NCBI GenBank assembly: GCA_007693505.1
Contig: REDL01000045.1
Span: 1 to 64,000, forward strand
DNA: 64,000 nt
Direction: 5' to 3'
From: Desulfovibrionales bacterium
GTDB lineage: Bacteria; Desulfobacterota; Desulfovibrionia; Desulfovibrionales; Desulfonatronaceae
This document shows, in pieces, positions 1 through 64,000 of this stretch. Each line of letters opens with the position of its first letter. The first letter of the stretch is position 1. The position numbers and the translations under genes were made by a program. The notes under the pieces were generated by a model. The model searched no databases. It was not told the DNA's origin and saw only the letters and a program-made list of their open reading frames with translations.

Positions 1-2
1 AA

Positions 3-1403
3 CGGAACGTAAGCCGGATCGAGAAACCGCTCATCGCCCACGCCGTGGAAAGGGGAGCGGACATCCACGTGTTCAAGGCCACTTCCTGGCAGCAGACCGA
101 CCCGCACCTGTCCCTGGCCGAGCAGGTCAAGGCCCTGGTCAGGGAAACCAACGACCCGTCGCAGATCATCGTCCTGGGCCGGACATACGCCCAACTCAAC
201 GAACTTGAGGCCGTCTTTCTGAGCCAAAAAATTCCCTATCGGGTCGTCGGTCGCAAACCGTTCTTTGAACGCCGCGAGATCCAGGTTTTGCTGGATTACG
301 TCCGACTGGCCATGCGGCTGGAAGAACCCGTGGCCCGGCAGACACAGAATTTGCTGCTTTCCGTAGCCAATACGCCGAACAGAAAGATTGGCAGAGATGC
401 CCTGACCAGGGCCTTGGCCTCAGCCTATCAACGCCAGGAATCAACCAAGGATGCCCTGAAGTTCCTGGCGGAAAGTCCCATGAGCCCGTTAGGCAAGACG
501 CAGTGCAAATCCGTGACCGACCTGCTTCAGAGCCTGGAACGGATCAGGGCGGTCTTGAAAATGGGCAACCAACACGAACAAACGGCTGGAGTCTTTCTGG
601 ACGGGTTGGTGAAGATGCTGAATTACCTGAAGCATTTTGACGATTATTACGGACAGGGGGAACACTCCGAGGAGCGCAAGCAGGCCGTGCTTACATTTTG
701 TCGGTTTGCCGACAAGTCAAACATGGGCATCCATGCATTGATGCAAGTGGTCAACAAGCTGGATACGACCCAGGGTGCGCCGGAAGAGCATCAGATCGTG
801 ATGACCTCGGTCTTTCGGACCAAGGGACTGGAATATGATTACGTGATCATCCCCAACTGCATTAATGACTTCATGCCCTGCCAGCTCGGATCGGACAATA
901 AGACCTACGACAAGGCGGGTCTGGTCAAGGTACCAGTGGCTTCGGCACACATCGAGAGCGAGCGGCGTCTTTTCTACGTGGCCCTGACCCGCGCCCGCAA
1001 GGCGGTATTTATCGGTGCGACATCCATCCCCGGCCCGCCCCGAGGCCGGGAGAGCCCGCCTGTTGCCTCCTGTTTCCTGGATGAAATGGCCCTGGAACCG
1101 ACCCGTGAGGTGATGAACGCCCTCCAGGCCTGCGCCGCTGGCAAACCTGGAGCGGAAACAGTCATGCTGGCCGCGCTAAAAAAAATCCACGGAGTTAGAA
1201 ATGTCGCGGTCAATCTTGCCACACACTATATCAAGAGCCTCAAGGGCAAGCAGTTTAAAAAATTGATCAAGAAAATCCGCATTCTTATCACAAAAAACGT
1301 CACAACCCCACCGGCATCCCCGCCAACACAAATGCTGAGGGAAGGTCGGCGCAGAATCAAGATCGAGACGTCAATTCCGGAGGAAAAGCCCTGGTGGCGT
1401 TGA
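3..1403 (+). CDS. UvrD/Rep-family superfamily 1 helicase, C-terminal part (5' end outside window)
   Basis: The reading frame is open to the left edge, so this is the C-terminal part of a longer protein; the GTG at 45 is internal. Late SF1 helicase motifs are visible: a motif V-like FRTKGLEYDYVIIP near 814-855 and a motif VI-like ERRLFYVALTRARKAVF near 958-1012. Both are typical of UvrD/PcrA/Rep enzymes, which unwind DNA 3' to 5' using ATP. The Walker A part would lie upstream and cannot be seen. The last ~75 residues form a Lys/Arg-rich tail that housekeeping UvrD lacks. With the island-like DNA that follows, this may be an accessory helicase rather than the repair enzyme; that is inference. 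Confidence 0.8.
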   Translation, partial: RNVSRIEKPLIAHAVERGADIHVFKATSWQQTDPHLSLAEQVKALVRETNDPSQIIVLGRTYAQLNELEAVFLSQKIPYRVVGRKPFFERREIQVLLDYVRLAMRLEEPVARQTQNLLLSVANTPNRKIGRDALTRALASAYQRQESTKDALKFLAESPMSPLGKTQCKSVTDLLQSLERIRAVLKMGNQHEQTAGVFLDGLVKMLNYLKHFDDYYGQGEHSEERKQAVLTFCRFADKSNMGIHALMQVVNKLDTTQGAPEEHQIVMTSVFRTKGLEYDYVIIPNCINDFMPCQLGSDNKTYDKAGLVKVPVASAHIESERRLFYVALTRARKAVFIGATSIPGPPRGRESPPVASCFLDEMALEPTREVMNALQACAAGKPGAETVMLAALKKIHGVRNVAVNLATHYIKSLKGKQFKKLIKKIRILITKNVTTPPASPPTQMLREGRRRIKIETSIPEEKPWWR

Positions 1404-1439
1404 ACAAACACTTATCATCGGAGAATGAGGAGAAAAACC

Positions 1440-1739
1440 ATGACCGAACAGAACATCAGATCCACTTTCTGCATCACCCTGCTCGACGGCTCAGTTGTCA
1501 TCTTCGAGGCGGATGACCGATTCTGGTACGAGCCCTGCTGGGCCATCCACGGCGAGGACAAGGACGGACAACCCACGGTACGCTTCATGCCGGTTCAGAA
1601 ATACGGCATGAGCAAAGCCGTGGAACCCTTTCTTCGGGAACATTACCTCTGCCTCTACCCGGCGGAGCCAGGGATTGAGCAGCATTACAAAAGCTTTGTG
1701 GGTAAATACCACGAGTACGTCACAAAGCAGTTCAACTAG
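1440..1739 (+). CDS. Hypothetical protein, 99 aa, downstream of helicase
   Basis: A small protein of unknown family. I chose the ATG at 1440 because AGGAG (1428-1432) sits at good spacing before it; an in-frame ATG at 1425 would overlap that site. The sequence is rich in aromatic and acidic residues (for example FEADDRFWYEPCW) with no membrane segment or signal peptide. It follows the helicase gene by 36 bp on the same strand, so the two are probably co-transcribed. Its function is not recognised. Confidence 0.55.
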   Translation: MTEQNIRSTFCITLLDGSVVIFEADDRFWYEPCWAIHGEDKDGQPTVRFMPVQKYGMSKAVEPFLREHYLCLYPAEPGIEQHYKSFVGKYHEYVTKQFN

Positions 1740-2191
1740 CCGCCGTTCTCCAAGCTCACCATGTGATGATCACCCCTGCCGAAAAAATACAGAAATGCAG
1801 AAGGATGATCTGCACAGCGAGGTTGGCCTGCAGCGTTCGCGCCAGTGCTTTCAGATGATCACCATCCAGAAACCTGGGCTGACTGTAATCCACAGGGGAG
1901 GGAGAGGGAGAATAAATGACTGACTGCGCTGAGGGGGGGGTTACTCGAATATTGTCCACAGGGAGGGGGCGTCTCAGTTGTCCCAAAAGTTTTTTCAAAA
2001 ATGATTTTTTGAGACAGCAACTTCCCTAGTAATCACAGGGGGATGAGAGGGGGGTGTCTCAGTTGTCTCAATTGTCTCAAAAAATATATAACCCTACCCT
2101 ATACATATTCGGCAGACAGGACGAGAGAGAAGCAGGTTTTCAAAAATGGTCAAAGAATGGTCAAAAAAACCTCTTCCTCTCTGTGGGCAAC
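1740..2191. other. Non-coding stretch with G-runs and iteron-like repeats
   Basis: About 450 bp without a convincing gene. It contains several G-runs (for example near 1932-1939), two copies of GTCTCAGTTGTC (1971-1982 and 2056-2067), an AT-rich segment near 2080-2110, and an inverted copy of the repeat core (TGAGACA, about 2010-2016). Short reading frames on both strands lack a ribosome site and look random. The composition differs from the GC-rich coding DNA to the right and resembles the control or replication region of an integrated element, but nothing proves that. Confidence 0.5.
2055..2081. repeat. Three tandem 9-bp iteron-like repeats (TGTCTCANT)
   Basis: TGTCTCA starts at 2055, 2064 and 2073, giving three direct repeats with an exact 9-bp period. 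Two related units lie at 1970-1987 (CGTCTCAGT, TGTCCCAAA), and an inverted copy of the core lies near 2010. An AT-rich tract follows at once. Tandem short repeats beside AT-rich DNA are typical of initiator or repressor binding sites, but no binding protein is identified here. Confidence 0.55.
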
Positions 2192-2225
2192 AAAAAAGGA
2201 CTCACAGCTTTTGCTGTAAGTCCTT
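2192..2225 (-). terminator. Rho-independent terminator of tRNA-Thr
   Basis: On the minus strand a stem of AAGGACT-ACAGC with an AAAA loop pairs with GCTGT-AGTCCTT (one mispaired position) and runs into a T-tract. It lies 9 bp beyond the CCA end of tRNA-Thr. Confidence 0.85.
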
Positions 2226-2233
2226 AATTTCTT

Positions 2234-2309
2234 TGGAGCCGACGAGGAGATTTGAACTCCTGGCCTGCTGATTACGAATCAGCTGCTCTACCAACTGAGC
2301 TACGTCGGC
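2234..2309 (-). tRNA. tRNA-Thr (anticodon CGT)
   Basis: The minus strand gives a full cloverleaf of 76 nt. The 7-bp acceptor stem is GCCGACG/CGTCGGC, the D-arm is GCTCAGTTGGTAGAGC, and the anticodon arm CTGATTCGTAATCAG reads CGT. The T-loop is TTCAAAT. Discriminator T and CCA are encoded (2234-2237). It decodes ACG. The 3' end faces the iteron-like stretch, the usual side for integration of islands. Confidence 0.96.
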
Positions 2310-2329
2310 GTGACGAGGTGTGTATTCAC

Positions 2330-2376
2330 AAAACCAGCTTGCCACAATACTCCAGGTATTGTTGCCTGCCGGTTTT
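2330..2376 (-). terminator. Long imperfect hairpin, probable terminator of the 2438-2896 gene
   Basis: The arms at 2330-2350 and 2356-2376 pair over 21 positions with three mismatches and one G-U, with a 5-nt loop. The outer AAAACC/GGTTTT ends give a T-run on both strands. It lies ~60 bp past the stop of the minus-strand gene at 2438 and just upstream of tRNA-Thr. Confidence 0.55.
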
Positions 2377-2437
2377 CTTTATTGTTGTTTCCTGAGGGCG
2401 GGCTCAGCGCGTCCCCCGCTAGGCAACAAAAAAATCG

Positions 2438-2896
2438 TTACATGTCAGCCTGGAGAGCCTCAATCATTTTCTGAATTTCCTGCAGCTTGGCCTGCTGATC
2501 CTGTGTTTCCACCTGGGTGCTCAGGAAATTGATCTTGCTCGCGGACTCGGTGAGCATGCTGGTGATAACCACGCGTCTGGCTTCCTGGGGCAGATCTTTC
2601 AGGCTCTCAACCAGGGCTTCCATCTCACCTTCCAGGGCGGTCATTTGCCCCTGAACAGCCTCAAGTTCCTGCTTGACTCCCTGCACTTCATCCAGTTGCG
2701 CGGCCATGCCGGTGAAGTTCTGCTGCTGGGAGAAATAGAGCACGACCATCAGGATCACGGCCAAAAGGGCGACGAACAGGGCGGCCTTGCCCAGATCGCT
2801 GCCGGTCTTCATTTCGAACGCTTCTTCGTCGATAGGCTTGTAACCAGGCTTTTGAGCCTCGGTTGTTGAAGCGGTTTGATGTTCCGCAGCACTCAT
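2438..2896 (-). CDS. Membrane-anchored coiled-coil protein, function unknown
   Basis: 152 aa. The start at 2896 is set by TAAGGAGG nine bases upstream; a longer frame to 2941 has no such site. The order is a polar N-terminus (~40 aa), one transmembrane helix (AALFVALLAVILMVVLYF, about residues 38-55), and a long Gln/Glu-rich coiled coil to the end. This predicts a single-pass inner-membrane protein with the coiled coil probably outside the cytoplasm. No enzymatic motif is seen and the family is not recognised. It is a single gene with its own hairpin downstream, next to mqnA (81 bp). Confidence 0.75.
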   Translation of the reverse strand: MSAAEHQTASTTEAQKPGYKPIDEEAFEMKTGSDLGKAALFVALLAVILMVVLYFSQQQNFTGMAAQLDEVQGVKQELEAVQGQMTALEGEMEALVESLKDLPQEARRVVITSMLTESASKINFLSTQVETQDQQAKLQEIQKMIEALQADM

Positions 2897-2977
2897 TAGT
2901 GAATCCTCCTTATTCCATTGTTGATGAGACGGGGTCCGCAACCGTTTTGCGCTCAGTACTCAAAGATTTGGAGTTTA

Positions 2978-3850
2978 TCAAGCAACCATGGCGTCATCAT
3001 GCGCTCTGGGGCGGCTCCAGGTCAATCCGGGAACCGCGGAAATCATCCCCAGCTTCCGCACGTAGTCCCCAAAAAGCACCAAACTTGCCTGTTCTTTTGG
3101 ACCAAATGCGTAACGTATGCATTGCCAATACTCTTGCAGATGTTCCAAGGTTAACCAATCCGGCCGCTGTGCCCTGGCGGCCAAGGCGCAAGGGTCACGA
3201 TAAAATTCCCTTGCTCCGTTGTATAAGGCCGTGGTGAACGGGACAAGCAGTCGAGCCGCCTCCGGCGGGAGATCACGCCGAACCATCCAGACACCAAAAA
3301 CAAACGGCAGGCGGGTGAACTCCTTCCACGCCTGGCCAAGATCGATCAGTTGCCAGCCGGAAGGTGGGTTGCAGTTCAATCGCAGAGCGTGATCCCCGAT
3401 CTCCAAAAAAGGGATCCCGACTTCATATCCTTGTCCGGGATCCTGTGTCACCCACTCCGGCTCGGACCAGCCCCAGTGAAAGCGCCACAAGATCCGCAAC
3501 AGGGCCACGGAACTGGCCGAGGCAGAGGAGAGTCCCACACGCAGACCGGAGGCCGCATATTTGGGCATTTCCGTAAGCGGAAAGGGACAAGCCAGAAGCA
3601 CACTGCGGACCGAACCATCGGAACTGATGGTCAAGTCCGGCAACAATGCGTAGTTGTCCGCCCGCAACAGATATTCAAACGAGGACGACGGTGCGACGTC
3701 CAGCTTCCCCTCTGCCAGGGCCACGTTCAGGTCTGCGGGATGGCCCACCGTCATCCGCGTCCGCGTCAGAATTTCCGGTCCAAGCCGGTGCTGGATTCCC
3801 TCAAACAGCGGCCAGACGTTCAGATACTCGATCCGACCGACACGCAACAT
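2978..3850 (-). CDS. mqnA: Chorismate dehydratase MqnA (futalosine pathway)
   Basis: 290 aa, the usual length for MqnA. The N-terminus LRVGRIEYLNVWPLF matches the family's ligand-binding start, and the segment with SPSSSFEYLL-like character (VAPSSSFEYLL) and GLSSASASSVALLRI fits the two-lobed periplasmic-binding-protein fold of MqnA/MqnD. MqnA converts chorismate to 3-enolpyruvylbenzoate, the first step of futalosine-dependent menaquinone synthesis in the cytoplasm. The start has AGGAGG nine bases upstream. It follows adk by 99 bp on the same strand. Presence of mqnB, mqnD and ubiE nearby supports the call; MqnD itself is a separate gene here. Confidence 0.87.
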   Translation of the reverse strand: MLRVGRIEYLNVWPLFEGIQHRLGPEILTRTRMTVGHPADLNVALAEGKLDVAPSSSFEYLLRADNYALLPDLTISSDGSVRSVLLACPFPLTEMPKYAASGLRVGLSSASASSVALLRILWRFHWGWSEPEWVTQDPGQGYEVGIPFLEIGDHALRLNCNPPSGWQLIDLGQAWKEFTRLPFVFGVWMVRRDLPPEAARLLVPFTTALYNGAREFYRDPCALAARAQRPDWLTLEHLQEYWQCIRYAFGPKEQASLVLFGDYVRKLGMISAVPGLTWSRPRAHDDAMVA

Positions 3851-3949
3851 GATTCGCAGCCTCCTGACAATATCCCCGGTACGCGGGCATGCCGCTTCCT
3901 CGAACGTTCTCCGGACCTTGGTGACCTCAACGCCTTGAGGTTGATTGCT

Positions 3950-4621
3950 TTACGGCAGCTGAGACAGCAGCGTCTGTTTGATGGAATCGATGCTCCCCTC
4001 ACCGTTGAGTTCAATGTACTTGGTCTGTCCCTTGGCGGCCAAGTCCTTATAAAAGTAGGCGGCAGCGAGCGTGCCGGTCGTGGTGTCGTAATAAATGTCG
4101 TGGCGCTTGTTGATGGCAGCCTCGTCCTGATCGTCGGCCCGGGTTTTCAGGTCTCCACCACAGACCCGACACTTGTCCCCGTTGGGCTTGATGGCGTCGA
4201 TAAAAATGTTGTTGGGATGGTTGGGATCGTTGACGCAGAGCCTGCGGCCCATTATCCGGTTCTTGGCCGTTTCCCGGGGCAGCAGGATTTCCACAACATA
4301 GTCCAGGGCCATTCCGGCCTGTTGCAGGGCCTCCCAAAGCTTCTGGGCCTGCACCATGTTGCGGGGAAAGCCGTCCAGCAGCCACCCGTTCTTGCCTTGG
4401 GTCTTCAAGGTCTCCAGAACCATGGGAATCGTCACGTCATCAGGAACCAGATCGCCGCGGTCGATATACTCCTTGGCCTTCTTCCCCAATTCCGTGCCTT
4501 TTCCGATGTGCTCCCGAAAAATGCCGCCGGATTCAATGTGTGCCAGATCATACTTGCCCTTGATCAGGGACCCCTGGGTGCCCTTACCGCTACCATTGGG
4601 ACCAAACATCAAAATATTCAT
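3950..4621 (-). CDS. adk: Adenylate kinase with metal-binding LID
   Basis: 223 aa. Catalyses ATP + AMP to 2 ADP in the cytoplasm. The P-loop is GPNGSGKGTQ (residues 7-16), followed by the NMP-binding region with SGGIFREHI and the DGFPRN motif (83-88). The LID carries Cys129, His135, Cys151 and Cys154, a C-X5-H-X15-C-X2-C pattern described for the metal-containing adenylate kinase of Desulfovibrio gigas (Zn, Co or Fe). The start at 4621 follows AAGGAGG; a longer frame to 4675 adds 18 residues that do not fit the family. It probably shares a transcript with mqnA. Confidence 0.96.
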   Translation of the reverse strand: MNILMFGPNGSGKGTQGSLIKGKYDLAHIESGGIFREHIGKGTELGKKAKEYIDRGDLVPDDVTIPMVLETLKTQGKNGWLLDGFPRNMVQAQKLWEALQQAGMALDYVVEILLPRETAKNRIMGRRLCVNDPNHPNNIFIDAIKPNGDKCRVCGGDLKTRADDQDEAAINKRHDIYYDTTTGTLAAAYFYKDLAAKGQTKYIELNGEGSIDSIKQTLLSQLP

Positions 4622-4738
4622 GCCGCAAGCCTCCTTGTGATAAATGTTACAAGCCGATACCTTGACCGTCATCACCTGTCAATGTCAATGCATCGGGGAG
4701 CGGGAGGCGTTTTGTCCTCGAACCACAGGGCGAGTGCC

Positions 4739-4780
4739 ATCGAAATCGCGATCGAAATCAATTTCGACCACGATTTCGAT
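4739..4780. repeat. Inverted/direct repeat of ATCGAAATC units upstream of the M16C gene
   Basis: ATCGAAATCG at 4739-4748 is the inverse of CGATTTCGAT at 4771-4780, and a second direct unit ATCGAAATC lies at 4751-4759. It sits in the divergent interval between adk and the peptidase gene, so it could be an operator for either, or a dispersed intergenic repeat. Confidence 0.5.
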
Positions 4781-4871
4781 TAATGTTGCCCCTGCCCCCT
4801 CATAATCCCGCAGACATGCTTTGCTTCCATCACGAACACATGCCACAATATTTTTAGGGAGAATACCAGAT

Positions 4872-7796
4872 ATGCACCAGGATTTTACGTTACTCAAGGA
4901 AACCTTCATCACCGAAATCCAGTCTCAAGCCCGGCTGTATCGTCATGACCGCACCGGAGCCAGATTGCTGTCCCTGCTCAACGATGACGAAAACAAGGTC
5001 TTTGGCATCAGCTTTCGCACCCCTCCGGCGGACTCCACCGGTGTCGCGCACATCCTGGAGCACTCCGTGCTCTGCGGGTCGCGCAAATACCCTGTCAAGG
5101 AGCCCTTCGTCGAGCTGTTGAAAGGATCACTACAAACGTTCCTGAACGCCTTCACCTATCCGGACAAGACCTGTTATCCGGTCGCCAGCCAAAACACCAC
5201 GGATTTTTTCAACCTGATCGATGTCTACCTGGATGCCGTGTTTCACCCCCGACTGACTCCGGAGGTTTTCGGCCAGGAGGGCTGGCACTACGAGGTCGAC
5301 CCCGACGGCGCCTTGTCCATCCAGGGGGTGGTCTACAACGAAATGAAAGGCGCCTACGCATCCCCCGACGGGTTGCTGGCCGAGTACTCCCAACAGTCTC
5401 TTTTCCCGGATACCACCTATGGCCTGGATTCTGGTGGCAATCCAAGGCACATTCCTGATCTGACCTTTGAGGATTTCTGCGCGTTCCATCGCCGCTACTA
5501 CCACCCCTCCAATGCCTTTATCTTCTTTTCCGGCGATGACGACCCGGATCACCGCCTCGCCGTGATCAGCAATGCCCTCGGCGAATTCGACCGCCTGGAG
5601 GTGGAATCACACGTTCAGCTCCAGCCCCGCTTTGCCGTACCATGCCGTCGTACCCAAGGTTACCCCGTCAGTGCCGGCGAATCCCTGGAGCGGCAGGCCA
5701 TGGTCACCCTGAACTGGGTCGTGGGCGACGTCCTGGACGCCCGCGACAGTCTGGCGTGGCAAGTCCTGGAATATCTGCTAGTGGAGATGCCCTCCTCCCC
5801 GTTGCGCAAGGCGTTGATCGATTCCGGACTGGGAGACGATCTGGCTGGAGTGGGCCTGGAGGCCGAATTGCGCCAGCTCTATTTTTCCACGGGGCTTCGG
5901 GGGATGCGCGCGGAAGACGCCGACCGTGTCGAGGAGTTGATCAGGACAACACTGGAATCCCTGGTCAAAGACGGCATCCCCAACGACCTAGTGGAAGCGG
6001 CCCTGAACAGCACCGAATTCCGGCTGCGCGAGCGGAACAGCGGCCGGTTCCCCAGAGGATTGGCCTCCATGCTTCAGGCGTTGACGTCCTGGCTGCATGA
6101 TGCCGACCCGTTGACCGAACTGGCCTTTGAGACGGACCTGGATGCACTGAAGACCGATCTGGCCTCCGATAAACAACTCTTTGAAACCATGATCCAGAAC
6201 GGCCTGCTGAACAATCCACACCACAGCCGGGTGACCTTGGTGCCGGACAGCGACCTGGAAGCAAAAATGCTCCGGGACGAGCAGGAGCGGCTGACCGCTG
6301 CGCGGGCCCGGCTGGATCAAAAAGGATTGGAGGCAATCCGCCTCCAAACCGCCAGTCTGAGGCGCTGGCAGGAAACCCCGGACGCACCGGAAGACCTGGC
6401 CACCATCCCCTGCCTCACCCGTGACGACCTGGCACGCACCAACAAGCCGATCCCTCGAGAGGTTCTGGAGTGGAATGGAACACGGGTCCTGTTTCATGAC
6501 CAGTTCACCAACCGGATCGTGCACTTTGAGGTTGGGTTTGATCTGCGCAACCTGCCTGCGAATGACGTTGCATATGCCGCTCTTCTGGGCAAGGTCCTAG
6601 TGGAAATCGGCACGGAAAAACAAGACTATGCCGCCTTGGCCACCCGCATCAGCCGGAAAACCGGCGGCATTTGGCCGGAGCTGTTTACTTCCTCGAAGTT
6701 GAACGCTGCTCCGGAAGATCCCGCTGCATGGCTTTTTTTGCGCGGTAAAGCCATGGACCATCAATTCGAGGAGCTATTGGCCATTTTCAGCGACCTGCTC
6801 CTGCATCCAGCCCTGGATGACCAACGCCGCTTTCGGCAACTCCTGCTTGAAGAGAAAGCCGGCTTTGAGCGGATGCTCGTTCCCCGTGGCCATACCCTGG
6901 TAAACACGAGACTGCGTTCCGGCTTCACCCTTGCGGATTGGGCCAGTGAGCAGATGGGCGGCATATCCTACCTGTTTTTTCTGCGGGAATTGTCCCAGCG
7001 CATTGATACGGATTGGGAAAACGTCCAGGCTCGAATGCGGACGGTTCTGGAGCGACTCTTACTGCCACCGGCTCTGGTTCTGAACGTGACCACGGAACAG
7101 GAAGTCCTCGCCGAACAAGAGCCGAAACTGCAGTCCTTTCTCGCGGTTCTGCCATCGTCCGCCACCGCTGCCTTTGGTTCATCCGACTGGACAACCGAAC
7201 CGAACCCGGAGTGGGAAGCGCTGACCATTCCTGCGCCGGTGAACTACGTGGGCAAGGGATGCCGTATTCCCAACGGCCTCCCTTGCTCCCTCGGAGCACT
7301 GATTGTCGTTACCCGCTACCTGCGCACGGCTTGGCTGTGGGAGCAAATCCGGGTCAAGGGGGGCGCTTACGGAGCATTCTGCATTTTCGACGCCCTGAGC
7401 AACGGCCTCACCATGGTTTCCTACCGAGATCCCCACATCCTCAAAACCCTGAAGGCGTTTGACGCCGCCGCCGGTTATCTGCGATCCGCCGCCATCCCGG
7501 ATGAGGAGTTGAACAAGGCCGTGGTCGGGGCCATCGGTGATCTGGACGCCCATTTGCTCCCAGATGCCAAAGGGCATGTCTCCCTGCGCCGATATTTGAC
7601 CAATCAGGACGATGACTTTCGGCAGCGGGTCCGGGAGGAAATTTTGGCCTGTTCCGCAAAGGATTTTCGAGCTGTCGCCGATGTCTTGCATGTTTTCGCG
7701 GAACGGGGAAGCGTCGTGGCCATGGGTGGCCGAACAGCCCTGGAACAACTCGGCGCGGACCTCCTGCCCAAGATCCGGACAACCAGTGTCCTCTGA
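4872..7796 (+). CDS. M16C metallopeptidase, presequence protease (PreP)-like
   Basis: 974 aa, the length of the single-chain M16C family (PreP, falcilysin). The inverted zinc motif HILEH is at residues 60-64, with a downstream Glu in VVYNEMKGAYASPDG as likely third ligand. PFVELLKGSLQTFLNAFTYP and the later half with RVKGGAYGAF are typical of the family, which folds into a closed chamber and degrades unfolded peptides. No signal peptide is seen, so it should act in the cytoplasm. I used the ATG at 4872, with AGGGAGA upstream, over the in-frame ATG at 4821, because alignment to the family begins at HQDFTLLKE. Confidence 0.9.
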   Translation: MHQDFTLLKETFITEIQSQARLYRHDRTGARLLSLLNDDENKVFGISFRTPPADSTGVAHILEHSVLCGSRKYPVKEPFVELLKGSLQTFLNAFTYPDKTCYPVASQNTTDFFNLIDVYLDAVFHPRLTPEVFGQEGWHYEVDPDGALSIQGVVYNEMKGAYASPDGLLAEYSQQSLFPDTTYGLDSGGNPRHIPDLTFEDFCAFHRRYYHPSNAFIFFSGDDDPDHRLAVISNALGEFDRLEVESHVQLQPRFAVPCRRTQGYPVSAGESLERQAMVTLNWVVGDVLDARDSLAWQVLEYLLVEMPSSPLRKALIDSGLGDDLAGVGLEAELRQLYFSTGLRGMRAEDADRVEELIRTTLESLVKDGIPNDLVEAALNSTEFRLRERNSGRFPRGLASMLQALTSWLHDADPLTELAFETDLDALKTDLASDKQLFETMIQNGLLNNPHHSRVTLVPDSDLEAKMLRDEQERLTAARARLDQKGLEAIRLQTASLRRWQETPDAPEDLATIPCLTRDDLARTNKPIPREVLEWNGTRVLFHDQFTNRIVHFEVGFDLRNLPANDVAYAALLGKVLVEIGTEKQDYAALATRISRKTGGIWPELFTSSKLNAAPEDPAAWLFLRGKAMDHQFEELLAIFSDLLLHPALDDQRRFRQLLLEEKAGFERMLVPRGHTLVNTRLRSGFTLADWASEQMGGISYLFFLRELSQRIDTDWENVQARMRTVLERLLLPPALVLNVTTEQEVLAEQEPKLQSFLAVLPSSATAAFGSSDWTTEPNPEWEALTIPAPVNYVGKGCRIPNGLPCSLGALIVVTRYLRTAWLWEQIRVKGGAYGAFCIFDALSNGLTMVSYRDPHILKTLKAFDAAAGYLRSAAIPDEELNKAVVGAIGDLDAHLLPDAKGHVSLRRYLTNQDDDFRQRVREEILACSAKDFRAVADVLHVFAERGSVVAMGGRTALEQLGADLLPKIRTTSVL

Positions 7797-7894
7797 AAGC
7801 GGCCTGTTGATGCGGCGAACCTCCGGTAACGTCCCTGACGACCCCTGACTGAACCGGCAAGAGCAGGAGTTCTTGCGATGCCATTTTTTTGACC

Positions 7895-7922
7895 TTGACT
7901 TCATCCTGATTCTTGCCATACT
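7895..7922 (+). promoter_or_regulatory. Probable sigma70-type promoter of the cytochrome c3 gene
   Basis: TTGACT (7895-7900) and CATACT (7917-7922) are separated by 16 bp and lie 54 bp upstream of the start codon, with nothing else between. The -35 is a near match; the -10 is weaker. Confidence 0.5.
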
Positions 7923-7976
7923 GAACTCAGGCAAGTTCTTTTTTACACAATCCCATGAAAAAGGAGGTGAACTACG

Positions 7977-8372
7977 ATGAAAAAGTCCATGTTTTTGTTT
8001 ATGGCCATCGCTGCCCTGGTTATCGCTTTTGTTCTGCCGAGCCTGCACGCAGCGGACGTCCCTGGAGACGACTACATGATCCCCAAGCCTGGCGGGGATT
8101 ATGAGCCAAGGGTGCTGTCCATTCCCTTCCCGCACTCCGTACATGCGGATATCGACTGCTACCATTGCCACCACACCGGCGACGTCACCGAAGGCTGTAT
8201 GGACGCCGGCTGTCACGATCTGATCTTCCCGGAAACTCCCGAAGAACGCAGGGACATTCGTTACTTTGAGAAGGCCTATCACGATCAGTGCATCGGCTGT
8301 CACCGCGACCTGCGGCAACAGGAGTTGCCCACTGGCCCGGTGGCCTGTGTCGGTTGTCACCCCAGGGATTAA
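7977..8372 (+). CDS. Periplasmic tetraheme cytochrome c3 (class III)
   Basis: 131 aa with a signal peptide ending near HAADV (residues 24-28). Four heme motifs are visible: CYHCH (61-65), the wider CMDAGCH (CX4CH, 74-80), CIGCH (105-109) and CVGCH (124-128). His53, His56, His66 and His102 can serve as distal ligands. In sulfate reducers such proteins accept electrons from periplasmic hydrogenases or formate dehydrogenases and pass them to membrane complexes. The classical Desulfovibrio c3 has two CX4CH sites; here only the second motif has that spacing. The start follows AAGGAGGTGA. The gene is monocistronic, with a promoter and a strong terminator. Confidence 0.93.
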   Translation: MKKSMFLFMAIAALVIAFVLPSLHAADVPGDDYMIPKPGGDYEPRVLSIPFPHSVHADIDCYHCHHTGDVTEGCMDAGCHDLIFPETPEERRDIRYFEKAYHDQCIGCHRDLRQQELPTGPVACVGCHPRD

Positions 8373-8401
8373 TCTCGCCTCCCTGACAGCTTCCGCATTT
8401 C

Positions 8402-8441
8402 AAGAGGGGCCGCGGTCAACCGCGGTCCCTCTTGTTTTTTG
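8402..8441 (+). terminator. Rho-independent terminator of cytochrome c3 gene
   Basis: A long GC-rich stem (AAGAGGG-CCGCGGT against ACCGCGG-CCCTCTT) with a two-base loop is followed by a T-rich run. It begins 30 bp after the stop codon. Confidence 0.9.
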
Positions 8442-8634
8442 CGACGGTCATGGTTTATGCAGACCGGACGACACGACGCGAACAGAGAAGATATTACCAA
8501 TGCGTCATGCGTGCGGTCTGGCCGGCTGCCTGTTGCCTAGGCCGCTTTCCTGGTAGCCGGGGACAAGGTTTCCTGATTTTTTCTATTGTTCATCTGCCCC
8601 GGTAACGTCCGCTTCTTCTGCAAGGATATTAACC

Positions 8635-10449
8635 ATGCCCAAAGCCGACAGAGACGAGATCATCGAACTCACCGAGATTGTTGAGGAGGGGCATCCGGAA
8701 ACTCCGAATCTCTCCCCGGCAACGCCGAAATCAGCCGCACAAGAGGACACTCTGGACGATTTGGACCTGGAAAAGGAGATCGACCAGATATTCGCCGACC
8801 TCAACGCTCCGGAAGAAACCTCCCGGCACACTGCGCCAGAAGGATCATTAGAAGGATTGCCTGGCGGGTCTCAGGACGACTTCCCGAATGTCTTTCAAGA
8901 TACCGCCCAAGACGCCTCTCAGGGCGATCCCGGCCGGAAACAGTCCACCTCGGCAGACCACTTGGCAACAGATACATTGAACTTCGACGACCTGTTCAAG
9001 GAGGCGGACGCGCAGCGCCCTGCGGAAGACACCATCGACCACTCGCCAACCTCTTCGCATCCCCCTGATGTTATTGACGGGGTCACTGATGTATCAGGCC
9101 CAGATGCGGCCGATGATTTCGAACGGCTTTTTGCTGAAGAAGCCGAGTCGCTCCAAAAGCCAGCGACAACAGCCTCAGAACCCCCAGCAGACATATCCCC
9201 GGAAGACGCCCCTCCAAGTCCGGATGCGCTCCAGCCTTCTCCCCAAGAGGCCGAAGCCGTTGCGGCCCATACAGCCGCGGCGGACACATCTGACGGCGCA
9301 AGTTTTATCGACGAAGACCCCAGCGAAGCGCAGACAGAGCATGCGATCACCCAGAGTTCCAGTCTCCCGGAAACAGACCTGGCCACGCACGGCGCATTTA
9401 AAGACGATTCCGGAGAACAGCATCAGGCAGACCACCCCGCCCCTTTCCAAGAACAGCATCACGACGACGCGCTATCCCAGAGCGCCTTGTCGGAGTCCGT
9501 CCTGCAACGCCTCCAGGTTCTGGAAGAGCGACTGGCCGGATTAGAAGGACGGGAGACGCCCCAGCAGGACAGGGACAGCCTGCTGGCCCAGCAGGAACAG
9601 CGTATCAACGAACGATTCGACTCCGGTCTGGAAACCCTGCGGCAAGCAGTGGACAGCATGCCTGAGCAGGCGCAGGCCAGTGCCCAGCAGGTTTTTGACG
9701 CGCAACAAACCGCCCTTGCCGCAGAAGTCGCGACAGAAGTTGAACAGCGTCTTGAAAAAATGCTGACAGAACACGTTTCAGAACATCTGGACGCGCTCAA
9801 AACATCCATCATCAGCGAGCTTGAACCCAAAATCGCATCCATGGTGGCCGATCTGCGGTTGCAAGGTGATGGTTTGCCGGATGCACGAGATGCCGAATTT
9901 GTCGCAAGGCTGGACGGCTTTCAGGAGCAGTTGGAGCAGTTGGCGCAGCAAGACGCCAAAGGCTCTGCCCCGGGCGAAAGCCCGGAAGATAATCTGGAAG
10001 AATCCCTGACTCCCATGCTCCAGAAGCGGGAAGAACAGCTCGAAACCCGCCTGCTGGAAATGTTTCGCCAGAAAATGGACACCCTGCGCGCCGGCCAGGA
10101 AAAACAAGCGAACATATTGAGCAAGGATCTGGAAAATATTCAGGATTCTTGGACCAAACTTCAAGAGAAATTTATGGCTCTGCAGGAAGAGTGGCAGTCA
10201 TTCCAGCAGGAAATACCCACGCCTTCGCCAGAGCCCCTTGAAGCCCTAGACGCCGATCCTCCGAGCCCTGGGACCAGCGCACGTGACGAGCACCTGGCTA
10301 ACAGGCTTGCGGTCTTCAAGTCTGATTTGCTCGAGGAACTGCAAAATGAGATTCAAAAAGCCGTTCCGCTGGCCGCCGCGCAGATCATTCGAGAAGAGAT
10401 TGAAGCCTTGAGCCGGGAAGAAGGCGAGGACGAATCCAACCAGTCGTAA
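8635..10449 (+). CDS. Acidic Gln/Glu-rich coiled-coil protein, function unknown
   Basis: 604 aa. The start follows an AAGGA site. The first ~280 residues are highly acidic, Asp/Glu/Pro/Ser-rich and probably disordered, with short conserved-looking islands such as DEIIELTEIVEEG and LDDLDLEKEIDQIF. From about residue 280 to the end it is predicted to be a continuous coiled coil (SVLQRLQVLEERLAGLEG onward). There is no signal peptide or membrane segment. I do not recognise the family. A role as a scaffold or polar/chemosensory organiser is possible for such a design, but there is no direct support. It is a single gene with a probable terminator downstream. Confidence 0.75.
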   Translation: MPKADRDEIIELTEIVEEGHPETPNLSPATPKSAAQEDTLDDLDLEKEIDQIFADLNAPEETSRHTAPEGSLEGLPGGSQDDFPNVFQDTAQDASQGDPGRKQSTSADHLATDTLNFDDLFKEADAQRPAEDTIDHSPTSSHPPDVIDGVTDVSGPDAADDFERLFAEEAESLQKPATTASEPPADISPEDAPPSPDALQPSPQEAEAVAAHTAAADTSDGASFIDEDPSEAQTEHAITQSSSLPETDLATHGAFKDDSGEQHQADHPAPFQEQHHDDALSQSALSESVLQRLQVLEERLAGLEGRETPQQDRDSLLAQQEQRINERFDSGLETLRQAVDSMPEQAQASAQQVFDAQQTALAAEVATEVEQRLEKMLTEHVSEHLDALKTSIISELEPKIASMVADLRLQGDGLPDARDAEFVARLDGFQEQLEQLAQQDAKGSAPGESPEDNLEESLTPMLQKREEQLETRLLEMFRQKMDTLRAGQEKQANILSKDLENIQDSWTKLQEKFMALQEEWQSFQQEIPTPSPEPLEALDADPPSPGTSARDEHLANRLAVFKSDLLEELQNEIQKAVPLAAAQIIREEIEALSREEGEDESNQS

Positions 10450-10485
10450 AAAAAACGGGAGGGCCACTGGTTTTTCCGTTTCTTT

Positions 10486-10540
10486 CCCGCCCGGTCCCTG
10501 ATCATGGTGGTCAAGGCCATTTCCCCAGGGCGGGTTTTTT
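10486..10540 (+). terminator. Probable terminator after the coiled-coil gene
   Basis: CCCGCCC (10486-10492) pairs with GGGCGGG (10528-10534) across a 35-nt loop, and six T residues follow. The long loop lowers confidence. Confidence 0.5.
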
Positions 10541-10562
10541 CTTTGCAGTGGAGGTCGCGAGA

Positions 10563-10751
10563 ATGGATCAGATGCAAAAGCAGGCTCTGCAGGTAACCAA
10601 GGAAATCGTGGTCAAGTTTATCGAGACAAACCGCATTTCGCCGAACACCTTTCCGGAACTGTTCGGCGAAATCTATCGCTCCGTTCTTGGAACCATCCGC
10701 GACGAAGCGGAGTTGCCGCAGTCCGACAATGAATCCGATGCCTCGCGGTGA
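10563..10751 (+). CDS. Small protein, 62 aa, unknown; upstream of ubiE
   Basis: The start at 10563 has GGAGG at good spacing; an upstream ATG at 10548 would overlap that site. The protein is mostly helical (QALQVTKEIVVKFIETNRIS) and ends in a polar tail. The first half resembles the N-terminal part of MucR/Ros-type regulators (a helix, then NRISPNTFPELF), but the zinc-finger part of those is absent, so the match is weak. It lies directly before ubiE and is probably translated from the same message. Confidence 0.6.
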   Translation: MDQMQKQALQVTKEIVVKFIETNRISPNTFPELFGEIYRSVLGTIRDEAELPQSDNESDASR

Positions 10752-10764
10752 TGGGCAAGACAGC

Positions 10765-11544
10765 ATGAACACGGAACATAAGGACCATGGGCGCCATGTT
10801 GTCGGGCTGTTCGGGCGGATCGCCCCTTGGTACGACTTCCTGAACCACTTTTTGAGCCTTGGATGCGACATCATTTGGCGCAAACGGCTCAGGCGGTGCG
10901 TTCGCGTGCACCAAACACGCCGGGTCCTTGACTTGGCCGCGGGCACCCTGGACGTCTCCCGGGAGGTCGTTCGGCACATGCCGGGTGTGGAGGTCGTGGC
11001 CATGGACGTCTCCGAGCCCATGCTCCGACGCGGGCAACGCAAAATTCACAAAGCAGGCAAGGTGCCCCATGCGCCTCGTACACGGCAACCCGTCCTCCCG
11101 GTGGTCGCCGACGGACGGTCCCTGCCCGCACGCGACGCCTGCGTGGACAGCGTGACCATCGCCTTTGGTATCCGGAACATCCGTCCCCGGGAGGCGGCCT
11201 ACCACGAAGTATTGCGGGTCCTCACTCCCGGCGGCAGGTTCTGCATCCTGGAATTCGGCGCGGGCCGCCGAAAAATTCTCCGCGGCGTCTACAACCTCTA
11301 TCTGCATCGGGTATTGCCCCTGATTGGTCGGGTTTTCTCCGGTGATTCCCAGGCGTATCGTTACCTTGCCGAGTCCATCCAGGAATTTCCGGATGCTGAA
11401 ACACTCTGTGGAGAACTTTTTCAGGCTGGCTTTGCCCGGGTCTACTCCGTTCCGCTGACACTTGGCATCGTCCACCTGCATATTGCTGAAAAGACGGCGG
11501 AGCAGGGGCGCATGGAGGACGGAACCGGTCGGCGGAATGGTTAG
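10765..11544 (+). CDS. ubiE: Demethylmenaquinone methyltransferase (UbiE/MenG family)
   Basis: 259 aa from the chosen ATG. The family start is seen in VVGLFGRIAPWYDFLNHFLS, the SAM-binding motif I in VLDLAAGTLDVS, and the UbiE signature around FGIRNIRPREAAYHEVLRVL followed by PGGRFCILEFG. It transfers a methyl group from S-adenosylmethionine to demethylmenaquinone, the last step in menaquinone synthesis, at the membrane. Motif I reads GTLD where most UbiE proteins have GTGD. The start is uncertain: in-frame ATG codons at 10732 and 10738 would overlap the preceding small gene; none has a strong ribosome site. Fits the nearby mqn genes. Confidence 0.88.
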   Translation: MNTEHKDHGRHVVGLFGRIAPWYDFLNHFLSLGCDIIWRKRLRRCVRVHQTRRVLDLAAGTLDVSREVVRHMPGVEVVAMDVSEPMLRRGQRKIHKAGKVPHAPRTRQPVLPVVADGRSLPARDACVDSVTIAFGIRNIRPREAAYHEVLRVLTPGGRFCILEFGAGRRKILRGVYNLYLHRVLPLIGRVFSGDSQAYRYLAESIQEFPDAETLCGELFQAGFARVYSVPLTLGIVHLHIAEKTAEQGRMEDGTGRRNG

Positions 11545-11744
11545 AAAAATCGTCGAGCCAGGGTCAGGAAGACCAGCCCGGCAATGATCGCCGCCAATCC
11601 CATCTTGCGCAATGTGGATGGCGGTCGTTCGGCGAGAAAACGCAAATACTCCGGCATCTTTTCGGACCAGAGAAAATAGGGCATGCCTTCCAGGATCAAG
11701 GCCAAGCCAAGGGCTGCCAGTAGCAGTTGCACATCAAATGTCAT
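11541..11744 (-). CDS. DUF2065 (YjeT-like) small membrane protein
   Basis: 67 aa. Two hydrophobic segments (LLLAALGLALILEGMPYFLW and GLAAIIAGLVFLTLA) flank a short polar loop, as in the DUF2065 family of small inner-membrane proteins of unknown function that often lie near protease or purine genes. It is convergent with ubiE, with the two 3' ends overlapping by 4 bp, and divergent from mqnB. Confidence 0.75.
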   Translation of the reverse strand: MTFDVQLLLAALGLALILEGMPYFLWSEKMPEYLRFLAERPPSTLRKMGLAAIIAGLVFLTLARRFF

Positions 11745-11853
11745 ATCCTACAGATAGCGCTTCCCTTCCGGCTTTGTCCAGACTCTGCGTCCCCCACGTC
11801 GGGCCGTCGGCAGAAAATTCACGATGAACTCATCGTTGGCATCAGGAAGGACC

Positions 11854-12675
11854 ATGGCAACAATACCGACAGCAGCCCGTGGTCCATTGATTGTGGCTTC
11901 GGCCACGACCATGGAAATGCAGGCCACCTTTCCGGCTCTTGCCGAACATCTGCCGCGGGAGCAAGGCTGGACCCGAATGGCCCTGTCCCAAAAGCGGAAT
12001 GAGCACAAGACCCCCTGGAAGGACGTAGTGCTGCTGGTTACCGGGGTAGGCGTGGTGAACGCCGCATTTGTCCTGGGGCGCCTCCTGGGTTGCCTGGCCA
12101 GTGATGCGCCCGACCTTGCCCCTCCCCCTCCTGCCGGCGTCCTCAACTTGGGCGTGGCTGGTGCATTCTCCCTGGACCAGCTGCCCTTGGGAACGACCGT
12201 GGTGGTGAGCACGGAAATCTGGCCGGAATACGGCCTGCTGCATGATTCCGGAATTGATCCCAAAGGCATTGGGCTCCCTCAGGGCAAGGTCGACGGTCAA
12301 CCTGTCTGGGATCAGTTGCGACTTGCACCGCGGCAAAGCGCCCAGCAGATGGGACTGAACATCTCCAGCTTGCCAGAAGTTATTGGCCTGACGGTCTCCG
12401 GCGTCACTGGCACCTCGGAACGGGCCAAGGCCTTACAGTCGCAATACTCCTGCGAGATTGAAACCATGGAAGGATTTGCTCTGGCTTGGGCCTGTTGCCT
12501 GGCTGGCGTGCCTTTTGTACAGGTCCGCACCATTTCCAACCTGGTGGGCTCCAGGGAGGCCGTTCACTGGAATCTCAGCGGAGCCAAGCAACGTTTGTCC
12601 ACAACGGTTCGTGGACTGCTTGGCAGTATCGAGGAAGTGTTATGTCCGATCAGGTCTCACCGTCTTTGCCCCTGA
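11854..12675 (+). CDS. mqnB: Futalosine hydrolase MqnB
   Basis: 273 aa. The nucleosidase/phosphorylase fold is shown by VLLVTGVGVVNAAFVLG, LNLGVAGAFSL and the substrate-binding ETMEGFALAW segment. MqnB cleaves futalosine (or aminodeoxyfutalosine-derived substrate) to release hypoxanthine/adenine and dehypoxanthine futalosine in menaquinone synthesis. I chose the ATG at 11854 with AGGAAGG upstream; an in-frame ATG at 11824 has no site. The 3' end overlaps mqnD by 34 bp, so the two are translated as a unit. The direct linkage to mqnD makes this call safer than homology alone. Confidence 0.88.
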   Translation: MATIPTAARGPLIVASATTMEMQATFPALAEHLPREQGWTRMALSQKRNEHKTPWKDVVLLVTGVGVVNAAFVLGRLLGCLASDAPDLAPPPPAGVLNLGVAGAFSLDQLPLGTTVVVSTEIWPEYGLLHDSGIDPKGIGLPQGKVDGQPVWDQLRLAPRQSAQQMGLNISSLPEVIGLTVSGVTGTSERAKALQSQYSCEIETMEGFALAWACCLAGVPFVQVRTISNLVGSREAVHWNLSGAKQRLSTTVRGLLGSIEEVLCPIRSHRLCP

Positions 12676-13511
12676 CAGTGGCCATTTCGCCGTGCCCCAA
12701 CGACACCTTCATCTTCGGTGCATGGGTGCTCGGCCAATGCACTTCGTTTCTGAAGCGGCCTGCCTCCTTTATCTGGGAGGATGTGCAGGTACTCAACGAA
12801 GCCGCTGCCCGAGGCGATTACGATGTGATCAAGGTCTCTGCGGCACAGGCCCTTGACGTACTGGACGACTACGTGCTGCTTCCTTCAGGAGGCGCATTCA
12901 GCACCACTCACGGACCGAAACTGGTGACTGCCGCGGCCATGGACTTGGCCTCCTCCACGTTCATTCCACAAACCATTGCCGTGCCGGGAATGCAGACCAC
13001 GGCCGCAACCTTGCTCCGCCGCGCCTGGCCGCATCCGGCCCAGCTTGTCCCGATGCGCTACGACCACATCGTGGACGCAGTTCTTCTGGGCAAGGTCGAC
13101 GCCGGCCTGCTGATCCATGAAAGCGCGCTTCTCCTGGATCAATATGGTCTTGCCTGTCTCTTGGATCTGGGACGCTGGTGGGAGGGGCACGCCAGGGGAA
13201 GGCCATTACCCTTGGGTTGCATCCTTGGTCGGCGCATCCTGGGATCAAAGACCCTGGAGCAGATCACCGACACAATTCAGGACAGCCTGGAACGGGCATT
13301 TCACACACCGGATTTGATCTGGCCGTTGATCCAGGCCCTGGCCCAGGAACTGGACGACGAGGTGCTGTGGACCCACATTCGGACCTACGTGAACCACTTC
13401 AGCCGAAACATGGGTGAAGAGGGAGCCCAGGCCCTGGAGGCTTTGCGCATTGCTGCCGGTAAGCCACGCGAGGATTTTTCGGCGGCTTTCGTATCTTCCT
13501 CGATACCCTGA
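12642..13511 (+). CDS. mqnD: 1,4-dihydroxy-6-naphthoate synthase MqnD
   Basis: 289 aa. The N-terminus VAISPCPNDTFIFGAWV is the MqnD signature, and the rest follows the two-lobed fold shared with MqnA. It converts cyclic dehypoxanthine futalosine to 1,4-dihydroxy-6-naphthoate in the cytoplasm. The start at 12642 lies inside the end of mqnB and is preceded by GAGGAAG. MqnC, the radical SAM step between MqnB and MqnD, is not in the window. Length is normal for the family. Confidence 0.93.
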   Translation: MSDQVSPSLPLTVAISPCPNDTFIFGAWVLGQCTSFLKRPASFIWEDVQVLNEAAARGDYDVIKVSAAQALDVLDDYVLLPSGGAFSTTHGPKLVTAAAMDLASSTFIPQTIAVPGMQTTAATLLRRAWPHPAQLVPMRYDHIVDAVLLGKVDAGLLIHESALLLDQYGLACLLDLGRWWEGHARGRPLPLGCILGRRILGSKTLEQITDTIQDSLERAFHTPDLIWPLIQALAQELDDEVLWTHIRTYVNHFSRNMGEEGAQALEALRIAAGKPREDFSAAFVSSSIP

Positions 13512-13539
13512 GGACTCGGCCGGGCCCAGGCAGGTTTTG

Positions 13540-13569
13540 TTGACATGTCGACCACCTCCTGACTAGGTA
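13540..13569 (+). promoter_or_regulatory. Probable promoter of tRNA-Leu
   Basis: TTGACA at 13540-13545 is a perfect -35. TAGGTA at 13564-13569 is a fair -10 after an 18-bp spacer. The tRNA begins 60 bp further on. Confidence 0.55.
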
Positions 13570-13628
13570 TCACTCGGAAACACGCTGGATGGCGTACCCT
13601 TTTTTTTTATTCTGTACAGACAATCCAC

Positions 13629-13712
13629 GCGAGGGTGGCGGAACTGGTAGACGCACCAGACTTAGGATCTGGCGGCTTGTCCGTGGGGGTTCGAGTCCCC
13701 CCTCTCGCACCA
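13629..13712 (+). tRNA. tRNA-Leu (anticodon TAG)
   Basis: A class II tRNA of 84 nt with an extended variable arm. The acceptor stem is GCGAGGG/CTCTCGC with one G-U pair. The anticodon stem CCAGA/TCTGG encloses CTTAGGA, so the anticodon is TAG and it decodes CTA. The T-arm is GGGGGTTCGAGTCCCCC, and the CCA end is encoded (13710-13712). Confidence 0.97.
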
Positions 13713-13937
13713 CTTCATCACCCATGCCGTGTTACCCAGCGCGGCTGCCTTCCTGTCGTCTCAATTATTGCGAAATCTATTTAAATTCGATATTCTTGTG
13801 TACTTTTTTGCCGTAAAAATGTTGCCCGCGGCAAACATGGCACCGCACGGAATTCTCGCATCCGGCACTACCGGTTTGAGGACATCCGGTGGGTATGCTT
13901 TGTCCCGTCAATAATCCCCAAGGAGGACTGATTCAAT

Positions 13938-15269
13938 ATGCAGTATGAAGTACTTGAACCCACACCGGTCAAACGGACCATCAAGATCGTCACCCCCCCG
14001 GAAGAAGTCAATTCGGCCCTGGCCGTGGCCATCGCCCTGTATCGCAAGGATGCCGTGATCAAGGGTTTTCGCAAGGGCAAGGTGCCGTCGTCGATCATCG
14101 AGGGCATGTTCAAGAAAAAGATCTACGAGGAAGCCACCAATGATCTGATCAACTGCCACATCAACGAGGTGGTCAACGAACTGCAGGCCAAGCCTCTTTC
14201 CCGGATCGACGTGGATTCCGGCGAACTGGTCCGGGATCAACCGTTCAGCTACACCATCAGTTTCGAGGTCGCGCCCCAATTCGAGTTGCCGTCATATGAA
14301 AACATCCCGGTGGAGCAGGAAAAGGCTCAAGCCAACGAGCAGGATACCCAGAGGATCGTGGATCGTATCCGAGGGAACATGGCTGAAATTGTGTCCATCG
14401 AGGAAGACCGTCCGGCCCAGGAGGGAGACGTGGTCGTTGTGGATTTCCAGGCTTCCCTGGATGGCAGGATACTCGACGACTTCAAGGCCGAAAATTTCCA
14501 GCTGGAACTGGGCAAGGGTCAAGCCCTGCCGGAATTCGAGGCCATGATCCAAGGAATCCGTCCTGGCCAGGGCACGGAATCGGAAATCACCTTTCCTGAA
14601 GACTTCCTGAACGACGCACTGGCAGGAAAAACCGTGCTGATGAATGTCAAACTCCAGGAAATCAAACAAAAAAAGCTCCCGGAGCTGGACGACGCACTGG
14701 CCAAGAAAGCCGGCGATTTTGAATCCGTGGACAAACTGCTTGAGGCCATTGAGGCTTCCTATGTCGAAACCCGAAGCCGGGTGAACAAGGCCACTGCGCA
14801 GAAAAAAATCCTGGATACGCTGACGTCCCAGGTAGACTTCGCCCTGCCCGAATCCATGGTTTCCGAGCATATCGACCGGATGGTCGGGGAAATGCAAAGC
14901 CGAATGGAGCGCGTGGGCAAGCGCATTGAAACCCTCGGCAAGTCCATGGAAGAAATTCGGAAAGAGTTTCGCCCCCAGGCCGAGAGCCTGGTCAAGTCCC
15001 AGCTGTTCCTGCTTGCTGTTGCGACCAAAGAAAGCATGCGGGTTTCTCCCATGGAAATCGACGCCTTTTTCAAGGACATGGCCCAGCAGACCGGCCAGGA
15101 TTTTCAGGGGCTGAAACATTTTCACGAGCAGAACAACCTGATGCCGGCCGTCAGCGACCGCATCCTGGCGGACAAGGCCATGGAACTGATTTATTCCAAG
15201 GCCCAGGTCACGGAAATCGAACCTCTTCGCCCGGAAAACGTTGACACCGAGCCCGCGACAACGACCTGA
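13938..15269 (+). CDS. tig: Trigger factor, ribosome-associated chaperone and prolyl isomerase
   Basis: 443 aa, normal length. The ribosome-docking signature GFRKGKVP is at residues 43-50. The FKBP-like isomerase domain follows at roughly 155-245 (EGDVVVVDFQASLDGR through TFPEDFLNDALAGKTVLMNV), then the long helical C-terminal arms. It binds ribosomal protein L23 near the exit tunnel and shields nascent chains. AAGGAGG precedes the start. It leads the run tig-clpP-clpX-lon, an order common in bacteria; 189 bp separate it from clpP, so clpP may also have its own promoter. Confidence 0.96.
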   Translation: MQYEVLEPTPVKRTIKIVTPPEEVNSALAVAIALYRKDAVIKGFRKGKVPSSIIEGMFKKKIYEEATNDLINCHINEVVNELQAKPLSRIDVDSGELVRDQPFSYTISFEVAPQFELPSYENIPVEQEKAQANEQDTQRIVDRIRGNMAEIVSIEEDRPAQEGDVVVVDFQASLDGRILDDFKAENFQLELGKGQALPEFEAMIQGIRPGQGTESEITFPEDFLNDALAGKTVLMNVKLQEIKQKKLPELDDALAKKAGDFESVDKLLEAIEASYVETRSRVNKATAQKKILDTLTSQVDFALPESMVSEHIDRMVGEMQSRMERVGKRIETLGKSMEEIRKEFRPQAESLVKSQLFLLAVATKESMRVSPMEIDAFFKDMAQQTGQDFQGLKHFHEQNNLMPAVSDRILADKAMELIYSKAQVTEIEPLRPENVDTEPATTT

Positions 15270-15458
15270 TGCGTCTGCTTAATAGTCCGGCCGACTCTGA
15301 GCATTTTCGAACCGCGGACTTGCTATCCAGTTTACCATGACTATCCTGGATGGTCTCGACGCATCGATTGCTGCGTACCGGCGTACGGATCGACTCCGGC
15401 ATTCTTTGTGAATTGCGCTGTGTCGCGACCGACCATTCAACAATCAGGAGAACACATC

Positions 15459-16064
15459 ATGCCCATGGGCGTGCCCATTGTCATTGAAACCACAGGCCGG
15501 ACGGAACGGGCCTATGACCTTTATTCCCGGCTACTGAAGGACAGGATTCTCATTCTGGGAACGGCCATTGACGATTATGTCGCTAATCTGGTCTGCTCTC
15601 AACTGCTTTTTCTGGAATCCGAAAATCCGGAAAAAGAAATCAACATGTACATCAATTCCCCCGGTGGATCCGTTACCGCCGGCTTGGCCATCTACGACAC
15701 CATGCAGTATATTTCAGCTCCGGTGGCCACTCTCTGCCTTGGCCAGGCCGCCAGCATGGGGGCCTTGTTGCTCAGTGCCGGAGCCAAGGGTATGCGCTAC
15801 GCCCTGCCCAACAGCCGGATTCTGATTCATCAACCCATGGGCGGCTTCCAGGGTCAGGCCACGGATATCGACATCCAGGCCCGCGAAATTATCCGGCTGA
15901 AGGCGAAGCTCAGTGAAATTCTGGCCTCGCACACCGGAGCTGATCTGGAAAAGGTCCGCCATGACACGGAACGTGACTACTTCATGAGCGCAAGCGAAGC
16001 GGTGGAGTACGGTCTGATCGACAAAATCCTTTCTTCCAGATCAGAAATGAAGACAGCATCTTAG
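15459..16064 (+). CDS. clpP: ATP-dependent Clp protease proteolytic subunit ClpP
   Basis: 201 aa. The serine protease triad is Ser99 ([11 protein letters not shown]), His124 (ILIHQPMGG) and Asp173 (in TERDYFMSA). The protein assembles into a double heptamer that degrades substrates fed by ClpX or ClpA. The start at 15459 follows AGGAG; an upstream in-frame ATG at 15408 adds residues that do not fit the family. clpX begins 9 bp later, so the two are one transcription unit. Confidence 0.97.
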
Positions 16065-16073
16065 AGGTTTTTC

Positions 16074-17321
16074 ATGGTGAAGAAAAAAACCAATCAGCCC
16101 CGGCTGGGCTGCTCGTTTTGTGGAAAAAATCAGGACCAGGTCCGGCGTTTGATCGCCGGACCTGACGTGTATATCTGCGATGAATGCGTAACCCTGTGTG
16201 AAGAGATCATCAACCAGGACGAAATAGACACGGAGCAACAAGACGGCAGGCTGTTGACTCCCGAAGAGCTGCACAAGAAGCTGGACGAATTTGTCATTGG
16301 CCAGGAGCAGGCCAAGAAAGTGCTCTCCGTGGCCGTGCACAACCACTATAAGCGGGTATTTTACGCCCCGCAAATGGCCGATGGGGTGGAGCTGGACAAG
16401 AGCAACATTTTGTTGATGGGCCCGACAGGCTCGGGCAAGACATTGCTGGCCAAGACCCTGGCCCGGATCCTGAAGGTTCCTTTTGCCATTGCCGACGCCA
16501 CCACCCTGACGGAAGCCGGTTACGTGGGCGAGGATGTGGAAAACATCCTGGTTCAGCTTCTCCAGAACGCGGACTTCGACATCGAGGCCGCCTCCAAGGG
16601 AATCATCTATATTGACGAAATCGACAAGGTATCTCGTCGATCCGACAGTCCTTCCATCACCAGGGACGTCTCCGGCGAAGGCGTACAGCAGGCCTTGCTG
16701 AAAATCATCGAGGGCACGGAGGCCAACATCCCCCCCAAAGGCGGACGCAAGCATCCCCAACAGGAATACATCCGGATGAATACGTCCAACATTTTGTTCA
16801 TCGTGGGCGGGGCTTTCATCGGTCTGGAGAGGATCGTCCAGCAGCGCACCCAGTCCAAGTGCATGGGCTTCGGAGCCGCCGTGTCCCAGGTCTCGGATGA
16901 AGATACCTGTTCCTTCCTGGATCAGGTCCAGCCCATGGATATGATCAAATTCGGATTCATCCCTGAACTGGTCGGTCGCCTGCCGATTCTGGCCTCACTC
17001 AAGGATCTCAAGGAAGACGACCTCATCCGCATTCTGACCGAACCGAAGAACGCCCTGGTGAAACAATACCAGAAACTCTTCGAAATGGAGAACGTTCGCC
17101 TGCGCTTTACCCAGGACTCCCTGCGGGCCATTGCTCGCCGGGCCATTGAGCGTAAGACAGGGGCGAGAGGGTTGCGCAACGTGCTGGAGAATATCATGCT
17201 GGACATTTCCTATCGCCTGCCGTCCATGAGCGGGGTCAAGGAATGCGTGGTCAACCAGTCCGTGGTGGAAAACGAGTCCGAGCCGTTGCTGATTTACGAA
17301 CAGGAGATCAAGACAGCCTGA
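16074..17321 (+). CDS. clpX: ClpX, ATPase subunit of ClpXP
   Basis: 415 aa. The N-terminal zinc-binding domain has Cys13, Cys16, Cys35 and Cys38. The AAA+ domain shows Walker A GPTGSGKT near residue 118, Walker [10 protein letters not shown], and the substrate-binding loop region ending in [12 protein letters not shown]. ClpX recognises tagged or signal-bearing proteins, unfolds them and passes them to ClpP. Translation is coupled to clpP by a 9-bp gap. Confidence 0.97.
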
Positions 17322-17360
17322 GCGCGGAAGAACGTTTCCTTCCGCAAAGGAACCCGTTGC

Positions 17361-19832
17361 ATGCCGGAAAAAAAAGAAAAGAGAGAGAAGAAGGAACAAA
17401 TTGTCGTTGAGCCGGAAGTCCACCTGCCGATGATGACCCTGCGGGAGGTCGTCATGTTTCCGCGGTCCATCGTACCGCTCTTCGTCGGCCGTGAATCATC
17501 CATCCGGGCTATTGAGCGTGCCCTGAACAAGTTCGACAAACAGATCTTCCTCGTCACCCAGAAAAACCCCGAAGCCGAAGATCCCGCCCCGGAGGATCTG
17601 TTCGACATGGGCACGGTCAGTCGGATACTCCAACTGCTGCGTCTCCCGGACGGGACCATCAAGGTGCTCTTCGAGGGGCTCTATAGGGCCAACTGGTCTC
17701 GGGAGCATGGCATCCAGGCAACGGATTCAGGATACCCGATGATTCTGGCCCATGGGGTGGCCGGGGAGGATTTCGCCACGCCGGAGGCACTCGCCCTGAT
17801 CCGGGCAGTCCAGGAGTCCCTTCAGGAATACGCCAAGATCAACAAAAAGCTGGCGCCGGAAACCTTGGCCGCCATCAACTCTCTGAATGCCCCGGGCCGA
17901 CTGGCGGACAGCCTGATGCCGCACCTGAAGGTGGCCTTTGTCGAAAAACAGACCGCCCTGGAAGAACCAGACCCCCTCAAGCGGCTGGAAAAAACCTACG
18001 AACTCCTGCTCAAAGACATTGAGCTGACGTCCCTGGAAAAAAAGGTCAAATCCCGCGTCAAACAGCAAATGGAACGTAACCACCGGGATTTCTATCTTAA
18101 CGAGCAGATCAAGGCCATTCAAAAGGAAATGGGCCGTGGTGAAGAGGAGTCCAGTCAGGAAATCGACGAGCTGGCCAAGCAACTGGAGGCCAAGGAACTC
18201 CCCGAAGAAGCCAAGGAGAAGTGCGCCAAGGAAATCAAGAAACTGCGGCAGATGCCACCGCAGTCCGCGGAGTTCACCGTGGTCCGCAACTACGTGGACT
18301 GGATCCTGAGCCTGCCCTGGAACACCATCCAACCCACCAGCCTGGATCTCAAGGCCGCCCAGTCTATTCTGGACGAAGACCATTTTGCCCTGGACAAACC
18401 CAAGGAACGGATTCTGGAATACCTCGCCGTGCAGAGCATGGTCGAAAAAATCAAGGGACCGATCCTCTGCCTGGTGGGACCGCCCGGGGTGGGCAAGACC
18501 TCGCTCGCCAAATCCGTAGCCCGGGCCATGGGCCGGGAATTCGTGCGCATATCCCTGGGCGGAGTCCGGGATGAAGCGGAAATCCGAGGGCACCGACGAA
18601 CCTATATCGGCGCATTGCCCGGGAAGATCATCCAGTCCCTGCGCCGGGTAAAGTTCAACAATCCGGTTTTCTGCCTGGATGAGGTGGACAAGATGAGCAC
18701 GGATTTCCGGGGCGATCCCTCGGCCGCGCTTCTGGAAGTCCTGGATCCGGAACAGAACGCCGCCTTCGCCGACCACTACCTGGATCTGGACTACGACCTC
18801 TCCAAGGTCTTCTTCATTACCACGGCCAATACTCTGCACTCCATTCCCGGGCCACTGCAGGACCGTATGGAAATCATTCGCCTGCCCGGATACCTGGAGG
18901 TGGAAAAACTGCGCATCGCCAAAGATTTTCTGATGCCCCGCCTGTTGACCCAGCATGGTTTGACCAGCGACGACATGTCCTTTTCCGAAGGGGCGCTGTT
19001 GGAAATCATCCGCCGCTACACCCGGGAAGCCGGGGTACGTAGCCTGGAGCGGGAAATGGCCTCCATCTGTCGCAAGGTGGCCCGCAAAATCGTGGAAGAG
19101 GGACGGGCGGACAAGCCCGTTGCTGTGAACAAGACCATGGTCGGGTCCTACCTCGGGGTTGCCAAGTTTCGCTATGGAGAACGCGAAGAGCGTTCCCAGC
19201 CGGGCGTGGCCACCGGACTGGCCTGGACCGAAATGGGCGGAGAGCTGCTCTTGGTGGAGGTCTCCTTGATGCCGGGAACCGGAAAGGTGGAAATCACCGG
19301 CAAGCTGGGCGATGTGATGCAGGAGTCGGCTCGGGCCGCCTGGAGCTACGTTCGTTCCCGCTCGGACCTTTTCGGACTCCGTCAAGACTTCTACAAGGAA
19401 ATTGACATCCACATCCACGTTCCGGAAGGAGCCACGCCCAAGGACGGCCCCTCCGCGGGGATCACCTTGGCCACCAGTGTGACATCGGCCTTGCTGAACC
19501 TGCCGGTTCGCAACGATCTGGCCATGACCGGTGAAATCACATTACGCGGACGTATCTTGCCCATCGGCGGAGTCCGAGAGAAACTGCTGGCCGCCCATCG
19601 AGGCCTGATATCCAAGGTGATCATTCCAGCAGACAATGCCAAGGATTTAAAAGAGGTTCCGTCCAACATCCTCAAGGACCTGGAGGTCATCACCGTTGAA
19701 CATATGGACGAGGTCCTTTGCCACGCCCTGACGGCGAGAACCCGCGAGGACATCTTCTGCGTCCCCCCTACTGACATCCTGCCCCTGTCCCGGCGCTTGC
19801 TGAAGGAAGAGCACCAGCCGCAGACACATTAA
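17361..19832 (+). CDS. lon: Lon ATP-dependent protease
   Basis: 823 aa. Order: N-terminal substrate domain (about 1-210), helical linker (about 210-330), AAA+ domain with Walker A GPPGVGKTS near residue 370 and Walker B VFCLDEVDK, then the protease domain with catalytic Ser in PKDGPSAGIT near residue 698 and Lys in GGVREKLLAAHRG near 741. Lon degrades misfolded and short-lived regulatory proteins in the cytoplasm. It follows clpX by 39 bp. The first ~15 residues are very Lys/Glu-rich, an extension seen in several deltaproteobacterial Lon proteins. Confidence 0.97.
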   Translation: MPEKKEKREKKEQIVVEPEVHLPMMTLREVVMFPRSIVPLFVGRESSIRAIERALNKFDKQIFLVTQKNPEAEDPAPEDLFDMGTVSRILQLLRLPDGTIKVLFEGLYRANWSREHGIQATDSGYPMILAHGVAGEDFATPEALALIRAVQESLQEYAKINKKLAPETLAAINSLNAPGRLADSLMPHLKVAFVEKQTALEEPDPLKRLEKTYELLLKDIELTSLEKKVKSRVKQQMERNHRDFYLNEQIKAIQKEMGRGEEESSQEIDELAKQLEAKELPEEAKEKCAKEIKKLRQMPPQSAEFTVVRNYVDWILSLPWNTIQPTSLDLKAAQSILDEDHFALDKPKERILEYLAVQSMVEKIKGPILCLVGPPGVGKTSLAKSVARAMGREFVRISLGGVRDEAEIRGHRRTYIGALPGKIIQSLRRVKFNNPVFCLDEVDKMSTDFRGDPSAALLEVLDPEQNAAFADHYLDLDYDLSKVFFITTANTLHSIPGPLQDRMEIIRLPGYLEVEKLRIAKDFLMPRLLTQHGLTSDDMSFSEGALLEIIRRYTREAGVRSLEREMASICRKVARKIVEEGRADKPVAVNKTMVGSYLGVAKFRYGEREERSQPGVATGLAWTEMGGELLLVEVSLMPGTGKVEITGKLGDVMQESARAAWSYVRSRSDLFGLRQDFYKEIDIHIHVPEGATPKDGPSAGITLATSVTSALLNLPVRNDLAMTGEITLRGRILPIGGVREKLLAAHRGLISKVIIPADNAKDLKEVPSNILKDLEVITVEHMDEVLCHALTARTREDIFCVPPTDILPLSRRLLKEEHQPQTH

Positions 19833-19872
19833 GCACATCACCCGGGGCATCGCACTCGGGAATTTTTTTGGC

Positions 19873-19900
19873 GACGGGACGAGCATGTGTACGTCCCGTC
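19873..19900. terminator. Perfect 9-bp hairpin between convergent lon and phospholipase-like gene
   Basis: GACGGGACG (19873-19881) pairs exactly with CGTCCCGTC (19892-19900) around a 10-nt loop. There is no adjacent T-tract on either strand, so it may be a non-canonical terminator or a message-end hairpin. Confidence 0.4.
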
Positions 19901-20089
19901 ACCCTCAAAAAACTTTTTGCAAGAACAAACACGGTTCGCGTGGTGATCCATCCTGCTGTTTGAGGCAGAATGAGGACAAACGAACCCGTCACCCTCCGGC
20001 AAGCGCCCTTCGGTCCAAGGCCGAACGACGAAACACGACTGAAGCAAAAGCATCGCCCGGGATAATTCCAGGGCTGCCAGGCAGAGGGA

Positions 20090-20824
20090 TCACAGTGCTG
20101 TGGATGGGCGTGAGGAACGGTGGTCGTGCTTGACGGCCATGGGGTTTTCTTGGAGCACCAAGGACTTTTCCCCGTCCCGGAGCAGGCAGATCATCCGGGC
20201 CAGGGAGTGGTCATGCAGTTCATGGATATACTCCTGGTCCATCCGAACCTTGCGGCGGACGTTGAGCAGCGAGAAAAAAACCAGGCTCTTATATATTTTC
20301 CTGTTGGTCTTGAAGGAAAAGATATAGCTGTCCAGAGAATTTTCCAGGAATCGGTCGTTGCGTCGCTGAACGGACCGACTGAAGCTCACGGATTGGAGCC
20401 AGTACGCTCGATGGATCATGGCATCGGCTTGCATTTCCAGCCAGGCATGGGACACGTCCTGTTGCTCTTCCACCAAAATACCATGGGCCACGGTGTCTGC
20501 GGCGAGGTGGCATAAATACCCGTAGGCAAAAGCTTTTTCAGACTCATTCTGTGCTTGTTCCAGAAACCGCATGCCCGTTGCCCAACTGTGTGGGCTTTTC
20601 TCCGCGGGCAGATAGCTCTTGCCCAGGATCATGTCCGCCATGAGATTTCCGTACAGAAAATCTTGACGATATTTTGTCAGCAATCCAAATATGGTACCGG
20701 GAATGATCGATGCGTAGGCAAAGAGCTCGCTGGCCACGTACATATGGGTTAGCGGCCCCCAGGCCCAGGCGGTGGAAGGGATGATCAGCAGTCCGATAAG
20801 GACGAATAGGCACCTGATAATCAT
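20090..20824 (-). CDS. Zinc-dependent phospholipase C-like protein, exported
   Basis: 244 aa. A clear signal peptide (CLFVLIGLLIIPSTAWAWG) is cleaved so that the mature protein starts at or near WGPLTH, as in the zinc-dependent phospholipase C/nuclease P1 fold, where the N-terminal Trp binds zinc. Further likely ligands are the His in GPLTH, the Asp in GNLMADM, SPHSWATG and GYLCHLAADTVAHG. The substrate is unknown; members of this group in deltaproteobacteria are often annotated only by fold. It is a single gene, convergent with lon. Confidence 0.75.
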   Translation of the reverse strand: MIIRCLFVLIGLLIIPSTAWAWGPLTHMYVASELFAYASIIPGTIFGLLTKYRQDFLYGNLMADMILGKSYLPAEKSPHSWATGMRFLEQAQNESEKAFAYGYLCHLAADTVAHGILVEEQQDVSHAWLEMQADAMIHRAYWLQSVSFSRSVQRRNDRFLENSLDSYIFSFKTNRKIYKSLVFFSLLNVRRKVRMDQEYIHELHDHSLARMICLLRDGEKSLVLQENPMAVKHDHRSSRPSTAL

Positions 20825-21074
20825 GATTGTCTGGTTTCCTCCAAAATTGATCCAGGTTCACTAACCGAACCCATCACCAACCGCAAGCCACAAGAAATGG
20901 CAGGCATCGCTTTTCCTTGACCAGGACATCAGTTAGGTTCTTTCCACGCAATGTCCAGGAAAATGTTGAAAAATGCTTAGTCAAAAACTTGACATACCAT
21001 TTTTCTTTCCTACCTTGGTTGTCCATTGCAAATCTTGCCACTTCATGAATCGCGCGCAAGGAGAACATGTTGCC

Positions 21075-22058
21075 ATGAGCGTTTCCTTCAAAGACTACTA
21101 CCAACTCCTGGATGTCTCCAAGACCGCATCCCAGGATGAACTGTCCAAGGCCTACAAAAAGATGGCCCGGAAGTACCATCCGGACTTGAACCCAGACAAT
21201 GCCGAGGCTGAAAAGAAGTTCAAGGAAATCAACGAGGCCTACGAGGTACTCAAAGACCCGGAAAAACGCAGGCTGTACGATTCGTTGGGACCCAACTGGC
21301 AGCACGGCCAGAATTTTCAACCGCCTCCAGGATTTGATTCCAGTCGATTTGGTTCGTACACCTCTGGAGGACCTCAGTTTGAGGGCGGCTTCGGAGGGTT
21401 CAGCGACTTTTTCGAGACCATCTTCGGTGGCCAGTTCCGCGGTGAACAGGATTTCCAGGACGACCCCTTTGGCGGAGGATTCCGCCCCCGCCAGGCCAGG
21501 GGCCGGGATGTCGAGGTCGGAATGGAACTCCCCCTGGAGGATGCCTTTTCCGGCGGGAGCAGAACCATCTCCTTTCAGGAACAGGTGGTCGGGCCGGACG
21601 GCATGCCGCGCATGGAGACGAAATCCCTGCAAGTGAACATCCCGGCCGGAATCAAGAACGGCTCCCGCATCCGGCTGGCCGGACAGGGCTCGCCGGGCAT
21701 GCGCGGCGGCCCCAGCGGCGACCTGTACCTGAAGATCAAAATTGCTCCACACCCGAAATTCAAGCTGGAGGGGAATTCTCTTGTCTACGACCTGCCCCTG
21801 GCCCCTTGGGAAGCGGTGTTGGGCGCCAAGGTTCGCGTGCCGACCCTCGCCGGGGACGTGGAAATGACCATCCCCGCCGGCACCAGTAGCGGCCAGAAAT
21901 TACGGTTGCGCGGCAAGGGCCTGGGCAAGGGAGCCGACCAGGGCGATCAACTGATTCGGGTGATGATCGCCGTCCCCAAGACCCTCACGGAAGAAGAGCG
22001 GGCCTTATGGAGTCAACTGGCCCAGGCGTCCACGTTTCACCCTCGCCACGACGCGTGA
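21075..22058 (+). CDS. cbpA: Curved-DNA-binding-type J-domain co-chaperone CbpA
   Basis: 327 aa. The N-terminal J-domain has the HPD tripeptide at residues 35-37, followed by a Gly/Phe-rich linker and the two C-terminal beta-domains ([18 protein letters not shown], and [18 protein letters not shown]). There is no zinc-finger region, which separates CbpA from DnaJ. It stimulates DnaK ATPase. The start at 21075 has AAGGAGA upstream; the frame extends to 20973, but those residues do not fit. Its partner cbpM follows at 24 bp. Confidence 0.92.
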
Positions 22059-22082
22059 TCGAACCATAGGGAGTGCTGATCC

Positions 22083-22400
22083 ATGTCACTGCGCATCAAG
22101 CTGCATACTGAAGAATTACCGGCGACCTCCGAGCTGATGATCTGGTCCCGGTTCATTGAACTGACCGGCATCCATCCGTCCAGGTTGGGCGAACTGATTG
22201 AGCTGGGCTGGCTCTGCCCGAACAAGACCCAGGAACAATGCTATCTCTTCCACCCCAATGACGTGTACAAGGTCACGAAACTGGAGCGGATCTGCAATGA
22301 CTTTGAAATTCCGGCCTTGGCCGGAACGATCATCATTGATCTGCTGGAACGCATCGAGGACCTGGAATTGCAGGTCCGGGACCTGCGGCGGCTGCTATGA
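22083..22400 (+). CDS. cbpM: CbpM-type modulator of CbpA, MerR-like fold
   Basis: 105 aa. The N-terminal half resembles a MerR-type helix-turn-helix (FIELTGIHPSRLGELIELGWL), and the C-terminal half is a coiled coil (DLLERIEDLELQVRDLRRLL). CbpM binds the J-domain of CbpA and reduces its activity. Gene order cbpA-cbpM-clpB is the usual one in this group and supports the call. Confidence 0.87.
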   Translation: MSLRIKLHTEELPATSELMIWSRFIELTGIHPSRLGELIELGWLCPNKTQEQCYLFHPNDVYKVTKLERICNDFEIPALAGTIIIDLLERIEDLELQVRDLRRLL

Positions 22401-22422
22401 TCCAACAACACGGAACGTTCCC

Positions 22423-22452
22423 GTCCTCGTTCACGTGCACGTGAACGAGGAC
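22423..22452. repeat. Perfect 30-bp palindrome between cbpM and clpB
   Basis: GTCCTCGTTCACGTG (22423-22437) is followed at once by its exact reverse complement (22438-22452). There is no T-tract, so it is not a standard terminator. It could be an operator for a stress regulator controlling clpB, or an mRNA hairpin setting the ratio of chaperones. Confidence 0.85.
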
Positions 22453-22504
22453 GAGGACGATAGAAGACACCGCGAACATTCATCCCCTCATGGAGAAATC
22501 ACAT

Positions 22505-25111
22505 ATGGATATGAACAAATTCACTCAAAAATCCCAGGAAGCCGTGGCCGCGGCCCAGGCCACGGCCATACGCTTCGGCCACCAGCAGATCGACGTCGAG
22601 CACCTGCTGTTGGCTCTGATCAGCCAGGAGAGCGGTCTTGCACCTCGACTCCTGGACCGGGCGGGCGTCACTCCGCAAAACTTCACGCAAGCCCTGGAAA
22701 GCGAAATCGGCAAATTGCCCAAGGTCAGCGGTCCAGGGACCCAGCCGGGACAAATCTACGTCACCCAGCGGCTGAACACCATTCTGCTCAAGGCCCAGGA
22801 ACTGGCCAAGAAAATGCAGGACGAATACGTCAGCGTGGAGCATGTCCTGCTGGCCATTCTGGAAGAGCCATCCTCCACGGCCGCCGGACGCGTGAACAAG
22901 CAGTTCAATTTGACTCCGGACAAGATCCTGGCCGTGCTTACGGATGTGCGCGGCAACCAGCGGGTCACTTCGGCCAATCCGGAAGACACCTACGAGGCCT
23001 TGCAAAAGTATGGCCGCGACCTGGTGGACGAGGCCCGCAAGGGCAAGCTCGATCCGGTCATTGGACGGGACCAGGAAATCCGTCGCTGCATCCGCGTCCT
23101 CTCCCGACGGACCAAGAATAACCCTGTTCTGGTGGGCGAAGCCGGGGTGGGCAAGACGGCCATCGTGGAGGGCCTAGCCCAGCGCATCCTGAAGCAGGAT
23201 GTGCCCGAGGGCCTCAAGGACAAGACCGTCTTCTCCCTGGACATGGGTGCGCTGATTGCCGGTGCCAAGTACCGGGGCGAGTTCGAGGAACGGCTCAAGG
23301 CCGTGCTCAAGGAAGTCCAGCAGTCCGAGGGACGGATCATCCTGTTCATCGACGAGATCCACACCATTGTCGGCGCGGGCAAGGCCGAAGGGGCCATGGA
23401 CGCCGGCAATTTGCTCAAGCCCATGCTGGCCCGAGGCGAGCTGCACTGCATCGGGGCCACCACCCTGGACGAATACCGCAAGCACATCGAAAAAGATCCG
23501 GCCTTGGAGCGTCGCTTCCAGCCCGTTCTGGTGGACGAGCCCAGTGTGGAAGACACCATCTCCATTCTGCGCGGCCTGCGGGAGCGTTTTGAAGTCCATC
23601 ATGGGGTGCGCATCAACGACAGCGCGATTGTCGAAGCCGCGGTGCTTTCCCACCGCTATATCACGGACCGTCAGCTTCCGGACAAGGCCATTGACCTGAT
23701 TGATGAGGCCGGGGCCATGTTGCGCACCGAGATCGATTCTCTGCCCTCGGAACTGGACGAAATCAACCGCAAGGTACTTCAACTGGAAATCGAGCGTGAG
23801 GCCCTGAAGCGGGAAACGGATGAAAGCTCACGGGACCGTCTGGAAAAGCTCGAAAGAGAACTGGCCGATCTGAAGGAGTCCCAGAGCACCCTTTTGGCCC
23901 AATGGGAAAAGGAAAAACAGACCATTGACGAACTGCGCACCGTCAAGGAGGACATTGAAAAAATCCGGCTGGAAATCGAACAGGCCGAGCGGGCCTACGA
24001 CCTGAACCGGGTGGCCGAACTGCGTTACGGCAAGCTGGCCCAGTTGGAAAAAATGCTCGCGGACCAGGACGACAAAATGACCACGGATTCCGGTGGAACG
24101 AGAATGGTCAAGGAAGAAGTCGGTCCGGACGACGTGGCCGAGATCATCTCCCGCTGGACCGGCATTCCGGTTTCCCGCCTTCTGGAGGGCGAGCGGGAAA
24201 AACTGCTCCGCCTGGGCGACGTGCTCCACGAGCGCGTGGTGGGCCAGGACGAGGCGGTCTCAGCCGTAGCCGACGCCGTGCTCCGGGCCCGCGCCGGACT
24301 GAAAGATCCCAATCGTCCCATCGGCTCCTTCATCTTCCTTGGCCCCACCGGCGTGGGCAAGACCGAGCTCTGCAAGACTTTGGCCCAGGCCTTGTTCGAC
24401 ACCGAGGAGAACATGGTCCGTCTGGACATGTCGGAATACATGGAAAAACACACCGTGGCCCGACTCATCGGTGCGCCTCCCGGCTACATCGGCTACGACG
24501 AGGGCGGCCAGCTTACCGAGGCCGTACGCCGCAAGCCCTACAGTGTGGTGCTCTTCGACGAAGTGGAAAAGGCCCACCAGGATGTGTTCAACGCCCTTTT
24601 GCAAATTTTGGATGATGGCCGGTTGACCGACAGCCAGGGCCGGACCGTGGACTTCAAGAATACGATCATCATCATGACCTCCAACCTGGGCTCACAGTTT
24701 CTGCTGGAGGGCATATCTCCCGAGGGCGAGCTGCTGCCCGGTACCCGGGAACAGGTCATGGGCACCCTGCGCGCCCACTTCCGACCTGAGTTCTTGAACC
24801 GGGTGGACGAGGTGGTGCTGTTCAAGCCGCTGCTCCTGGAGCAGATCAAGCAGATCATTGACCTGTTGCTTCACGGCCTGCGTGGCCGGCTGGCGGACCG
24901 CAAGATCGAGCTGGAGCTCTCCGACCAGACCCGGGATTTCATCGCCCGGGAAGCCTATGACCCGATCTACGGCGCCCGCCCCTTGCGTCGCTATCTCCAA
25001 GCCCGTCTGGAAACCCCGCTGGCCAAGGCGATCATCTCCGGCAAGATCCTGGATGGCCAGACAATCCGTATCGACGTGGGAGAGGATGGGTTGGTGCTGA
25101 ATAATGGGTGA
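22505..25111 (+). CDS. clpB: ClpB disaggregase
   Basis: 868 aa. Order: Clp N-domain (about 1-150), first AAA+ domain with GEAGVGKT near residue 211, the coiled-coil middle domain (about 400-530, very Glu/Lys-rich), second AAA+ domain with GPTGVGKTE near 613, and the C-terminal small domain. With DnaK it pulls proteins out of aggregates. It lacks a ClpP-binding loop, as expected. The start at 22505 is set by GGAG nine bases upstream. It overlaps the next gene by 8 bp. Confidence 0.96.
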
Positions 25112-26255
25112 GGTGAAGGGAAGTATCCAGGAGTCAGGAGCGGGGAGCCGAAATTCAGCCATCAGAAGCCGAACAGGGGGAGAAGCGCGGGAGTTCGATG
25201 CGCAGCCGCGCTCCGTTCTGTGCCTGGACATCGGGAGCGGGACGCAGGATGTGTTGCTGCACATCCCCGGCGAGCAGCCGGAAAACTGTCCCAAGTTCGT
25301 GCTGCCCTCCCCGGCCCGGGTGATTGCCGGACGGCTCGCGGAGTTGACCGCAGCCCGGCGGGCCGTCTGGCTTTACGGGGATAACATGGGCGGCGGCTTT
25401 TTCCGGACCGCCACGGCCCACCTGGAGCAGGGCCTGCCCTTGGCGGCCCATCCTGAGGCGGCCTTTTCCCTGGGGGACAATCCGGATCGGGTCCGGGAAA
25501 TGGGCGTGGACCTGACCAACGTTTGCCCGCCCGGCCATGTCCCGCTCCACTTGGCGGACTTTGATCCGGGCTTCTGGCGCACCTTCCTGGCCGCCGCCGG
25601 GCTGGACTATCCGGATCTGATCCTGGCCGCGGCCCAGGATCATGGCTACCATCCGGATTCCAGCAACCGCGTTGGGCGGTTTCAGCTCTGGCGCGACTTC
25701 CTGCTCCAGGCCCACGGACGGCCCGAGGCCCTGATCTTCACGGAACCACCCGCCCAACTCACCCGCTTGCGCACCCTGAAATCCCGCATCGGTGCCGGAC
25801 TGGTGGCCGACACCGGCGCTGCCGCAGTGCTGGGCGCACTCCATGAGGGCGAAGTCCGGGAACACCAGCGCACCGAAGGTATCTGCGTGGTCAACATCGG
25901 CAACAGCCATATTCTGGGCTTTCTGTTGTATCAGGATCAGATTCTTGGCGTCTATGAACAACACGCCAATCGGAGCCGGGAAGACGTCCTGGCCGACCTG
26001 GACCTGTTTCGCCATGGCCTGCTGACCCACCAACAGGTCATGGAACAGAACGGCCATGGCTGCCTGACCCTGGACCTGCCCCCGGCAGCAGGCGGATTCA
26101 CCCCGACATACGTCCTCGGCCCCCGCCGGAACCTGCTCCAGAACACCGGGGCCGTCTTCCTCGCACCGGGCGGGGACATGATGCTGGCCGGTTGCTTCGG
26201 CCTTCTCCAGGGCTGGGAATTCTCCGCCTCCCAGTCGCTGAACCGCCAGGATTGA
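25104..26255 (+). CDS. DUF1786 protein, actin/Hsp70-like ATPase fold
   Basis: 383 aa. [19 protein letters not shown] is a phosphate-1 motif of the sugar kinase/Hsp70/actin fold and the hallmark of DUF1786, a family labelled putative pyruvate formate-lyase activating enzyme but not biochemically proven. [17 protein letters not shown] and [13 protein letters not shown] give the second phosphate motif. The ATG overlaps the end of clpB by 8 bp. The first ~38 residues are polar and do not fit the family; no in-frame ATG follows, so the start is uncertain. DUF4150 begins 19 bp after its stop. Confidence 0.75.
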
Positions 26256-26274
26256 CCAACCACAAGGAGCTCCG

Positions 26275-26667
26275 ATGTTCGCCGTCACCACCAACGCCGG
26301 TCAGATCGCCTCTGACCTGGACGTCTGCCTGACATCCTCCCCAGGGGGGGCCACGCCGGCTGTTTACGCCAATACCGTCTCACCAGCCCAGGGTTCTCCC
26401 CGGGCTCAAAAACTGCTCATCGCCGGCATGCCGGCTTTGCACCAGAACAGCACCTGCGGTCCGAGTTCCGGCAATGAGGCCGGCACTTCCGGCGGCGTGG
26501 TTTCCGGAACGGTAAAAGGTTCTGCCGGATTCAGCACCGGCAGTGCCAAGGTGATGGTCGAGGGCAGTCCGGCCGTGCGCCTGAACGACGGCACAACCCA
26601 GAACGGCGGCAACGCCGTCGGCCAGGTGCGCCGGCCCAGCCAGGGCAAAGTGATGATCTTATCCTGA
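26275..26667 (+). CDS. DUF4150 PAAR-like protein (module C tip, inverted)
   Basis: 130 aa. The order of a Pro/Gly-rich start, repeated small beta-elements and the end PSQGKVMILS matches the DUF4150 proteins at 35914 and 44550. Such proteins resemble PAAR tips that cap the VgrG spike. Unlike those two, it lies on the plus strand, 19 bp behind the DUF1786 gene and convergent with module C. AAGGAG precedes the start. It is the most divergent of the three: LDVCLTSSPGGATP against DVCxxPTPAGxVPxP in the others. Confidence 0.8.
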   Translation: MFAVTTNAGQIASDLDVCLTSSPGGATPAVYANTVSPAQGSPRAQKLLIAGMPALHQNSTCGPSSGNEAGTSGGVVSGTVKGSAGFSTGSAKVMVEGSPAVRLNDGTTQNGGNAVGQVRRPSQGKVMILS

Positions 26668-26683
26668 AGAAATGGGAGGATTC

Positions 26684-26920
26684 ATGAGTGATGCAGGGAA
26701 AAGCAAGGCCCGCTTTGCGGGTCTTTTCGGAAATCAAAGTTCCCGGTGCTGCTGCAAGACGCCGGATGCGCCAAAGGACGGCGATTCTGAAAAAGAGCCG
26801 GTGCAACAGGCCGAAGCGCGGATGCTGAAAACTGAGGCAGCGCTCAAAGAGCCCCAGGCCAGAGAAATGAAAACCCGCGCCGAGACATGCGCGGATTCGG
26901 GGAGAACGACCGCAACGTAA
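26684..26920 (+). CDS. Small polar protein with a Cys triplet, unknown
   Basis: 78 aa. The start follows GGGAGG and lies 16 bp after the DUF4150 stop, so it is co-transcribed with it. It has RCCCKTPDAP near residues 21-30, one more Cys near 69, and a charged helical second half. There is no signal peptide. No family is recognised. Position suggests a T6SS accessory role (chaperone, immunity or cargo), which is guesswork. Confidence 0.55.
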   Translation: MSDAGKSKARFAGLFGNQSSRCCCKTPDAPKDGDSEKEPVQQAEARMLKTEAALKEPQAREMKTRAETCADSGRTTAT

Positions 26921-27012
26921 CGGATACTTCCGCGATTCATTTCAGCTTGAAACGGCAGCGGCAAACCCAGCATTCGAACTTTTTTTGCACCACTCCTCCA
27001 CCTGTGACGCCG

Positions 27013-27771
27013 TCAGCCCAAGTGGATTTTTTCCGCGTCCACCGTGACCTCGTCCTTGGCCAGAATATCGGCTTGTCCGGCCTGGACTGTAAAGCGCTCC
27101 TCCACCTCGGTGCGCACGGACCGGGCCCGATGCAGTTCATATCCTGTCCAGCGCAGCACGCGGCCCAAGCGGGACGTCAACTGGGAAGCGGCCAGCCGGA
27201 TGCACTCACCGAAGGCATGCATTTGCTGAATTCGAGCTTCCAGCAGTTTGGCCAGGACATCCAGATTCGCGAAACGCATCCGACCCTGCTCCCCGGTCAA
27301 CGTCACTTCCCGACCATGGACAGCCGCGGATTCCCTGCCGGTTGCCTCCAGCTTCTGCGCATACACGGAACAACTCCCCTGGGAAACATCCAGGGAAAGG
27401 TCCCCGGGAAAGCGCAGAGTACTGGCTGGATCACTCTGCTCCAATATCTGAAGCACGTAATGGATACCGCCTGGATGACGCATCAGTAAAACCAGGTCGC
27501 CTGGGTTTGGCTCCAGCAGACAGCCCGCGGCCCGAAGCGCTTCCATGGTCACGGAGGACTCTGTCCCGGCAGCTGACGTATCAATGGGCTCAACCCAGCA
27601 GACAACCCGCCCGTCCTCCTGCTGACGGCTGCTGCGCACTGTGGCCGTAAACAACTCCGGACCGGTCTGCGGTCGGAACCGGAAAGCGGACGTGCCGTTG
27701 CGGCGCCCTTGCACGACGCGCAAGGCAGGACGATCCTGATGGCGACCAAGGGATTCGGCTGGCTGGGACAT
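27013..27771 (-). CDS. DUF3540 T6SS-associated protein, module C
   Basis: 252 aa. Start set by AGGAG seven bases upstream; a frame reaching 28080 is a read-through of the neighbouring gene's other strand phase. A beta-rich N-terminal half (FTATVRSSRQQEDGRVVCWV, GDLVLLMRHPGGIHYVLQIL) is followed by a helical segment (FANLDVLAKLLEARIQQMHA) and a short beta tail ending in DAEKIHLG. The same layout is seen at 36513 and 45023. DUF3540 is found beside DUF2169, DUF4150 and VgrG genes; its task is not known. It is the last minus-strand gene of the locus. Confidence 0.75.
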   Translation of the reverse strand: MSQPAESLGRHQDRPALRVVQGRRNGTSAFRFRPQTGPELFTATVRSSRQQEDGRVVCWVEPIDTSAAGTESSVTMEALRAAGCLLEPNPGDLVLLMRHPGGIHYVLQILEQSDPASTLRFPGDLSLDVSQGSCSVYAQKLEATGRESAAVHGREVTLTGEQGRMRFANLDVLAKLLEARIQQMHAFGECIRLAASQLTSRLGRVLRWTGYELHRARSVRTEVEERFTVQAGQADILAKDEVTVDAEKIHLG

Positions 27772-27820
27772 GAATTTCTCCTGCTTGGGGGGAACATGCC
27801 GGGTATATGGCATGAAATCA

Positions 27821-28816
27821 TCAAGGATTGGGCTGCCATGTCTCGGCAGCAGCCAGACGCTGATCCGTACGGCGGACGGTGGCGGTATCCGCGCCATTCC
27901 AGAGAGCCCCGGTTTGTTCGCTACGGTGCAGATTGGCCATGGATAACCGTGCCCCGGAAAAGTCGGCCTCCCGAAGGACTGCCAGGGAAAAATCCGCATA
28001 CTGCAGTCCAGCGTGGTGAAAGACGGTCTGGGTACAGTCCGCCTCACGAAAGCAGGAGGCCTCCAGTTCCGTGCGTACAAAATCGGCCCTGTTCAGCCGG
28101 GCTTGAGTAAAGTCGACCGCAAGCAGACGAGCCCCTGCAAGGCGAGCGCCCTGCAGGTCGGCAGCGCAAAACCGCACCCAGCGACCGCTACTGCCCCGCA
28201 GATCCGCCTCCAGGAGAGAAGCCCGGCTCAAGTCGCACTGGGTGATATCCTGCCCCATCAGGTCAACACGGTCCAGCCGGGCATCCGCAAACATGGCCTT
28301 GCGCACATCGCAGCCCGGAAAAGCGGTATCCGAAAAATCCGAGCCGTTCAACAGGGCCATGCTCAGATTCGTGTCCTGTAAAACAATCTTTGTGCAGTCC
28401 ATGGACAGCAAACTGGCCCGGTGCAAATTCGCGCCGGGGAACCTGACCCCTGCCAGGCTGCAGTCCTGCAACACGGCCCGTTCCAGGTCCGCGCGGGAAA
28501 AATCGGCACGATCGCAGGCCACGTTTCGCCAGGAGGCCAGCCGGGCCCGACATCCACGAAAACCCGCTTCTGTCAGATTCACGTTGCGCATGCAGGCCTG
28601 TTCCAGTCTGGCAGCGGTGAATGCCGCCCCAGCCGCCGAGCAATGGCTGAGGCACGCGCCAAGCAGGTCCGCATTCTCAAAACGCGTCCGGTCCAGGCAG
28701 ACCCGCTCAAAGACCACTCCACGCAGTTCCTGACCGGAAAAATCCATCCCCGAACAATCCAGGCCCTCCAGATGACGCGTTTCACGGGCCGCGGCAAGCA
28801 CCGTCGCGGCGTTCAT
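27821..28816 (-). CDS. Pentapeptide-repeat protein, module C
   Basis: 331 aa, almost entirely tandem A(D/N)LXX-type pentapeptides (for example FSRADLERAVLQDCSLAG) after a ~15-residue helical start (MNAATVLAAARETRHL). The repeats should fold as a right-handed four-sided beta-helix. The ATG at 28816 overlaps the TGA of the DUF2169 gene (ATGA), so the two are translated together and probably act as a pair. The end (TVRRTDQRLAAAETWQPNP) resembles that of the module B protein (VLLRGTDEELAQAEDWTVPS) and module A (SRVRATDRDLADAELWVANK), showing common descent. Confidence 0.88.
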   Translation of the reverse strand: MNAATVLAAARETRHLEGLDCSGMDFSGQELRGVVFERVCLDRTRFENADLLGACLSHCSAAGAAFTAARLEQACMRNVNLTEAGFRGCRARLASWRNVACDRADFSRADLERAVLQDCSLAGVRFPGANLHRASLLSMDCTKIVLQDTNLSMALLNGSDFSDTAFPGCDVRKAMFADARLDRVDLMGQDITQCDLSRASLLEADLRGSSGRWVRFCAADLQGARLAGARLLAVDFTQARLNRADFVRTELEASCFREADCTQTVFHHAGLQYADFSLAVLREADFSGARLSMANLHRSEQTGALWNGADTATVRRTDQRLAAAETWQPNP

Positions 28817-31410
28817 GCCCGCTGCTCCATGAGCCCGGGCTGCAGCAGAGTTCTTCCCAGATTGACATCGGAACCGGAACGCAGGGCAAGGAGGGTCGCG
28901 CGATCCAGGATGCAACGATACAGATCCGCGCCGAAGAGATTCACGTTTTCCACGCGCGCTCCGGTGCAGTCGGCATGACGCAGCACCCCCTGAAACAGGT
29001 CCACGCCCACCAGACGGGCACGGCAAAGCCGGGCTTTGGTCAGCCGGATGCCACGGGCTGTGGCGTGAAAAAAGTCCGCCTCCTGCAAATCAGCCCGGCG
29101 GAGGTCGGCTCCGGTCAGCTCCGCCCGGCTGAAATCGGCGCGGCGCAGCATCGCTCCTGCCCATCGGGCGTCCCGAAGGCACGCCGCCTGCAGCCCGGCC
29201 TGCGTACCGTTGGTCTGGGCGTCGGCCCGGGAACCGCTCAAGTCAGACCCGGAACAGCGCGCCTTGCGCAGGTCCGCGCCGTTGATCCGCAGTTCCCGGC
29301 CCAGAACCTTCTCCAGTATGGCCTCCCGCAAGTCGGCCCGGGTACAATCCGCGGCCGTCAAATCGGCATGGCGCAGATCAGCTTGGCGCAAGTCCGCGCC
29401 CTGGAAACCGGCCCGACCGGCAAGGCAACCCGTGGCCCTGACGCCGACCATGCGGGCCCCTTCAAAAACAGCACCGAGGATTTTGGCCCGCTGCAGGTCA
29501 GCCCCACTGAAGTCCGCGTTTCTGGCCAATGCACCGCTCAGGTCGGCTCCGGCAAGGTTCACCCCAGGCCAGGAAACGTTGTCCAGCACGGCCCGTTTCA
29601 AATCAGCCCCAGACAGGTCTTGTCCGGCAAAATCACATGCGCTCAAATCCAGTCCGGCCAGTCCCAGCCCGCGTCGATGCCGCTCCAGGGCCTGCTCCGT
29701 GGTCAGCCGTCCAAAATGCTCCTGAACGAGCTGCTCACCGGAAGGGGGCTTTGATGACCGCCCCGGAGGCGGAGTCCCCAACTTTGCGGCCAGGACAGCC
29801 AGGGCGGCCTGGATGTCCTGGAATCCGCTCAAGGCAGAGCCGATTCCCTGGCGCACCTGAGGTGGCAAATCCTCCCTGGCCATCAGTTCCTGCAGTCCGG
29901 CCAGCGTATCGCCCTCTTCCCCCTCGGCTGCCAGGGTCGCCTCCCCTAATATTCCCTGGACCGCCCCGGGATCCAGACCCTGCTGTCCCAAAAGCGTCGC
30001 GGTTTCGGCTTCCACTGCCCTGGCCGTCTCCCTGAGTTCCTGGAGCATGGCGTCGAAAGACTCGGCGGGATCAAAAGGTTCAGGGTGCTCAGAGGGCGCC
30101 TCCGTCGCCATGCGGTCTGCATCGTGCCCAGCCGCTTTGACAAGGATATCCTCGGCTTGCGCCGGGCTGACACCGATAGCATCCAGATAGTCACCAACCT
30201 CCTGCTCCAGGGCAGCGACCAATCCGGACAAATCTGCGGCACCGGAACCGGACGTAACGCTGGCGGCGGCCCCGCCTGCAACCAGCCCGACGCCCACGGC
30301 TCCCAGCGAGGCGGCCTTGACTGCCGAAGCCGAAGAAGGCTGCGGCGCAGCGGCGTCCAGATTGGTCCGGGCTGTTGCCCCCCGGCCCAGGACCGCCAGA
30401 CATTGCTGGTGATATGCCTCCACGGGACGCGGCTTCTGACCGCGCTCCTCCACCGCAACCATGGTTGCGGCGATGTCCGCGCACTCCTCGTCCCGTGTTG
30501 CGGCCACCCCTCGAAACAGAACCACGCCCGTCTCAGCCTCCGGAAACAACCATACGGTCTCTGGATGACAGGACACCTCCAAGAATATTTGCCCTGCTTC
30601 GGAATGTCGCAGGACAAATACTCGGGTGCGCAGCGTGGGCAGGTTGCCTTTTAAAACCTCTTTCCCTGGGTGCATGCCTTGAATCAAAAACGGCTCGCCG
30701 CCACGCAGAAAGCCCTGGAAACGCTGGTCCAGCGGTGCGACGCAGGCAAACTCCGACGTCTGGTCCTCCGGCGGTCCAGGCCAGCATCTTTCCAGCCAAG
30801 GGGTGTTCACCCGACCGAAAAGTCGCTTGCGGACGGGCCACTGGGCAGGAATGGCGGTCAATCCGGCGGGCTGGGCCTTTTGGCGTGGAAACGCGACAAA
30901 CTGACCAGGCACCTCCACCAGCGGCAGTGGATGCACCCCTCGCGCCAGGCGGGTATGTCCCAGTCCTTGAGGGTTGTCCGGGAAATCCGGTCCGCCGTAG
31001 GCATGCCGCCAGTTCAGGGGAATACGGGTAAATGGGCGGGGGGTGGTGGGCCCGTGAGCACGCCAGAATCGCGGGCCAAAAACATGCAGACGCTTGCGCA
31101 ATCCCCCCACCTGCACCTTCACCTCCTTGCCACGAACAGGATTGCGGGCACAGCAGGCTCCGTAAACCAGGAATTCAGATCTGGGCTTGGCCAACCCAGA
31201 GTCCAGGACTTCGTCTTCGGGCAGACTCTGCTGGATATGTCGCCACAAGACATCCTCCGGCAACAGCTGATCCGGATTTCCCCCGTCGAGAGAAAATCCA
31301 ACCATGGCCCCAAAAACCACCTCATGGTGCCCAGCGGTCCGGGACAAGGCAGCCGGGCGGGGATGCACGGCAAAAAGCAGGGAAAGTGTATCCGGCTTGA
31401 TGACTTTCAT
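28813..31410 (-). CDS. DUF2169 protein with C-terminal pentapeptide repeats, module C
   Basis: 865 aa. DUF2169 covers about residues 1-330 (MKVIKPDTLSLLF; RIPLNWRHAYGGPDFPDNPQ). The central ~250 residues are helical and contain a Gly/Ala-rich hydrophobic run (KAASLGAVGVGLVAGGAAA), then repeated short helices. From about residue 580 to the end come pentapeptide repeats. DUF2169 proteins sit beside T6SS VgrG and DUF4150 genes and are thought to act as adaptors or chaperones for spike loading. The gene starts 6 bp after vgrG and overlaps the next gene by 4 bp. Confidence 0.87.
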   Translation of the reverse strand: MKVIKPDTLSLLFAVHPRPAALSRTAGHHEVVFGAMVGFSLDGGNPDQLLPEDVLWRHIQQSLPEDEVLDSGLAKPRSEFLVYGACCARNPVRGKEVKVQVGGLRKRLHVFGPRFWRAHGPTTPRPFTRIPLNWRHAYGGPDFPDNPQGLGHTRLARGVHPLPLVEVPGQFVAFPRQKAQPAGLTAIPAQWPVRKRLFGRVNTPWLERCWPGPPEDQTSEFACVAPLDQRFQGFLRGGEPFLIQGMHPGKEVLKGNLPTLRTRVFVLRHSEAGQIFLEVSCHPETVWLFPEAETGVVLFRGVAATRDEECADIAATMVAVEERGQKPRPVEAYHQQCLAVLGRGATARTNLDAAAPQPSSASAVKAASLGAVGVGLVAGGAAASVTSGSGAADLSGLVAALEQEVGDYLDAIGVSPAQAEDILVKAAGHDADRMATEAPSEHPEPFDPAESFDAMLQELRETARAVEAETATLLGQQGLDPGAVQGILGEATLAAEGEEGDTLAGLQELMAREDLPPQVRQGIGSALSGFQDIQAALAVLAAKLGTPPPGRSSKPPSGEQLVQEHFGRLTTEQALERHRRGLGLAGLDLSACDFAGQDLSGADLKRAVLDNVSWPGVNLAGADLSGALARNADFSGADLQRAKILGAVFEGARMVGVRATGCLAGRAGFQGADLRQADLRHADLTAADCTRADLREAILEKVLGRELRINGADLRKARCSGSDLSGSRADAQTNGTQAGLQAACLRDARWAGAMLRRADFSRAELTGADLRRADLQEADFFHATARGIRLTKARLCRARLVGVDLFQGVLRHADCTGARVENVNLFGADLYRCILDRATLLALRSGSDVNLGRTLLQPGLMEQRA

Positions 31411-31416
31411 GGCGAC

Positions 31417-34110
31417 TCAGCCCAGCTTGATGAACCCATCCGCGTCGATCTGCACGCCGGCGGGTGCACCCCCGTTCCCCCCGTTGCCGCCGTTCTCTCC
31501 GTTATCGGATGGCGACGGAGCCACGATGTTGACTCCGGTTGGCGTAACCTCGACGGAATTGTCTCCGCATTCCAGCTTGGCGGTGTTGCGGCCGGCCCTG
31601 ACAATACCAGGTACCAGAGCCACACCCTCCAGCCCCAGGTCCGCCACCAGTTGCTGCGCGGCCTCGTCATCCGGCTCCACACGTTCCATCACCGCCCCGG
31701 CAGCGTCCAGCACAATTCGGGCTCCTCCCGGCTTGACCAGGGTGATACCCTTGGAACCCAGGATGATCTGTACCGCAGCCGCCTCCCCATCGTCATTGGC
31801 ATCCTGCCGGGTGGTACTCTTCAGAACCAGGGCTTTTTCCTCATCCAGGGAAATGGTGAGGGTGGACTCCTGAATCCGTCCGAACGGATCGGTCAGGGTG
31901 ACCAGTGTGGAAAACGTCGCATCCGGACTGACATTGCAATTGACCTTGATATGCGCTCCCTCGGGGTTAAAGGTCATCTCCGCCGTACTCAAGGTGCTTG
32001 CCTTGGCCTCCACGGCCTTGACCAGATTCTCTACATCCTTGGCCGCTTTCATGGTCAACCACCCGCCGGCAAGCAGGGCGGTCAGTCCGCCAAAAAAGGC
32101 CGCGTTCTTCCACAGCATGGACGCGTCCTTGAGAAAGTGCGGATCAAACGGCGCGGATACCCCCATGATGCCCAAACCGGCGGCAGCAGTGCCTCCAATG
32201 CCCATGGCCAGGGCTTTCTGGGCGTTCTTGACCTCCTGGCTCATGGCATCGTCGAATCCACCGGCAATGGTGTAGGACTGCATCCCCACGGTACTGAGCT
32301 CCTGCTTCAGGATGCTGGCCTTCTCTCCGAGGTAGAACTCGGGCCCCTTGTCGTACTCGATGCGGTTGGCCAGGGTCGCCCCGAAGCGCATGGCCACGGC
32401 CAGATCGCTCTTCAGACCGGCGCAAATGTCGTTGACCACCCCGCCGGTCAGATTGTTCTTCGATCCCAACACGGCCTGGTTGGCAGCGCCCATCACGAAC
32501 AGTTCATAACCACCAGCTGTGCTCACGCCGATGCTGCCACCACCGCCGGGTTCATGGGAGCCCAGAACAATCCCGCTGTCGTGAAACGGGGAATAAAGGC
32601 CGATGAATTCCTGACCTTTCTTGTCGCCCATCACGATCTGGTTGCCTCCCGCACTTCGAATGGCGTTGGCCGGACTGTTCGTGTCCCGGATCACGCTCTG
32701 CTTCTCGAAGTTGGGTACGGCATGGGCGATAACCGGCCGATCCGGATCACCGTCTATAAAGGTCAGGAGCACTTCCGTGCCCTTGAGTAGCGGAAAATGC
32801 AGGCCGCAATTCTCCCCGGCATAGGGCGAGGCCATGCGCAGCCAGGCCGATGCCTTGCCCCCGCCGCGCTCGGCCCGGTCAAAGGGTAGCCGGACCTTGT
32901 AGCGGCCGTGCTCGTCCAGTTCCGCGTACTGCCCGGAACCCGCCGCGTCGATGGTCGCGGAGATGGTCCCGGCGATCCGGGGCCGGGGCGTGATCTGGGC
33001 CGGGCGAAACTGGGTGGTGGCCGGAATGCAGGTAAAGCTGTTCCGATAGGAGGCCTCGGCCCGGTCACCGCCGCTCGCCATGTCGCTCGTACCAATATCC
33101 TGGGCACCGCCCCGACCACCTTCGTGACGCACGGAAACCGTCAGATATTGCTGATTGAAGGACTCCCGGAAATGCCTGCGCAGCGTGAACAGGTAGCCTG
33201 GTCGCAAAGCCGGCAGGGAACTTTGACCATGAAAGACCTTCTGCCGCGCCCCGTATTCCTCGGCCCGGACCCTGGCCAACCGCTCGGCTTCGGCCCGGCT
33301 GCGGACCTGTTCTCCGTACAGATAGACCTCGCCGCGACCGTGCTCCTGGATTTGGGCCCGCCCGGCCATTTCCAGATTGGGCTTGCGATAGTCGTAGTCC
33401 TTGACCAGAAGGTTTCTGGGCTGACAGGTCTGTTTCAGTGTGAAGGCGCTCACATGCCTTCCCGTGGGCGCGTCGGCTTGATCGGTGCGCGGACGGTAGT
33501 CCAGGTATTCATAGCCCGGCAACGGCATATGAGCGATGTAGGTATCCGTCACCAGGAGCTTTTCCATCCGCTCCTCCTGCTCAAACCAGTAATAGCCCCC
33601 CTCCCGCTCCAGCCAGCGGGAGAAGAAGCCCAGGTGGGACTCGTTGTACTGGCAGACGTATTCCCAGGGCAGCTGGCGCTCCTTGAAGCGCATCTCAAAA
33701 TCCTGGTTCAGGGAGAGCCCGATGTCCTTGAGCACCTCGGCCAGGAATTGATCAACTCGCTTGTCCAGAAAGACCTGATTTTGCCGGATCAAACCCAGCC
33801 ACCACAGCCGGGGCCGCAGCTCAACCCGGTAAAAGGACGTCTTGTCGGTCTGATGCAGTTGCTCAAGGCTGGCCAGAATACCGTGATAGGTCATGTCCGG
33901 CCCGTGGGTGACCTGGCTCTTGAGCACCAGGCGGGCCGGCTCACGCATCACCACGTCCAGATCCAAATCCGGAACCCCGGACTGCAATAAAATCTCAAAC
34001 CGATACGCCGCCCCCAACTCTTCCTCCCCGGAAAAGCTGACCACGTCGAAGGTTTCCTCGGAAAAACCCTGGCTGATAAAGGCGAGCGCCTTGTCGGTTT
34101 TACGCGGCAT
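31417..34110 (-). CDS. vgrG: VgrG spike protein, module C, with long C-terminal extension
   Basis: 897 aa. The gp27-like part (about 1-380; EERMEKLLVTDTYIAH) and the gp5-like OB domain (KGTEVLLTFIDGDPDRPVI near residue 443) are typical of T6SS VgrG, which forms the trimeric tip of the Hcp tube. Beyond residue ~500 it has an extension with two hydrophobic stretches (about 635-652 and 668-685), a beta-rich part, a Gly/Asn-rich linker (NGENGGNGGNGG) and a last beta-strand ending in GFIKLG. It is the most divergent of the three VgrGs. A 124-bp gap upstream may hold a promoter. Confidence 0.93.
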   Translation of the reverse strand: MPRKTDKALAFISQGFSEETFDVVSFSGEEELGAAYRFEILLQSGVPDLDLDVVMREPARLVLKSQVTHGPDMTYHGILASLEQLHQTDKTSFYRVELRPRLWWLGLIRQNQVFLDKRVDQFLAEVLKDIGLSLNQDFEMRFKERQLPWEYVCQYNESHLGFFSRWLEREGGYYWFEQEERMEKLLVTDTYIAHMPLPGYEYLDYRPRTDQADAPTGRHVSAFTLKQTCQPRNLLVKDYDYRKPNLEMAGRAQIQEHGRGEVYLYGEQVRSRAEAERLARVRAEEYGARQKVFHGQSSLPALRPGYLFTLRRHFRESFNQQYLTVSVRHEGGRGGAQDIGTSDMASGGDRAEASYRNSFTCIPATTQFRPAQITPRPRIAGTISATIDAAGSGQYAELDEHGRYKVRLPFDRAERGGGKASAWLRMASPYAGENCGLHFPLLKGTEVLLTFIDGDPDRPVIAHAVPNFEKQSVIRDTNSPANAIRSAGGNQIVMGDKKGQEFIGLYSPFHDSGIVLGSHEPGGGGSIGVSTAGGYELFVMGAANQAVLGSKNNLTGGVVNDICAGLKSDLAVAMRFGATLANRIEYDKGPEFYLGEKASILKQELSTVGMQSYTIAGGFDDAMSQEVKNAQKALAMGIGGTAAAGLGIMGVSAPFDPHFLKDASMLWKNAAFFGGLTALLAGGWLTMKAAKDVENLVKAVEAKASTLSTAEMTFNPEGAHIKVNCNVSPDATFSTLVTLTDPFGRIQESTLTISLDEEKALVLKSTTRQDANDDGEAAAVQIILGSKGITLVKPGGARIVLDAAGAVMERVEPDDEAAQQLVADLGLEGVALVPGIVRAGRNTAKLECGDNSVEVTPTGVNIVAPSPSDNGENGGNGGNGGAPAGVQIDADGFIKLG

Positions 34111-34234
34111 GAAGACTCGTTTTTGTTTCGTTACTCGACCTGGATTCGCAGCAGACCCAAGGCTGTGAACATTGCCCGCATCTTATGAATGCTCGTCCAA
34201 CCTGGGACCGGGGCATTCTCCCCATGACCGGCAT

Positions 34235-34715
34235 TTATTCCTTAAGACGTTCCAGAAAGGCTGAAAATGTTCTGAGTTCATCAGGGTATCGCCTGGACAA
34301 TCGATCGAACTTCCTGGCGGGATAGTCGATGCGGTCCCAGTCGTAGTCCATGCTGAAGTAGTAGCGTTTGAAATGCCGGAATCTGCGAAACTCATCCAGC
34401 AGAATGAAGGAAGGTTTCATCGATGATCACGGGTTCTCTGATGCCCGGGATGCTCAGCCGCATCGTGTCCAGCAGATCACGGTGCCATTGTTCCTGGGTC
34501 AGTGAATTCTCAAAAAAGTGCGAGATACGGAAAAAGAGGGTTTCCAGGCATGTATAGGTATTGACGAAAATTTCTGAGAGGAAAACAGCCCTTTCCAATG
34601 TCCGCTGGTCTTTGGCAAGCTGATTCATGGACCGTCTGAACAATTCTTCCAGCTGTGCCAGCTGGGCAAGTGATTGTTCAATTTCACCGATGAGCAGGCT
34701 GATTTTCCCGTTCAT
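34235..34715 (-). pseudogene. HepT-like HEPN toxin, split by a frameshift
   Basis: Two overlapping minus-strand frames together give one HEPN protein of ~159 residues. The first (34715 to ~34392) covers the N-terminal helices and ends IREPVIIDETFLHSAG-stop. The second (from ~34420 to 34235) continues with LLDEFRRFRHFKRYYFSMDY, the conserved Arg-His end of HepT-like proteins. Removing one base in the run at 34402-34414 would join them into DETFLILLDEFRR. HepT proteins are RNases or translation blockers held in check by an MNT partner. The break removes the active end, so this copy is probably dead, unless it is a sequencing error. Confidence 0.7.
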
Positions 34716-35074
34716 AAACCACGATACCCTTCATTTTGATGATTTCCACGAATTCCGGAGCAATCTTTTCGATGTCCAGCAAATCCAAAGGAAAATTCGT
34801 CATCCGCTCCGCATCGCCGAACATGCGAAAAAATCGTTCCGGTTCCCGCACGCCCTCCACGGCCAAATCGATATCCGAGTACTCCCGAAACAACTCCGGA
34901 CGCAATACGGAACCCCATTGATATATACGAATGGGATTGTAGCGCTGGATGATCATGCGCACAATGGCGGAAGCGTCGGCCACGGCCTTTGGCATGGAGC
35001 AGGCTCAATTTTTCCTGATGGGCCTGTTTCTCGCGCTTGAGGAAGGATCGCGCCGTGTCAATGGAAACGGTCAT
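34684..35074 (-). pseudogene. MntA-like nucleotidyltransferase antitoxin, split by a frameshift
   Basis: The natural start is the ATG at 35074, which overlaps the upstream stop (ATGA). That frame gives MTVSIDTARSFLKREKQAHQ and then leaves the family. The other frame, from the ATG at 34995, gives AVADASAIVRMIIQRYNP and the nucleotidyltransferase motif QWGSVLRPELFREYSDIDLA. Loss of one G in the AAAGGCC run near 34986-34992 would restore LLHAKAVADAS. MNT antitoxins modify and silence their HEPN partner. A shorter protein of 103 aa could still be made from 34995. The 3' end overlaps the HEPN gene by 32 bp. Confidence 0.7.
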
Positions 35075-35565
35075 ATTTGATCCCGGGGGGGGGAAACCGG
35101 GTCTTGGAAAAGGGCGATCTTCGAAGTCGCCTCCGCCACGATATTTTCCGACAGTGCTTGCTCAATGTAGGCTTGCTTCTTCTCTTTGGATTGGTTCCAT
35201 CGAAAATGCCTGGCATAGGCCTGCTCAACCCCGGCATCGCCACTGAGTGAAAAGCGCAGGATGCGTTTCCTGCCGTATTGCCTGTAGGTATGCTGGCTGG
35301 GAACCATGTTCAGGTCGTGGACGTGAAAACGCAGAATCCGCAGATACCGGTTGGCTTTGGAAAGATTCCCCTGGAAGACACGCTCAAGACACGGCACCTG
35401 ACCACGACGCCAGGCCTCGTAGTCCTTGGAGGATAGATTGCCGGTTCGCATGAATACGGCGACCGGAGATATCTCGTCCAAGTCCCGCAACAAGGAAGCA
35501 ACAGCCCACACCACCCTTGGGTACAGCTTGTCTTTTCGATATGTGCCGACTGTGACGTTCTTCAT
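35071..35565 (-). CDS. Hypothetical protein in the MNT/HEPN unit
   Basis: 164 aa. A basic soluble protein without a recognised domain (YPRVVWAVASLLRDLDEISP; YEAWRRGQVPCLERVFQGN). Its stop overlaps the start of the MNT gene (ATGA), so it is the first gene of a three-gene unit with it. The repeated pattern of a structured N-terminal half and a charged helical end could suit nucleic-acid binding, but no motif proves that. Composition is more AT-rich than the T6SS genes on either side, in line with later arrival. Confidence 0.6.
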   Translation of the reverse strand: MKNVTVGTYRKDKLYPRVVWAVASLLRDLDEISPVAVFMRTGNLSSKDYEAWRRGQVPCLERVFQGNLSKANRYLRILRFHVHDLNMVPSQHTYRQYGRKRILRFSLSGDAGVEQAYARHFRWNQSKEKKQAYIEQALSENIVAEATSKIALFQDPVSPPRDQI

Positions 35566-35673
35566 CAATTATATCCCATTGATGGACTTTTGGGGTGTGA
35601 TCCTATAGGGCGGACCAGGATCTCAAGCCTCAAGCGAGATGGTCGCATCTGCTTCCAGAGAAAGGGACAACGG

Positions 35674-35880
35674 TCACTCCATCACCTCCCAGCGACCTTC
35701 CTTTCTTCCTCCGATCCGGCGCACCAAGCCGTCTTTTTTTAAATTTTGGATGTTCCGTTGCACCGAGCGCCCACGAATGCCGATCAATTCCGCCAGCTCG
35801 GAAATGGTAATAGACGGTTTTTCCCGACATGCATCCAGAATCTTACTCGACACTCTCCCGTCTCTGCCTTGGACCCCGAT
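35674..35880 (-). pseudogene. Winged-helix fragment (C-terminal remnant of an AlbA/RecG-like regulator)
   Basis: An open frame of 68 codons without an ATG. It reads SSKILDACREKPSITISELA, then GIRGRSVQRNIQNLKKDGLV and GGRKEGRWEVME-stop. This is the classic winged helix at the C-terminus of AlbA_2/RecG-like transcription regulators (recognition helix RSVQRNIQNLKKDG). An in-frame stop lies just upstream (35881-35883), so only the last domain is left. It looks like debris from the same insertion as the MNT/HEPN unit. Confidence 0.6.
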
Positions 35881-35913
35881 TCAAAGCGCGAGCGCTGCGA
35901 TGCCGCTGGAAAA

Positions 35914-36318
35914 TCACCCCAGCGTCAGCACGGTCACCTGACTGGGCGTGGTGCAGATTCCGGCTGTGTTGGGGAGCATGCCCATGGCGTTTTGGCCGGT
36001 GATTGAGGTCAGACGCTGCATGGGCAAGCCGTCGGCGAAGATGGTGATACAGCCCAGTTCATAGTCAGTCTGACCGGCCTCGATGTGCGAAACAACCCCC
36101 AGCAGAACTCCGGGCTGGTCGCCCACGCTGACCAGCCCCATGGAAAGCTGATTGATGGTCGGCGTGCAGCTGGTCAGCACGTTGTAGGCCGCTGGAGCCG
36201 TGGCTGCGGAAAAGGACATATTTGGATAGGGCACGGGAACCGGGCCTGCCGGAGTCGGGGTCTGACAGACGTCCGGGAAACCCATATTCATGCCGGGACC
36301 CATGGAAAGCGCGAACAT
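35914..36318 (-). CDS. DUF4150 PAAR-like protein, module B
   Basis: 134 aa. The start DVCQTPTPAGPVPVPYPN matches the module A protein (DVCNVPTPAGNVPTPFPN), and the end PSQVTVLTLG matches PSQVKVMILS. These Pro-rich starts and small beta-repeats define the PAAR-like DUF4150 group, predicted to sharpen the VgrG tip. AGGAG lies seven bases before the ATG. It is separated from DUF3540 upstream by 194 bp, the widest gap inside any module, and is followed directly by the winged-helix fragment. Confidence 0.83.
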   Translation of the reverse strand: MFALSMGPGMNMGFPDVCQTPTPAGPVPVPYPNMSFSAATAPAAYNVLTSCTPTINQLSMGLVSVGDQPGVLLGVVSHIEAGQTDYELGCITIFADGLPMQRLTSITGQNAMGMLPNTAGICTTPSQVTVLTLG

Positions 36319-36512
36319 GATTGAACTCCTCGGTAAAGCTGAGTGTTGAATAAAACCCTATGCTCAATCCGCTCAAAAATCCCAAGTACACGGAGCAATC
36401 CGGCACTTACTGGAGAGTTTCGCACTGAAATACGAGAAAACCTCTTTGCCAAAAGCTCATGCCGGAGCAACGACGCAGCAATTGGGAATTTTTCAACGGA
36501 CTGACAGGGGAG
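36319..36512. other. Gap of 194 bp within module B, no gene seen
   Basis: No reading frame with a ribosome site on either strand. It could hold a promoter for the DUF4150 gene, but I see no good -35/-10 pair. Confidence 0.4.
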
Positions 36513-37133
36513 CTACCCCAATTGCACGGTTTCGCCGTCCACTTTGACCTGCTCCTGGGCCTGAATAAAGGTTTCCCGGCTTTGCAGAACCGCTGTTTCC
36601 TCCACCACCAGACGCAGATTGCCGCATTGGCATTCCTCGTCTTCCTGAACAAAGCGTTGGGATCTGGTCAGGCGTTGAACCAAATCGCCGATGGTGCTGT
36701 CCATTTGACGAACCGTGGTGGCGATGCGCCCGGCCTGGATACGCAGAAAGCGGGTGGTCAGCTCGACCAGACCGATGTTGGCTTCGGCCTCGGCGGCATG
36801 GACGCCAACCTTGGCCGTGACGCAGTTCAGCTCCTGTTCCGGAGCCAGGGTCAGTCGGCCTTGGCTGTGCAGTACTGAATCACGGGGCAGGTTGAAATGG
36901 GCTGGAGCTTCGGGGGCCGTGCGCTCCAACACCGCCAGAATGTGATGGCAGCCGGCATCAGCAACGCTGAGCAGCACCAGGTCGCCGCTTTCCGGAGACA
37001 AAAGGCAGGACACTGCTTGGCGGGCTACCAGCGAGCGCCCGCCGACGCCGACTTCCCAGGCGTCATCCAGACGATGCCGGACCGTGGCATGGTGCAGGCC
37101 CAGCACATACGAGCGTGAGGGATTGTAGGTCAT
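36513..37133 (-). CDS. DUF3540 T6SS-associated protein, module B
   Basis: 206 aa, the shortest of the three DUF3540 proteins. GDLVLLSVADAGCHHILAVL aligns with GDLVLLMRHPGGIHYVLQIL of module C and GDMVLVYDGPGKVVYILSVL of module A. A helical stretch (VELTTRFLRIQAGRIATTVR) and a closing VDGETVQLG follow. The end resembles the last residues of VgrG extensions (VTSTGMISLG, DADGFIKLG), suggesting a similar beta-structure. It starts 10 bp after the pentapeptide gene stop. Confidence 0.75.
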   Translation of the reverse strand: MTYNPSRSYVLGLHHATVRHRLDDAWEVGVGGRSLVARQAVSCLLSPESGDLVLLSVADAGCHHILAVLERTAPEAPAHFNLPRDSVLHSQGRLTLAPEQELNCVTAKVGVHAAEAEANIGLVELTTRFLRIQAGRIATTVRQMDSTIGDLVQRLTRSQRFVQEDEECQCGNLRLVVEETAVLQSRETFIQAQEQVKVDGETVQLG

Positions 37134-37143
37134 GTCAAGCTCC

Positions 37144-38211
37144 TTATAATATCGACGGTACCGTCCAGTCTTCGGCCTGGGCCAATTCCTCGTCCGTTCC
37201 CCGCAGTAGCACGGTCACCGCGTCGTCGAACCGGGAACCGTCGGTATTGGCCTTGTGCATCCGGCCCATGTACAGGGTTGCCTTGCTGAAGTCGCAGTCC
37301 CGCAACTCGGCGTGGGAAAAATTGCCGTGGTGCAGCTTGGCGGAGGTGAAGCGCGTGGCCAAGCACCTGGCCCGCTCGAACTGGCCGTTGACCAGATTGG
37401 CCTCGGACAGGTCGGCCCCCTCCAGGGTCGCTTCGTTGAAAATTGCCTGGGGCAGGTTGGCGTTGACGAACCGCGTGCCCGGACACTTCGCGCCAAGAAA
37501 CATCACGTACTGCCCTTGGCAGCGTTCAAAGTTCGCCTCATCCAGGTCGGCCCCGGAAAAATTGCTCATGTTCAGGTTGGCTTGGCGAAAGTCCGCCTTG
37601 CGCAGGTCGCAGCCGTCGAACTGGACCTGATTCAGGGCCATCCCGGCAAAGGAAAACCCCGTCAGGACGCAGCCCCGGAGCATGACCTTTTCCAGGGCCG
37701 TTGCTTCCAGACGCAGGCCGTCCAGCACGGCCTCCAGGAAGACCACCCGGTCCAGCACGGCCCGACCGAGGTTTGCGCCGGAAAAGACCGCGCGGGAAAA
37801 GACCATCTTTTCCAGGCGGGCGCCGCTCAGGTCCGCGCCGCTGAAGACGGTCTCCTGGCCCATGGACCAGCCGATCCGTGCCCCGGCGCAGTCGGCCCCG
37901 GCCAGCCGGGCCTTCTGCATCATGCACATGTGGATGGTCGCGCCGCGTAGCGATGCGCCTTCCATGTTCAGACCCTGGATGTTCATCCTGATCCACTGGG
38001 TGTCCGAGAGATCGGCCCCGCGCAGATCGCAGTCTTGGAATCCGGTCCGGGAGATGTCCGCCCGGGACAGCTTGGCGCCGCGCAGGTCCGTGCCGAAAAA
38101 GCGCGCGCCCCGCAGGTCCGCGCCGGACAGGTCGATTCCGGAAAGGTCCATGTCCAGGGTGCGGTTCTCGGCCACGGCCTGAAGCACCTGTTCCCGGGTC
38201 AGGACGCTCAT
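37144..38211 (-). CDS. Pentapeptide-repeat protein, module B
   Basis: 355 aa. After a helical start (MSVLTREQVLQAVAENRTLD), pentapeptides run nearly to the end (DLSGIDLSGADLRGARFFG and on), predicting a beta-helix of roughly 16-17 coils. The ATG at 38211 overlaps the TGA of the DUF2169 gene (ATGA), as in module C. A longer in-frame extension to 38790 runs antiphase through that gene and is not real. The C-terminal cap GTDEELAQAEDWTVPS is shared with modules A and C. Confidence 0.9.
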   Translation of the reverse strand: MSVLTREQVLQAVAENRTLDMDLSGIDLSGADLRGARFFGTDLRGAKLSRADISRTGFQDCDLRGADLSDTQWIRMNIQGLNMEGASLRGATIHMCMMQKARLAGADCAGARIGWSMGQETVFSGADLSGARLEKMVFSRAVFSGANLGRAVLDRVVFLEAVLDGLRLEATALEKVMLRGCVLTGFSFAGMALNQVQFDGCDLRKADFRQANLNMSNFSGADLDEANFERCQGQYVMFLGAKCPGTRFVNANLPQAIFNEATLEGADLSEANLVNGQFERARCLATRFTSAKLHHGNFSHAELRDCDFSKATLYMGRMHKANTDGSRFDDAVTVLLRGTDEELAQAEDWTVPSIL

Positions 38212-41200
38212 GTGAAATACTCCTCGCGGCCCTTCTCCAGCAGGGAGCGTTTCAGCAGCGCCCCGTCCAGCCGCGTCTCGCCCAGGACCGCCTTGTAAAA
38301 GTCCACGCCGAAAAGGTTGGCCAGGGTCAGATCGGCCTGGACCAGACGGGTGCGCTTCAGGGAGCCGGACATCAGGTTCGCGCCGCGCAGGTCGGCCAGC
38401 TCCAGGTTGGAACGCGGGAAACGGACCTTGCGGGCCGTGACCCCCTTCAGTCCGGCCTTGGTCAGGCGACAGTTCTCCACAATGGCCTCGTCCAGGTTCG
38501 CGCCCGTGAAAGAGGCTCCGGCGAAATCCGTATCCCGCAGCGAGGCCTGGCGCAGGGTGGCCCCGGTCAGGTCCGCGCCGGAAAAGTCGGTCTCCTTGGC
38601 CGTGCGCAGATGGTCCAGGTTCGCGCCGGCGAAAACGACCTTTTCCCCGCGGCAGGCCTGGAACATGGTCCGGTTCAGCGTTGCCTCGTGAAATGCGGCT
38701 CCGTCCAGCACGCAGCGGTTGATCAGGCAGCGCGTGGCCGAGATTTTGCGCAGACTCGCTCCGGTCAGATCCGTATCCGCCAGAACGCACATGCGCAGAT
38801 TGGCCTCGTCCAGGCGGGCGTCCGTCAGCCTGGTTTTCTCGATCACGGCCATTTCGGCGTCCATGCCGATCAGGTTGGCTTTGCTCAGGTCCGCTTCCCG
38901 GAACACGGCCTGCTGGATCCGGGCTCCCTGAAGATCAGCCTTGGTAAAGGAGGCCTTGCGCAGCACGGCCCGGCTCAGATCGGCCCCGCGCAGCGAGGCT
39001 CCGGAAAAGTCCGTTTCCCCGGCCATGCATTGGGCCAGCACGGCCTTGTCCAGGATGGTTTTCGTGAATTTTGTCTTGGTCAGCTGGGTCTTGGTCAAAT
39101 CCGCGCCGCTCAGGTCCAGGTTCGACAGATCCACCCCCGAAAGGACGGCCCCGGAAAGACTTTCGCCCCGGGCGTGCCGGTCGATGACTTCTTCCCGGGT
39201 CAGGGGACGGATCGTGTCCGGGCCCAATCCATGGGCAGCCAACCTAGCCTTGGCCTCTTCCGGCGGCTCCATGGCCTTGAGCCTGACCAGGCCCTGCTCC
39301 AATTCCTGTTTTTTGGCGGCCATTTCCTGCCTTGCCGCGGCGAATTTGGCATCCGCCTCCCTGGTGCGGCTGGTGATCTCCGCGATGGCCTTGTCGAACT
39401 CGGAAGCCCGTTCCGGAGTCAATTGCCCGGCCTGGCGCAAGGACTCCTTCTGGCCCTTGAGAGCGCTGGCGAACTGCTCCCCGGATCCCTGGAACGATCT
39501 GCCCGGCTTGGCGGACATGGCCTTGTCCACCACGGACGGGTCCTGGCCGGCCCGGCGTAGCATGTCCTTGGCCTGCTGCATCATCTCGGCCTGGCGGGCT
39601 TCCATCTCGGACTTGATCGGCTGCATTCGGGCTTCCATGGCCTGACGGACCTCCAGGATGACTCCCGGAATGATCGTCTTCAGATCCGGCATGGCCAGCG
39701 AGCCTTGCAGTGGCGGGCCGGAAGGCGGCTTGCCCGGTTCGGGCAGGACGATCTCCCGGCGGTGGGCCTCGGCCAGGGCCGGGGGCAGCAGGCCCAGCAG
39801 AAAGCCCCGCACGTCCTGCTGGCGGCGATGGGCCTCGAACACGGTGCTCCCCTTGGGCAGCACCGCCGGGATGATCCGGGGCAGCACGGCCTTCCAGGCG
39901 GTGATCAGCCTGGCATCCGGGCGCGTCGTCTCAGGCAGGACGACCAGCACCGTCTCGGCGTTTTGCAGGGCCTCGGCGGATTGCGGTCCCGGCTTTTCGT
40001 CAGGGGAGGACAGTGCCAGAATGGAGCAGCAATCCCCAATCTCCTGTTCCAGGAAGATCGCGGCAAAGGGGTCCGGAGCCACGATCACGGGGGCGGAGGG
40101 GGCCGCGGGCAGACCGGGCAGGTCGATCAGGGTGGCTGCGGGCAGAAAGAGCGGCTCCGGGTCGGAGCCGGAAACGACAATATCCCGTGTTGGATTTTCG
40201 GGCAGGATGTCGTCGGAGCCAAAAGGCCGGATATGCAGGCTGATCAGTTTTTTCCCGTCAAACCTGGGCAGCCAGAGGCCGGGGGGCAGAGACAGGGAGG
40301 CTTCCTGATCGACTCCCCAATCCTGGGGGTGAAAGGCAACCTGATCCCGAGTCGTTCCGAACCAGTGTCGCTTCCAGGTCCGGCTTTCAAGGCCAAGTCT
40401 TTTCAGTACGGCCCGGGCCTGGTCGTCCAGGTCCAAATTACGGCGAGCCTCCACCAGGAGCGGAAAACCGGCATCATGCCACGGGCCCAGGGATTTTGGC
40501 TTCAGAGGATCGTCCAAGGCTTGCGTGGCTTCGGTGAGTTCATCGGAGCCGAATTGCTTCGGCATGTTCGCCCGTAATTGGGACACTGCGTCTTTTTGGA
40601 CCTGGTCCAGCTTTGCCCTGGTCTGGTCGGCCTTGGCCAAGGACGCCTTGACCTTCTCGTCCATGGCGCCCAGCTTGGCCCGGCAGCGGTCAAAAATCGT
40701 CAGGTCAACTACCGTGGCGTGGCCGAAACGGGCTTGCAGCTTGCGGGCCGTGGCTTCCAGACCGTTGAGCGTGGCATGTCCGTCGGCCAGCCGTTTCGCG
40801 GATAGGTCGGCAAATTGAGCCGTGGAGGGCAGGGGCATGGACGGGCGGTTGCCCAAAGCCTTTTGCCGCGCGTCGTCGATCTCCTTGGGAATGGAGCCCA
40901 GACGGCGCAGCAGGGGGGTCAGCTTTTCCTTGGCCTGTTCAAACGGGGCCATGTCGATATCCGCGCCGCGATGCAGGCGGCGGGTCAGCTCGTCCCGGTA
41001 GTACTCGATGCTTTTTGGCGCGTCGCCCTGGTCGGCCTGACTGCCCATATCCTCCAGGGCCAGCAGCAGACGTGTAGCGTCTCCCAGGTTTTCGTCCCTG
41101 ATCCTGGTCATGCCCCGGAAGATGAGTAGGCCGCGCAGCAGGGAGGGAAACAGCCAGACCGTGTCCAGGTGGGTGGAGATTTCGCGAAATTCGTCCGTAT

Positions 41201-42059
41201 CCCGGAGCGGCTCCGAAGGCAGGGGGCCGGGCGGCCACTGGTGCGGCTTCCAGGTTGTGTCCAAGGTCACGAAGGCGCGTAACCGCAATTGAGGCAGGTG
41301 TGTGGTTATCAGTTGGTGTTCGGGATGCATCCCCGTGATTTCCACCTGCTCTCCGCCCTGGAAAAAGCCCTCGGCCAGGAACTGATCTTCCTGGGCCTGG
41401 TTGAAGTACTCGTAATTCATGTCGTCGGGGAACCAGGGCCAGCGGCTCTTCAACCAGGTGTCGTCATAGGTTCCGGCCTTGACCTTGCGCTGGGGCCAGG
41501 TCTGGTCCATGGGGCCGAGACAGGCCGGTTCGGGCCGATCCGTGGCCGCGCCAATCAAGCGGGCCGGATGTTCGATGTTCGGCAACGGTCGCCGGGCCAG
41601 GCCGTCCGGACCAAGGACCTCCACAGCCCCTTTGCCCAAAGGGTTGCGTTCAAAACCATCGCCGCCGTAAGCGGAATCCCAGGACAAGGGCAGGGAAACA
41701 AATGGCTTGGCCTGGGAGATGCCCCCCTGGGTCCAGAAACGATCCCCGAAAACGAACAATTCCTTGCGCACCCCGCCAACACGAAACCCGGCCTTGTGCG
41801 CCGCACGGGCCGCTCCGTCAGGCTGGAAGCAGGCTCCGGAGACCAGTGCCTCGCCGCGGGGCTTGGGCACGCCCTGGTCGATGATCATCGGCTGCCCCAA
41901 CTGACCGGGCAGAGCGCCCCACATGTTCTGCTCCGTGTCCAAGGCGTCCGGATCAAGCAGGTTGAAAAAGACCAGCCCGGCCACGCACAGCCAGGTTTCA
42001 CCGTGAATACCGATGGGCCGGAAAAGCGGAGAGACGGTTTTGTCTTTGAAGACCTTCAT
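38208..42059 (-). CDS. Very large DUF2169 protein with pentapeptide repeats, module B
   Basis: 1283 aa, about 400 longer than the module A and C versions. DUF2169 is at about 1-330 (LPLSWDSAYGGDGFERNPLG). A coiled-coil section (about 400-530; VKASLAKADQTRAKLDQVQK) and a second alpha/beta section (about 560-800; EIGDCCSILALSSPDEKPG, then DARLITAWKAVLPRIIPAV) are absent from the other two. A further helical stretch (about 820-950) leads into pentapeptide repeats (about 960-1275). There is no signal peptide. The extra section could be a cargo or enzyme-like domain; no known motif is recognised. It lies 17 bp after vgrG. Confidence 0.87.
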   Translation of the reverse strand: MKVFKDKTVSPLFRPIGIHGETWLCVAGLVFFNLLDPDALDTEQNMWGALPGQLGQPMIIDQGVPKPRGEALVSGACFQPDGAARAAHKAGFRVGGVRKELFVFGDRFWTQGGISQAKPFVSLPLSWDSAYGGDGFERNPLGKGAVEVLGPDGLARRPLPNIEHPARLIGAATDRPEPACLGPMDQTWPQRKVKAGTYDDTWLKSRWPWFPDDMNYEYFNQAQEDQFLAEGFFQGGEQVEITGMHPEHQLITTHLPQLRLRAFVTLDTTWKPHQWPPGPLPSEPLRDTDEFREISTHLDTVWLFPSLLRGLLIFRGMTRIRDENLGDATRLLLALEDMGSQADQGDAPKSIEYYRDELTRRLHRGADIDMAPFEQAKEKLTPLLRRLGSIPKEIDDARQKALGNRPSMPLPSTAQFADLSAKRLADGHATLNGLEATARKLQARFGHATVVDLTIFDRCRAKLGAMDEKVKASLAKADQTRAKLDQVQKDAVSQLRANMPKQFGSDELTEATQALDDPLKPKSLGPWHDAGFPLLVEARRNLDLDDQARAVLKRLGLESRTWKRHWFGTTRDQVAFHPQDWGVDQEASLSLPPGLWLPRFDGKKLISLHIRPFGSDDILPENPTRDIVVSGSDPEPLFLPAATLIDLPGLPAAPSAPVIVAPDPFAAIFLEQEIGDCCSILALSSPDEKPGPQSAEALQNAETVLVVLPETTRPDARLITAWKAVLPRIIPAVLPKGSTVFEAHRRQQDVRGFLLGLLPPALAEAHRREIVLPEPGKPPSGPPLQGSLAMPDLKTIIPGVILEVRQAMEARMQPIKSEMEARQAEMMQQAKDMLRRAGQDPSVVDKAMSAKPGRSFQGSGEQFASALKGQKESLRQAGQLTPERASEFDKAIAEITSRTREADAKFAAARQEMAAKKQELEQGLVRLKAMEPPEEAKARLAAHGLGPDTIRPLTREEVIDRHARGESLSGAVLSGVDLSNLDLSGADLTKTQLTKTKFTKTILDKAVLAQCMAGETDFSGASLRGADLSRAVLRKASFTKADLQGARIQQAVFREADLSKANLIGMDAEMAVIEKTRLTDARLDEANLRMCVLADTDLTGASLRKISATRCLINRCVLDGAAFHEATLNRTMFQACRGEKVVFAGANLDHLRTAKETDFSGADLTGATLRQASLRDTDFAGASFTGANLDEAIVENCRLTKAGLKGVTARKVRFPRSNLELADLRGANLMSGSLKRTRLVQADLTLANLFGVDFYKAVLGETRLDGALLKRSLLEKGREEYFT

Positions 42060-42076
42060 GGGTATGGCCTGACGGG

Positions 42077-44389
42077 CTAGAGGTTGTTAATCAACCCGGC
42101 AATGTTGTTCATCTCTGCGGCGATGGTATCGCTTTGCCCGGCCACTGTGGATTTCTTGGCCAACAGCCGGGTGTAACTTCCGATAATATCTGATCGAACA
42201 CTCATCAGTTCAGTCTTTTCTCCGCCAAGCTTGGTCACTTCTCCTGCCAGTTCCTGAACCGTACCTGCAAGATGAGATTGCAAACCGGCCAAGCGCATTG
42301 TCTCTCCAGCCAAACTGTTGACCTGTCCGGCCAGTTTCGCGGATTCGCCGGTCAGCTGAGAGGTCTGCCCCGCCAGCTTGCAATGTTCCCCAAAAACATT
42401 GGTCACGTCCCCGGCGACGTCAGTCACTTGGCCCTCCAGTTTGGTGCAGCTGCCGCGCAAGACCTCTACCTGTCCTTCAAGTTCTTTCACTTCCCCAGCA
42501 AGTTTATCTTTGTTCAGATGAACATTGATTTTGTGCGGTGCCAACTCTCCATGCACTGCTGCCGCGAAACCGAACTTCGAAATCAGGTGGGCATCCGCGC
42601 TGACGCCGGCCACAATCTTTTCCTCCCCCCCGCCGATAAATTTGAAGTCGTTGCCGAGGATGACCTGGTTGGAGGTCTCGGCCTCCACCTTGAACCATTT
42701 ATTCGTGCTGATGGCCACGCCCCATGGCTTGCCCGCTTCACCTTCCTTTTTCATATCCTCGATTTCTTTTTCCAGCTTTTCAATTTTCTCGCTGTCCTCG
42801 TTGGCCTCGCCGTGGGACCCTGTACCCGGGTCATTGGGCGCGCCGATGCGGATGAAGGTGTTGGCGGAAGGGGTGTGCATCACCACCCGCTGCTTGCCCT
42901 CCTCGTCCTCCATGTGCATCACGTTGCCGCCGCCGGAGAGCAGACGGACCTGGGTCTGGTTCGCGTCGGTGACCGGGCTGGGCGTCTCGGGGTTGGGCAC
43001 GGCTCCGGCGATCACCGGGCGATCCGGATCGGCCTCGATGAAGGACAGCAAAACCTCGGTGCCCTTGTGCAACGGCGCATGAAAACCCATGCCCTCCCCG
43101 GCATAGGGCTGCATCATCCGCAGATAGGCCGAAGCCTTGCCTTCCTTGCGTCCGGACAGGTCAAAGGGCAGGATCACCTTGTATCGTCCGTGCTTGTCCA
43201 GTTCCGCGTATTTGCCCCTGCCCGCTGCATCGACCTTGGCGGACAGGGTTCCGGCCAGGCGTGGCCTGGGCGTGATTCGCGCCGGGCGGAACTGGGTGGA
43301 GGCGGGAATGCACGTGAAGGTATTGCGGTAAAACAGCCCATCGATGTTCTCCAGGTCCCGGATACCCAGCCCGCTGAGCAGATAGCGCTCCTGACTACCC
43401 TCATGACGCACCGTGGTGGTCAGGTACTGCTGATTGAACTCATCCCGGAAATGGCGCTGCATCTGAAAGACATATCCTGGACGCAAAGCCGGGATGGAGG
43501 AAAGACCATGAAAAATCTTCTCCCGGCAACGATACTCCTCGGCCCGGATTTTGGCCAAGTGGTCACCTTCGCTCTTGTCCCGAAAGTTTTCCCCGTAAAG
43601 ATAGATCTCACCTCGCCCGCCGTCCTGAACAGAGGCCTTGCCATCCAGGTCCAGGCTGGGTTTCAGGTAGTCGTAATCCTTGAGCAGGACATTTTTGGGC
43701 AGGGGGCTCTGCTTGAGTGTGAAGCGCTTGACCACGTGATCCGCTTCCCCGGCGTCCAGCCCGGAAGGCGGGGAATACGTCATGGTTTCATGGCCGGAAA
43801 GCGGAGCATGGGCGATCAAGGTGTCCGAGGCGATCAGTTTTTCACCCTGCTCCTCCTGGGCAAACCAGAAATAGATACCGTCCCACTCCATCCACCGCGA
43901 AACAAAAGCGAAATGGGACTCATCATACTGGCAAACGTACTCCCTTGCGGCTTCTTTCTCCTGAAGATGAAACTCGAAATCCAGTCCATGGAGCAGTCCG
44001 CCGTCCTCCAGCACGTCAGCCAAATATTCATGCAGCTTCTTGTTCAGAAAAATCTGGTTGTGATGCGTCAGGGTCAGCCACCAGGCCTTGGGACGCAACA
44101 CGGCCCGGTAAAAGAAATAGTTTCCAGCCTGATGCATCTGCTCGAAAGAGCAGAGAATGCCGTGATACGGCAGATCCTCGCCTCCGGAAAAGCGCCCCTT
44201 GATGGTCAATGTGGCCGGATTCTGGAGAACCGCGGTTATGTCCACGTCCTCCCGATCCGAGACCAGCAGAATATCAAAAGAATACAAAGTTGAAAGTCCC
44301 TCGTCACCGGAAAACGTAACCACGGTGAACGTCTCCGCGGGCAGGGTCTGACTGACAAACGTGAAGGCATTTTCATTCAGGGTCGGCAT
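42077..44389 (-). CDS. vgrG: VgrG spike protein, module B, with a 7-residue-repeat tail
   Basis: 770 aa. The gp27-like part (ENAFTFVSQTLPAETFTVVT onward) and the OB domain (KGTEVLLSFIEADPDRPVI near residue 446) are close to the module A VgrG. After ~600 the sequence turns into about 20 consecutive seven-residue units of the form L-x-G-x-x-x-x, running to the last residue. It lacks the hydrophobic pair present in modules A and C. As the tip of the secretion tube, such a tail could form a long three-stranded stalk or a docking surface for adaptors. Confidence 0.94.
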   Translation of the reverse strand: MPTLNENAFTFVSQTLPAETFTVVTFSGDEGLSTLYSFDILLVSDREDVDITAVLQNPATLTIKGRFSGGEDLPYHGILCSFEQMHQAGNYFFYRAVLRPKAWWLTLTHHNQIFLNKKLHEYLADVLEDGGLLHGLDFEFHLQEKEAAREYVCQYDESHFAFVSRWMEWDGIYFWFAQEEQGEKLIASDTLIAHAPLSGHETMTYSPPSGLDAGEADHVVKRFTLKQSPLPKNVLLKDYDYLKPSLDLDGKASVQDGGRGEIYLYGENFRDKSEGDHLAKIRAEEYRCREKIFHGLSSIPALRPGYVFQMQRHFRDEFNQQYLTTTVRHEGSQERYLLSGLGIRDLENIDGLFYRNTFTCIPASTQFRPARITPRPRLAGTLSAKVDAAGRGKYAELDKHGRYKVILPFDLSGRKEGKASAYLRMMQPYAGEGMGFHAPLHKGTEVLLSFIEADPDRPVIAGAVPNPETPSPVTDANQTQVRLLSGGGNVMHMEDEEGKQRVVMHTPSANTFIRIGAPNDPGTGSHGEANEDSEKIEKLEKEIEDMKKEGEAGKPWGVAISTNKWFKVEAETSNQVILGNDFKFIGGGEEKIVAGVSADAHLISKFGFAAAVHGELAPHKINVHLNKDKLAGEVKELEGQVEVLRGSCTKLEGQVTDVAGDVTNVFGEHCKLAGQTSQLTGESAKLAGQVNSLAGETMRLAGLQSHLAGTVQELAGEVTKLGGEKTELMSVRSDIIGSYTRLLAKKSTVAGQSDTIAAEMNNIAGLINNL
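42080..42502 (-). repeat. Coding repeat: about 20 heptads (LxGxxxx) at the VgrG C-terminus
   Basis: Residues 630-769 split into exact sevens, e.g. LAGEVKE, LEGQVEV, LEGQVTD, LAGQTSQ, LAGQVNS, LAGETMR, LAGEVTK, VAGQSDT. Leu/Ile/Val stands at position 1 in every unit and Gly at position 3 in most. The phase never slips over 140 residues. Confidence 0.9.
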
Positions 44390-44549
44390 GATCTCTCTCG
44401 TGGTTGAATTCTGGTGATGTAAACTTCAGTGCTGGTGGCACGCAAAACCATACCGCCGCGACGCAGCCATGCTGAAACGCGACCATGAGGTTGATCCACC
44501 CGTTCCCCTCGCCCGGCATCAACCTGATAACGCGTATGTGCCGCTGGAT

Positions 44550-44948
44550 TCAGGACAGAATCATCACCTTGACCTGGCTGGGTGGAGCGATGACGGCCCC
44601 GACCATGGCGTTGTCCTTGTTCTGCGTGGTGGGATCGCCCATTCTCTGGGCCTGACTCCCCTCAATGCGCACCTTCATGCTGCCCATGAGGAACTTCACC
44701 GGCCCCTTGATGGTGCCGGAACTGACCCCCATGGCCACTCCAGGTTCGTCGCCGCTGGTCACGGGGATTGTGCATCGCTTGGTTACCGCCGGAGTGCCGC
44801 CGATCAACACATTTGTTGCTCCGGGTAGCGCCATGGACATTTGCCCGAGATTGGGAAATGGCGTGGGAACGTTGCCGGCTGGCGTGGGAACATTGCAGAC
44901 GTCTGGAAACGCGGACGTCATTCCGCCAAGTTTGCAGCATGCATGCAT
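44550..44948 (-). CDS. DUF4150 PAAR-like protein, module A
   Basis: 132 aa. It begins MHACCKLGGMTSAFPDVCNV and ends PSQVKVMILS, like its relatives in modules B and C. The middle shows the repeated short beta-turn pattern (GGTPAVTKRCTIPVTSGDEP, KVRIEGSQAQRMGDPTTQNK), which also resembles the module C protein (KVMVEGSPAVRLNDGTTQNG). Predicted to cap the VgrG trimer. AGGAG lies eight bases upstream. The next gene, vgrG of module B, starts 160 bp further on, room for a separate promoter. Confidence 0.84.
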   Translation of the reverse strand: MHACCKLGGMTSAFPDVCNVPTPAGNVPTPFPNLGQMSMALPGATNVLIGGTPAVTKRCTIPVTSGDEPGVAMGVSSGTIKGPVKFLMGSMKVRIEGSQAQRMGDPTTQNKDNAMVGAVIAPPSQVKVMILS

Positions 44949-45022
44949 AGGGCACTCTCCTGAAAAACGTGTTCAAAACCTCCCCCGGTCAGCCGAGACG
45001 GGAAAGGCAATCTGCTTGATAC

Positions 45023-45706
45023 TCAACCGATATTGACCCGCTTTCCGTCCACGGCCATGGTCCCTTTGGCCCGCAGGTCCGCCGAACCAGCCTTGAGTTT
45101 GCAGGACTTTTCAACCTGAATACGCAGATGCCCGGCATGATTGGTTTCCACGCCTTCCACGCGGCGCAGGCAATGTCCCAGGGTCTGCACCATGGAACGG
45201 GCCGTCACTCGGACTGCGTCCACGATTGAACCAAATCGGCCGATGCGGGCTTCCAGGCTGGCCGCCAGCACCCCCAGACGCAAAAAATCCAAACGCCCGC
45301 TGCCGCCGTTAATCGTTACTTCCGGTGCCGAAACCTTCAGCGACTCTCCGCCTTCAAACCGGACCTTCGGAGCGCGGACAAACAGATTCGCCTTGGTTTC
45401 AAGCCTGATTTCCTCGCGCCCGGATTCCAACACGCTGAGTATGTAGACGACCTTCCCCGGTCCGTCGTAAACCAGCACCATATCCCCCAAACCCGGAGCA
45501 GCCAGGCACCCTGTCGCCACACCGGATTCCAGCACCCGGCCGCTCTCCAGGCGGATGATAAAGCGCCCGCGTTCACCGCTCACAACGCGGCCATGGACGA
45601 TCTGTCCCTGTTCCGGATTCGGTATGCTGTCGGCGCAGTGGGCCGGTCCGGGGAGAGGAAAGGCAATAATCGCACGTTGTGCGCCGTTCGGCCTGGTTGC
45701 GTTCAT
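45023..45706 (-). CDS. DUF3540 T6SS-associated protein, module A
   Basis: 227 aa. GDMVLVYDGPGKVVYILSVL, the helical segment LGVLAASLEARIGRFGSIVD and the end AVDGKRVNIG match the other two DUF3540 proteins. I chose the ATG at 45706 because the distance from it to the conserved G-x-V-V-S strand equals that in module C. A GTG at 45754 overlapping the upstream stop (GTGA) is an alternative that would add a Cys-rich N-terminus. It lies 44 bp after the pentapeptide gene. Confidence 0.74.
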   Translation of the reverse strand: MNATRPNGAQRAIIAFPLPGPAHCADSIPNPEQGQIVHGRVVSGERGRFIIRLESGRVLESGVATGCLAAPGLGDMVLVYDGPGKVVYILSVLESGREEIRLETKANLFVRAPKVRFEGGESLKVSAPEVTINGGSGRLDFLRLGVLAASLEARIGRFGSIVDAVRVTARSMVQTLGHCLRRVEGVETNHAGHLRIQVEKSCKLKAGSADLRAKGTMAVDGKRVNIG

Positions 45707-45750
45707 GCAGTCACCATCCTGGATGCAAGGGCACGAATCGGCCCCGCAAG

Positions 45751-46746
45751 TCACTTATTTGCCACCCATAATTCCGCATCAGCCAAATCCCTATCCGTGG
45801 CCCGGACTCGGGAGACATCACCACCTCCCTGAGCAACCTGCGCCATGTCCACCCGGTGCAGGTTGGCCATGTACAGACGTGCCTCCAGAAAGCGACTTCC
45901 TGAAAGAACTGACCGCGAAAGGTCGGCGTAGCGAAGATCAGCCCGCGAAAAGTCGCCCCCGATACAGTCACAGTCGGTTAACAGGGCACCCTGGAGATTG
46001 GCGGCCTGAAAATCAGTCCGTCGCAATGTACTTTGGGAAAACACGGCCCCTTCCAAAAAGGCCCTGGTGAACCGGGCCGCATCGGCTCGAGCCTCGGGAA
46101 ACTGGGCATACTGCCCGTGGACCTCGAGGCAGACCGCCTCGGTTAAATCTGCCTGGGCGAAACTGGCCCGGGAAATATCCAGCCCGGAAATGTCTATCCC
46201 GCGCAGCTCAGCCTGGTCGAACATGGCCAGGATCAAACAGCAGCCAGTGAGACGCTGTCCTGTCAATTTGGCCTGCCGCAAAAACGCTCTTTCCAAATTC
46301 GTATTCCTGAACACTGCCCTGGTCAAATCCGCGGCAGGCAGCAAAATCCGGGACAGATTCGACTCGCTGAAATCGGTTCCTTCCAGGGAACACTGAGCGA
46401 TCTCCGTCCGGCTCAAGTCGGCGTCTTGAAATCGAACCCGATTCAAATCGCTGTCATGAAACTGGACCAACGTGATCATGGATTGGCCTAAATCCGCATC
46501 GGTCAACGTGCACTCGGCGAACACGGCCTCATTGAGATCCGCACCGGTGAACACGGCCCCCCGCAGGGAACACCTCACAAACTGGCACTCGGAAAGTCGC
46601 GCCCCGGAAAAATTACTTCCATCCAGGATCACATTTTCCAGAACCAGCCCCATCAGATCGCTTTCCGCCAGGTTGAAGCCGGTCAGGTCCACATCCGCCA
46701 GCCTTCCGGTTTCTCGGGCCTGATCAACGTAGTCAGAAAACGTCAC
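45751..46746 (-). CDS. Pentapeptide-repeat protein, module A
   Basis: 331 aa, the same length as in module C. A helical start (MTFSDYVDQARETGRLADVD) leads into tandem pentapeptides (FTGADLNEAVFAECTLTDAD) and the shared cap RATDRDLADAELWVANK. The gene overlaps the end of the DUF2169 gene by 14 bp. Known soluble pentapeptide proteins such as MfpA and Qnr mimic DNA and bind gyrase; whether these do is untested, as the surface charge cannot be judged from repeats alone. Confidence 0.88.
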   Translation of the reverse strand: MTFSDYVDQARETGRLADVDLTGFNLAESDLMGLVLENVILDGSNFSGARLSECQFVRCSLRGAVFTGADLNEAVFAECTLTDADLGQSMITLVQFHDSDLNRVRFQDADLSRTEIAQCSLEGTDFSESNLSRILLPAADLTRAVFRNTNLERAFLRQAKLTGQRLTGCCLILAMFDQAELRGIDISGLDISRASFAQADLTEAVCLEVHGQYAQFPEARADAARFTRAFLEGAVFSQSTLRRTDFQAANLQGALLTDCDCIGGDFSRADLRYADLSRSVLSGSRFLEARLYMANLHRVDMAQVAQGGGDVSRVRATDRDLADAELWVANK

Positions 46747-49447
46747 GAAATCGCTCCGGATCCAGCAAGGTGCGTTTCAGATTGCTCCGCTCCAGGCTGG
46801 TTCCACCCAGCATAGCCTTGAACAAATCCGCACCGAAACAGTTGGCGCCGTCAAGCCGGGCACCTCGCAAATCGGCATGCCGCAGCAGGGCATTCATCAG
46901 ATTCATCTGCCGCAGATCGGCCCCTTCCAGCAGGGCCTGGCCCAGATCCACCTCCCGAGCCAGAGCATACCTGAGAAGGGCCTTGCGCAAGTTGCAGCGA
47001 GCCAACCCGGCCTTGTCCAGATTGGCTTCAGTCAAATCCGCTCGTGACAGATTCGCTCCGGACCATTGGGCCCCTTCGGCCCGAACCTGACGCAGAGAGG
47101 CTTTCTCCATGGACGTGGCCGCATCGGCACGGGACAGACGCAAATCCGCCCGCTTCAGCTCGGCGTCCTGAAGCAGGGTCCCGTCCAGGCGGGCATTCAC
47201 CGCTATGGCGGCGATCATGGTGGCTGAAAAGAGTTGAGTTTCATCCAGAATGGCCTCCGTCAGGTCGGCAGCGTCCAGATCGGCTCCAGCAAGGTCGGCC
47301 CGAGAGAAGTCGCCTTTGGTGGCAATCAGCCCGGAGGCCCGCGCACCGGTCATCCGGGCGGCCTCGAACACCGCACGAATACACGTGGCCTGGGTCAAAA
47401 TCGCCTGGTGAAAATCAGCCCCTGTAAAGTCCCCTGCCGTGAGGTCCGCACCAGTCAAATCCGCACCTTGAAAATCGCTGTATGCGGCCACCACATGGCG
47501 CAGTACGGCATGCGTGCATGATGCCTCCCTGAAACTGGCCTGGTGCAGCACGGCTCCAGTGAACACGGCGCCGCTCAGGTCCGCGTGGTCGAAAACGGCC
47601 CGTTCCAGCATGGCGCCGGAAAAATCTCTTCCCGTCAAATTCTGGCCGGAAAAATCTACGCCGGTGAGGTCGTGCTCACGCGCCCAGTGATCCATCCCGG
47701 TGTGAGCCGGAGGCGGTTCGGATTGCCCTGCCGTCCGTGTCGGCTGTTCCAGGATCCCGGGTGTTTCGGAGCTCCCGTCAGACTTGAGCGTCATATTCCG
47801 CAGTGCGGCCAGGGCCGTTATCGCCTCCCGGATTGAAGCGGCGAGTTCCGCGGGAATGCGGGTATCAGACGCCAGGGCCTCCAATTCACTCACGCTTGGA
47901 GGTGAAGCCAGTTTGTTGAGCGCATCGAGATACTGCTCCGGCGTCAAGCCATGTCTGGCCAGAAAATCCTCGGCTCGGACTTCGGCCTCTGCCAGCAGTT
48001 GATCCACGCTCTTTTCCGGTACGGAGGCAGCTGCGGCCCGCTCCTGGCTTTCATACTCCTGAAGCAGCTGGTGCGCCTGCTCCTGGGAGCAGCCCAAATT
48101 TTCCAGTATCTCTTGACACCGGGCCTGGGCATCAGCCACCTGGCCCTCCAGCTCGGCCTGGGCTTGGGCCCCGCCCAGCGCCTCGGGCCCATCTGAAACG
48201 GTTGCCCCGTCAGCAGACAAACTGCCCCAGTCCCCCTGTACGTCAACCGAAGTCGGTTCTGGTCGGGCATCTTCGAGCGACGCACCGGGCGACTCCACTG
48301 TGTCATCTTGGCCTCCTGCCCCGGACAGCTCCGGTGAAACCGGAGGCGACAACGAGCTTCCACCTTTTTCCGGAACCTCCATCGTGGATTCGCCCCCTTC
48401 TTCCGGCAAGAACAGCTCCAGGCGCAGCTGTTCCAGATAGACGGCCACGGGCAGGGCCGGGATTTCTTGTCTCTCAATACCGAGAACCACGTTGGAAATG
48501 TCCTCGGCCTGTTCCTTCTGAATTGGAATCTGGGCCCGAAAGCACAGCACACCCAGCTCCAGGCCGGGGAAAAACCAGACCGTGTCCGCAACGGTCCGGA
48601 CCTCCCGAAATGTCTCCAGGCTCTCCCCGGGACCGGTGACGAAAATTCTGGGCCGCAATAAGGGCAATTTCCCGGTCATTCGTGGCCGCGAGAGATGCAT
48701 GTTGGTCAACTCGTAGTCCTCGCCGCCTGAAAGGTAGCCTTCCAGCCATTGGTCAGGCTGGGCGCTCATGTGCAGCAACGGATTGGTGGACGCTGGAAGC
48801 TCCGGAAAATCGTCCAACATCCAGTTCCGGTCCAGCGGTCCAAGATACTGGGTTCGGGGGGACCACCACTGTGGCACAGCACGCAGACAAGCCGGCCTGG
48901 GTCGTCGACCCGGTGCCAAAGGATGCTCCGCTTCCAAAATCACATTGGGCACGGCAATGGCTCCGGAAGCTCTGCCACCAGACTGCACATCCAGCCCTTT
49001 CCCCTGGGGGTTGCCTGGAAAACCCCGGCCGCCGAAGGTATTTTCCCAGGTCAGCGGAAGACGGGAAAAGGGCTGCGGGGCGTCAGGGCCGGTCATCCCG
49101 TAACCCCGATTGCCGAAGACCATCAATCGCTTGGCCACGTTCCCCACGCGGGCCATAACCGGACACCCCTCCACGGCCTGGGGTGGAACACAGTCTCCGT
49201 AGACAAGAAATTCAGCCCGAGGTTTCAAGCGGCCGGAATCAAAAAGTTCCCCCTCCCCAAGAACCTGGGGCACTGCCGACCACAGCTCCGCCTCCGACAG
49301 CAGCGTCAAGTCCTCCTGAGAATCAAGGGCCTGATGGGAGCTTGCCAGGGAAAAGCAGGCGAACAGAGACAGGACCAGATTAAGCTCCCCGGCATGAGCG
49401 AACACCGAGGGAAAAAACGCGAGATTTTCCGGCTTGAGGACTTTCAT
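46733..49447 (-). CDS. DUF2169 protein with pentapeptide repeats, module A
   Basis: 904 aa. DUF2169 is at about 1-330 (MKVLKPENLAFFPS; SRLPLTWENTFGGRGFPGNP). The central ~250 residues are Ser/Pro-rich, then helical with paired short helices (QEILENLGCSQEQAHQLLQE; DFLARHGLTPEQYLDALNKL). Pentapeptide repeats run from about 592 to 900 (DLTGVDFSGQNLTGRDFSGA). The paired helices recur in module C (YLDAIGVSPAQAEDILVKAA), so the central region is related there. The gene starts 23 bp after vgrG. Confidence 0.87.
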   Translation of the reverse strand: MKVLKPENLAFFPSVFAHAGELNLVLSLFACFSLASSHQALDSQEDLTLLSEAELWSAVPQVLGEGELFDSGRLKPRAEFLVYGDCVPPQAVEGCPVMARVGNVAKRLMVFGNRGYGMTGPDAPQPFSRLPLTWENTFGGRGFPGNPQGKGLDVQSGGRASGAIAVPNVILEAEHPLAPGRRPRPACLRAVPQWWSPRTQYLGPLDRNWMLDDFPELPASTNPLLHMSAQPDQWLEGYLSGGEDYELTNMHLSRPRMTGKLPLLRPRIFVTGPGESLETFREVRTVADTVWFFPGLELGVLCFRAQIPIQKEQAEDISNVVLGIERQEIPALPVAVYLEQLRLELFLPEEGGESTMEVPEKGGSSLSPPVSPELSGAGGQDDTVESPGASLEDARPEPTSVDVQGDWGSLSADGATVSDGPEALGGAQAQAELEGQVADAQARCQEILENLGCSQEQAHQLLQEYESQERAAAASVPEKSVDQLLAEAEVRAEDFLARHGLTPEQYLDALNKLASPPSVSELEALASDTRIPAELAASIREAITALAALRNMTLKSDGSSETPGILEQPTRTAGQSEPPPAHTGMDHWAREHDLTGVDFSGQNLTGRDFSGAMLERAVFDHADLSGAVFTGAVLHQASFREASCTHAVLRHVVAAYSDFQGADLTGADLTAGDFTGADFHQAILTQATCIRAVFEAARMTGARASGLIATKGDFSRADLAGADLDAADLTEAILDETQLFSATMIAAIAVNARLDGTLLQDAELKRADLRLSRADAATSMEKASLRQVRAEGAQWSGANLSRADLTEANLDKAGLARCNLRKALLRYALAREVDLGQALLEGADLRQMNLMNALLRHADLRGARLDGANCFGADLFKAMLGGTSLERSNLKRTLLDPERFRDVF

Positions 49448-49470
49448 GAATTCTGGCGCGCTCCGGCATC

Positions 49471-52098
49471 CTACCCGAGACTGATCATCCCGGTGCTGGT
49501 CACTTTCAGCGCACCAGCGTTGAGCAGGGGAAACTTGAGTTTAATGCCGCCGGGGTTCACAAGGATGGAGGAACTGCCCCCAGGAGCGGAAAGCAGCGCC
49601 TTGCTGGGGTCCAGACGAAGCTTTGCCGTGCCGCCCACGACATCAGTTCCATCAGCGGCGGCCCGTATGCTGTTTTGAGCATACTGCACCGTGGCCTTGG
49701 CGGGACTCAGCGTCAATCGCCCCCCTGGGGTCGTCGCGGAAACTGTCTGACCGTTGTTCAGGCTGAGCGAAGCCGTAGACTTGTTGTTCAGCCGCACGCT
49801 ATTTCCGCCGCTGGAGATGGCTATCGACGATTGCTGTGGTGGAACAAGTCCGACCTTGGCTTCAAAGCCGGCTCCAGGGTTTACCCCGTTTTTCACGTCG
49901 ATATTCACACCTGCGTCCCCGAGCTTGATGTTCGCGGCATAGCCGGTCAGATCAGAAGCCTTGAGCGCCGCGATGGCGCTGCGCGTCAAGGCGGTGATGC
50001 CGGCCCAGACAGCGGCAAACCCGATACCCGTGCCCGCCAGGCCCCATTTCTGGCCTTTCGTCAGCCCTGAAAATTGGTCATTCTCCTTGATACTGGCGGA
50101 TGCCGCCACGGCACCACCCACGGAAGCGGCACAGGTCAGGCCGAAAGCGGTCTTCAGCTTGCGCAGCGCCCCCCGTGTTGCAAAGTTGGCCCCTCCCCGG
50201 AGAGTTACCTGATCCGTCCCCACCAGGGACTTTTTGTCGTCCAGGGAGTACCCGTCCGTTCCAAAAGCTACCCGTTCACCTCGGTCATAATCGAACTTTG
50301 TCGTCAAGGAGGCCCCCCATGCCAACGAGGCATCCACACTGCCCTTCGCTCCGACCGAAACATCATTTTTGATCCCGCCAAAAAATGAAAAAGCCTGGCC
50401 GATTGTGTTCTCGACCTTGTTTTCCAGCGCGACGTTGCGGATGTTGTCCCCCCAAATTTCCACGGTACTTTTTTTCCTGGATTGTTCCCCGGCTTCCTCT
50501 TCCTCGCCTCCATCGCCGGCTGTCTGACTTGCATCCTCGTCATCAGCGTTGGTCATGACCAGCCGGGCCGCGCCTGCCGGCAAAGCCATGCCGATGGCCT
50601 GGGAACCGCGGATATCGGAAAAGACCATCTCACTGCCCCCGGCCGTGCGCAACGCATTATGCGGCGCATTGCCCTCCGTAACCACATTCGGGGTTTCCTG
50701 GTTGGGCACCGCGGCCTGAATGATCGGGCGATCGGGGTCGCCGTCAATAAATCCAATCAGCACTTCCGTCCCCTTGAGCAAGGGAAAATGCATACCGTGA
50801 TCTGCTCCGGCATACGGCGTGGCCATCCGTAGCCAGGCAGAAGCCTTGCCGTCACGGCGGCCGGAAAGGTCAAACGGCAGAATCACCTTGTATCGGCCGT
50901 ATTTGTCCAGTTCGGCGTATTTTCCACTGCCGGCCGCATCTATCTTTGCCGAAAGCGATCCAGCCATTCGCGGCTTGGTCGTGATCCGCGGCGGACGATA
51001 CTGAACATTCCCGGGGATGCATTTAAACGTGTTGCGGTAGAACAGCTCATCTTTTACCCCTTGCTCCCCGCCGCCGAACCCTCCGAGTAGATATCGCTCC
51101 TGACTGCCCTCATGGTGCACCATGGTAGTCAAGTACTCGGTGTTAAAGGCTTCATGAAAGTGACGTTCCAGCTCGAAGGTGTAACCAGGGCGTACTGCCG
51201 GGATGGAGGACAGACCATGAAACACCTTCTCCCGACAATGGTATTCATCGGCTCGAATACCGGCCAAACGATCACCCTCGGCATTATCCAAAAAATGCTC
51301 ACCATATAAATAGATATCCCCCCGTCCCCCATCCTGAACGCGAGCCTTGCCTTCCAGAGGCAGGCTTGGTTTCATGTAGTTGTAATCCCGCACAAGAATG
51401 CTTTTCGGCATGGGGCTCTGCTTCAAGGTAAATCGCTTGACGACCCTGCCGGCTTCATCCGCATCCAGGCCGGAGGGCGGGGAATAGCGGAAGGTTTCAT
51501 GCCCGGGAAGCGAGGTGTGGGCAATCAATGTGTCCGATGCAATCATCTTTTCCGAGAAGCCCCCTTGATCGAACCAGTAGTACACGCCGTTGCGTTCCAG
51601 CCACCGGGACAGAAACTGGTAGTGCGACTCCCCATACTGACAGACGAACTCCCAGGGAGGGTACTTGCGCTTGTAGCGGAACTCGAAATCCAGACCCGAA
51701 GTCAAGCCGCCGTCCTCCAGCACTGCGGTGAGAAATTCCTCATTGGTCTTGCCCAAAAAAACCTGGTTGTGGTGTGTCAGGGTCAGCCACCACAACTTTG
51801 GCCTGAGCTCGGCACGATAGAAAACGCTGTCGCCTACCTGGTGCATCATCTCGAACGCGGACAAAATCCCATGGAACGGCAGATCCGCGCTTCCGGAAAT
51901 CACCCCCTTGATGGTAAACGTGGCTGGATTTTGGAGAACGGCGGTCAGGTCGACATTTCGCCGTTGGGAAACCAGCAGGATGTCAAAGCGATAGAGGGTG
52001 GACAGTCCCTCGTCCCCGTTGAACCGAGCTACTGTAAACGTATCCTCGGGTAGGGCTTTGCTGATGAAGGTGAACGCATTTTCTCGGGGTTGGGGCAT
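49471..52098 (-). CDS. vgrG: VgrG spike protein, module A, with hydrophobic pair and beta-rich tail
   Basis: 875 aa from the ATG at 52098, which has AGAGGAG upstream; a frame to 52137 adds 13 residues. The gp27-like part and OB domain (KGTEVLIGFIDGDPDRPII near residue 439) are close to module B. The extension contains hydrophobic stretches at about 646-670 (LTCAASVGGAVAASASI) and 680-700 (GLAGTGIGFAAVWAGITAL), then beta-strands ending VTSTGMISLG. A hydrophobic pair in the same place occurs in module C. It is the first module after the core genes and so probably the primary spike. Confidence 0.94.
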   Translation of the reverse strand: MPQPRENAFTFISKALPEDTFTVARFNGDEGLSTLYRFDILLVSQRRNVDLTAVLQNPATFTIKGVISGSADLPFHGILSAFEMMHQVGDSVFYRAELRPKLWWLTLTHHNQVFLGKTNEEFLTAVLEDGGLTSGLDFEFRYKRKYPPWEFVCQYGESHYQFLSRWLERNGVYYWFDQGGFSEKMIASDTLIAHTSLPGHETFRYSPPSGLDADEAGRVVKRFTLKQSPMPKSILVRDYNYMKPSLPLEGKARVQDGGRGDIYLYGEHFLDNAEGDRLAGIRADEYHCREKVFHGLSSIPAVRPGYTFELERHFHEAFNTEYLTTMVHHEGSQERYLLGGFGGGEQGVKDELFYRNTFKCIPGNVQYRPPRITTKPRMAGSLSAKIDAAGSGKYAELDKYGRYKVILPFDLSGRRDGKASAWLRMATPYAGADHGMHFPLLKGTEVLIGFIDGDPDRPIIQAAVPNQETPNVVTEGNAPHNALRTAGGSEMVFSDIRGSQAIGMALPAGAARLVMTNADDEDASQTAGDGGEEEEAGEQSRKKSTVEIWGDNIRNVALENKVENTIGQAFSFFGGIKNDVSVGAKGSVDASLAWGASLTTKFDYDRGERVAFGTDGYSLDDKKSLVGTDQVTLRGGANFATRGALRKLKTAFGLTCAASVGGAVAASASIKENDQFSGLTKGQKWGLAGTGIGFAAVWAGITALTRSAIAALKASDLTGYAANIKLGDAGVNIDVKNGVNPGAGFEAKVGLVPPQQSSIAISSGGNSVRLNNKSTASLSLNNGQTVSATTPGGRLTLSPAKATVQYAQNSIRAAADGTDVVGGTAKLRLDPSKALLSAPGGSSSILVNPGGIKLKFPLLNAGALKVTSTGMISLG

Positions 52099-52201
52099 AC
52101 TGAAGCTCCTCTGAAAGCGATTTCCTGGTTTGCTCACCGGACGCAGGCAATCCCTCCACCAGCTCCCTGCAGATGGGCGGACAATTCTACGGTCCGCATG
52201 C

Positions 52202-52906
52202 TCAGTTGTTTTTTGGCGTGGTGAGCGTCACGGTCAAGCTGTTGTCCCGGCGGGAGAATGCCGGGGGCTGGGCTGGACGAAGCAGTTCCCTGTTTCGGTA
52301 ATGGAAGACGATACGCAGGTAGTCGTCATGCTCTCCAAGGGCCACCTGGCGGATGAATCCATCGGCAATCGTGTTGTTGAAACGGGCCATATTACGCCAG
52401 TCCCCGGGAATGTCCACGACCCACCGGGCCGGAGCGCCGATAAAAAACACATTTGGTGCGGGAATCGGACGATCGGCCTGAAATATGGCCTCAAAGCCAC
52501 TCTCGACCTGGTTGAAGGAATGAGCCATTACGTTTCCCGGTGCATCCGGTTGGGGAGACGGCGAATGTGGAGCCGGTGTATCCGAGATATCTGGGGATGG
52601 CCCTGGAGTTGGCGGCTGCTCGATTGGGGCCCGAAAGACCGGGGCCGCTTCAGGGCTGTCCGTGATCGCCGGCCCGGCAAGTTGGGAAAGCGTGGCTAAA
52701 TCCTGTTCATCCATGTTCTCTTGCCCTCTCCAGAGTGAAACAAGGCGCTGAACCTCCTCCTTCAAGGTCACCTCACTCTGAGGATCGAACAGTGCGGAGA
52801 CCAGCCCCACATCCCGCCCTACGGCCAAGGAGAAGAAGGTCATGGCGCACAGGATAAAGACGAGCAACATCACCCAGGGTGCCCGTGGGGAGTGCAGAGC
52901 GCTCAC
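52202..52906 (-). CDS. Single-pass membrane protein with AMIN-like C-terminal domain, T6SS-linked
   Basis: 234 aa. One N-terminal transmembrane helix (PWVMLLVFILCAMTFFSLAV), a Pro/Ser-rich linker (about 95-130), and a C-terminal beta-domain (NVFFIGAPARWVVDIPGDWR, DDYLRIVFHYRN) resembling AMIN domains, which localise periplasmic proteins to peptidoglycan or outer-membrane machines. The GTG start overlaps the tssM stop (GTGA), so it is made together with TssM. TssL here has no peptidoglycan-binding domain, so this protein could supply the cell-wall anchor; that is inference. Confidence 0.7.
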   Translation of the reverse strand: MSALHSPRAPWVMLLVFILCAMTFFSLAVGRDVGLVSALFDPQSEVTLKEEVQRLVSLWRGQENMDEQDLATLSQLAGPAITDSPEAAPVFRAPIEQPPTPGPSPDISDTPAPHSPSPQPDAPGNVMAHSFNQVESGFEAIFQADRPIPAPNVFFIGAPARWVVDIPGDWRNMARFNNTIADGFIRQVALGEHDDYLRIVFHYRNRELLRPAQPPAFSRRDNSLTVTLTTPKNN

Positions 52907-55900
52907 GGGCCACCTTCCGCACGTGGAGCGGCTGGCTCAGCAGGATCGGCCGAACCGTCGGTTTGGCCTTCCGTGGCATTCGGGGCGGTGCCGGGCGTTG
53001 GAGGACTCGCCGCTGGCGAGGAAACTGTAGATGCTGGCGCTGGGACCGGCTGAGGCTGGGGGGCGCCAGCCAGGGTGTCCGGGCGCAGCGTACCGGCTCC
53101 CAGGCCGGCCCAACAGTGTGCGGCCTGGGCAGGCACCTTCAGAGGCGGCAGGTCCTGGATGGCCAGGATCGGCTCCGCATTCTGAATTGTGAAACTGACC
53201 TGAATCTGCTCCACGTCCAAGCCTTCCAGAATGCTTTTCTGCTGCGGAAAATCATCCGGAGTGTACACCTTACGCCCAGCCCGGAAGTCCCGCAGAAAAT
53301 CCCGAAATGCCCATTCGCCGGTCCACCTCTGGGACAGCGTTGCCTCCCGAAAAAAAATGCGCAGGTTGACCTCGTCACAGGTGGCCGGCTCCCAGATGAA
53401 GTCCAGGGAATTGGGAAAGTTGAAATTGTCCAAAGTCTGCGGCTGGGCCGCGCATTGCAGGGTCAGCGTGGTCTGGTAGGGTTCGCTTTTGGCTTCCCGG
53501 TTCACGTTCGTGGGCAAGGTGCTGATGGGTACGGTGTATTTTGGTTGGATCTGCTGGCGACGCACAGAGCCCTGATCAAGAAAGGCAAGAAACTCGTGCC
53601 GGAATGGAAACGGAATCCCCAGCCAGGTTGCGGGAGCCCATCCATCCTGGGTCCTGCGCAAAAAATGCTGGGCCGGACCGGACAAAAACGGCGGAACCAG
53701 ACCGCGGTCACCAAATAGCTGCGACCAAAGCTCACGTTGGGGAACATTCACGATTTCCGATGTCACCTGCGCTTCCCACACGTCGTTGAGTGCGCAGGCC
53801 GTCTCGTACGTGATCAGCGTGACCTGGAAGAGCAGTGGTCCCTCGACGAATTTCCAGAAATCTCGCCAATCCGCGGCCTGGCCTTTGACCAGCAGCTGAG
53901 CCATGGTGTTCACTGCGGCCATGGCCACGTCCTCCGGGGACTGCTCCCCGGTCAAGCCAAAATTCTGAGAGGCGAACCGAAATGATCCATCCATGGTCGC
54001 GGCAGCCTGCTGCAACACCTGCAGCTGCTTCATGTACTCATCGAAATGCTCTGAAGCAGCGAGGCTGTCCTCCAGACGAAACACCCGGGCTTCAAGTTGC
54101 GTAAGCTTCTCGGAAATTCTGGAGTCCAGTGTGGCGCCCATCTGCTTGGCCCGATACGTCTCCACCAAGAACTCAAACTCCCGATGAAACTGATTAACCA
54201 TGGCCGGGTCAAAGCGCAGCCCTTCAATGGCCCGGTGTTCATCGCGCATCCTGTTAATCAGGTTGAAGTAGGGATTGTCCAGGGTGGCCATGCTGGCGCT
54301 GGTTTTCAACCAATCCTCCCTGGTGAGCAGCTTGTCCATGCCCAGATCGAAATGATCCCGGAAATCCTGCCAAGCATCGGCGAACTGGACCGCGTACCAA
54401 ATCCAGAAGTTCTGTTTTCGCCGGGCAAAGGCCTCCGGGTCCGAAGCAGCTTGGACCACCTGTTCCAAAAGGCGTTCAATCTCGGCCTTGCCCTGGGCGG
54501 TGAAAGCACCGGGCACCCGCGGTTCGTCACGCACCTGCCCCAACCCAATCCAAAAGTCTCCCAGAGTCACGTCCGGAAGATTGGGACGCGCTGTGGCCCA
54601 ATCCACCATCCAGTGCAGATCTCGGCCTTCCAGTTCGATAATCTGGTTGGTCCACATCTGCATTTCCTGGCGTTCCCGCTGCAAAATACCCAGGTCACGC
54701 TCCCAGGCGGCATAGGAACGGTACATGTCCGGGAAAAAGGCTGCCACATAGGGCAATCGCCCACCAAAAGCCAAGGCCAAGGCCTCGATGGGTCCCTCCT
54801 GGCCCGGGACATCCGGCCGGGGCCGGCCGGTTTCCCGGGCCAGGAGGGTATCGATCCGCCAGACCAAATATTGCAGGTACGGGGCAAGCACATCTTCCTG
54901 ATCACGAATGCCCAGATTCACGAACTTCTGTCCCATGGCCTCGTCAATGGGCGTAAGAATGTGGTCCCGAAACCACAGGGCATAGTGGTTCTTCAGTCCG
55001 AACAGGGCCGCATGTCCTTGATACAATCCCATTCTCGGCCAGATGCGGGCATGAAGATCATTTTGCATCTTGGCGATCCGGTCGCGCATCAGGCCGATGG
55101 TGACCATATCCTGGGCCAAGTCAGCCCCCATGGCTGGTGCTTGGGGGAACGTTTCGTAAACGGGCTGCATGGCTTTGCGAATCTGGACATAGGAAAGACT
55201 GGACAAACCGATGAGCGTCAGCAGCAACAGCATCCAGGCGCCCAGTGCCAGATTGGTGGTTGCTCTGCGCCAGGAGAGGTACTCTCCGAGCATACGGAAG
55301 CCATAGCGGTCCTTGGGCAGGATCGCGGCGAAAAAGTCATGCAGGAAAAGCCCCCTCCCGGTATCCGGCAGTCGCCATTGCCGATCCTTGAAAGTCTCCA
55401 GGCCGCCCAAAAGCCCGGATCGAGACAAACCTGACTGCCGCCCGCTGGAAATAAACAGCCCGCGAAAATACGGGGTCTCCTGGTAGGGATTTTCGTGAAA
55501 CGCGCCCTCGATGAAAGCCCGGATGCGCCGCCCCAATCGCTCGAATTCATCCGGAAACAAGGCGGCTCGTCCGGCGACAACCTCGGTTCGGGTGGCCAGC
55601 AGAAGGCGGAGATCCTTCAGTCTGCGAGCGATGTGCACCATGGCTTCGCCCAAAAAGTCTTCCGGAGCCCGCTGATCCGAGGGATTGAGCAACCCCATGG
55701 CCTGGCCGCGCTGGGATTCGGGAAGCAACTCCGCCAGGGCGGTCATGCCCATGACCAGATCCAGCTTGGTCACCAGGACATACACCGGAAACTTGGCTCC
55801 CAGGACCCGCATCAATTGATCCATGCGCATTCTGATGGACCGTCCGTAGGCAACCAAGGCGTCCTCGTCATCGCTCAAGAGCCGGTCTGCCGGGAGAGTC

Positions 55901-56532
55901 ACGATCAATCCATTAAGTGGTTCCTTGCGCCGGTATTTGGCCATCAAGGTCAAAAACCGTTCCCATTCCTCCCGGTCTTCATCTTCCAGGGGAACGGCAT
56001 ACCGGCCGGCGGAATCCAGCACCACGGCACTCTCGAAAAACCACCAGTCGCAATTCTTGGTGCTGGAAATTCCCTTGGTCGGGCCAACATCCGTCAGGAT
56101 GGTGGTCAATCGGGCATGGGATACCGCAGTGGACTTTCCTGAACCCGTCTCTCCGAAAATCATGAACCAGGGCAGGGTGTAGAGAGGATCGCCCCGGTGA
56201 CGTAGCCGGGAGGAGCGCAAGGTATCCACTGCGGCGGTCCATCGGTCCTGCAACTCTTGGAGTCTCCGGCGCTCATGGGCCGGAGCGGCTTGAATGGATG
56301 CCTGGTCCTGATCGACCACCCGCTTGACGAACTGCTCCTCACGTCGACGATAATAGTACCGGCGCAGAAACAGCACCATGACCACCACGAAAAACACACC
56401 GACAACAGCCACACCCACGATCCAGCGTGGCCACTGCATATAGTCCGCCAGGAACAGCGCGCCCACCGTCGTGGCCACGGTCAAGGCCAGAAGGAGAAAG
56501 ACCTTTAGCGCGGTGAATAAGAGTTTGGTCAT
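52903..56532 (-). CDS. tssM: T6SS membrane complex protein TssM (IcmF)
   Basis: 1209 aa. Two N-terminal transmembrane helices (about 9-29 and 37-56), a cytoplasmic NTPase-like domain with intact Walker A GETGSGKST at 127-135, a third transmembrane helix near 430 (LALGAWMLLLLTLIGLSSLS), and a long periplasmic part. TssM with TssL and TssJ forms the envelope-spanning channel. The last ~60 residues are a Pro/Ala-rich tail (PQPQPVPAPASTVSSPAASP), unusual for TssM and likely disordered. The gene overlaps the AMIN-like gene. Confidence 0.95.
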   Translation of the reverse strand: MTKLLFTALKVFLLLALTVATTVGALFLADYMQWPRWIVGVAVVGVFFVVVMVLFLRRYYYRRREEQFVKRVVDQDQASIQAAPAHERRRLQELQDRWTAAVDTLRSSRLRHRGDPLYTLPWFMIFGETGSGKSTAVSHARLTTILTDVGPTKGISSTKNCDWWFFESAVVLDSAGRYAVPLEDEDREEWERFLTLMAKYRRKEPLNGLIVTLPADRLLSDDEDALVAYGRSIRMRMDQLMRVLGAKFPVYVLVTKLDLVMGMTALAELLPESQRGQAMGLLNPSDQRAPEDFLGEAMVHIARRLKDLRLLLATRTEVVAGRAALFPDEFERLGRRIRAFIEGAFHENPYQETPYFRGLFISSGRQSGLSRSGLLGGLETFKDRQWRLPDTGRGLFLHDFFAAILPKDRYGFRMLGEYLSWRRATTNLALGAWMLLLLTLIGLSSLSYVQIRKAMQPVYETFPQAPAMGADLAQDMVTIGLMRDRIAKMQNDLHARIWPRMGLYQGHAALFGLKNHYALWFRDHILTPIDEAMGQKFVNLGIRDQEDVLAPYLQYLVWRIDTLLARETGRPRPDVPGQEGPIEALALAFGGRLPYVAAFFPDMYRSYAAWERDLGILQRERQEMQMWTNQIIELEGRDLHWMVDWATARPNLPDVTLGDFWIGLGQVRDEPRVPGAFTAQGKAEIERLLEQVVQAASDPEAFARRKQNFWIWYAVQFADAWQDFRDHFDLGMDKLLTREDWLKTSASMATLDNPYFNLINRMRDEHRAIEGLRFDPAMVNQFHREFEFLVETYRAKQMGATLDSRISEKLTQLEARVFRLEDSLAASEHFDEYMKQLQVLQQAAATMDGSFRFASQNFGLTGEQSPEDVAMAAVNTMAQLLVKGQAADWRDFWKFVEGPLLFQVTLITYETACALNDVWEAQVTSEIVNVPQRELWSQLFGDRGLVPPFLSGPAQHFLRRTQDGWAPATWLGIPFPFRHEFLAFLDQGSVRRQQIQPKYTVPISTLPTNVNREAKSEPYQTTLTLQCAAQPQTLDNFNFPNSLDFIWEPATCDEVNLRIFFREATLSQRWTGEWAFRDFLRDFRAGRKVYTPDDFPQQKSILEGLDVEQIQVSFTIQNAEPILAIQDLPPLKVPAQAAHCWAGLGAGTLRPDTLAGAPQPQPVPAPASTVSSPAASPPTPGTAPNATEGQTDGSADPAEPAAPRAEGGP

Positions 56533-56590
56533 TCTGGATTCTCAGTAGGCTTGAACACGCATCGCCCTGCCGCGGTCGAAAAGTGACCCG

Positions 56591-57307
56591 TCATCCCAAC
56601 GCCCCCAACCATGTGGCCACGAAATCAGAAAGCATTGCGGCATAGGCCAGATAGACTCCCACGGCCAGGACGCCAGGCACAGTAAAGAGCAGGATCAACT
56701 GCAGGCTTGGAGCAAACAGCTCTGTCCGACTCTTGGATATTTCGCGCTCATACACTTCCGGAAAAAGGCGCTCCTCCGAGAGCTGCCGCCCGTCACGCAA
56801 GTTTTCCAGATTGGCTTTGGTCAATTCCCGCAGGGTGAGGCGACCTTCAGGGCCAAAATATCGACCAGTGAAGCCCAGGGTTAGACAGGCCACGTAGACT
56901 TCAAGCACGTCACGCTGTGGCGAAACAGGGCGCTGCTCCAGATTTTCGAACAACGACATGTCCAGAGGCTCCCGGGCTGATTTGCCGCAAAGTCCGGCCA
57001 GACGCTGATAGAATTCCTCCCCGGCGTTGACGGTGTGGAAGTGCACCTGTTGCAGCTTGTTGCGCATCCACTCGGTACGTCCCGGCCAGCTGGATGCCAG
57101 GACGATCTCGTCGGCAAAGGCGCAGACGGCGAAAAGAGCCTGCTCGGCCTGGGATGGATCGCGGCGGTTGGCCCGATCCATGCCCTCTTGGAGCAGCCGA
57201 TCCATATCCCCCCGGGCTGTTGCGTAAGGAGTGTCCGCCAGATTTGGCTCCGATCCGAGCATGGCCGCGAAAGCCAGGGCTGGAAGGAAATCATCAATCA
57301 GGGCCAT
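56591..57307 (-). CDS. tssL: T6SS membrane protein TssL (DotU/IcmH)
   Basis: 238 aa. Cytoplasmic helical domain (AEQALFAVCAFADEIVLASS; FYQRLAGLCGK; VYVACLTLGFTGRYFG, all DotU hallmarks) and one C-terminal transmembrane helix (ILLFTVPGVLAVGVYLAYAA). There is no C-terminal OmpA-like peptidoglycan-binding domain, so this is the short form. It joins TssM to the TssK baseplate. It starts 7 bp after tssK. Confidence 0.93.
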   Translation of the reverse strand: MALIDDFLPALAFAAMLGSEPNLADTPYATARGDMDRLLQEGMDRANRRDPSQAEQALFAVCAFADEIVLASSWPGRTEWMRNKLQQVHFHTVNAGEEFYQRLAGLCGKSAREPLDMSLFENLEQRPVSPQRDVLEVYVACLTLGFTGRYFGPEGRLTLRELTKANLENLRDGRQLSEERLFPEVYEREISKSRTELFAPSLQLILLFTVPGVLAVGVYLAYAAMLSDFVATWLGALG

Positions 57308-57314
57308 GATCCGC

Positions 57315-58709
57315 CTACCTGGTCAGCACGGCCAGTTGCGCATCCAGATCCTCTGGGGCCTCTGTCCAATGCAACGCGATGCTGCCGTTTTTCTCGATTT
57401 CCGACCAAAGTGGGCTTTCCCGGCCGATACGGAAATAGATGGCTCCGTGGCGACGAGGCATGCCTGCCGGTGGGCTGTCGGACGCAGCCAGCGGAATGCC
57501 CGGAAGAGCGCGAACCAGCAACGACCCCATGGCGCTGGTGGCCGAAAGTTTGAGCATCTGGGAGGCTGATTCACGCATCGTCTGGGGATCCATGAGTTCG
57601 GAATGCAGCACAAGCCAGTACTCGCCCCCGGATGTTCTGGTTTCGGCCAGAATCTGGTTGGGAATCTCCGCAGTCCAGGAAGGATCCTTGAATTCGAAGC
57701 GGGTCACGAATCGTGGACCGGCGGAAATCCCTTCAAGCAGGGAGACAATCACGTCCCGAACACCGCGAAAACAGCGGCCTAGATCAGTGTGGGCATAATC
57801 CGGGACCAGCCTTTCGTCCTGCCAGTTTTCTCCCAAAGCGCTGATGTCCAGGGAAAAAACCGACAGCTCCGCCACCAATTCGCGAAGCATACCGTAGGCG
57901 TTCCAGGGAGACAGGCAGTGGTTTTCCACGGCATGATCCAAACGTGCAGCAAACCGGGAAAGGGTGCGCAAGGCCATGAGCAACAGGGTGAACTCCGTAT
58001 TCACGCCGCCGGAAAGGTTCTTGTAACCTTCCAGTTGTCGGGCCTTGCCCAGCACCCGGTCCCGCAGTTCCTTCAGCAACGCGGCCAGTGCCGCGGAGCC
58101 GGAAAGTGTCAGACACGGCGGCACAAAGGTCGCATCCAGAGCCGCCCGATCTCCTTCTCGGGTTAGCCTGGCTATCGGAACCAGGTCGAGGTCTCCAGCC
58201 TGATCCAGCTCGTTTTCAAAAACAACATTCAGGACGTAGGACATGCGCCGAATTTGAGCCGGCGGTCCGTCGCCGTATCCGTCCGGAACACTTTCAGGCT
58301 CCACGGGCACGGCCAATCTCGTGGGGGCCGCGACCATTTGGGAAAGAGATTCGGCCACGGTCACATTGGGTTCCCCCGGTCTCATGGCCCGGAGTCCGAC
58401 ATAAACGGTCAGTGAACCATCCACCGGGATGGATTCCATGACCAGTTGCCGCCCGCCGCACACCGCATTACCGGGAACGTGCAACACTTGCGCTGTCGTC
58501 GGTAACAGCACCATGATCTCGGCCAACTCAAAACGCCCGGCCGCCAGAGCCGCATCATTGACCTTGAGGCCGGCAACACCCCAAAAATAGGGGATCAAAT
58601 TCGTAACCAGAGGAGCCAACGTTTCCGAAAACTGTTGGTTGAGAATCTGGAAGTGCTGGGGTTGCAGGAACAACCCTTGATGCCAGTAGATCGGACCATC
58701 AGCCATCAT
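57315..58709 (-). CDS. tssK: T6SS baseplate protein TssK
   Basis: 464 aa, near the family norm. The N-terminus MMADGPIYWHQGLFLQPQHF is the TssK signature. The remainder shows the shell domain and helical middle (LARLTREGDRAALDATFVPP). TssK trimers connect the baseplate wedges to TssL/TssM. The ATG at 58709 overlaps the tssJ stop (ATGATG pattern); the longer frame to 58799 runs through tssJ and is not used. Confidence 0.95.
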   Translation of the reverse strand: MMADGPIYWHQGLFLQPQHFQILNQQFSETLAPLVTNLIPYFWGVAGLKVNDAALAAGRFELAEIMVLLPTTAQVLHVPGNAVCGGRQLVMESIPVDGSLTVYVGLRAMRPGEPNVTVAESLSQMVAAPTRLAVPVEPESVPDGYGDGPPAQIRRMSYVLNVVFENELDQAGDLDLVPIARLTREGDRAALDATFVPPCLTLSGSAALAALLKELRDRVLGKARQLEGYKNLSGGVNTEFTLLLMALRTLSRFAARLDHAVENHCLSPWNAYGMLRELVAELSVFSLDISALGENWQDERLVPDYAHTDLGRCFRGVRDVIVSLLEGISAGPRFVTRFEFKDPSWTAEIPNQILAETRTSGGEYWLVLHSELMDPQTMRESASQMLKLSATSAMGSLLVRALPGIPLAASDSPPAGMPRRHGAIYFRIGRESPLWSEIEKNGSIALHWTEAPEDLDAQLAVLTR

Positions 58710-59434
58710 TCGACTCCCATGCGTTGAATGGAGTTGGGTCCCAGCAAAACATCCATGGTCAGGGCCCCCGGATTGAACACGTCCGAAGACCAGGGCCACA
58801 TCCCACCCCGGCTGGAAACCACCGGGAAACTGTACAAAGCCGTTATCAGCCCAGGCTGAAGATCATTGTAACCAGCCACCAATCCCACGTGACGGGCACC
58901 CTCGGCCCGGTCCAGAACGAAGGAAGACTCCTGTCCCGGCCGGATGAACCGCCGCTCCACATGCACCACGCTCTGGTCGAAACGGGCGCACTCCAGCAGC
59001 TTGCGGATCCCTCCGATATTCGCGGCCAGCTCCTGGAACACGGCCGGGGCACTCAGCTGGTAGGTGCACAGCAAAATATTGTGAGAAAACCCTTCAAACA
59101 GATTCAGGTCACTGTCCGCCTTGAGGTTCATGGTCAGCCCACCCGGCAGAAAGGTCCATTTAATCTGGTCTGGACTGGCGGCGTTCTGGGGTATTTCCCA
59201 AGGCTTGGGTGGCGTTTTTTTGCCTGGTGGCGGATATCCGTGGCAGGCCGTAAGGCAAAAAACAATCAGAAGGAAGAGAAAGCCCAGAGCCGATGGCCGC
59301 ACAGCACGGCATACCCGGTGCAGGGAGGGGACGGCGTTGAGCGCCCCCGGATTCAAAACCGGACTGCGAAAAGCGGAACATGGAACCTTAAAGCCAAAAG
59401 CCGGTTTATGCATACCATCACCCATATCGGACAT
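58706..59434 (-). CDS. tssJ: T6SS outer-membrane lipoprotein TssJ
   Basis: 242 aa from the first ATG. A hydrophobic stretch and lipobox (FLFLLIVFCLTAC, Cys at about 64) mark a lipoprotein; the beta-domain that follows (LNLFEGFSHNILLCTYQLSA) is typical of TssJ, which anchors TssM at the outer membrane. The first ~45 residues are odd for a signal peptide, so the true start may be an internal GTG just before RPSALGFLF; no ribosome site decides it. It sits 6 bp after the unknown gene and overlaps tssK by 4 bp. Confidence 0.88.
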   Translation of the reverse strand: MSDMGDGMHKPAFGFKVPCSAFRSPVLNPGALNAVPSLHRVCRAVRPSALGFLFLLIVFCLTACHGYPPPGKKTPPKPWEIPQNAASPDQIKWTFLPGGLTMNLKADSDLNLFEGFSHNILLCTYQLSAPAVFQELAANIGGIRKLLECARFDQSVVHVERRFIRPGQESSFVLDRAEGARHVGLVAGYNDLQPGLITALYSFPVVSSRGGMWPWSSDVFNPGALTMDVLLGPNSIQRMGVE

Positions 59435-59440
59435 CCTGCC

Positions 59441-60214
59441 TCAAACCAGGGACACAGTAAAGACGTCGACATCGTCCAGGTCTGGAAATGGTCCGAAAAT
59501 TAAACCGTCAGGGACCCCGGCTATTCGCACATAGTAGGACTCGGCTGGTGAAAGATCGTTGTGTACCCCCCAGGCCGTGGCCTCTCTGCCGTCCAGGTGC
59601 AGCTTCATCCCCCGCACCGGGTAGTTCACGGTGGCATTCTGGGGAATTGTTCCGGCAAGCCCGACGCCATGGGCGTCAGGAGTAGCGTCCATGCCGGTGC
59701 AGCCGAGAAATGCCCCTTTCCAGGGATCATGGGCCGGACCAACCTCGAACCAAAGGCCTAAACCAGGTAAGGGGTGCACGGCCAGACGATACTCCAGAAC
59801 CGGTTCTGCGAGTTTGCGATTGGCCCTGGCCACGGCTTTCACTCCCAGGCCGCTGGCAACCACCTCGGCTCCGCGTAGCGGTGTCGGAAGCCCTGCAACG
59901 TCCACCTTGCCCCCGGATGGTGACAGTAAAATGGGAAAATTGTGTCCGTGAGCAGCCTGGGCTGACAGAGCCAAAAGAGCCAGTCCGCGACGGATCGAGG
60001 GCTGGGCAAAACTGGCGGCTTGACCGACGATCAGCCACACCGCGCAATCGCCTCGGCCCAGTTCCGGGACTGCTCCGGCCCAGGCCAGTTTGGCCAAATC
60101 GTCTTCCCAAAAATGTCCTGCCGGATTCAGACCGTACTTGGCGGCCTCTTCAAAAATCATCCGCCCCAATCCCTCGTTTTTCTCGAGAATGGATATCCAG
60201 ACGCGTTTCTTCAT
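59441..60214 (-). CDS. T6SS-linked protein of unknown function between tssH and tssJ
   Basis: 257 aa. Not recognised as any core Tss protein. It lacks a signal peptide and membrane segments. The first half reads like a Rossmann-type alpha/beta domain (CAVWLIVGQAASFAQPSIRR; HNFPILLSPSGG) and the second like a beta-sandwich (GMKLHLDGREATAWGVHNDL). GGAGG sits five bases before the ATG. Tight spacing (33 bp after tssH, 6 bp before tssJ) indicates a T6SS role, possibly a lineage-specific baseplate or regulatory part. Confidence 0.65.
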   Translation of the reverse strand: MKKRVWISILEKNEGLGRMIFEEAAKYGLNPAGHFWEDDLAKLAWAGAVPELGRGDCAVWLIVGQAASFAQPSIRRGLALLALSAQAAHGHNFPILLSPSGGKVDVAGLPTPLRGAEVVASGLGVKAVARANRKLAEPVLEYRLAVHPLPGLGLWFEVGPAHDPWKGAFLGCTGMDATPDAHGVGLAGTIPQNATVNYPVRGMKLHLDGREATAWGVHNDLSPAESYYVRIAGVPDGLIFGPFPDLDDVDVFTVSLV

Positions 60215-60247
60215 GGGTCCTCCAAGTCTTCTGCGCAGCTGAAACCG

Positions 60248-63058
60248 CTACGTTGTCCCGGCTTGCACCGCGGACAAGGTCGTAGCTGCGGTTGATTCCG
60301 ACTGTTTTTTCGTCTCATCCTGGGCAAACGCCATGATAAACCCACCATCATCACCCACATCCAGGGACACGAAGCGGGGCATTCCGGCACCAGACATATG
60401 GCCGAGAATTTCCTGGGACATGCGCGGCAGGATGGTTCCGGACAAAATATACTCGATGTTCCGGGCTCCGGTTTCCACCTCGGTGCACCGGGCCGCAATC
60501 TGATCGGGAACCGCATCCGTGTAACGCATAACCATTTTGTTGTTCAGCATCAGCCGCTTGGCCAGGGCCTCCAGCTTGAGCCGGGCGATGCGCTGCATGG
60601 CCTCCGTGGACAAACTCTGGTAGGGTACCACGGCCATTCTGGCCAGCAAGGCCGGCTTGAAATGCTCGGAAAGGATCGGCCGGATCGCCGAAAGCACGGT
60701 ATCCAGATCCAGTTCGGCGCTGTCCTTGGTCATTTCCTGGATCACATCCGAACCCAGGTTGGAAGTGAGCATGATCACCGTGTTCCGGAAGCTGATTTCC
60801 TTCCCCTCGCCGTCCGTGAGCAGTCCCTTGTCAAAGACCTGGTAGAACAGATTCATCACATCAAGGTGTGCCTTTTCCACTTCGTCCAGCAGGACCACGG
60901 AATACGGCCGCTGGCGCACCGCCTCGCTGAGCATCCCACCCTCACCATAGCCGACATAGCCCGGAGGTGAGCCGATCAGCCGAGAAACCGTATGTTTTTC
61001 CTGGAATTCGCTCATGTTGATGGTCACCACGCTGCGTTCGTCTCCGAAAAGCATGTCCGCCAGTGCGAGTCCGGTCTCGGTCTTGCCGACTCCCGACGGC
61101 CCCACCAAAAGGAAGACAGCAGAAGGCTGCTCCGGACCGCGTAACCCGGCCTTGGCCGCCTTGATTGCCTCGGCCACGGCGCGCAACGCCGCATCCTGGC
61201 CTTTGATCCGCGTCGCCAAGCGCTGCTCCAGGTCCACGGCCACCGCAGCCTGCTCACGGGCCACTTTGCCTACGGGAATCCCGGTCCAGTCACTGACTAC
61301 CTTGGCCACCACGTCCGGGGTGACTTCAATGGACACCAGACCGTCACCGACCCGGGCCGAGGCATAATCTTCCCGGGCGTTGGTCACGACCTTTTGCAGC
61401 GCGTCCAGATCCAATACTTCCGGGGCATGCGCATTGTCGGAGGTATCCGCGACATCCGCGCCAGCTGGCGCACCCGTCCCCTCCGTCGTGTCCGTTGGCT
61501 CTCCCGTACCAGCCAACAGGGAATCCTGGGCCATGGCCGTGTTCAGCGCGGTTCGAGCCGCCACCAGGGCCTGGGCTGCCCTCAATTCCTTCTGCCATGC
61601 TGAACGCAGTTCTTCGCTGGTGCTGGTCAAATCCCCAATACGCTGCTCCAATTCCTGGAGGTGTTCGGCATCAATGGTCAGCCCATTGGCAAAATCCCGT
61701 TCCAGGGCCTTCTTCTCCCGCAGGGCGGCCTGGATTGCCCGTTCCATGTCCTCCAGTTCGCCGGGTTTGGAGGACAGGCTGATCTTGACCCTTGCGCAGG
61801 CCGTGTCCAGCAGGTCAATAGCCTTGTCCGGTAGAAAACGACCGGTGAGATAGCGATGGGCAAACTCCGCGGCGCAGATAATGGCATCGTCGCGCACAAT
61901 CACCTTGTGCGCTTTTTCGTAGGCGTCGCGAATCCCCCGCAGAATCAAGGCTGCCGTGGCCACGCTCGGCTCGTCCAGCTTGACCAGCTGGAAGCGTCGA
62001 GCCAGAGCCGGGTCCTTCTCGAAGTATTTCTTGTATTCTTTCCACGTGGTCGCGGCGCAGGTCTTGATTTCGCCCCGGGCCAGAGCCGGTTTGAGCATAT
62101 TGGCTGCGTCCGAGCCTCCGGCCGAACCGCCCGCACCCACCAGGGTGTGGGCTTCGTCGATAAACAAAACAATGGGCTTTTCACTGGACTTGATCTCGTC
62201 CAGCACGCCCTTCAAGCGGCGTTCAAACTCCCCCTTCATTCCGGCACCGGCCTCCAGCAGGCCCATGTCCAGACCAAGCAGAGTCACGCCTTCCAGCACT
62301 TCCGGAACGTCTCCCTGGGTGATGCGCAAGGCCAGCCCCTCGATCACAGCGGTCTTGCCCACCCCGGGTTCACCCACCAGGATCGGGTTGTTCTTCCGCC
62401 GCCGGGCCAGAATGTCCACGATTTTGCGGATTTCCGTATCACGGCCAAAAACCGCGTCGATCTTTCCATCCTTGGCCTTGGCGGTGAAATCCTCGCAGAA
62501 TTTGGCGATGAAACTCTCCCCAGCCGCCTCATGCGCACGGCCCGGCTCACCGGCGGCCCTGGCCGCCGGACCTTCCCCCGCGCTTTCCGTGGACACCTTG
62601 GCCAGTTCCCAGAAATGCTTTTGCAGATCCTCCCGGTTAATTTGGCCGATCACGTCCGAATAACCGCCCTGAGCGTACAAAGCGGGCTTGCGCAGAAAGG
62701 CCAGCAAGACGGCTCCGGAGCGGATTCGGGTCAGCCCGAGATCCACCGAGGCCACCAGCCAAGCCGCTTCCAGAAGCTCCATGAGCAGAGGCGAAAATAC
62801 CGGCCGGGAAGAATTGCCGGCCCGAAAATCTTCCATGCTGCCGTTTACGGCCGCCTTCAGCCGCCCGACATCCACGCCAAATCGGTTCAGAGCCAAAGGA
62901 ATGTCCGCGCTTTGATCCTCCAGGCAAGCCAACAACAGATGTTCCACCGTGACCTCGTAATGGGTGCGGTTCACGGTCAGTCCGGCGGCCGTATGCAGGG
63001 CCTGGGTGCAGTAGCCGTTGCACTTCTCCAGCAGGGCTTTCATGTCCACGCCGATCAT
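60248..63058 (-). CDS. tssH: T6SS sheath recycling ATPase ClpV (TssH)
   Basis: 936 aa. N-domain (about 1-150; LTVNRTHYEVTVEHLLLACL), first AAA+ domain with GEPGVGKT near 229, coiled-coil middle domain (about 410-510), second AAA+ domain with GPSGVGKTE near 652. It is close in layout to ClpB but ends in a long T6SS-type tail. ClpV extracts TssC from the contracted sheath. A Gly/Ala/Asp-rich insert (GEPTDTTEGTGAPAGADVAD, about 520-540) interrupts the middle domain and is not usual. The ATG at 63058 overlaps the tssG stop (ATGA) with AAAGGAG upstream. Confidence 0.94.
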   Translation of the reverse strand: MIGVDMKALLEKCNGYCTQALHTAAGLTVNRTHYEVTVEHLLLACLEDQSADIPLALNRFGVDVGRLKAAVNGSMEDFRAGNSSRPVFSPLLMELLEAAWLVASVDLGLTRIRSGAVLLAFLRKPALYAQGGYSDVIGQINREDLQKHFWELAKVSTESAGEGPAARAAGEPGRAHEAAGESFIAKFCEDFTAKAKDGKIDAVFGRDTEIRKIVDILARRRKNNPILVGEPGVGKTAVIEGLALRITQGDVPEVLEGVTLLGLDMGLLEAGAGMKGEFERRLKGVLDEIKSSEKPIVLFIDEAHTLVGAGGSAGGSDAANMLKPALARGEIKTCAATTWKEYKKYFEKDPALARRFQLVKLDEPSVATAALILRGIRDAYEKAHKVIVRDDAIICAAEFAHRYLTGRFLPDKAIDLLDTACARVKISLSSKPGELEDMERAIQAALREKKALERDFANGLTIDAEHLQELEQRIGDLTSTSEELRSAWQKELRAAQALVAARTALNTAMAQDSLLAGTGEPTDTTEGTGAPAGADVADTSDNAHAPEVLDLDALQKVVTNAREDYASARVGDGLVSIEVTPDVVAKVVSDWTGIPVGKVAREQAAVAVDLEQRLATRIKGQDAALRAVAEAIKAAKAGLRGPEQPSAVFLLVGPSGVGKTETGLALADMLFGDERSVVTINMSEFQEKHTVSRLIGSPPGYVGYGEGGMLSEAVRQRPYSVVLLDEVEKAHLDVMNLFYQVFDKGLLTDGEGKEISFRNTVIMLTSNLGSDVIQEMTKDSAELDLDTVLSAIRPILSEHFKPALLARMAVVPYQSLSTEAMQRIARLKLEALAKRLMLNNKMVMRYTDAVPDQIAARCTEVETGARNIEYILSGTILPRMSQEILGHMSGAGMPRFVSLDVGDDGGFIMAFAQDETKKQSESTAATTLSAVQAGTT

Positions 63059-64000
63059 AGCACGATGCTCCTTTGTTGATGATCATCCCAAATTCGTCTG
63101 CGTTCGGGAAAAACAGCCCATCCTTCAGCCAGTGGTTCCGCTGTCAGCCAGACATCACACCCCAGTCGAGACCAGCGACCGTCACCCAGCCTCCCCGGCT
63201 GGGCTTCCTGTGGAGCCAAAATGAACTCCAGATCGAACTCCAGGGGCTGGGTGCAATAAAAGCGAACCAACTTGATCACTTCGTCATGGCCTGTCTCCCC
63301 AGGCACTCCCCACTGAAATGTATCCGCATCCAGTGGGCCGATAACAATCCGGATTTTCCCCATGGCGTCCGCCACCCGATCTCCGATCCAGGCACTCCTG
63401 CCCAGGACATTGGCCTCCCGACCGAGACGGCAACGCTGGTCTTCTGGTATCGTGGCCATTCGCGGCTGACATGGCACGACCTGAACTGGGGCGCCGATCC
63501 GGTCGGAGAGCACCCCTCGCAGCCCCACGGCGGAACGGGGAAACTGGGTCAAAAGGCCAGTGGCCCGAAGCAGGGCACCCGGCTGATCAAAGGCATGGTC
63601 GCGCATCTCCTGGTGACCCAGTCCCACCAGGGCGAACAAACGCAGCAGGATATCCTCATCCTGTTTTTCACAGGCCTGCTGGCACAGTCTGTAGTGGGCG
63701 TCGGCCAGAGCGAACAGCACGAAAAAGCCGTGATTCAAGATATCCAGAAAATCACGGCTGACTTTGCTGTCCTCGTTCTGTTCGTCCAGGAGCTCCTCGG
63801 TGTAGAAGGTGGGCAATGGAGAAGACGGTCCGTACAGCCCCAGGAACGTGGCCGTCATCTGGAACCGTCGCAACGCATCCGACTGTTGGGTTTTCTCGCC
63901 GGAAATTTCCTTGATTTCAACCAAATCCGTTGGCGGGAAGCCCAGGGAAAGGTAGGGACGAACCCGAAGTTGTTCCCGCAGGAAGGTTCGTTCACCCGAG
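63055..64000 (-). CDS. tssG: T6SS baseplate protein TssG, C-terminal part (5' end outside window)
   Basis: The frame is open to the right edge, giving at least 314 residues. FLREQLRVRPYLSLGFPP near the edge and FVLFALADAHYRLCQQACE, then GHQEMRDHAFDQPGALLRAT are typical of TssG, a wedge component of the baseplate with TssF, E and K. The GTG/TTG-like starts near 63924 are internal. TssF should lie just beyond the edge. Stop overlaps tssH. Confidence 0.9.
   Translation of the reverse strand, partial: SGERTFLREQLRVRPYLSLGFPPTDLVEIKEISGEKTQQSDALRRFQMTATFLGLYGPSSPLPTFYTEELLDEQNEDSKVSRDFLDILNHGFFVLFALADAHYRLCQQACEKQDEDILLRLFALVGLGHQEMRDHAFDQPGALLRATGLLTQFPRSAVGLRGVLSDRIGAPVQVVPCQPRMATIPEDQRCRLGREANVLGRSAWIGDRVADAMGKIRIVIGPLDADTFQWGVPGETGHDEVIKLVRFYCTQPLEFDLEFILAPQEAQPGRLGDGRWSRLGCDVWLTAEPLAEGWAVFPERRRIWDDHQQRSIVL

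What the first reader, a model, noticed from the sequence alone, without database searches (positions are those of the whole stretch)
42080..42502. VgrG tail of about 20 unbroken seven-residue repeats (LxGxxxx)
Seen: 140 residues at the VgrG B C-terminus split in exact sevens with Leu/Ile/Val at position 1 and Gly mostly at position 3. The other two VgrGs here do not have it. Gly in every heptad is unusual for a coiled coil, so this may be a trimeric beta-structure or a special helical stalk. It could lengthen the spike or form a dock for the pentapeptide adaptors.
Basis: partly seen in the sequence, partly recalled or inferred. Interest (0 to 1): 0.72.

Follow-up and report, generated by a model that had tools for sequence, protein, structure and literature searches.

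The report
Coiled-coil stalk on T6SS spike
One of three injection-spike proteins in this sulfate-reducer-type genome ends in a 20-heptad helical stalk, and in relatives this stalk is either fused to the spike or made as separate small proteins, always beside an enlarged helper protein that carries a dead DNA-primase-like domain, which points to a previously undescribed version of the bacterial type VI weapon tip.

Summary
In detail: VgrG B (window 42077-44389, -) ends in 20 unbroken heptads plus a final Leu (aa 630-770); position 1 is L/I/V in 21/21, position 3 is Gly in 17/20 (0 of 20,000 shuffles reach either). VgrG A and C lack it. AlphaFold2 (15-sequence alignment) gives one unbroken helix, aa 624-769, mostly pLDDT 82-92, so a trimeric coiled-coil stalk (~215 Å if straight) is favoured; a beta-roll is not fully excluded. 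Relatives keep the tail, with Gly replaceable. VgrG B heads a Tvp Class III module (DUF2169+pentapeptide TvpAB, TvpB, DUF3540 TvpC, DUF4150/PIPY tip). Two things go beyond the finding. (1) Coil-tailed VgrGs pair with long TvpAB (>=1180 aa), other VgrGs with short ones: 47 of 48 against 0 of 29. The long form's extra part holds a domain homologous to stand-alone TOPRIM primases, catalytic residues lost. (2) In other Desulfovibrionales the VgrG stops after its first prism and the strand-plus-coil part is a separate gene in 1, 2 or 3 diverged copies, still beside long TvpAB. Best reading: a detachable coiled-coil distal spike module with a matching enlarged loading adaptor. New variant of a known kind.

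The parts
42077..44389 (-). VgrG B, 770 aa (gp27/GPD domain aa 30-333; OB domain aa 416-463; first beta-prism about aa 470-520)
   Evidence: Pfam PF05954 7e-75, PF04717 7e-8; TIGR03361 1e-107
42725..42829 (-). charged, low-complexity linker with short helix (aa 521-555); position where the gene is split in relatives
42521..42724 (-). distal beta segment (aa 556-623), start of the distal module shared with the separate tip proteins
   Evidence: low-confidence model; beta-only profile hits split tips, best 3e-11
42080..42502 (-). heptad tail LxGx(V)xx, 20 heptads + Leu (aa 630-770); predicted helix aa 624-769
38208..42059 (-). TvpAB, long form, 1283 aa: DUF2169 (aa 19-315), ~700-aa insert, pentapeptide repeats (about aa 1014-1283)
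39780..40493 (-). degenerate TOPRIM-primase-like domain inside the TvpAB insert (about aa 523-760)
   Evidence: VIA Z 14.7 to DnaG primases; profile v prophage-type primase 7.8e-47; catalytic residues lost
37144..38217 (-). TvpB, stand-alone pentapeptide-repeat protein
36513..37133 (-). TvpC, DUF3540
   Evidence: 7.5e-40
35914..36318 (-). DUF4150 / PIPY PAAR-like spike tip protein
   Evidence: PF13665 6.4e-31
44550..52137 (-). comparison module without heptads: VgrG C 49471-52137, short TvpAB 46733-49447 (904 aa), TvpB, TvpC, DUF4150
28813..34110 (-). comparison pair without heptads: VgrG A 31417-34110 and short TvpAB 28813-31410 (865 aa)

Best explanation
The tail is an alpha-helical heptad segment. 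In the VgrG trimer it would form a parallel three-stranded coiled-coil stalk (Leu/Ile/Val at d, Val/Thr at a, Gly/Ala on the outer f face), about 215 Å long if straight, beyond the first beta-prism. Together with the preceding beta segment it is a distal spike module that can be fused to VgrG, as here, or supplied as separate small proteins. Inferred mechanism: this module replaces the ordinary beta-prism tip, and its Tvp Class III loading complex is adapted to it through an enlarged TvpAB adaptor that has captured a primase-type TOPRIM domain and lost its catalytic residues, so that the domain serves as a scaffold. The complex would load and protect the module and seat the PIPY tip, then be released before firing. 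Shown: the heptads, their conservation, the module content, the fused and split forms, the TvpAB co-occurrence, the homology of the insert to primases and the loss of catalytic residues. Predicted: the helix and the primase-like fold. Inferred: trimer, physical contact with TvpAB, position of the PIPY protein.
For: Heptads far beyond chance. AlphaFold2: single helix aa 624-769, pLDDT 82-92 in all but the last block (77) and the first turn. Same tail in 43 distinct VgrGs: position 3 is G 45%, A 19%, then T/E/Q/N; position 1 is L/I/V/M/F in about 91%. Pro 0.15% against 2.25% in other VgrG tails. Indels inside the tail favour 7 or 14 residues: 29 of 75 gaps, no gap of 6 or of 8-13. PDB profile hits are nearly all coiled coils, including cavin 4qkv and tail needle gp26 4lin. 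Module identity. Co-occurrence with TvpAB >=1180 aa: 47/48 v 0/29, Fisher 2e-20; both types coexist in one genome (window B against A and C; also G002, G004, G137, G201, G230). Split form: truncated VgrG plus 1-3 separate tip genes; split and fused tips are homologous: hmmsearch down to 4e-23, hhalign 98.8%, beta part alone 3e-11. Insert.
Against: No trimer was modelled. Gly and Thr/Asn/Ser recur each heptad, unusual for a helix. The tail also resembles the ice-binding beta-roll 3ULT (profile E 9.5e-5; Pfam LbR_Ice_bind 2e-4, below cut-off), whose period is 7+7 with the same VxG spacing. Phylogenetically independent contrasts for the TvpAB link are few (2 on well-supported branches, 4-5 on all branches), none in the opposite direction. 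Coil tails lack the (L/I/M)G ending typical of TvpC (1/43 v 64/72), so how PIPY docks is unclear.
Confidence: 0.72

Rival explanations
1. The heptads form a beta structure: a left-handed beta-roll with two heptads per turn (ice-binding-protein-like), or a seven-residue variant of the gp5/VgrG triple beta-helix whose usual repeat is the octad VxGxxxxx.
For: Hydrophobic-x-Gly spacing matches both; position 6 is often T/N/S (56%), like the inward Asn ladder of the beta-roll; 3ULT profile hit 9.5e-5; LbR_Ice_bind 2e-4; Class III VgrGs elsewhere have long beta-prisms (PMC13373197).
Against: AlphaFold2 predicts an unbroken helix at high confidence. Gly is dispensable in relatives, and Gly-poor ones such as L087 and L096 keep the heptad with helix-type residues. 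Ala at position 2, E/Q at 4, K/E at 7 and position 5 often hydrophobic suit a coil. The 3ULT hit is one among dozens of coiled coils.
Confidence: 0.13
2. The tail is a helical domain that does not lengthen the spike: it folds back along the prism or packs against TvpAB/TvpB as a docking handle only.
For: Strong co-occurrence with long TvpAB; small residues at e and f (Ala, Gly) suit tight packing against a partner.
Against: The predicted helix is one continuous rod; no Pro or break in the run; no partner was modelled.
Confidence: 0.25
3. The separate tip proteins and the VgrG tail are a cargo or effector part, not a structural tip.
For: VgrG C-terminal extensions are often effectors; split copies are diverged (19-36% identity).
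Against: No toxin-family hit for VgrG B; repetitive low-complexity sequence; constant association with loading adaptors; no dedicated immunity gene was recognised.
Confidence: 0.05
4. TvpAB length and tail type are inherited together by common descent only and have no functional link.
For: Few independent changes on the TvpAB tree (4-5).
Against: The association holds across repeated switches, across gene fission of the tip, and between modules inside one genome.
Confidence: 0.2

Closest known systems
Tvp Class III VgrG/TvpAB/TvpB/TvpC/Paar1 system of Serratia marcescens (Monlezun et al. 2026, PMC13373197)
   Same: Same gene set: VgrG with long C-terminus, DUF2169+pentapeptide TvpAB, pentapeptide TvpB, DUF3540 TvpC, DUF4150 tip protein.
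   Different: There the extra VgrG length is predicted as a 186 Å beta-prism; here it is predicted as a helix. Here TvpAB carries an extra primase-derived domain, and in relatives the distal part can be a separate gene; the parts of the paper read here describe neither.
DUF2169 synteny type C (Sachar et al. 2025, PMC11883445)
   Same: DUF2169 with C-terminal pentapeptide domain, VgrG, DUF4150 (PIPY), DUF3540.
   Different: The passages read do not describe coil tails, split tips or the long TvpAB insert.
VgrGi of Acinetobacter baumannii (PMC6960284)
   Same: A VgrG with a predicted coiled coil after the prism.
   Different: Only about 20 residues, a linker to DUF2345 and transthyretin-like domains, not a terminal 20-heptad stalk.
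T4 gp5 / VgrG beta-helix with VxGxxxxx octads (own knowledge)
   Same: Trimeric spike with periodic hydrophobic-x-Gly.
   Different: Period 7 not 8; Gly replaceable; predicted helical.
P22 tail needle gp26 (PDB 4lin)
   Same: Trimeric coiled-coil rod at an injection tip (own knowledge); profile hit 0.004.
   Different: Not a VgrG and no evidence of common descent; the hit is of the kind any coiled coil gives.
Prophage-type TOPRIM primases (L170, L169) and DnaG
   Same: Sequence homology to the TvpAB insert (7.8e-47) and shared predicted fold (Z 14.7).
   Different: Catalytic Glu present in 2 of 53 inserts, first Asp in none; fused between DUF2169 and pentapeptide repeats.

Membership tests
VgrG / TssI | gp27-like (GPD) and OB domains | tested here: met
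Tvp Class III system | TvpAB = DUF2169 fused to pentapeptide repeats, plus separate pentapeptide TvpB | tested here: met
Tvp Class III system | DUF3540 TvpC and DUF4150 tip protein | tested here: met
Tvp Class III system | VgrG with long beta-prism up to its C-terminus | tested here: not met
   AlphaFold2 helix aa 624-769. This is a statistical tendency in the paper, not a strict criterion, so the locus is filed as a variant
Trimeric coiled coil | heptad hydrophobic repeat and helix | tested here: met
   (helix by prediction only)
Trimeric coiled coil | three parallel chains | not testable with these tools
   only single-chain prediction; trimer inferred from VgrG stoichiometry
gp5/VgrG triple beta-helix | octad VxGxxxxx with obligatory Gly, beta strands | tested here: not met
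   period 7, Gly 45% across relatives, helix predicted
Ice-binding beta-roll (LbR) | two-heptad turns of beta strand | tested here: inconclusive
   sequence hits 9.5e-5 and 2e-4 against a predicted helix
TOPRIM primase (TvpAB insert) | primase-core fold and sequence homology | tested here: met
TOPRIM primase (TvpAB insert) | catalytic Glu and DxD | tested here: not met
   Glu in 2 of 53, first Asp in 0 of 53, second Asp in 4 of 53

The most novel reading that the evidence does not exclude
The T6SS spike can be a split spear: VgrG forms only the base, and the distal tip is a separately encoded coiled-coil trimer. Where three diverged tip genes (or three tandem coil-tailed vgrGs) lie side by side, the tip is an obligate heterotrimer, giving an asymmetric tip for the single PIPY protein, assembled by an adaptor that has domesticated a dead primase.
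Probability: 0.25. Interest if true: 0.87.

Novelty: new variant of a known kind. Interest (0 to 1): 0.7.

Why it matters
VgrG is usually drawn as one continuous protein ending in a beta-prism that carries the PAAR tip. A helical, swappable, sometimes separately encoded distal module means tip and base can be exchanged independently, and raises the question of how the tip protein is seated on a coil. The matching adaptor with a captured, catalytically dead primase domain would be another enzyme fold turned into a T6SS loading factor. Both claims are directly testable by complex prediction and pull-downs.

Tried and rejected
DNA tandem repeat as the source of the heptads: none found. Viral contigs: no relative. 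Plasmids and phages: no match to the TvpAB insert by single-sequence tblastn. Pfam scan of the insert did not reveal the primase, and hhalign against chromosomal DnaG was not significant (0.6%); the link came from the structural comparison and then from prophage-type primases. L118, where the tip gene lies on the opposite strand between vgrG and tvpAB, suggested an invertible cassette, but no convincing inverted repeats flank it. Paper searches found no description of a 20-heptad VgrG tail, a split VgrG tip, or a primase-like TvpAB domain; the library is limited to open-licence PMC papers.

Full report
OBSERVATION. VgrG B lies at 42077-44389 (-), 770 aa. From aa 630 to the end the protein is 20 exact heptads plus a final Leu: position 1 is L/I/V in 21/21 and position 3 is Gly in 17/20; 20,000 shuffles never come near either. 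The DNA is not a tandem repeat, so this is protein-level periodicity. VgrG A and C of the same window have no significant heptad run.

FOLD OF THE TAIL. Position 5 is also hydrophobic in about half the heptads, which gives the 4-3 spacing of a coiled coil with Leu at d, Val/Thr at a and Gly at the exposed f position. AlphaFold2 on aa 475-770 with 15 sequences gave one uninterrupted helix from aa 624 to 769; block means of pLDDT are 82-92 from the second turn on, falling to 77 at the very end. The model is a monomer; a trimer is inferred because VgrG is a trimer. At 1.5 Å per residue the rod would be about 215 Å (calculation). Across 43 distinct tails position 3 is Gly in 45%, Ala in 19% and otherwise mostly T/E/Q/N; position 1 is L/I/V/M/F in about 91%. 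Pro is 0.15% against 2.25% in other VgrG tails. Gaps between related tails are of 7 or 14 residues in 29 of 75 cases, with none of 6 or of 8-13 (pairs are not independent). A profile search of the PDB returns mostly coiled coils, among them cavin and the P22 tail needle, but also the ice-binding beta-roll 3ULT at 9.5e-5, and Pfam gives a sub-threshold beta-roll hit. A COILS-type score is moderate (matrix from memory). I therefore keep a beta structure as a rival at about 13%.

THE LOCUS. VgrG B is the first gene of a complete Tvp Class III module as defined by Monlezun et al. 2026 (PMC13373197): TvpAB (DUF2169 plus pentapeptide repeats), TvpB, TvpC (DUF3540) and a DUF4150/PIPY tip protein. VgrG C heads a second full module, and VgrG A is followed by its own DUF2169-pentapeptide protein. 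In Serratia the extra length of the Class III VgrG is predicted as a long beta-prism; here it is predicted as a helix, so this is a variant.

RELATIVES. The tail is found in two same-genus genomes and in members of other families of the order, and in a scan of 84,980 species almost only in Desulfobacterota-type genomes (one pattern only). I then sampled genomes for DUF2169, pulled 80 regions and annotated them together with the earlier loci. VgrGs with heptad tails sit beside long TvpAB proteins of about 1240-1330 aa, other VgrGs beside short ones of about 740-1100 aa. Over all scorable modules: a coil tail or separate tip in 47 of 48 with TvpAB >=1180 aa, and in 0 of 29 with shorter ones. The one exception, L058, looks coil-like by eye but misses my threshold. 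Both kinds coexist within single genomes, including the window's. On the DUF2169 tree each trait changes 4-5 times; contrasts on well-supported branches are only two or three, none in the opposite direction, so the link is consistent but not statistically independent many times over.

SPLIT TIPS. In a set of Desulfovibrionales genomes and one genome of another family of the phylum (L098, L101, L105, L109-L115, L117, L118, L142) the VgrG is only about 530-625 aa where complete and ends just after the first prism; a separate gene of about 200-360 aa encodes the beta segment and heptad coil, normally directly downstream, and the long TvpAB follows. Split and fused parts are homologous: hmmsearch down to 4e-23, hhalign 98.8%, and the beta part alone down to 3e-11. 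There are one, two or three tip genes per locus, the copies only 19-36% identical. In L118 the tip gene lies on the opposite strand. In other loci two to four coil-tailed vgrGs lie in tandem (L055, L086, L087, L088). Three diverged chains side by side suggest, but do not show, a heterotrimer.

THE ADAPTOR INSERT. AlphaFold2 of the 685-aa insert of long TvpAB (mean pLDDT 75) shows helical bundles around an alpha/beta domain. The VIA second look ranks 21 primase-core chains (DnaG, T7, Twinkle) first, Z 14.7 to 9.1, above topoisomerase TOPRIMs at about 8. A profile of 53 inserts matches a stand-alone prophage-type primase of a relative at 7.8e-47 and another at 7e-26 (a 30-sequence database). The catalytic Glu is kept in 2 of 53 inserts, the first Asp in none, the second in 4. 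Long TvpAB has thus captured a primase core that has lost its active site.

MECHANISM. Shown: sequence anatomy, conservation, gene content, split and fused forms, co-occurrence, homology of the insert. Predicted: helix and primase-like fold. Inferred: the coil is a distal spike stalk replacing the prism tip; the enlarged TvpAB is the loading chaperone adapted to it. Coil VgrGs end in a bare hydrophobic residue rather than the (L/I/M)G ending of TvpC (1/43 v 64/72), so the PIPY protein is probably seated differently from the TvpC pre-complex; this is unresolved.

VERDICT. New variant of a known kind.

Noticed in passing
window 39780-40493 (-), inside TvpAB: Degenerate TOPRIM-primase domain captured in a T6SS DUF2169 adaptor; catalytic residues lost in nearly all of 53 relatives.
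   Followed up: yes
L098, L112, L113, L117: Three diverged separate tip genes in a row between a truncated vgrG and long tvpAB, in what looks like one operon.
   Followed up: partly
L118:6804-7412 (-): Separate tip gene in the opposite orientation to vgrG and tvpAB; no clear inverted repeats.
   Followed up: partly
L055, L086, L087, L088: Tandem arrays of two to four coil-tailed vgrGs with distal parts only about 20-35% identical.
   Followed up: partly
L010 (G004 VgrG, also L077): Tail built of near-perfect 14-residue units (LRADHNTLDGTVNQ), suggesting recent duplication of heptad pairs.
   Followed up: no
window 34712-35568 (-): Small unassigned ORFs between the DUF4150 gene of module B and vgrG A; possible effector or immunity genes.
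   Followed up: no
window 31417-34110 and 49471-52137 (-): VgrG A and C carry hydrophobic, Ala/Gly-rich membrane-like stretches inside their long C-terminal regions (e.g. AVWAGITALTRSAIAAL).
   Followed up: no
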